Positions 1 through 18,702 of a stretch of 18,702 bases of DNA are shown piece by piece. Location of the stretch: positions 1-18,702 of the forward strand of contig NZ_JACUUA010000060.1 of assembly GCF_014859565.1 (NCBI RefSeq). The letters run 5' to 3'. The DNA comes from Marinospirillum sp. Its GTDB lineage: Bacteria; Pseudomonadota; Gammaproteobacteria; Pseudomonadales; Halomonadaceae. The notes below the pieces were generated by a model. That model did not search any database. It saw nothing but the letters and a program-made list of their open reading frames with translations, and was not told the origin of the DNA. Made by a program: the position numbers and the translations under genes. Position 1 is the stretch's first letter, and the number at the start of each line of letters is the position of its first letter.

Positions 1-452
1 GCCTTCTGCGCGGGGGAAAGCTTGGGCTTTCTCCCGCCGAAGTTGCCGGTGTTCTCCTTGCCTGCCCAGGTGCGTTCAACAATAAAATTTCTCTCCATTT
101 CCGCGAACATGCCCAGCAGCTGGAGCATGGCGGTATTCATCGGATCTGAGCGGCGGGTATCCAGCCCTTGATGCAATGCCTGCAAAGTCACGCCCTTTTC
201 TTTGAGCTGATCCACCACGGCCAGCACCTGACGCAGTGACCGGCCTAACCGGTCTAACTTGGTGACCACGAGTGTGTCACCCTCGCGCAGATAAGCCAGC
301 ATGTCATCCAGCGCCGCCTGGTTGGTTTCTGCCTTGCCTGAATGCTTGCCCTGAAAAATCTTGCGGCAACCGGCGGACTCCAGCTCCTGCACCTGGCCAG
401 CCAGATCCTGACCCAATGACGACACCCGCGCCCAGCCGATTAAATCACCCAT
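1..452 (-). CDS. Serine recombinase (resolvase/invertase family), 3' end cut by window edge
   Basis: A small serine recombinase that would cut and rejoin DNA at short crossover sites, as in resolution of plasmid multimers, inversion or transposition. About 150 codons are visible. The N-terminus reads MGDLIGWARVSSLGQD, the usual catalytic-serine motif, with the serine at residue 11. Downstream are the conserved TKLDRLGRS segment and the E-helix stretch LLGMFAEMERNFIVERT. The visible part stops at GRKPKLSPAQKA, just where the C-terminal HTH DNA-binding domain normally begins, so the gene is truncated by the window and not necessarily broken. The ATG lies 2 bp beyond the stop of the upstream exonuclease gene, so the two are probably cotranscribed. 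It is clearly different from the second recombinase at 7156-7773. The family is secure; the role is inferred. Confidence 0.9.
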   Translation of the reverse strand, partial: MGDLIGWARVSSLGQDLAGQVQELESAGCRKIFQGKHSGKAETNQAALDDMLAYLREGDTLVVTKLDRLGRSLRQVLAVVDQLKEKGVTLQALHQGLDTRRSDPMNTAMLQLLGMFAEMERNFIVERTWAGKENTGNFGGRKPKLSPAQK

Positions 453-454
453 GA

Positions 455-982
455 TTAAAAAACCCCATGCCGAACAAGCCACTGCCACACGCTGCGCGTT
501 GCCTGAGCATCAGCCAGCGCACTGTGAGCTGATCCGCTCCACACATGCCCCACATGATCCGCAGCAAACACCAGCTTTTTCCAGCGAAAATCATCGTGCC
601 GTTCGTCCCACTCGCCATAAAATTGAGCAAAGGCTTCCATGCAACAGCAATGCCCCGCCGTCGCATCCACCACCGCCGGTGGCAAAAAATCCAGATCAAA
701 AGCCGAGTTATAAATCACCAGCTGCCGCCCTCGAACCGCATCAATCACCTGATCCAGCACATCGTCCAGCGTTGGGCAATCCTGAACATCCGCTGGACTG
801 ATACCATGGATAGCTTCAGCACCCGGCCACACCGCTAGCCGTTTTGGGCGTAAACGCGTGTGTAATAGCGTTTCACCCTCAGCACCAACGATTGCAATTT
901 CGACCGCTTCATCTTCAGAGGTACGGTTTAATCCAGTGGTTTCCAGATCCAGGTAAACGCAGTTCGGTGCTATCGGTTCCAT
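455..982 (-). CDS. DnaQ-like 3'-5' exonuclease (DEDDh family)
   Basis: A 175-residue protein with the three exonuclease motifs of the DnaQ/epsilon superfamily: Exo I YLDLETTGL (D12, E14), Exo II YNSAFDLDFL (D96) and Exo III HSALADAQATRSVW (H153, D158), which marks the DEDDh subfamily. Members remove 3' nucleotides from DNA or RNA using two metal ions. This one is a stand-alone exonuclease domain without polymerase or extra domains, shorter than chromosomal epsilon. The ATG follows GGGGG at about 10 bp spacing. The partial resolvase follows with a 2-bp gap. A plasmid-borne epsilon-like exonuclease could serve replication fidelity, repair, or trimming of DNA ends; nothing here decides between these. 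Confidence 0.9.
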   Translation of the reverse strand: MEPIAPNCVYLDLETTGLNRTSEDEAVEIAIVGAEGETLLHTRLRPKRLAVWPGAEAIHGISPADVQDCPTLDDVLDQVIDAVRGRQLVIYNSAFDLDFLPPAVVDATAGHCCCMEAFAQFYGEWDERHDDFRWKKLVFAADHVGHVWSGSAHSALADAQATRSVWQWLVRHGVF

Positions 983-1053
983 CTAGCTATACCCCCTTTT
1001 TTGGCTGAGCAAGAAAACGCACTGATCTTAACAGTTATGAACACCAGCCTAAC

Positions 1054-1093
1054 ACACTGCTCAAAACTCTTAAAATGGAATTTTGAGCAGTGT
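1054..1093. repeat. Inverted repeat, 13-bp perfect arms, between methyltransferase and exonuclease genes
   Basis: Left arm ACACTGCTCAAAA (1054-1066) and right arm TTTTGAGCAGTGT (1081-1093) are perfectly complementary around a 14-nt A+T-rich spacer. It lies downstream of the HindIII-like methyltransferase gene and upstream of the exonuclease gene, both on the minus strand. There is no T-run on the 3' side in either direction, so it is not a classical intrinsic terminator. It could be an operator for the exonuclease-resolvase operon or a protein-dependent RNA hairpin. Confidence 0.6.
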
Positions 1094-1164
1094 TCAAAAA
1101 AAGGTTAGAGATTTGAACTAAAATGGAATACAGGGAGTAAGCAAGGAGCATGACGATACAGATC

Positions 1165-1206
1165 GGCTTAGCGTACACTTTCGTACCATTGGACTTCAAA
1201 CCCCAG
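1165..1206 (-). repeat. 42-bp flanking block, left copy
   Basis: Read on the minus strand this begins CTGGGGTTTGAAGTCCAATG and ends in GTGTACGCTAAGCC. It matches the plus strand at 18646-18687 in 40 of 42 positions, so the two copies form an inverted pair with the whole 17.4-kb middle region between them. It starts 18 bp after the stop codon of the HindIII-like methyltransferase. One frame through the block is open in both copies (WGLKSNGTKVYA). Confidence 0.85.
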
Positions 1207-1224
1207 AAACCACCAGCTACCCGA

Positions 1225-2157
1225 TTAGCTGCTTGATTGCAAGAACAGACTTGACTGGATAGATTTCTCATTCTTGAGTCGTTCTTCCGCGACCTTTGCA
1301 TACTTCACGTTTGCTTCAAAACCGATATATTTTCTTCCAAGTGATTTTGCAGCGATAAGCGTTGAGCCGCTTCCACAGAATGGATCTAAAACAATTTGAC
1401 CTTCTTGTGTTGTAAGCTCTATTAGGGCTTGCATTAGTCTTATTGGTTTTTGTGTTGGATGCTGCCCGGTTTCACCAGAAACAAACCCAGATGATAGAAC
1501 GTTATCAGGTGATTTTTCGTATTTTAAAAAGGCACCTTCATTAAACGCACCAACGCCATGAGCCAGAACATTATCTGCAATAGTTGTTCCTATTTTATAA
1601 GGTTTAGTAAGCCAAAGAACCGGTTCAAAAGTTGGGCGAAGATTTCCAACACGCCAACCATCCCATTTTTTGGAATTTTCCAAATCACCTCGTCGCTCAT
1701 AAACAATGCTCACACGCTGCGCTCTGTGTGGGGCACGCTGACGCATCCATGAGAACATGTCTTTAAAACTGAATCCTGCATCTTCTAGTGCAGAGATACA
1801 GCGATGTGAATAACGCCGACCCGCAAATATAAAAACAGAACCGCCAGGCTTTAGAACACGCAACCACTCTGACGCCCAAGTTGCGCACCATTCATAATAT
1901 TGTTTTGGTATCTCACGATCTGCTTCAGACCAACCATTTATCGGCTTTCCACGTTTCTTAAAAATAGCACCCGCTTTTTCTTGGCCAGGACTCGAACCGA
2001 GATATGCGGAATTCTTATTCTCATGCAACACATCCCAATCTTCAGCGCCTATACCATACGGAATATCACTGAGAATTAAATGAGCATAATTATCAGGAAT
2101 TTCTTTAATTCCAGTAATGCTGTCGCCATGGATGATCTTGTTCAAACACTTGCTCAT
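1225..2157 (-). CDS. HindIII-type DNA methyltransferase (beta-class amino-methyltransferase)
   Basis: A 310-residue DNA methyltransferase that would protect host DNA from the endonuclease encoded just upstream. The catalytic motif IV is an unusual SDIPYG (residues 30-35) near the N-terminus, the variable target-recognition region is in the middle, and HPTQKP (233-238) precedes motif I, DPFCGSGSTLIAA (258-270). This beta order (IV first, I last) is typical of N6-adenine and N4-cytosine methyltransferases. Length, DIPYG and the central RGKPINGWSEAD segment agree with my memory of M.HindIII, so adenine methylation in AAGCTT is the likely activity. The ATG is 5 bp beyond the endonuclease stop, with an AAGG ribosome site spanning that stop, so the two genes are coupled. 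Specificity is inferred from family resemblance. Confidence 0.92.
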   Translation of the reverse strand: MSKCLNKIIHGDSITGIKEIPDNYAHLILSDIPYGIGAEDWDVLHENKNSAYLGSSPGQEKAGAIFKKRGKPINGWSEADREIPKQYYEWCATWASEWLRVLKPGGSVFIFAGRRYSHRCISALEDAGFSFKDMFSWMRQRAPHRAQRVSIVYERRGDLENSKKWDGWRVGNLRPTFEPVLWLTKPYKIGTTIADNVLAHGVGAFNEGAFLKYEKSPDNVLSSGFVSGETGQHPTQKPIRLMQALIELTTQEGQIVLDPFCGSGSTLIAAKSLGRKYIGFEANVKYAKVAEERLKNEKSIQSSLFLQSSS

Positions 2158-2162
2158 TAATT

Positions 2163-3074
2163 TTACCTTATGCCAAGAAGGCCATTATCTGAAACGGAAT
2201 TAATGACTTTAATTTTGCTTTCAATTTTATGAACTTTGATGAGTTCTTTGAGTGCATCTTCGTGGCTCATGCGCATGATTTTCTCACGCTCAGCCGCAAG
2301 AAACGACAGTGCTTCTTGTTTTGCCGCAATAATTGACTCAACGGCAGCCTGTTTTTCTAGCTTCCAAAGGTCATCAATTTTCTTTGAAAAACCAAGCATT
2401 GTTTTGTTCACGGCAAGCCAATACTGCGAAGCATCCTTTGATGGATTCAGTGCGGGTATTACCTTAAATATTTCGTGAATTAGATCCTCTGCTTTTTCCT
2501 TGCTCTCTAGCAAAGAAAAGGAAACTAGCATTGCAAGATGTGAATACGTAAATATACAAACATTTCTTGAGCTTGCTTGTTCGTATATTTGGCTTGATTT
2601 TGTTGGTAATTGGTAAATAGGGCAAACAACCATTGCATAAGGCTTTCCACGTTTCCAGCCATCCATTGCTTGGACTTTGAAATCCTTCTGATTTTTTGCA
2701 GTGCGACTCAATCTAAATGCCTTTGCATCTGCAACAAAACTGTAATTTCTTGCGAACGCTTCAACGTCTGCCGCATCTGCTCGTTCTTTCAAAACTAAAC
2801 TTTTCAAGCCAAGTGATTTGTATGTCTCTGATAGGAGCGCATCAGTATATTTTGAATATTGCTTTTCTTCGCTTGTATCATGCCCAAACGACTCTGGTAT
2901 ATCACCGCTTAGGCGAAGATGGTCTATGAGGGAACCGGCCCCTTCTTTTTTTAACTCCGTAGAAAGTTCGTTTTCAAGTCTTTCTGAGTTAACTCCAAAA
3001 TTGCCGCTAATTTTTCGGATTTCTTCAACCCAATATTCCCTGCGTTGAATTGCCACTTTTGTTATAACTTTCAT
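2163..3074 (-). CDS. HindIII-type type II restriction endonuclease
   Basis: A 303-residue protein with strong resemblance to R.HindIII (about 300 residues). The central stretch FVADAKAFRLSRTAKNQKDF (113-132) carries the catalytic D116-x-K118 pair of the PD-(D/E)xK nuclease fold and is nearly the same as my recollection of HindIII; E98 in the ERADAADV segment is a likely further metal ligand. The predicted cut is in AAGCTT. I chose the ATG at 3074 over one 15 codons upstream because it follows CGGAGTGA at good spacing and gives the family's usual length. Gene order is endonuclease then methyltransferase, same strand, in an A+T-rich cassette, consistent with recent acquisition. A lysine-rich C-terminal helical region is visible. 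Confidence 0.92.
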   Translation of the reverse strand: MKVITKVAIQRREYWVEEIRKISGNFGVNSERLENELSTELKKEGAGSLIDHLRLSGDIPESFGHDTSEEKQYSKYTDALLSETYKSLGLKSLVLKERADAADVEAFARNYSFVADAKAFRLSRTAKNQKDFKVQAMDGWKRGKPYAMVVCPIYQLPTKSSQIYEQASSRNVCIFTYSHLAMLVSFSLLESKEKAEDLIHEIFKVIPALNPSKDASQYWLAVNKTMLGFSKKIDDLWKLEKQAAVESIIAAKQEALSFLAAEREKIMRMSHEDALKELIKVHKIESKIKVINSVSDNGLLGIR

Positions 3075-3121
3075 TTGCGTATCACTCCGAAATATTTGTA
3101 TTATTAAATAAATAGTCAAAA

Positions 3122-3349
3122 TTAATTATTCATAGTGCCTGCACTTTTCAGCTTCATATACTTCTTTAGCCATGAAGCCGGTGGCGTTTTGCATATATTG
3201 TCTTTGCTTGTAAATGCACACTTGCCTTGAATGCTGTTTTTGGCACAAATTTCTGGATTTGTGTGTCTACAGCCTAATGTCTGTGTTTCGGTATCACCAG
3301 CTTGAAGTGGCGCATCATAAGTTTCTAAATTTCTCATTACATCTACCAT
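3122..3349 (-). CDS. Small cysteine-rich protein ahead of the HindIII-like R-M genes
   Basis: A 75-residue protein without an assignable function. Its core has C27, H29, C35, C44 and C53, followed by PPASW and a basic tail, a spacing that suggests a small zinc- or metal-binding knuckle. It starts the minus-strand unit, 47 bp before the endonuclease start, and has a plausible promoter upstream, so it is probably cotranscribed with the R-M genes. A second methionine five residues in is an alternative start; neither has a strong ribosome site. It does not look like the usual HTH C-protein controllers. Coding status rests on the ordered cysteine pattern and position. Confidence 0.6.
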   Translation of the reverse strand: MVDVMRNLETYDAPLQAGDTETQTLGCRHTNPEICAKNSIQGKCAFTSKDNICKTPPASWLKKYMKLKSAGTMNN

Positions 3350-3423
3350 GTTCCGATGTGGCGCGTTCTTAAGAAACTAACATTTTTATACTAGACACAA
3401 AGACCTAACTTACTTAATTTTCT

Positions 3424-3452
3424 CTTATAATACACAAAACTGCATGGGTGAA
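3424..3452 (-). promoter_or_regulatory. Candidate sigma-70 promoter for the HindIII-like operon
   Basis: On the minus strand, TTCACC (3452-3447) and TATAAG (3429-3424) are separated by 17 bp, matching the -35/-10 consensus in four and five of six positions. It lies about 75 bp upstream of the small cysteine-rich gene, whose operon reads away from it. Confidence 0.4.
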
Positions 3453-3691
3453 GGTAAAGCACTCTAACACCTCATGTTTCTTTCATATCCAACCAAAGTT
3501 ACTGCTGGAAAAGCAGACGGCAGGTATATTATCCCAATATTCCCCCCGTTACCGCAACCAATTATTTTTATTGCTTTTATTGCAATTTTTGAGTATTTGC
3601 AGGAAATAACCAACAGCGTGATCATTTTGCTGTTTACAAGCAGAATATTTAATCACACCTTTTTGGCTAATCAGATTTCTCCATCAACCCT

Positions 3692-3706
3692 TACCAGATT
3701 CTGGTA
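3692..3706. repeat. Perfect 15-bp palindrome
   Basis: TACCAGA-T-TCTGGTA has 7-bp perfect arms around a single base, in an otherwise featureless intergenic stretch. It has the size and symmetry of a dimeric repressor site, but no neighbour can be tied to it. Confidence 0.4.
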
Positions 3707-3853
3707 GGATAACCCTGACGGGTACTCAGCACTTTTGAAAACTCAACAGGCGATCAATTCACGGTTTGGGCTGCCCGTCACCCACCACCGGCCAGATAGT
3801 TGCGCTGCTGGTTCACTACAAAACACCTTGTTTCCGTTAAAAAGATAACGCTT

Positions 3854-4276
3854 TTATTGCTCCTCTGGCTCAAGTGGTTGCGGCTGAAGCTCACTCATGA
3901 CCATTTCATAAGTTTCAAACAACATCAGATCATACGGATCAAAGCCACCCTTCTTAGCGACCCGATAAGCCGTCCACATGCGGTTTCTGTCACCAGGGTT
4001 GAGGTAAGTGTTAATCCAAGTGTTAACCCGCTCTAACACACGACTAAGCAAATCCAGCCACTGCTGCTCCTGCCGTAGTTTTGGCATTGCCACAAGTTCA
4101 ACCACATCAGCAGCCAAGCGATAAACCACAGCTTTTGGATTTTCAGCGTTATTTGGATTACGCTTATCAGCTCGAAACATTTGCAACTTGTACTCGGCAC
4201 GATTCACACGACCGACCAGGTATTCAGTGATCCACGCCAGTTCTGAAACGGTGACTTTTTTATTTGGCCTTCCCAT
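3854..4276 (-). CDS. Unrecognised 140-residue protein, possibly autoregulated
   Basis: I do not recognise this protein. It begins MGRPNKKVTVSELAWITEYL and is rich in charged and aromatic residues, with predicted helices throughout (for example WLDLLSRVLERVNTWINTYL) and an acidic proline-rich tail; there is no signal peptide or membrane segment. The ATG follows AAGGGG at suitable spacing, and codon use matches the backbone, so it is likely real. The GRP-(N)-KK-VTVSELAWI start resembles N-terminal tails of small DNA-binding proteins. Three copies of CGTTA-N6-TAACG lie directly upstream of its start, so it may bind them and control its own synthesis. That link is inference. Confidence 0.7.
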   Translation of the reverse strand: MGRPNKKVTVSELAWITEYLVGRVNRAEYKLQMFRADKRNPNNAENPKAVVYRLAADVVELVAMPKLRQEQQWLDLLSRVLERVNTWINTYLNPGDRNRMWTAYRVAKKGGFDPYDLMLFETYEMVMSELQPQPLEPEEQ

Positions 4277-4294
4277 GTTGACGACCCCTTTTTT

Positions 4295-4310
4295 CGTTAT
4301 CTGATTAACG
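4295..4310. promoter_or_regulatory. Operator-like palindrome CGTTA-N6-TAACG, copy 1
   Basis: CGTTA (4295-4299), six bases, TAACG (4306-4310), extended by one more pair (TCGTTA/TAACGA). It lies 19 bp upstream of the start codon of the 3854-4276 gene, a natural place for repression. Confidence 0.65.
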
Positions 4311-4349
4311 ATAATCTAACAAAAGGGAAGCTGGCTTGCAAGTATTTTT

Positions 4350-4365
4350 CGTTATTATGGTAACG
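4350..4365. promoter_or_regulatory. Operator-like palindrome CGTTA-N6-TAACG, copy 2
   Basis: The same half-sites with the same 6-bp gap; the spacer TTATGG is unrelated to copy 1, so the half-sites and gap, not the middle, are conserved. Its centre is 55 bp from copy 1. Confidence 0.65.
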
Positions 4366-4415
4366 CTAACGCGATGCGCCGTAAGACTGGATGATCAAAA
4401 ATACACACCATTAAA

Positions 4416-4431
4416 CGTTATTTAATTAACG
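4416..4431. promoter_or_regulatory. Operator-like palindrome CGTTA-N6-TAACG, copy 3
   Basis: Third copy with spacer TTTAAT, centred 66 bp from copy 2. Together the three sites span 137 bp of the divergent control region and could act on either neighbour. Confidence 0.65.
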
Positions 4432-4540
4432 GTAAAATGAGAAGGGGTTGCTAGGTCTGGAGTCAATACTAGAACCTGGAAAATTAAATTTTTACTTTTA
4501 AAAACAACAGCTTGAATAACAAAATGTAACCTTTTAAACC

Positions 4541-4569
4541 TTGCTGATATGAACAACAGTTCATATAAT
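4541..4569 (+). promoter_or_regulatory. Promoter with overlapping operator for the radC-like gene
   Basis: TTGCTG (4541-4546) and a consensus TATAAT (4564-4569) are exactly 17 bp apart. The spacer is largely occupied by the palindrome ATATGAAC-AACA-GTTCATAT (4547-4566), whose right arm runs into the -10 box, so a bound repressor would block RNA polymerase. The expected transcription start is near 4576, leaving a leader of about 44 nt. The small HTH protein encoded after radC is one candidate regulator. Confidence 0.65.
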
Positions 4570-4619
4570 TAAGACGCAAGCCAGCCAGACCAGGCGCGGC
4601 GAACCCAAGGAGCAGCAAA

Positions 4620-5141
4620 ATGATACTAAAAAACTGGGATATTCTTGACGACTACCCTGCAACCTTTGCCGGTTACACCAGCCAGCTATTCAGCATTGCT
4701 GAAAAAAAACTGATTACTGATGCGGTGCAAATGATTGAACAGAAAATGACCGCCAGGGTGCTGGAGTACAGTTTCACCAAACCGGAAACGGTGCAGCAGT
4801 ACCTGCAGTTAAAAATGGCAACCCTGGAACATGAGGAAATGCACGCTCTATGGCTGGACAACCAACATTATTTAATCAAGCATGAGGTTTTAGCCATCGG
4901 CACCATTGATGCGGCCAGCGTGTACCCCCGCGAGATTGTGAAAAAAGCACTGCAACAAAACGCAGCTGCAGTAATTATTGCCCACAACCACCCATCTAAT
5001 TTACTGGAACCCAGCAGATCAGACGACGCGATCACGCGCCGAATAAAAGAAGCGTTAAGCACCATAGACATCAGACTGTTAGACCATTTCATTGTGAGTG
5101 CCAGAGGCTGCTACAGTTACGCAAGCCACGGCAACTTATAA
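4620..5141 (+). CDS. RadC-like JAB/MPN domain protein
   Basis: A 173-residue RadC-family protein with the JAB1/MPN metalloprotease-like fold. The metal-binding signature AHNHPSNLLEPSRSDD supplies the H-x-H-P-S...D ligands, followed by the family's LLDHFIV segment. The N-terminal helix-hairpin-helix part of chromosomal RadC is absent, as usual for the short versions on plasmids, islands and prophages. The biochemical role of RadC proteins is unsettled, and the old link to recombination repair is doubtful. The ATG has an AAGGAG ribosome site. A consensus promoter with an overlapping palindrome lies upstream and a strong terminator follows within 10 bp, so this is a compact, separately controlled unit. 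Confidence 0.92.
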   Translation: MILKNWDILDDYPATFAGYTSQLFSIAEKKLITDAVQMIEQKMTARVLEYSFTKPETVQQYLQLKMATLEHEEMHALWLDNQHYLIKHEVLAIGTIDAASVYPREIVKKALQQNAAAVIIAHNHPSNLLEPSRSDDAITRRIKEALSTIDIRLLDHFIVSARGCYSYASHGNL

Positions 5142-5147
5142 ACCAGC

Positions 5148-5171
5148 AGCCCCCGAAAGGGGGCTTTTTTT
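5148..5171 (+). terminator. Rho-independent terminator after the radC-like gene
   Basis: AGCCCCC, a GAAA tetraloop and GGGGGCT form a 7-bp G+C-rich stem followed by a run of T. It lies 7 bp after the radC stop and just ahead of the next small gene, so expression of that gene would depend on read-through or its own start. Confidence 0.9.
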
Positions 5172-5182
5172 GAAACCGGAAG

Positions 5183-5455
5183 GTGAACGTTTTGAAACCA
5201 GATGCACAGCAACACGACCCAGACCCGCAGAGACTGCGGGAGCTAATCGAAAAGAGTGGCCTTACTATTCGCGGCGCTGCTGAACAAATCGGCATTAGTG
5301 ACCGGATGCTGCGCTATTACTTAACGCCAGAAGACAAAAAAAGCCACCGGCCTTGTCCTTACCCCGAACAGTTCGCACTGGAGTCGCTGGCCGCTGCCAC
5401 CGGCGGCGAAGCCGCCCAGCAAGTGCATGGATGCACGCGCAGGCAGGAGCCGTAG
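5183..5455 (+). CDS. Small XRE-like helix-turn-helix protein
   Basis: A protein of 87-90 residues with a helix-turn-helix of the phage-repressor type at about residues 20-45 (LRELIEKSGLTIRGAAEQIG followed by ISDRMLRYYL). The tail is alanine- and glutamine-rich. There is no ATG: GTG at 5183 or, better spaced after GGAAGG, TTG at 5192 is the start. It begins 12 bp after the radC terminator. A role as local transcription regulator, perhaps of the palindromic radC promoter, is inference. The start codon is uncertain; the HTH segment is clear. Confidence 0.7.
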   Translation: MNVLKPDAQQHDPDPQRLRELIEKSGLTIRGAAEQIGISDRMLRYYLTPEDKKSHRPCPYPEQFALESLAAATGGEAAQQVHGCTRRQEP

Positions 5456-5633
5456 CATCCAGGACGGATAGCCAACGGGAGGTTTTAGCAGACTTTGAGC
5501 ACCACTGAAGATGGGCGCGGACGAAGTATAAACGGCACCGCCATCGTCTTTACGCGCCATGATTAACCGGGTTTTAGCGGTGTTGAAGGCACAAAAAAAC
5601 CAACCTGGTGAAACCAGCCAGAGGGCTTTGAGC

Positions 5634-5672
5634 ACGGGGTTTACCCCGCCACCAAAAGGGTGGGAGAAGCAA
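5634..5672 (+). repeat. E3 hairpin module, copy 1
   Basis: GGGGTTTACCCC is followed by CCCGCC...GGTGGGAGAAGC; the second pair contains a G-U wobble compared with the all Watson-Crick pairing in copy 2. It lies about 25 bp ahead of E1 copy A. Confidence 0.5.
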
Positions 5673-5696
5673 GCGAAAAAAGCGCATTTTTGAAAT

Positions 5697-5860
5697 GCCT
5701 GGGAGCAGAAGGTAAACCAAAATAAAGCCAATAAGCTGGCCAGCCAGATGCGCTGAAACTGCGTGGCCGTGGGTTTTGGCCGCAAAAGTTTGAGCGCATC
5801 GGCTGTTGGCCAGCTTTGCTGATGAACCCAAAAAACTAAATGAAAGCACGGCTCTCAGGC
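5697..5860 (+). ncRNA. Candidate structured RNA element E1, copy A
   Basis: A 164-nt block predicted by hand to form one long interrupted stem. P1 is 5697-5706 with 5851-5860; P2 AAGCTGGCCA (5733-5742) pairs with 5807-5816; P3 GATGCGCTGAAACT (5747-5760) pairs with 5787-5800 with one G-G mismatch; P4 GTGGCC (5763-5768) pairs with 5778-5783 around the loop GTGGGTTTT. P1 and P4 each need a G-U pair that exists only if the plus strand is the RNA. This copy lacks both sides of the outer P0 helix seen in copies B and C and has a local hairpin (GCATTT/AAATGC) there instead. Transcription is not shown; no known RNA family is recognised. Confidence 0.6.
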
Positions 5861-5907
5861 AGAAAAAAATGCAATGCAAAACGCTTGCTTGGGCGGGGGT
5901 GGCGGGG

Positions 5908-5947
5908 GCTTCCCCAAACCCGCTGGGTTTTGCGGGGTTGGGGAAGC
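5908..5947 (+). repeat. E2 hairpin, copy 1, with UGGGUUUU loop
   Basis: GCTTCCCCAAACCCGC (5908-5923) pairs with 5932-5947 in 15 of 16 positions around the loop TGGGTTTT (5924-5931). It is preceded by a G-rich run (GGCGGGGGTGGCGGGGG). It is followed by A, not T, so it is not a terminator on the plus strand. Confidence 0.7.
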
Positions 5948-5964
5948 AAAAAAAGGTTTTAATG

Positions 5965-5992
5965 TTTTGCGCTTTTGAGTTTTTACGATTTT
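5965..5992 (-). repeat. 28-nt inverted copy of the parA leader
   Basis: Read on the minus strand this is AAAATCGTAAAAACT followed by CAAAAGCGCAAAA, matching 14918-14945 just upstream of parA in 27 of 28 positions. No gene follows on the minus strand. A shared binding site for the partition proteins, or a relic of an earlier partition locus, would explain it. Confidence 0.7.
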
Positions 5993-6124
5993 ATGGTTTT
6001 GTGTTTATCAGTAATAAGAGCATAACCACTACCGAATCAACCTACACACGCTGCTACCCATCTGATAAATGAATCGAATTATAAGCCAAGTACCTGATGA
6101 ATAACGAATCAGAGAACTGGAAAT

Positions 6125-6343
6125 AGCCGGTGAAGCGCCGGTTTGCAGTGGAAGCCTAGGAGCAGAAGGTAAACCAAAAAAAACCAATAAGCTGGCCAGC
6201 CAGATGCGCTGAAACTGCGTGGCCGTGGGTTTTGGCCGCAAAGGTTTGAGCGCATCGGCTTGTTGGCCAGCTTTGCTGATGAACCCAAAAAACCAAACGA
6301 AAGCACGGCTCTCAGGCTGTAACAGCAAAAGGGGCGCTGGTGT
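6125..6343 (+). ncRNA. Candidate structured RNA element E1, copy B
   Basis: A close copy of A across the shared 164 nt with only a handful of differences, plus 5' and 3' extensions shared with copy C. The extensions supply P0: AGCGCC (6134-6139) with GGCGCT (6333-6338). P1 is 6154-6163 with 6308-6317 and has one mismatch here (A-C). At the base of P3's inner helix an A-to-G change converts an A-U pair to a G-U pair, which keeps the helix as plus-strand RNA but would be A-C on the other strand. P2, P3 and P4 are otherwise as in copy A. Confidence 0.6.
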
Positions 6344-6369
6344 TGATGGTTACCTGAACTTGCCTATTA

Positions 6370-6406
6370 GGGGGTTTCCCCGCCGACCGAAGGGCGGGAG
6401 AGCCGG
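6370..6406 (+). repeat. E3 hairpin module, copy 2
   Basis: GGGGTTTCCCC can fold on itself, or CCCGCC can pair with GGCGGG around GACCGAAG. It is followed by GAGAGCC as in copy 3. It directly abuts the stem-closed domain beginning at 6401. Confidence 0.5.
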
Positions 6407-6539
6407 TTTTGGGCTGCATTGAGAAGTGCGACTTTTCCGGCGCGGGGAGCAGCAAAAGGTATTGGGAGCCTGCGACCTTTACCGCTTGCTGCGGGCGACG
6501 GATTAGAAGCGCTGACCTTTGCAGCCCTAAAAACCGGCT
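6401..6539 (+). other. 139-nt domain closed by a 17-bp stem
   Basis: AGCCGGTTTTGGGCTGC (6401-6417) pairs with 6521-6539 in all 17 positions, with a 2-nt bulge (TA, 6528-6529) on the 3' side. The enclosed 103 nt contain further short complementary G+C-rich segments. It lies between E3 copy 2 and E2 copy 2 and may belong to the same structured unit. Confidence 0.6.
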
Positions 6540-6558
6540 GGGTGGGGGAGGCGGGGGA

Positions 6559-6599
6559 CTTGCTTTAAAGCCGCATGGGTTTTGCGGCTGAGAAGCAAG
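6559..6599 (+). repeat. E2 hairpin, copy 2, with UGGGUUUU loop
   Basis: CTTGCTT (6559-6565) pairs with AAGCAAG (6593-6599), a 3x3 internal loop follows, then AGCCGC (6569-6574) pairs with GCGGCT (6584-6589) around ATGGGTTTT. Stem sequences differ from E2 copy 1 while pairing, loop and the preceding G-rich run are retained. Confidence 0.65.
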
Positions 6600-6630
6600 C
6601 CGCTGAACGTGACGCACCACAACACTAGCA

Positions 6631-6660
6631 GCCCATGATAACGAGCGAGTTATCATGGGC
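6631..6660. repeat. Palindrome with 12-bp arms, CATGATAAC core (first)
   Basis: GCCCATGATAAC (6631-6642), spacer GAGCGA, GTTATCATGGGC (6649-6660). Arms are perfect. It shares the core CATGATAAC/GTTATCATG with the palindrome at 6720-6745; outer bases and spacer differ. Confidence 0.7.
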
Positions 6661-6719
6661 TTGTATCACACGCGATGCGCCAAGGGTTTTGGGAGCTAGC
6701 TGAACCAGTAAAATTGTTC

Positions 6720-6745
6720 GTTCATGATAACTTGTTATCATGAAC
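6720..6745. repeat. Palindrome with 12-bp arms, CATGATAAC core (second)
   Basis: GTTCATGATAAC (6720-6731), spacer TT, GTTATCATGAAC (6734-6745), arms perfect. Compared with the first palindrome, the outer three bases of each arm have changed on both sides together, keeping the symmetry. Confidence 0.7.
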
Positions 6746-6762
6746 CTCTGGATGCCGACCGG

Positions 6763-6792
6763 GTTTCCGCTGCTCGGGCGGGAGAGCCAAGC
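6763..6792 (+). repeat. E3 hairpin module, copy 3
   Basis: CGGGTTTCC then CCGC paired with GCGG around TGCTCGG, then GAGAGCC as in copy 2. It is the shortest of the three copies and precedes E1 copy C by about 30 bp. Confidence 0.45.
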
Positions 6793-6823
6793 GCCTGCTG
6801 AAAAAAACTGGGACACTCGATTC

Positions 6824-7040
6824 AGCCGGTGAAGCGCCGGTTTGCAGTGAAAGCCTGGGAGCAAATGACCAACCAGAACAAAGCCAAGGGCAGGCCAGCC
6901 AGCCGAGCTGAAGCGGTGTGGCCGTGGGTTTTGGCCGCAAAAGCTTGTGCTTGGCGGCTGTTGGCCTGCCTACACAATGCACCAGAACACTAACCGAAGG
7001 CACGGCTCTCAGGCTGGAACAGCAAAAGGGGCGCTGGTGT
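6824..7040 (+). ncRNA. Candidate structured RNA element E1, copy C (diverged)
   Basis: The most diverged copy and so the most informative. P0 is 6833-6838 with 7030-7035, P1 6853-6862 with 7005-7014. P2 has become GGCAGGCCA (6889-6897) with TGGCCTGCC (6962-6970): the T-A pair of copy A is now A-T. In P3 the AAAC/GTTT helix is AAGC/GCTT (6911-6914 with 6943-6946) and the distal part is CCGAGC with GCTTGG (6903-6908 with 6949-6954), again paired, including a G-U. P4 and its GTGGGTTTT loop are unchanged. Such paired changes argue for selection on structure. Confidence 0.6.
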
Positions 7041-7155
7041 AGAAAAAAGACTGTGGCGTGAATTTTAAGGGCGCTTGGCTGGGTGGGTGCAGCGGATCTG
7101 CGCGGAAGCCCCCTGTGGGCTGACGGGCAGACTTTTTGTCTCGGTGCAGTAAAAA

Positions 7156-7773
7156 CTAAGAGCTGGGTACCATACCCATGCGTTTGATGTAATCGTTTAG
7201 ACTGGATGGAGGGATTTCTAAAAGCTTGGCTATGGAACGCTGGCTCAGGTTTTTATCCAGCAGCTTCTGGATTCTTTCTTTTTTAGCGTCCAATTTCAGT
7301 TTTTCAGCTTTACCTGGTGGCCGCCCCAGAATCTTACCGGCCTTCTTTCTTGCTGCTAATGCCTCTTTCGTCCGCATCGAGATAAACTCCCTTTCGATCT
7401 CTGCAGCCATGCCCAAAACCGTTGCGGTAATCGTGGCTTGCAGTGAACCATCAAAGATCATTTTTTGTTTGGCGATATGAACGCTAATTTTCTGCTCAGT
7501 GCATTTTTCCAGCACCTCCAACACCTGCAGGGTGCTCCTCGCTATTCGGCTGATTTCGGCAAAAATCAAAACAGAACCCTGGGGCAGTTCATCCAGCATT
7601 TTTCCCAGCTTCCGCTGCCGCCACTTCTTTTTGCCACTGGCTGTATCTTCAACAAACTCTAAGCCAGAAAACCCCTGAGCATTCGCATACTCAAGGATGC
7701 CGTGGCGTTGGTTATCCACGTCCTGAGCATCAGTTGAAACTCTCAAATAAGCTGTAATTTTCTGTTTGCTCAT
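7156..7773 (-). CDS. Serine recombinase (resolvase/invertase) with C-terminal HTH
   Basis: A complete 205-residue small serine recombinase. The catalytic motif is TAYLRVSTDAQD (serine 13), followed by EISRIARS and the E-helix segment GMAAEIEREFISMRTKEAL. The C-terminal GRPPGKAEKL leads to a basic HTH (about residues 168-200, NLSQRSIAKLLEIPPSSLNDY). Its position 37 bp after the replication gene on the same strand fits a plasmid multimer resolvase. Three copies of GGTGTAACWG lie immediately upstream of and into the replication gene's end (7774-7864), a natural location for its recombination or operator site. It shares the family but little sequence with the truncated recombinase at the left edge. 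Confidence 0.95.
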   Translation of the reverse strand: MSKQKITAYLRVSTDAQDVDNQRHGILEYANAQGFSGLEFVEDTASGKKKWRQRKLGKMLDELPQGSVLIFAEISRIARSTLQVLEVLEKCTEQKISVHIAKQKMIFDGSLQATITATVLGMAAEIEREFISMRTKEALAARKKAGKILGRPPGKAEKLKLDAKKERIQKLLDKNLSQRSIAKLLEIPPSSLNDYIKRMGMVPSS

Positions 7774-7864
7774 GGTGTAACAGAAGCCCCGCCGCTTATA
7801 AGAAAAGAAATTATCCTGTTACACCCTCTAGCCCTTGTCCTACAAGGCTTTCAGGGTGTAACTG
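7774..7864. promoter_or_regulatory. Three GGTGTAACWG repeats at the resolvase start: candidate res/operator
   Basis: GGTGTAACAG (7774-7783), its inverse CTGTTACACC (7816-7825) and GGTGTAACTG (7855-7864) are spaced 42 and 39 bp apart (start to start) in alternating orientation. The first abuts the resolvase start codon; the last is in the C-terminal codons of the replication gene. Resolvases of this family often bind several short sites next to their own gene, but no match to a known res consensus was made. Confidence 0.4.
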
Positions 7865-10438
7865 TACATTTTTTTTAGCCTGAATTTTTAGCTTCATAAC
7901 CGCTGTTTTTCTGGCTGAAAATTTTTCTACATCAGCAAGCGTATTAGCAGAATAAACCCACTGGTCAGCAGCGGTTCTCCAGCTACTTACCCGGCTGGAT
8001 TGCAACTCAAAACCCCAGCCGGTGAGCAGATTTTTTAACCAGGCTGTATGCAGGCGCTTGGGTGCTTTTGCAGCCGGTGGTTTGGTGATCAGATGGTAGG
8101 TTGGTTTGACTGCTTTCCGGAAAGTTGTGCTTAGGCGCTCGGCATCGGTACCAGTAAACCGAATTTCACCGTTTACATCTTTAAGGTCATCAATAATCCG
8201 GCTCACCAGCTCGACCTGCTGGGCTGTGTGCTTTTTGAAGGCAAAAACGCTTTGCTCGGCATCACCAGAAAGTGCATCCAGATCAACACCAGCGGCGGCG
8301 GCTTTGAGCAGGGTTTGCCGTTCAACCTGTTTAATCAGCCCACCAAAAATAGCTTTTTTAGCCAGCTCATGCGGTAGGTTCCCAGCTGAGTCAAAATCGG
8401 CATACCCAAGCTGTAATGCCTGTTCGATCTGATAGCGGGCTAGTTTTGCAGCATCTTTTTCTCTACCGGCACTGACTGCTGATAAATGATCAGCTTCCAG
8501 TTCGTTAATGCGCTCTGCTGTGCGCGTGCTTTCGATCTCTTTCTCTTTGGTTTCCAGCTGCGCCTGTGCGACTTCTTCAATACCTTCTCTATTGGATTCT
8601 TCGTAACAGGTAGAAACTTGAATACTCGCATTCAGCAGGTGACCGTGCAGGATCAGGAAGGGGTTAGAAGAATTGAGGTTTTTTTGCTGCAGGGCTGCAA
8701 TTTGTCCGGTAGTAAAAGTGCAGTTTATTGCTACTTCACCACCGTCTTGCCAAGCCGCTTGCTGGGCTTCTAATTCCAGCTCTTGTGCTGGTATGTATTC
8801 GCGCTGAGGCCGCATAAAATGCGAGTTGGCCGCGATTTTAACGGTGCCACCGGCAGCCCATCTAAACCGTCTTGCTAACTGCCAGATTGCAGGTGCATCA
8901 AGGCTATCATGGGTGATAAAGCCAAAAATGTTGGCCTCAATGCTGGTTACACTGAACCCTGAGCTGAGTACCGGACTGTAGACAATTAATTGATATTCTG
9001 TGGCTTGTGCATTGGGATCAGCTAAAAAACGTGCCTGCTCTTGCTCGGCGGTAGTGCGTGCTGTCAGCAATAAAGAACGACCGGAACACTCGCGTGAATA
9101 GAGCGCATGGGCAGCCTCGGCCCCGCGCCGGGTGGTGCAGAAGATGACAGTTTTTCTGCCAGCTTGAAGGCTTTTAATCACTGATTCATGCAGGGGCTGA
9201 TTGTCTTTCTTCTTTCCATTTACTTTAACGCGCTGGGCCGGGAAGAGTTCAACTCTGGGTGGTAGGTGGGCCTGCTCATTACAGGCAAAAATCGGCAGAT
9301 TCAGCTGCTTAACAAGATGGGCGGTTGTGGGGGTAACATCACCATCGAGGGCAACTATCTGCACCCCGAAGAGCGTACAACCATCCAGTAGCGTCAAAAA
9401 TCGCTGTTTTTGCTGGCCGCTTAAAATGCTGGAGGCACCGAAAAGCAAGCTGGACACCTGGGCGGCTTCGTCGATGACCAGCAGCCCATTTTTAGATGCC
9501 AGGTCGGTGATCAACGGCATCATGCTCTCACGGGTTGCCCCGTGTACGGTGCTGGATATGCCGCCACTCAGTTCCAATAGCTCTGGCGTTTCCGTGTAAA
9601 TGTCCAGCTCCAGGGTTTCTGCATTTTGGCCTGCCAGGCTGCGGAGAACAGTGACGGCCAGAACCGGCCTCCCTGCTTTTCTGGCTTTTTCGATCAACGG
9701 CTTGGCTAGGCCGGAAGTCTTGCCGGTGCCCAAGGGAGCCTGAACAAAGGCACTTTTTCCCTCGGTTAGCGCTTTCTCAAGGCTGGAAAACCGGGTGAAT
9801 TTTTTAACCACCGGAATTGACTGATGCATTGGTGCGGCACGACCAGCCAAGTGATGCGCCCACCATTGTTGGGCTTTTACCAGATCAACACCGGCTTGCT
9901 GTGCGGCTTTTTCTAGTCCTTGGGGATTGATTCCAGCCTTGTGTTCGTAGCAAGCTTTAATTAAGGCTTGGCGTGGGGTTTGGTGGGCAGCACTGACGAG
10001 GGGTTTACCCAGTAACTCACTGATTTTTTCCTGAGCCTGAGCAGCCCTTTTTTCATCTTCTGGCGTGACCAGACCACGCCTTTTTTTATTGCTGAACGCA
10101 GTCAGAATCAGGCGCTCATTCGCCGCCGATTCCTCGGCTTTTTTACGCGCCCATTCGCGCTTTTCATTGGCGGAAAAACTACGCTCATCAGTGATCAGGT
10201 CTTGAGCAGTCAGCCCTACTGCATCGCGGATTTCGCTGTGCGAGTGACCGGCATAGCAGTAAAAAACCACACGGGAGCGGTCGAACTGACTGTCCGGCTG
10301 CATTTCCGTAATAACCAGTTTGCGCTCTTTACGTTTTTTTGAATTTTCGCGGGAACAACAGGGGCAGGCGGCGCGGTGGTCGTGCTTGCCGGATGATTGC
10401 ACAAAATCAAAGAAGGATAGAATCTGCTCAAGCTGCAT
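7811..10438 (-). CDS. Plasmid replication protein: zinc-finger/primase-like N-terminus plus superfamily 2 helicase
   Basis: An 875-residue protein of the type annotated as CyRepA1-family or herpes-origin-binding-like replication protein. The N-terminus has a CHC2-like zinc-binding pattern (CPCC at 25-28, FYCYAGHSH at 59-67) as in DnaG-type primases. A helicase core follows: Walker A APLGTGKT (234-241), LLVIDEAAQV with the DEAA box (323-326), and later motifs such as VYSPVLSSGFSV and the arginine-rich QLARRFRW. The C-terminal third is helical and charged. It probably recognises the origin and unwinds or primes DNA. I chose ATG 10438 because GGAGG precedes it by 9 bp; an upstream TTG at 10483 would add 15 residues. 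Upstream lies a small gene, downstream the resolvase, all on one strand. Confidence 0.88.
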   Translation of the reverse strand: MQLEQILSFFDFVQSSGKHDHRAACPCCSRENSKKRKERKLVITEMQPDSQFDRSRVVFYCYAGHSHSEIRDAVGLTAQDLITDERSFSANEKREWARKKAEESAANERLILTAFSNKKRRGLVTPEDEKRAAQAQEKISELLGKPLVSAAHQTPRQALIKACYEHKAGINPQGLEKAAQQAGVDLVKAQQWWAHHLAGRAAPMHQSIPVVKKFTRFSSLEKALTEGKSAFVQAPLGTGKTSGLAKPLIEKARKAGRPVLAVTVLRSLAGQNAETLELDIYTETPELLELSGGISSTVHGATRESMMPLITDLASKNGLLVIDEAAQVSSLLFGASSILSGQQKQRFLTLLDGCTLFGVQIVALDGDVTPTTAHLVKQLNLPIFACNEQAHLPPRVELFPAQRVKVNGKKKDNQPLHESVIKSLQAGRKTVIFCTTRRGAEAAHALYSRECSGRSLLLTARTTAEQEQARFLADPNAQATEYQLIVYSPVLSSGFSVTSIEANIFGFITHDSLDAPAIWQLARRFRWAAGGTVKIAANSHFMRPQREYIPAQELELEAQQAAWQDGGEVAINCTFTTGQIAALQQKNLNSSNPFLILHGHLLNASIQVSTCYEESNREGIEEVAQAQLETKEKEIESTRTAERINELEADHLSAVSAGREKDAAKLARYQIEQALQLGYADFDSAGNLPHELAKKAIFGGLIKQVERQTLLKAAAAGVDLDALSGDAEQSVFAFKKHTAQQVELVSRIIDDLKDVNGEIRFTGTDAERLSTTFRKAVKPTYHLITKPPAAKAPKRLHTAWLKNLLTGWGFELQSSRVSSWRTAADQWVYSANTLADVEKFSARKTAVMKLKIQAKKNVQLHPESLVGQGLEGVTG

Positions 10439-10651
10439 AACGGGGAGCCTCCATGCTTTTTTGCCCTGAAATTTTTGGGGCAATTTTTCTTGTTAGTTGG
10501 CGTCCTTCTGTTTTGTTATAAAACAATTTAACGCAGGTAGATAACTTGCGCTCTTGATTAAGAGCAAATAAACTGATCATTGTGATTACCTTGTAATGGA
10601 TTACACAGGTTAGAGGGTGTTACCAGCACCCTCTAACCAGCCTCTCAATTC
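10439..10651. other. Intergenic region upstream of the replication gene
   Basis: This 213-bp A+T-rich stretch holds GCTCTT-GATT-AAGAGC (10550-10565), TTGTT-ATAA-AACAA near 10513-10525, two GATTAC direct repeats near 10583-10605, and the hairpin at 10608-10638. There is no clear iteron array. It is a candidate promoter and possible origin region. Confidence 0.45.
10608..10638. repeat. Hairpin with 12-bp perfect arms after the 10652-10879 gene
   Basis: GGTTAGAGGGTG (10608-10619) and CACCCTCTAACC (10627-10638) around TTACCAG. It follows the stop of the small minus-strand gene by 13 bp but has no T-run. Its TAGAGGGTGTTAC matches the inverse of 7818-7830, just beyond the end of the replication gene, in 12 of 13 bases. 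Confidence 0.6.
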
Positions 10652-10879
10652 CTACATCTTTACTAATACTTCATCAAACCCCACTTTTTTTGCAGCTGCA
10701 AAAGCGGCTTTAGCGGTCTTGAACCGCCTAATTTCATGTCTGTAAGTTTCTAACTTTAACCACTGATCTGTTAGCTTGTTTCGGAAAAACAGCAGGCAAC
10801 AACCATCGTTATCTATTTTTATTTGACTTTGGTCAAGCACCTGATTCTTCTTCAGTGAAATCGCGTCGCGTAACTGCAT
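10652..10879 (-). CDS. Small hypothetical protein upstream of the replication gene
   Basis: I do not recognise this 75-residue protein. It is basic and helical toward the C-terminus (FKTAKAAFAAAKKVGFDEVL) with a short strand-rich middle (GCCLLFFRNKL). The ATG at 10879 has GAGGA 9 bp upstream; a TTG two codons earlier is possible. It precedes the replication gene on the same strand, separated by 213 bp including a strong hairpin, so the two may be separate transcripts. Size and position fit a plasmid copy-number or accessory replication protein, but nothing in the sequence proves that. Confidence 0.6.
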   Translation of the reverse strand: MQLRDAISLKKNQVLDQSQIKIDNDGCCLLFFRNKLTDQWLKLETYRHEIRRFKTAKAAFAAAKKVGFDEVLVKM

Positions 10880-10972
10880 AATCAAAAATCCTCAACTAAT
10901 ACCCATCTGCAAAATTTACATTTTGCGCCACAAAAGTCAACTCGTTTGACTGTTCAGCTAGGGATAAAAATC

Positions 10973-11263
10973 ATGAGTGAAAAACAGGGAGTCTATGAAG
11001 TACACCGGAAAAACAGTGAGTTGCTAGAGCATCAGTTACCAGGCATTGACGAAGACCTAGACTTGAGCTTTGAAAGACTGCCCTTTGAGTACCGGACAAA
11101 TGAAGAGAGAGAGGCGTTTTTGAAAGTACGCTATCAAGGCATAAGGTCGCTCAGTGAGCAAGAGCTAGATCTTTTTGATCGAATGATTAAACGAATGGCT
11201 GTGCCTGTTTATAGGCTGTATCCGAATGAGATTAGTGAACTACAGGCCAAGGTGAGAAGGTGA
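10973..11263 (+). CDS. Small hypothetical protein, first gene of the plus-strand block
   Basis: A 96-residue, charged, apparently cytoplasmic protein with no recognised domain. It is acidic in the middle (PGIDEDLDLSFERL) and ends with a leucine-rich, basic helical part. The ATG at 10973 has AGGG 9-10 bp upstream; an in-frame upstream start would add nine residues. It is divergent from the gene ending at 10652, so the gap 10880-10972 probably carries both promoters. A folded intergenic stretch separates it from the ATPase gene. Confidence 0.65.
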   Translation: MSEKQGVYEVHRKNSELLEHQLPGIDEDLDLSFERLPFEYRTNEEREAFLKVRYQGIRSLSEQELDLFDRMIKRMAVPVYRLYPNEISELQAKVRR

Positions 11264-11281
11264 CCGAATAATACGTTGGTT

Positions 11282-11315
11282 TATCCCGGACGCTTTGCCA
11301 ATATTGGTCGGGATA
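11282..11315 (+). repeat. Nested hairpin after the 10973-11263 gene
   Basis: TATCCCGG (11282-11289) pairs with TCGGGATA (11308-11315), and the loop contains the perfect palindrome CCAATATTGG (11298-11307). No T-run follows directly, so termination is uncertain. Confidence 0.4.
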
Positions 11316-11357
11316 GACTGGGTACGTCGGACTCACCCCCCTTACCTGCGGTTTTTT

Positions 11358-11381
11358 TTATTTTCGGAAATCCGAAAATAA
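11358..11381. promoter_or_regulatory. 11-bp-arm palindrome upstream of the ATPase operon
   Basis: TTATTTTCGGA-AA-TCCGAAAATAA is perfectly symmetric, preceded by a run of eight T and followed closely by a smaller palindrome, TGTCC-ATT-GGACA (11386-11398), and then the ribosome site of the ATPase gene. It could be an operator for the downstream cluster. The T-run is on the 5' side, so it could also terminate minus-strand transcription. Confidence 0.55.
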
Positions 11382-11413
11382 CAAATGTCCATTGGACAAG
11401 GAGAACCCCTGCT

Positions 11414-12157
11414 ATGCGATACCTGAAACTGAAAAAACACTGCCGTCCCCGCGCTGATGGCACGGTGATTGTTGACCCCATCATTGTTGATTCCCCCCGC
11501 AAATACGCTGCACAGCGAGAACGCCGTGAAACCTACATCAGTAAAAGAAAATGTCATCTGGTGTTTGGTGCCCACGATTCGGGCAAGAGCCGCTGGCTCC
11601 AGCGGATGCACGGAAAATGGGAAAAAATCTGGGGTGCAAAAATTAGTGCTGCGCCGGTTTTTTTGGGGGCATTACATCCAGTCAGTACCTGGACTGACCA
11701 ACCCCATGTTGAGAAATGGCACGATAAACTGGAAAAAGCCGCTGCAGAGCATGATCCCGATTACACCCTTCGGCCCTGGGCAAAGCTGAATCAGCAACAA
11801 AGATCCGAGCGGTTGGCCGACTACCTGGCGGACACCGGTGCGCTTTTGTTTATTGACGACGCGCACAAACTCACTGGCCGAAAACTTGAACTGGCGCGGC
11901 GTTGCGTGATTTCAGCCAATATCTGGCTGATTGCAACCAGCCAAGAAAACAGGTTACCGCCGAACCTACGCACGATAATTGACCGGCGCGAACCCCAGCG
12001 CACACGACTGATGACTGATGCCGCTTACGATGCCACCAGCATTGTTATGTGGCTGATCATCGTGATTGCCATAGGCATTGGCTGGTGGGAAGCCGCTCTG
12101 ATCCTCGGTGGTTTAAAAGTTCTCGGCAGCGGGAGACGCGCAGCGCGACCCGACTAA
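11414..12157 (+). CDS. P-loop ATPase with C-terminal membrane segment (Zot/AAA-like)
   Basis: A 247-residue NTPase. Walker A is GAHDSGKS (52-59), Walker B ALLFIDDA (143-150), a sensor-1-like LIATSQ sits at 172-177 and a possible arginine finger at DRREP (190-194), the layout of AAA-type ATPases. A hydrophobic segment at about 208-238 (VMWLIIVIAIGIGWW and following) should anchor it in the inner membrane, leaving a short basic tail. Size, P-loop-plus-anchor design and the adjacent exported protein recall Zot-like morphogenesis ATPases of filamentous phages, although there the membrane segment precedes a periplasmic domain that is missing here. Start: ATG with AAGGAG 10 bp upstream. It opens a tightly packed six-gene run ending with endonuclease I. 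Confidence 0.8.
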   Translation: MRYLKLKKHCRPRADGTVIVDPIIVDSPRKYAAQRERRETYISKRKCHLVFGAHDSGKSRWLQRMHGKWEKIWGAKISAAPVFLGALHPVSTWTDQPHVEKWHDKLEKAAAEHDPDYTLRPWAKLNQQQRSERLADYLADTGALLFIDDAHKLTGRKLELARRCVISANIWLIATSQENRLPPNLRTIIDRREPQRTRLMTDAAYDATSIVMWLIIVIAIGIGWWEAALILGGLKVLGSGRRAARPD

Positions 12158-12177
12158 CACTGAAAAGGAGTTCAGAA

Positions 12178-12954
12178 ATGAAAAGAGTAAAACTGAATAA
12201 AACGGTTTTTTTGCTGATAATTGCTCTTTTTTCGGCGCAATTAGCCGCAGAAGAACAACGTGGCTGGTGGCCGTTGCATAACCCCTGGGCCGATGCCGCC
12301 AGCGACCCAGAACCCCCTCCACGGGTACGCCCCTACGAGCTGCCGCGTTTTGACGAACAAACCCAGGGCGACCACCATACACAAATCCCCCCGCTGCAAT
12401 CTGCTCCTTATGTTGATGGTGACCTTATTTTTAAAAGCGTGACCAACTGCTACCCAGAACCTAGTAAATTTCGCTTGGAGCTTGAGTTAGAAGGGCGTTA
12501 TGGCAACCGGGGGTACTATGACCCCACCGGCCAGACTGATCTGGGCGGCTATTACGCAGGAATTGTTGCGCGGATGCCGCTCTACTCAGCAACGGAACTG
12601 AATAGAGAACGAGAGCGCGAGTACATGCGGCGCACCGCCACTGCTGAAACCATCGGGCAACTGATGGCCGCGCTTGCCCAGCGCAATCATGCTGTCCGTG
12701 AACTGGGGCTTTATTCCAGCTTGGAAGCCAGGTCACAGGTGCGGGTTGCTCAGGGTGTGGTTGGTGTAGATGAGCAAGTTCAGCACCTGACGAAAGTTGC
12801 TCAAGCACAACAAGCACTGATCATGGCGGAAACTGCGCTAGTGCAGCATCGTTTAATACTCGTTGGTCAGTGTGACGACCGACACGCACAAACTGTTAAC
12901 GGCTACTTAAAGCGGATTACACGGCTACCGAGGGCAGGCCATGAAACGCCATAA
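12178..12954 (+). CDS. Exported TolC-like outer-membrane efflux domain protein (single half)
   Basis: A 258-residue protein with a clear signal peptide (basic MKRVKLNK, hydrophobic FLLIIALF, cleavage near AQLAA). After a proline-rich linker, the pattern RLELELEGRYGNRGYYDPTG then YYAGIVARMPLYSATELNRE is a TolC-type beta segment leading into a long alpha-helix. The helical part (about 145-245) has the heptad alanine/leucine/glutamine character of the TolC hairpin and ends in a conserved-type LILVGQC. TolC proteins normally contain two such halves in over 400 residues, so this is a half-size form that would need to oligomerise. Ribosome site AAGGAG precedes the ATG. It follows the ATPase gene by 20 bp. 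Homology is judged by pattern only. Confidence 0.65.
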   Translation: MKRVKLNKTVFLLIIALFSAQLAAEEQRGWWPLHNPWADAASDPEPPPRVRPYELPRFDEQTQGDHHTQIPPLQSAPYVDGDLIFKSVTNCYPEPSKFRLELELEGRYGNRGYYDPTGQTDLGGYYAGIVARMPLYSATELNREREREYMRRTATAETIGQLMAALAQRNHAVRELGLYSSLEARSQVRVAQGVVGVDEQVQHLTKVAQAQQALIMAETALVQHRLILVGQCDDRHAQTVNGYLKRITRLPRAGHETP

Positions 12955-13183
12955 GAAAAAGCAGATCCGGCTTTTCTGGTGCGACTCTGCGAGGTGCTGG
13001 ATTGCGGACTACCCCTATAACTGGATTGCCGAATACTGTTACGGCACAACAGAAATACCGCTCTATGTCGGGAAAGAAGCTGAGCCCGAAGAATTACGCA
13101 TGGAACTATTGGCACAAAACCCCGGCTGGGCGTGTTACATCTGCTGGCCGGAGTGGAGGGAGGGAACCGATGAAATGGATTAA
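12941..13183 (+). CDS. Small tryptophan/cysteine-rich hypothetical protein
   Basis: An 80-residue protein, basic at the start (MKRHKKKQIRLFWC), with an unusually high number of tryptophan, tyrosine and cysteine residues and an acidic end. Its start overlaps the TolC-like gene by 14 bp and its end overlaps the YdjM-like gene by 14 bp, so all three are probably translated together. There is no membrane segment and no domain that I recognise. That it is real rests on position and on codon use like its neighbours. Confidence 0.6.
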   Translation: MKRHKKKQIRLFWCDSARCWIADYPYNWIAEYCYGTTEIPLYVGKEAEPEELRMELLAQNPGWACYICWPEWREGTDEMD

Positions 13184-13691
13184 CCATGTCGCCATAGGCG
13201 GCGCAACTACTGCCCTGATTAACCCCGCATTGGTGCCGGTCGCCATGTTGGGCGCTACTGCCCCCGATTGGATGGAATGGATCGCTAAAGGCATTGGCCG
13301 ACCCGTTAAACACCGTGGACCGACTCATTACTTAGCTGTTTGGTTGGTTGCACTGCTGGCCGCATGGATATTGGAGCCGACCGGTGTACTTGCTGCTTTT
13401 GCCTGGGGCGGCTTAACCCACATCATTTGTGATGCTATGACGGTTTCCGGTGTGCCCTTTTCGCCTTATAGTGACAGGCGGTTTCATTTATTTGGTGGGC
13501 GTTTTCGGACAGGTGATCCAGCTGAATATGCCATTTCATTTGGCGTGGTGGCGGCCTGCGTTGGGGTGTTTATGATGATCGGCAGCGCCTCAAGCGGCTG
13601 GTACCCATTTTTTTATGATTGGCATGGTTTATACAACCAGGGGGTGATTGATGGGAGCGAATGGCGGGCAAATCGTTTCAGATTCTTCTAG
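13170..13691 (+). CDS. YdjM-like inner-membrane protein (DUF457, metal-dependent hydrolase family)
   Basis: A 173-residue membrane protein of the YdjM/DUF457 family. Family signatures are visible: an early NHVAIGG, LGATAPDWMEW, KHRGPTHYLAVWLV and GGLTHIICDAMTVSGVPFSP, whose conserved histidines and aspartates give the putative metal site; hydrophobic helices fill the rest. The chosen ATG at 13170 follows GGAGGGAGGG, and gives the family's MKxxxHxxxG start; longer upstream readings of this frame lack a ribosome site and would overlap the previous gene entirely. In E. coli YdjM is SOS-regulated; function in this cluster is unknown, possibly envelope lipid or wall chemistry. Confidence 0.85.
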   Translation: MKWINHVAIGGATTALINPALVPVAMLGATAPDWMEWIAKGIGRPVKHRGPTHYLAVWLVALLAAWILEPTGVLAAFAWGGLTHIICDAMTVSGVPFSPYSDRRFHLFGGRFRTGDPAEYAISFGVVAACVGVFMMIGSASSGWYPFFYDWHGLYNQGVIDGSEWRANRFRFF

Positions 13692-13839
13692 AAACCAAAA
13701 AAGAAGGTGTGATTGGCACAAGCGTATTTTGTATATATTGCTTTTAGTATCAGTTGGTTGGCACATACACACTCTTGTCTTGGCTAATGATGCGGCTGAT
13801 GCAGCAATGGAGCTGATCACTAAATGCGCTTACTGGTGA
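13651..13839 (+). CDS. Tiny single-span membrane protein
   Basis: A 62-residue protein with one hydrophobic segment, LYILLLVSVGWHIHTLVLA, preceded by a basic stretch (RNQKRRCDWHKR), which predicts one membrane span with the N-terminus inside. AGGGGG precedes the ATG. It overlaps the YdjM-like gene by 41 bp, and its stop TGA overlaps an ATG of the endonuclease gene in TGATG. Its size and operon position recall small membrane helper proteins; no family is recognised. Confidence 0.55.
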   Translation: MGANGGQIVSDSSRNQKRRCDWHKRILYILLLVSVGWHIHTLVLANDAADAAMELITKCAYW

Positions 13840-14774
13840 TGAATTTGAGAAAGACTTTTTTACTATTTGCTGCAATTTTTTTTGCCAGCACAACCCTAGC
13901 GGCACCGGCGAATTTTGAACAGGCCAAGACCGAAGCGCGGCGCTACGTTTACCACGACCGCACTGAGGCGGGGACTTTTTATTGTGGCTGCAACTGGGAA
14001 TGGGTAGGGCGTTCCGGTGGCAGGACAAACTTGCAAAGCTGCGGCTACCAGATCCGTAGCCAGCCAACCCGAGCCAACCGAACCGAGTGGGAGCATATCG
14101 TACCGGCCAGCAGCTTTGGACAACTGCGTCAGTGTTGGCAGCAGGGTGGCCGCTCTAACTGCGGCGAAACAGATCCTGTTTTCAGGGCAATGGAAGCCGA
14201 CATGCACAACCTGACCCCCGCAGTGGGTGAAGTGAATGCAGACCGCAGTAACTACCAGTTTGGGGTTTTACCAGGGACACAAAAGCAGCACGGAGCCTGT
14301 GATTTTAAGGTGGATTTCTCGGCACGAACGGCTGAACCAAGGGATGCGGTAAAAGGCCAGATTGCCCGAATTTATTTTTACATTCATGATCGTTACGACG
14401 TGCCCATGAGCCGACAACAGCAGCAGCTGATGCTGGCTTGGCACCGGCAACACCCTGTTAGTGACTGGGAGCGCGAACGCGACCGCAGGATAGCGGCCAG
14501 AATGGGGCACTCGAACCCTTTTGTAACCGTTGAACGCACCTGGACACTCGGCCATAAAAACAGCGGCGATGGACTTTTTTCTGCACTGCCAAAGAACCAC
14601 CCAGTTACTCAAAAAATCGAGGGCGTAATCATCGGCAACAAAAACAGCAAGGTTTACCACCTGCCCCAAGGTTGCCCAAGTTACAACCGAGTTGCAGAGC
14701 AAAACCGCATTGAATTTGCGATTGAGGCCGAGGCACAGGCTGCCGGATTCACCAAAGCTGGAAACTGCCGCTAA
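13824..14774 (+). CDS. Secreted endonuclease I (EndA/Dns type) with C-terminal metal-binding tail
   Basis: A 316-residue exported nuclease. A signal peptide (MNLRKTFLLFAAIFF, cleavage near TLAAP) is followed by the endonuclease I domain: RTEWEHIVPASSFG with the catalytic histidine, then DMHNLTPAVGEVNADRSNYQFG and several cysteines for disulphides, as expected in the periplasm. The last 50 residues (IIGNKNSKVYHLPQGCPSYN to GNC) form an Ada-like cysteine/histidine metal-binding module often fused to nucleases. The first ATG at 13824 has GGAG upstream; ATG 13839 is equally plausible because it overlaps the previous stop as TGATG. The enzyme would degrade double-stranded DNA in the periplasm or outside the cell. 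It is the last gene of the envelope cluster. Confidence 0.9.
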   Translation: MRLLVMNLRKTFLLFAAIFFASTTLAAPANFEQAKTEARRYVYHDRTEAGTFYCGCNWEWVGRSGGRTNLQSCGYQIRSQPTRANRTEWEHIVPASSFGQLRQCWQQGGRSNCGETDPVFRAMEADMHNLTPAVGEVNADRSNYQFGVLPGTQKQHGACDFKVDFSARTAEPRDAVKGQIARIYFYIHDRYDVPMSRQQQQLMLAWHRQHPVSDWERERDRRIAARMGHSNPFVTVERTWTLGHKNSGDGLFSALPKNHPVTQKIEGVIIGNKNSKVYHLPQGCPSYNRVAEQNRIEFAIEAEAQAAGFTKAGNCR

Positions 14775-14784
14775 CTAAAAATAT

Positions 14785-14827
14785 CCACAAAATTTGTGGG
14801 TAACCCGGTGGGCAGTTTGCCCATCGG
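14785..14827. repeat. Two tandem hairpins after the endonuclease gene
   Basis: CCACAAA-A-TTTGTGG (14785-14799) and CCGGTGGGCA-GTT-TGCCCATCGG (14805-14827, one G-U) follow the endonuclease stop within 11 and 31 bp. Neither has a T-run. They may protect the mRNA end, terminate with Rho, or be part of the partition site upstream of parA. Confidence 0.5.
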
Positions 14828-14879
14828 TACACCGGCTGAATGGCTCACCGACTGGTTAAAAAATAAACATCAAAAACCC

Positions 14880-14930
14880 TTCACTTTTACCAGGCAACTG
14901 GCTAAAATCATTTTTACAAAATCGTAAAAA
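14880..14930 (+). promoter_or_regulatory. parA promoter with overlapping operator
   Basis: TTCACT (14880-14885) and TAAAAT (14903-14908) are 17 bp apart. The palindrome TTTTTAC-AAAATC-GTAAAAA (14911-14930) covers the expected transcription start, the position of an autorepressor site in partition operons. Bases 14918-14945 are repeated in inverse orientation at 5965-5992. Confidence 0.6.
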
Positions 14931-14954
14931 CTTAAAAGCGCAAAAGGTGAAAAG

Positions 14955-15581
14955 ATGATTTACAGCATCCTGAACCAGAAGGGCGGCGTAGGAAAAACAA
15001 CGCTTTCCGTCAACTTGGCGGCCAGCTTTGCCCGTGGCGGAGCGCGTGTTCTGCTGCTGGATGCTGATCCCCAGGGCAGCAGTTTAGACTGGGCTGCAGC
15101 GCGGGAAGATGAACCCCTTTTCACTGTGCTTGGCTTACCACGACCCACGATCCACAAAGAAATTACCCAGCTGGCTAAGGATTACGACCACGTTTTTATC
15201 GACGGGCCACCCCGCGTAACAGAGCTGGCCAGATCCGCGATTATGGCCGCTGACGTGGTGCTGATCCCCGTGCAGCCCAGCCCTTATGATGTTTGGGCGG
15301 CTGACGAAGTGGTGCAGCTGATCAAAGAAGCCCAGATTTATAAAGAAAGACTGAAAGCCTTTTTTGTAATTAACCGTAAAATCGTAAATACAGCAATCGG
15401 GCGCGACGTGGGCGAAGCCCTGGAAAATTATCAACTGCCGGTGCTGGCCAGCAGCATTAACCAGCGGGTGGTTTTTGCAGAAACGGCTGCTGTTGGTAAA
15501 GCCGTTTTTGAAACCAAAGACAAACAGGCGGCTGAAGAAATTGAAGCCATCAAGAAAGAACTGCAGGAGCGCACAGCATGA
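14955..15581 (+). CDS. parA: ParA-family partition ATPase (type Ib)
   Basis: A 208-residue deviant-Walker ATPase that moves plasmid copies along the nucleoid before division. The N-terminus has QKGGVGKTTLSVNLA with the signature lysine, followed by VLLLDADPQGSSLDW, FIDGPPR and the later ADVVLIPVQPSPYDVW. The short length and absence of an N-terminal HTH mark the small ParF/type Ib class, which relies on a separate ribbon-helix-helix partner for DNA binding and repression. AAAGGTG supplies the ribosome site. The stop overlaps the next start as ATGA, so the pair is coupled. A promoter with an operator-like palindrome lies directly upstream. Confidence 0.95.
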   Translation: MIYSILNQKGGVGKTTLSVNLAASFARGGARVLLLDADPQGSSLDWAAAREDEPLFTVLGLPRPTIHKEITQLAKDYDHVFIDGPPRVTELARSAIMAADVVLIPVQPSPYDVWAADEVVQLIKEAQIYKERLKAFFVINRKIVNTAIGRDVGEALENYQLPVLASSINQRVVFAETAAVGKAVFETKDKQAAEEIEAIKKELQERTA

Positions 15582-15811
15582 GCGGAAAAAAAGTGGCCTT
15601 TGGTGCCAAACCCAAACAAACCCCAACCGCTGACGACTGGGTGGAAAAACGCGAAACACCCGAAGACGAAAACAAACCGAAAATGAAGCGCCTGACCATT
15701 GATATACCGGAAGACCTACACCGCCAGATCAAAGCAGAATGCGCTATGCGGGGCAGCAAAATAGCGGATGAAGTGCGGGAACTGCTTTTGCAGAAATATG
15801 GAAAAGCGTAG
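15578..15811 (+). CDS. Ribbon-helix-helix partition partner (ParG-like)
   Basis: A 77-residue protein with a flexible charged N-terminal tail and a ribbon-helix-helix domain at about 36-76: the strand KRLTIDIP, helix EDLHRQIKAECAMRG and helix SKIADEVRELLLQKYG. This is the architecture of ParG and related centromere-binding repressors, whose tail stimulates the cognate ParA ATPase. It overlaps parA by 4 bp. It probably binds the palindrome in the parA leader, and perhaps the inverted copy of that leader at 5965-5992. The family assignment is by pattern and context. Confidence 0.85.
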   Translation: MSGKKVAFGAKPKQTPTADDWVEKRETPEDENKPKMKRLTIDIPEDLHRQIKAECAMRGSKIADEVRELLLQKYGKA

Positions 15812-16029
15812 AAAAGTAAAAGTGATTAAAATGAAACACAACAAGCTACGAACTTTACCGCACACGCCAGAGTGCCTTAGCAAAAACAGCGCTTGAAATA
15901 ACCAAGCTGCGGAACCCAGCACTGTTGAAGCCGTTAAAAAAGCACACGGATGCACAAATTGCACGCTACCTGCTTTTGGGCAGCCGTGAATTCATTCAGT
16001 CGCTGGATTCCGTAATCATTGCTGAATAA
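15798..16029 (+). pseudogene. Frame-broken small gene after the partition pair
   Basis: An ATG at 15798 (with another at 15831 in the same frame) opens a frame beginning MEKRRKVKVIKMKHN, which runs only to a TGA at 15894-15896. From about 15844 a different frame is open for 61 codons to TAA at 16027-16029 and has the better protein character: SYELYRTRQSALAKTALEIT, then helical segments ending in FIQSLDSVIIAE. That second frame has no start codon of its own. Skipping one base near 15843 joins the two into one protein of about 76 residues. Explanations are an inactivating indel, a sequencing error, or +1 frameshifting. Its place after parA and the RHH gene suggests a third partition-operon protein. 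Confidence 0.55.
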
Positions 16030-16035
16030 CTGCTA

Positions 16036-16061
16036 TGGGGGCGCGAAAGCGAAAGCCCCCA
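16036..16061. terminator. G+C-rich hairpin closing the partition operon
   Basis: TGGGGGC (16036-16042) pairs with GCCCCCA (16055-16061). It lies 7 bp after the broken gene and at the boundary with the A+T-rich R-M cassette. No T-run follows, so it is at best a weak intrinsic terminator. Confidence 0.45.
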
Positions 16062-16112
16062 ACGCCCACTACCGCAGCAAGCAAAGGATAACTCCTTAAT
16101 GAGAGCTGAGCA

Positions 16113-16826
16113 TCAGGAACCCGACACATACGCCTTATTAAAGTTATTACAAAAGTGAACAGATGAAGTCACTATTGAAGGGTCTAGTTTAACATTAAAA
16201 TCTTCGTATATTATTTCTGATACAATTAAAGGCAGTAAATTATAAAGATCATCAATAGCACTTTGGTTACCAGTGATGAGTGAATAAAAAGACCGGCCAT
16301 CAATTACACGAATATCTTCCCTGTATGGCAATGTCATATGAGATTGATTGTCGGAAGGGATAAAAGGTTTATTATAAACAGTGGCGTTTTTAGGTAAAAT
16401 CTCAACATAGTAACCAGTATAACCAGGATAACCATTTAGCTTGTGTTCTAGATCTCTGTAAATAGAAACTTTATGATTACCTTTTGTGGTGTTGTGCTTG
16501 TTTTTGATTTCAGCAATTATCTTTTTTCCATGGTGCACAATGTCAACCACATTCCCTATAGGCAAAAGAGTTACACCGTCAACTGATCCAATTATTTCTT
16601 CATGCAGTGTACCTATTGCATTTTGCTTTGTTTTTTGTATTTGTCTTTCATGCTCTTGTTTCATCCATTGATCCAAACTAATATTTTGAGACAATGAATC
16701 TATTACAGCCGAGAAACAATCCAAGGTGTTACGATAGATGTCTTGTCCTACAATTTGAGCTTGATATACTCTTCTGATACTGCCGCGTATAGCTTCTTTA
16801 AGTTTTGTTTTATCAAATGCCGACAT
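16113..16826 (-). CDS. Eco47II/Sau96I-type restriction endonuclease
   Basis: A 237-residue protein resembling the Eco47II restriction endonuclease family (about 240 residues). The conserved IIGSVDG segment (78-84) precedes the nuclease core NVVDIVHHGKKIIAEIKNKH, where D95 and E106-x-K108 form the PD-(D/E)xK site, then NHKVSIYRDLEHKLNGYPGY and YYVEILPK. Relatives cut GGWCC (Eco47II, SinI) or GGNCC (Sau96I). The ATG has a strong AAAGGAG ribosome site. It is transcribed away from the methyltransferase gene across a 266-bp control region. Low GC relative to the adjacent partition genes points to acquisition as a cassette. Exact specificity cannot be read from sequence. Confidence 0.85.
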   Translation of the reverse strand: MSAFDKTKLKEAIRGSIRRVYQAQIVGQDIYRNTLDCFSAVIDSLSQNISLDQWMKQEHERQIQKTKQNAIGTLHEEIIGSVDGVTLLPIGNVVDIVHHGKKIIAEIKNKHNTTKGNHKVSIYRDLEHKLNGYPGYTGYYVEILPKNATVYNKPFIPSDNQSHMTLPYREDIRVIDGRSFYSLITGNQSAIDDLYNLLPLIVSEIIYEDFNVKLDPSIVTSSVHFCNNFNKAYVSGS

Positions 16827-17028
16827 AGTTGTTAATCTCCTTTAGCCGAGTGATTTCTTTATTAAGAAAAACGCAGCGTATCATACAGGTAAATTTTGGA
16901 GAATTCACAAAAATACCGTAATTAAAAAAGTCTTTTATAAACAATAAGTTAAAATATCTGAAACAGCTTTAGGAAGACTATAGCGCAATAGTAGACACCT
17001 TAAAAAGTAGATGGGCTTGAAAAAATAC

Positions 17029-17057
17029 TGGACCTGTATAACGGAATGGTGTATATT
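17029..17057 (+). promoter_or_regulatory. Candidate methyltransferase promoter containing a GGACC site
   Basis: TGGACC (17029-17034) and TATATT (17052-17057) are separated by 17 bp and lie upstream of the methyltransferase start. The -35 box contains GGACC (17030-17034), a predicted target of this very R-M system, so methylation could alter promoter strength. An alternative -10, TATAAC at 17037-17042, lacks a well-spaced -35. Confidence 0.4.
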
Positions 17058-17092
17058 GATACAGTGTCTAACGTGAAAGTGGAAACGTCATT

Positions 17093-18331
17093 ATGCATGG
17101 TATCCAAAATAAAGCCAGCTACAGTATTGAAATGCTAGCAGATATACTATCTCAATCTAAAGCAACAATAAACGCAAGGGTTAAAAAAGGTGAGTTAAAT
17201 GTTTGTAAATATACAGGAAAAATAGATATAAATAATTTGCTTGAATTTAAAGAAATTAACTCTATGGTCGAAAGTAATTGGGATGAGGAGCACTCAATAA
17301 AACCAATAAAAGAATTTAAAATGGTTGAGCTATTTGCTGGCGGCGGCGGTCTAGCCATTGGAATGGAGCAAGCAGGACTTAAAAGTATATTTCTGAATGA
17401 AATAGATAAAGATGCCTGCAACACATTAAGACATAACAGGCCTGAATGGAATGTTGTGGAAGGGGATATTTCTAATATTAACTTCAAAGAAATAAATCAT
17501 GAGGTTGATGTGCTGACTGGCGGTTTCCCATGCCAAGCCTTTTCTTATGCGGGAAAAAGCTTGGGTTTTGAAGATACACGTGGGACGCTTTTTTTTGAAA
17601 TGGCACGAGCTATAAAAGAAACAAAACCTAAATTATTTCTTGCTGAGAATGTTAAAGCTTTATCAACTCATAATAACGGAAAGACACTAAATACAATAAA
17701 AAATATAATCAATGAAATAGGTTATGATTTAATTGATGCAAGGGTTCTCAAGGCTATATTTTATAAGGTGCCGCAAAAAAGAGAAAGACTAATAATGATT
17801 GGGATAAGAAAGGATTTATCAGGAAAAGTTCGTTTTCATTGGCCTTCACCATACAAAAGAATAATGACAATACGAGACGTGCTTTATGCAGGAGAACTAT
17901 ACGATACAGATGTACCTAAATCTGAAGGACAAGAGTATCCGAAAAGAAAAAAAGAAATTATGTGTAAAGTACCACAGGGAGGATACTGGCGAAACTTACC
18001 AGATGATTTACAACGTGAATATATGGGGGGAAGCTACTTTTTAGGTGGGGGTAAAACAGGTATGGCAAGACGCCTATCCTTAGATGAGCCAAGTTTAACA
18101 TTAACAACTTCACCTGCACAAAAACAGACTGAACGCTGCCATCCTATTGAGACAAGGCCATTGCAGGTGCGTGAGTATGCGAGAATCCAAACATTTCCTG
18201 ATAATTGGGAGTTCAAAGGGTCAAAAAATTCTGCTTATAAGCAAATTGGAAATGCGGTACCAGTAAACATGGCAAGAGCATTAGGTAATTCATTGGTAAG
18301 ATTGTTGAATGATATCGAAAAAATAAATTAA
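17093..18331 (+). CDS. C5-cytosine DNA methyltransferase (SinI/Eco47II type) with N-terminal HTH
   Basis: A 412-residue C5-cytosine methyltransferase. Motif I is VELFAGGGGLAIGMEQAG (78-95), the catalytic GGFPCQAFSYAG has cysteine 147, ENV is at 185-187, motif VIII reads VPQKRERLIMIG and motif X QIGNAVPVNMARALG. The target-recognition stretch from GGYWRNLPDD to SPAQKQTERCHP is typical of enzymes for GGWCC/GGNCC. Residues 10-35 (SIEMLADILSQSKATINARV) form an HTH ahead of the catalytic domain; in SsoII/Ecl18kI-type enzymes such an extension binds the intergenic operator and represses the methyltransferase gene. The start ATG lacks a strong ribosome site. It protects DNA from the divergently encoded endonuclease. 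Confidence 0.93.
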   Translation: MHGIQNKASYSIEMLADILSQSKATINARVKKGELNVCKYTGKIDINNLLEFKEINSMVESNWDEEHSIKPIKEFKMVELFAGGGGLAIGMEQAGLKSIFLNEIDKDACNTLRHNRPEWNVVEGDISNINFKEINHEVDVLTGGFPCQAFSYAGKSLGFEDTRGTLFFEMARAIKETKPKLFLAENVKALSTHNNGKTLNTIKNIINEIGYDLIDARVLKAIFYKVPQKRERLIMIGIRKDLSGKVRFHWPSPYKRIMTIRDVLYAGELYDTDVPKSEGQEYPKRKKEIMCKVPQGGYWRNLPDDLQREYMGGSYFLGGGKTGMARRLSLDEPSLTLTTSPAQKQTERCHPIETRPLQVREYARIQTFPDNWEFKGSKNSAYKQIGNAVPVNMARALGNSLVRLLNDIEKIN

Positions 18332-18356
18332 AATTAATCGGCAGGATGGAAAGAAA

Positions 18357-18656
18357 ATGAATTCAAACAAATTGATTTTCAATAAAAATTATTTCGAAGA
18401 GAAAATACCGCCAACATTTTATGACCATAGTAATAGAAATGATATTTGCCCATCTATCTACTCAAGATTGCTTGGTATTAAGATTTTCATAGACAGTAAA
18501 AACCCTGAGGAAAGAGAGGAGCCAAATTACCCAAGATTCTCAGTTTACAAAACAAATGAAATTGGAGAAACAGAAGAGATAGCGTACGAGACAGAAGTTT
18601 GGCAAGAAATATTAGATTTTATTGAAAAATTAAAACAAAGCGGAACTGGGGTTTGA
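18357..18656 (+). CDS. Small hypothetical protein after the methyltransferase
   Basis: An unrecognised 99-residue, acidic, soluble protein with A+T-rich codon use like the methyltransferase gene 25 bp upstream, so the two belong to one cassette. AGGATGGA precedes the ATG. The last three codons and the stop lie inside the 42-bp flanking block (18646-18687), so its 3' end may have been rebuilt by the event that joined the cassette to that block; the original C-terminus could be different. It might be an R-M accessory protein, but no motif supports a function. Confidence 0.65.
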   Translation: MNSNKLIFNKNYFEEKIPPTFYDHSNRNDICPSIYSRLLGIKIFIDSKNPEEREEPNYPRFSVYKTNEIGETEEIAYETEVWQEILDFIEKLKQSGTGV

Positions 18657-18687
18657 AGTCCAATGGAACGAAAGTGTACGCTAACCC
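18646..18687 (+). repeat. 42-bp flanking block, right copy
   Basis: Begins CTGGGGTTTGAAGTCCAATG and ends GTGTACGCTAACCC. It differs from the left copy (1165-1206, inverse) at only two positions: T/A in a glycine codon of the shared open frame, and G/C giving lysine or asparagine. It overlaps the last codons of the preceding gene and ends 15 bp from the window edge. Confidence 0.85.
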
Positions 18688-18702
18688 ACCACCCGCATTA
18701 CC

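Follow-up and report, generated by a model that had tools for sequence, protein, structure and literature searches.

A modular array of predicted structured units flanked by aca1-like and resolvase genes in Marinospirillum

Proteins of the Aca1 family are regulators that control anti-CRISPR genes, and their genes mark anti-defence loci. There are several kinds of structured element on mobile DNA with which a locus beside such a gene can be compared. For example, Racr are non-coding RNAs from mobile elements, and anti-CRISPR operons may include them (PMC10651486). GOLLD, ROOL and OLE are large and highly structured RNAs whose function is open, and GOLLD and ROOL are encoded by phages and prophages (PMC12286853). 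In plasmid RSF1010, the ssiA/ssiB hairpins are recognised in one strand by a replication protein (PMC4434180). A megaplasmid of Lactobacillus salivarius encodes an lncRNA that is confined to one lineage, and its function has not been found (PMC5643018). Here we analyse an array of about 1.5 kb without evident genes (5636-7137) in an 18,702-nt stretch of Marinospirillum sp. DNA, hereafter the window. An earlier note had read this region as three isolated copies of a folded element. We revise this reading to one modular array of four units, which follow each other in the order A, B, D, C (Table 1).

Table 1. Positions of the parts of the array and of the neighbouring genes in the window
Feature	Positions	Strand	Remarks
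radC (RadC-like JAB domain)	4620..5141	+	same strand as array; terminator-like hairpin 5148-5165 after it
aca1 homologue (HTH repressor)	5183..5455	+	probable start TTG 5192; directly upstream of array; PDB 7vjn
Wrapper A, left half	5636..5675	+	GGGGTTTA, P_out 5' 5644-5653, GGGTGGGAG 5658-5666, variable helix 5' 5667-5675
X core, copy A	5697..5866	+	P1, A-rich internal loop, P2-P4, apical loop TGGGTTTTG at 5770-5778; z -6.46
Wrapper A, right half	5882..5947	+	variable helix 3' 5882-5890, GGGCGGG 5891-5897, P_out 3' 5898-5907, Y_A 5908-5947 (loop TGGGTTTTG 5924-5932)
X core, copy B	6125..6343	+	outer helix P0, without wrapper; loop 6226-6234
Unit D, left half	6370..6418	+	GGGGGTTT, P_out 5' 6378-6384, GGGCGGGAG 6392-6400, variable helix 5' 6401-6418
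Unit D, insert Z	6419..6519	+	different hairpin where A and C hold X; from folding of the stretch
Unit D, right half	6520..6599	+	variable helix 3' 6520-6539, GGGTGGG 6540-6546, P_out 3' 6550-6556, Y_D 6559-6599 (loop TGGGTTTTG 6576-6584)
Wrapper C, left half	6761..6795	+	GGGTTT 6761-6766, P_out 5' 6767-6773, GGGCGGGAG 6776-6784, variable helix 5' 6785-6795
X core, copy C	6824..7040	+	outer helix P0; loop 6925-6933
Wrapper C, right half	7070..7137	+	variable helix 3' 7070-7080, GGGTGGG 7081-7087, P_out 3' 7089-7095, Y_C 7097-7131, then CT5 (terminator-like)
Serine resolvase gene	7156..7773	-	convergent with array
Replication protein, CyRepA1-like helicase	7811..10483	-	130.4 bits, below NCBIfam cut-off 200

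Fold and covariation of the X core

The three copies of the X core share a common set of nested helices, as the earlier note had claimed, and each folds below all 200 of its dinucleotide shuffles (z -6.46 in A, -4.47 in B and -3.17 in C; 0/200 shuffles as good). A covariance model built from A, B and C scores them at 293, 275 and 248 bits, respectively, and nothing else in the window above 8.7 bits. When the three-copy alignment is folded with RNAalifold, 68 pairs are obtained, 13 of which show two-sided changes in at least one copy; within the 44 pairs of P1-P4, 97.7% of the cells are paired. The changes on both sides of P2 and P3 in C relative to A are present as claimed. In the statistical test the covariation is beyond chance, with 7 of the 44 P1-P4 pairs changed on both sides compared with 2.3 in shuffles (0/500), and its source is three paralogues in one molecule, which lack the independence of a comparison between genomes. 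If the partners are slid by 1-3 columns, only 0 or 1 two-sided paired change is left in P1-P4, versus 7.

The pairwise comparisons A-C and B-C were set against a null on 47 core pairs, including a 3-pair minor helix besides P1-P4. All seven two-sided changes between A and C are still paired (null mean 0.89; 0 of 200,000 trials reach 7), and between B and C seven of the eight are paired and one is not. Some observations count against covariation. An unpaired cell accompanies three of the six single-sided changes between A and C and three of the five between B and C, and substitutions between A and C are about as frequent in paired columns (19/93) as in unpaired ones (17/70).

The outer helix P0 is present in B and C as described, but the view that A has none is wrong. 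In a fold of the whole gene-poor stretch, A has a different closing helix, AAGCAAGCG/CGCTTGCTT, which surrounds GCATTTTT/AAAAATGC, and both enclose P1. The copies are distinguished by single-base indels, which argue against a coding origin, a reading that we reject, and bear out the proposal that they are non-coding. The compensatory changes among the copies support a selection-like conservation of the fold, as the earlier note had suggested, and we place high confidence in the fold being under selection.

Wrapper, fourth unit and shared loop

Copies A and C lie within a wrapper that is also found in a fourth unit, D (6370-6599), where the X core is absent; copy B has no wrapper. The order of the wrapper is GGGTTT, P_out 5', GGGYGGGAG, variable helix 5', insert, variable helix 3', GGGYGGG, P_out 3' and hairpin Y, and the insert is X in A and C and a different hairpin, Z, in D. 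The units are about 170-380 nt long, with up to 115 predicted pairs. The variable helix has 9 contiguous anchored pairs in A, 10 in D and 11 in C, and its sequence differs from unit to unit while the G-rich flanks are conserved. Among 1,000,000 pairs of sites drawn at random from the window, only 4 have at least 9 such pairs. At aligned positions, two-sided changes are found in 7 of 9 pairs of the variable helix and 3 of 7 pairs of P_out, and no pair is broken, which is partly due to the choice of these helices by eye as paired. P_out is identical in A and D; only C differs. The three Y hairpins are predicted to share one layout, in which a two-by-two internal loop separates two stems and a loop closes the tip, and the sequences of their stems differ.

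On the + strand, the stability z values of the units are -11.42 for A, -7.85 for D, -4.44 for the unwrapped B and -2.98 for C, with 0/60 shuffles as low in each. The + strand controls give +0.69 (spacer 5951-6124), -1.55 (a parA stretch) and +0.64 (a rep stretch). Two controls lean low, the 5' flank 5456-5639 on the + strand (z -1.75) and the spacer 5951-6124 on the minus strand (z -2.13). A scan of the + strand in 200-nt windows shows a moderate difference, with a mean z of -1.84 inside the array and -0.55 outside, and its lowest single window, 7801-8000, lies outside the array; the unit-wise tests are clearer.

Although their stems differ, the three X copies and two of the Y hairpins all end in the loop TGGGTTTT. 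There are five copies of TGGGTTTTG in 5770-6933, all on the + strand and at predicted hairpin tips, compared with a chance expectation of 0.42 for the whole window and both strands. These are not five independent events, since the X copies share descent and Y_A and Y_D may do so too. Outside the array there is one further copy, at 17562, and the third Y hairpin, Y_C, is without the common loop. The stem that closes the loop is GGCC/GGCC in the X copies, CCCGC/GCGGG in Y_A and GCCGC/GCGGC in Y_D. We considered an intramolecular pseudoknot between the loop and AACCCA of the 3' linker (TGGGTT:AACCCA), which is possible in A and B. It is absent in C, where no complement of at least 5 bases to the loop is found within the element. 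Thus, intramolecular pairing cannot explain why the loop is conserved, and a partner in trans would be the simpler reason.

Strand, neighbouring genes and relatives

We have fair confidence that the array acts in the + strand. When the four units are folded with Watson-Crick pairs only, the single mismatches are 6 G.T, 0 A.C and 8 others, in a sample that is small and comes from related copies. The RNAalifold structure of the three copies contains 21 G.T cells and 3 A.C, a count that is biased by the G.U pairs which the program allowed. A + strand that works single-stranded is expected to show more G.T than A.C, and the bias of the mismatches is thus in its favour. The minimum free energy of 5456-7160 is -747 on the + strand versus -651 on the minus strand, and base composition contributes to this difference. 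Because the minus strand of the units likewise folds much better than its shuffles (z -8.01 for A, -6.67 for D, -4.27 for B and -3.35 for C), the evidence for the strand rests on the mismatches and the energy difference. Several results speak against a + strand transcript. No sigma-70-like promoter is found in 4270-7900, compared with 2.7 expected in shuffles, and a terminator-like hairpin separates radC from aca1. There are 14 terminator-like sites versus 5.9 expected, three of them on the minus strand inside the array (from 6314, 5857 and 5741). A + strand site of this type (7112-7127), in which Y_C is followed by CT5, closes the array. With moderate confidence we consider that the array would be an RNA, and RNA is favoured over single-stranded DNA.

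The earlier note had placed the element beside replication genes. A rep gene is indeed next beyond the resolvase gene, but the array itself lies directly between the aca1-like gene and the resolvase gene. The aca1 product matches Aca1 (PDB 7vjn) with E 1.5e-21 over residues 3-70, and among the matches listed it shares 37-60% identity with HTH genes on Xanthomonas and Pseudomonas plasmids. The gene upstream of aca1 is radC, from which it is separated by the terminator-like hairpin, and no acr gene is recognised there on non-systematic inspection. Of inverted repeats such as those that Aca1 binds in its promoter for repression, there are only candidates, at 4290-4435. On other plasmids the surroundings of Aca1 relatives vary. 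One relative overlaps an acrF gene (locus L067), and at another locus (L069) two hypothetical genes lie between acrE1 and the HTH gene, and the aca gene is followed by 2.26 kb without annotated genes, in which there are several open frames and no direct repeats. In a sample of 30 of 179 records, many of the further P. aeruginosa entries have an acrF gene under the match. On a Xanthomonas plasmid a hypothetical gene precedes the Aca1 relative, and the P. syringae and P. fluorescens plasmids examined have no acr gene beside it.

Among the 5 Rep matches listed, one of which is the window's own, the closest relative (86%; best 7,995 candidates scored) is encoded by a contig of 17,562 bp from Marinospirillum sp. 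MEB164, and an Aca1 relative (81%) by a contig of that organism with an equal length. These two relatives suggest that the window is probably a plasmid of that kind. A single-protein search found no relatives of Rep and the AAA-ATPase in viral contigs.

In agreement with the earlier note, which recognised no known RNA family, a search of the whole window against the 4227 families of Rfam 15 gives 0 matches at the gathering score. There are 11 weak matches in 5400-7160 up to E 5, the best with E 0.12, all far below gathering scores. Rfam includes CRISPR direct-repeat families, and none of the 11 is a CRISPR repeat; all are miRNA, snoRNA or sRNA families. By blastn there is no credible homologue in 72,556 plasmid records, and the same holds for 50,697 phages. 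At 1e-5, 6100-7060 has no match in the plasmids and 5690-7060 none in the phages. With X copy B and E up to 10, 13 plasmid records are returned, all at E 8. With 5456-7155 and E up to 0.5, there are 4 plasmid records and 0 phages, and the best of the four (E 0.1) is a Lelliottia plasmid, at a place after traK where no gene is listed.

Searches of IMG/VR and GTDB genomes with exact patterns gave no credible homologue, a weak form of absence since diverged relatives are missed in this way. The core 21-mer occurs in 0 stretches of viral contigs and in one of genome contigs, which by eye is coding (aminotransferase-like). A 17-mer occurs in 16 viral stretches, none of which has X flanks by eye, and 13 of them read as one similar terminase-like coding sequence. 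For GCACGGCTCTCAGGCNG there are 11 viral stretches, 0 of which match model R1 at E up to 1, and the exact wrapper pattern occurs in 0 stretches. When the model was run on the backbone relatives L020-L025, it gave 4 matches with E no higher than 10, the best of which (E 0.036, 12.9 bits) is taken as noise along with the others. In 32 other Aca1 loci (28 viral, 4 plasmid) there are 4 matches, the best with E 0.21 and none credible, and L026, L027 and the non-Aca1 locus L018 give one match (E 0.51). Of 34 loci considered for TGGGTTTTG downstream of aca, on the aca strand and within 1.5 kb, 2 are too short to measure, and the loop is found in 0 of the remaining 32, one of which offers only 386 nt. 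No description of the element was found in the titles or abstract openings of the literature matches listed.

Possible roles and comparison with known systems

We hypothesize, with a probability of roughly 0.45, that 5636-7137 is a modular structured non-coding + strand RNA that would serve as a multivalent scaffold or sponge with trans-binding loops. The four related units would lie in one RNA ended by the terminator-like hairpin, and transcription would come about probably by read-through from the radC-aca1 side. Rigid stems would hold out the five copies of the loop UGGGUUUU, all of which may bind one partner in trans, either a protein or a nucleic acid. The variable helices would be spacers only, in which the pairing matters and the sequence does not. 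Because aca1 adjoins the array, we think that the most likely use as a sponge would be the titration of a host defence factor, followed by that of a plasmid factor. The missing common loop of Y_C and the lack of a credible match in the 32 other Aca1 loci speak against the RNA hypothesis. Our confidence that the array serves counter-defence is low. A further step would be a class of anti-defence RNAs, Aca1-associated multivalent decoys that would titrate a guide RNA or a defence protein of the host through UGGGUUUU loops borne by exchangeable stems, and would do so without mimicking CRISPR repeats; we regard this as a long shot.

Alternatively, the hairpins could form in the + DNA strand, as origin-proximal sites for priming or initiation that are recognised by the plasmid Rep. 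A plasmid primase is known to recognise a 40-nt hairpin site, ssiA, specifically (PMC4434180), though the units of the array, with their predicted pairs numbering up to 115, are far larger. The G.T bias is compatible with single-stranded DNA as well, the resolvase and rep genes lie beyond the right edge of the array, and the array contains two palindromes of the form ATGATAAC-n-GTTATCAT as well as 36 nt that repeat the region upstream of parA in inverted orientation. A switch of GC skew as at a replication origin is also found, with the cumulative minimum of the window at 5401, by the left edge of the array (final value -6; block-permutation P 0.0022), but part of this minimum comes from the G-rich sequence of the array itself. 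Autonomous replication with a related Rep, CyRepA2, is reported to require both its ORF and the region upstream of that ORF (PMC10079941). In the window the region upstream of rep begins at 10484 and is not the array, a weak objection since a further site is possible. The T5 terminator-like hairpin at the end of the array also argues against a replication element of this type, which we consider rather unlikely.

It is improbable, in our view, that the array is unselected palindromic DNA, that is, duplicated or MITE-like modules without RNA function whose pairing is kept by hairpin-templated mutation or by recombination of the arms. Hairpin-templated correction could imitate covariation between paralogues, and the nested and shuffled modules (X with or without wrapper, wrapper with or without X), the missing promoter and the lack of homologues in the blastn and exact-pattern searches would all fit such an origin. 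However, templated repair of the arms explains neither why different stems bear an identical loop nor why the flanking G-rich strands are conserved. The 6 G.T versus 0 A.C mismatches likewise speak against it, and inspection by eye shows no target-site duplication at either B or C. The chance is slighter still that the units are Racr-type anti-CRISPRs, which mimic CRISPR repeats and trap Cas proteins. The aca1 homologue directly upstream would suit this idea, since racr genes can sit in anti-CRISPR operons, and 90 candidate repeat units are reported on plasmids (PMC10651486). However, those on plasmids showed no acr association, for which the authors suspect insufficient data (PMC10651486). 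A Racr of known type is unlikely because the Rfam matches include no CRISPR family and the units are much larger than a single repeat. We found no support for CRISPR-repeat mimicry among these matches.

If the array is transcribed, as we favour, it would be an undescribed large structured RNA with an unusually plain design rule, in which the loop and the G-rich strands are constant and the helices are freely replaceable. It would also offer a concrete and testable candidate for anti-defence RNAs of a kind other than mimics of CRISPR repeats. Should it act as single-stranded DNA, it would instead be a structured element of replication, and an unusually large one.

Racr are solitary CRISPR-repeat mimics (PMC10651486), whereas the array has four large multi-helix units and no CRISPR family among its Rfam matches. 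GOLLD, ROOL and OLE each have one complex fold (PMC12286853), whereas the array would be a chain of related units, with no Rfam match at the gathering score. The L. salivarius lncRNA is, like the array, encoded by a plasmid; it is one RNA of 520 nt whose expression is proven and for which the published abstract mentions no repeated modules (PMC5643018), whereas the array is built of repeated modules. ssiA, to which a role in replication would liken the array, is one 40-nt site (PMC4434180), whereas the array extends over about 1.5 kb and shows compensatory changes in long helices.

Repeats in and around the array

Within the array of folded elements, two palindromes of the form ATGATAAC-n-GTTATCAT separate units D and C, against a mean of 0.00 in shuffles. 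The spacer after unit A carries one arm of an operator- or centromere-like inverted repeat, the other arm of which lies immediately upstream of parA, and this repeat has an additional shorter partner. Upstream of both radC and the gene at 3854-4276 (-), three repeats with CGTTA-n-TAACG symmetry form a candidate operator. The two arms of a longer inverted repeat lie at the window's right end and about 1.2 kb from its left end.

Positions of repeats and genes in the window
Feature	Position
42-nt inverted repeat, 95%	1165-1206; 18646-18687
CGTTA-n-TAACG repeats	4290-4435
36-nt inverted repeat, 89%	5957-5992; 14918-14953
20-nt partner of the 36-nt repeat	15372-15391
Palindromes	6635-6656; 6724-6741
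AAA ATPase and YdjM-like hydrolase	11276-13691
Eco47II-like restriction endonuclease and adjoining Dcm-type cytosine methyltransferase	16113-18331

Plasmid genes and relatives

The endonuclease and methyltransferase are likely a restriction-modification pair. The AAA ATPase matches plasmid proteins at 46-51% among the matches listed; together with the YdjM-like hydrolase, it is common to small Moritella, Thiothrix and Vibrio plasmids, the remaining genes of which are different. In the Moritella marina plasmid (L021, 17285-22146 in its own coordinates), small genes are separated by repeated CGTTATCACC-type units, in our reading resembling integron attC cassettes.
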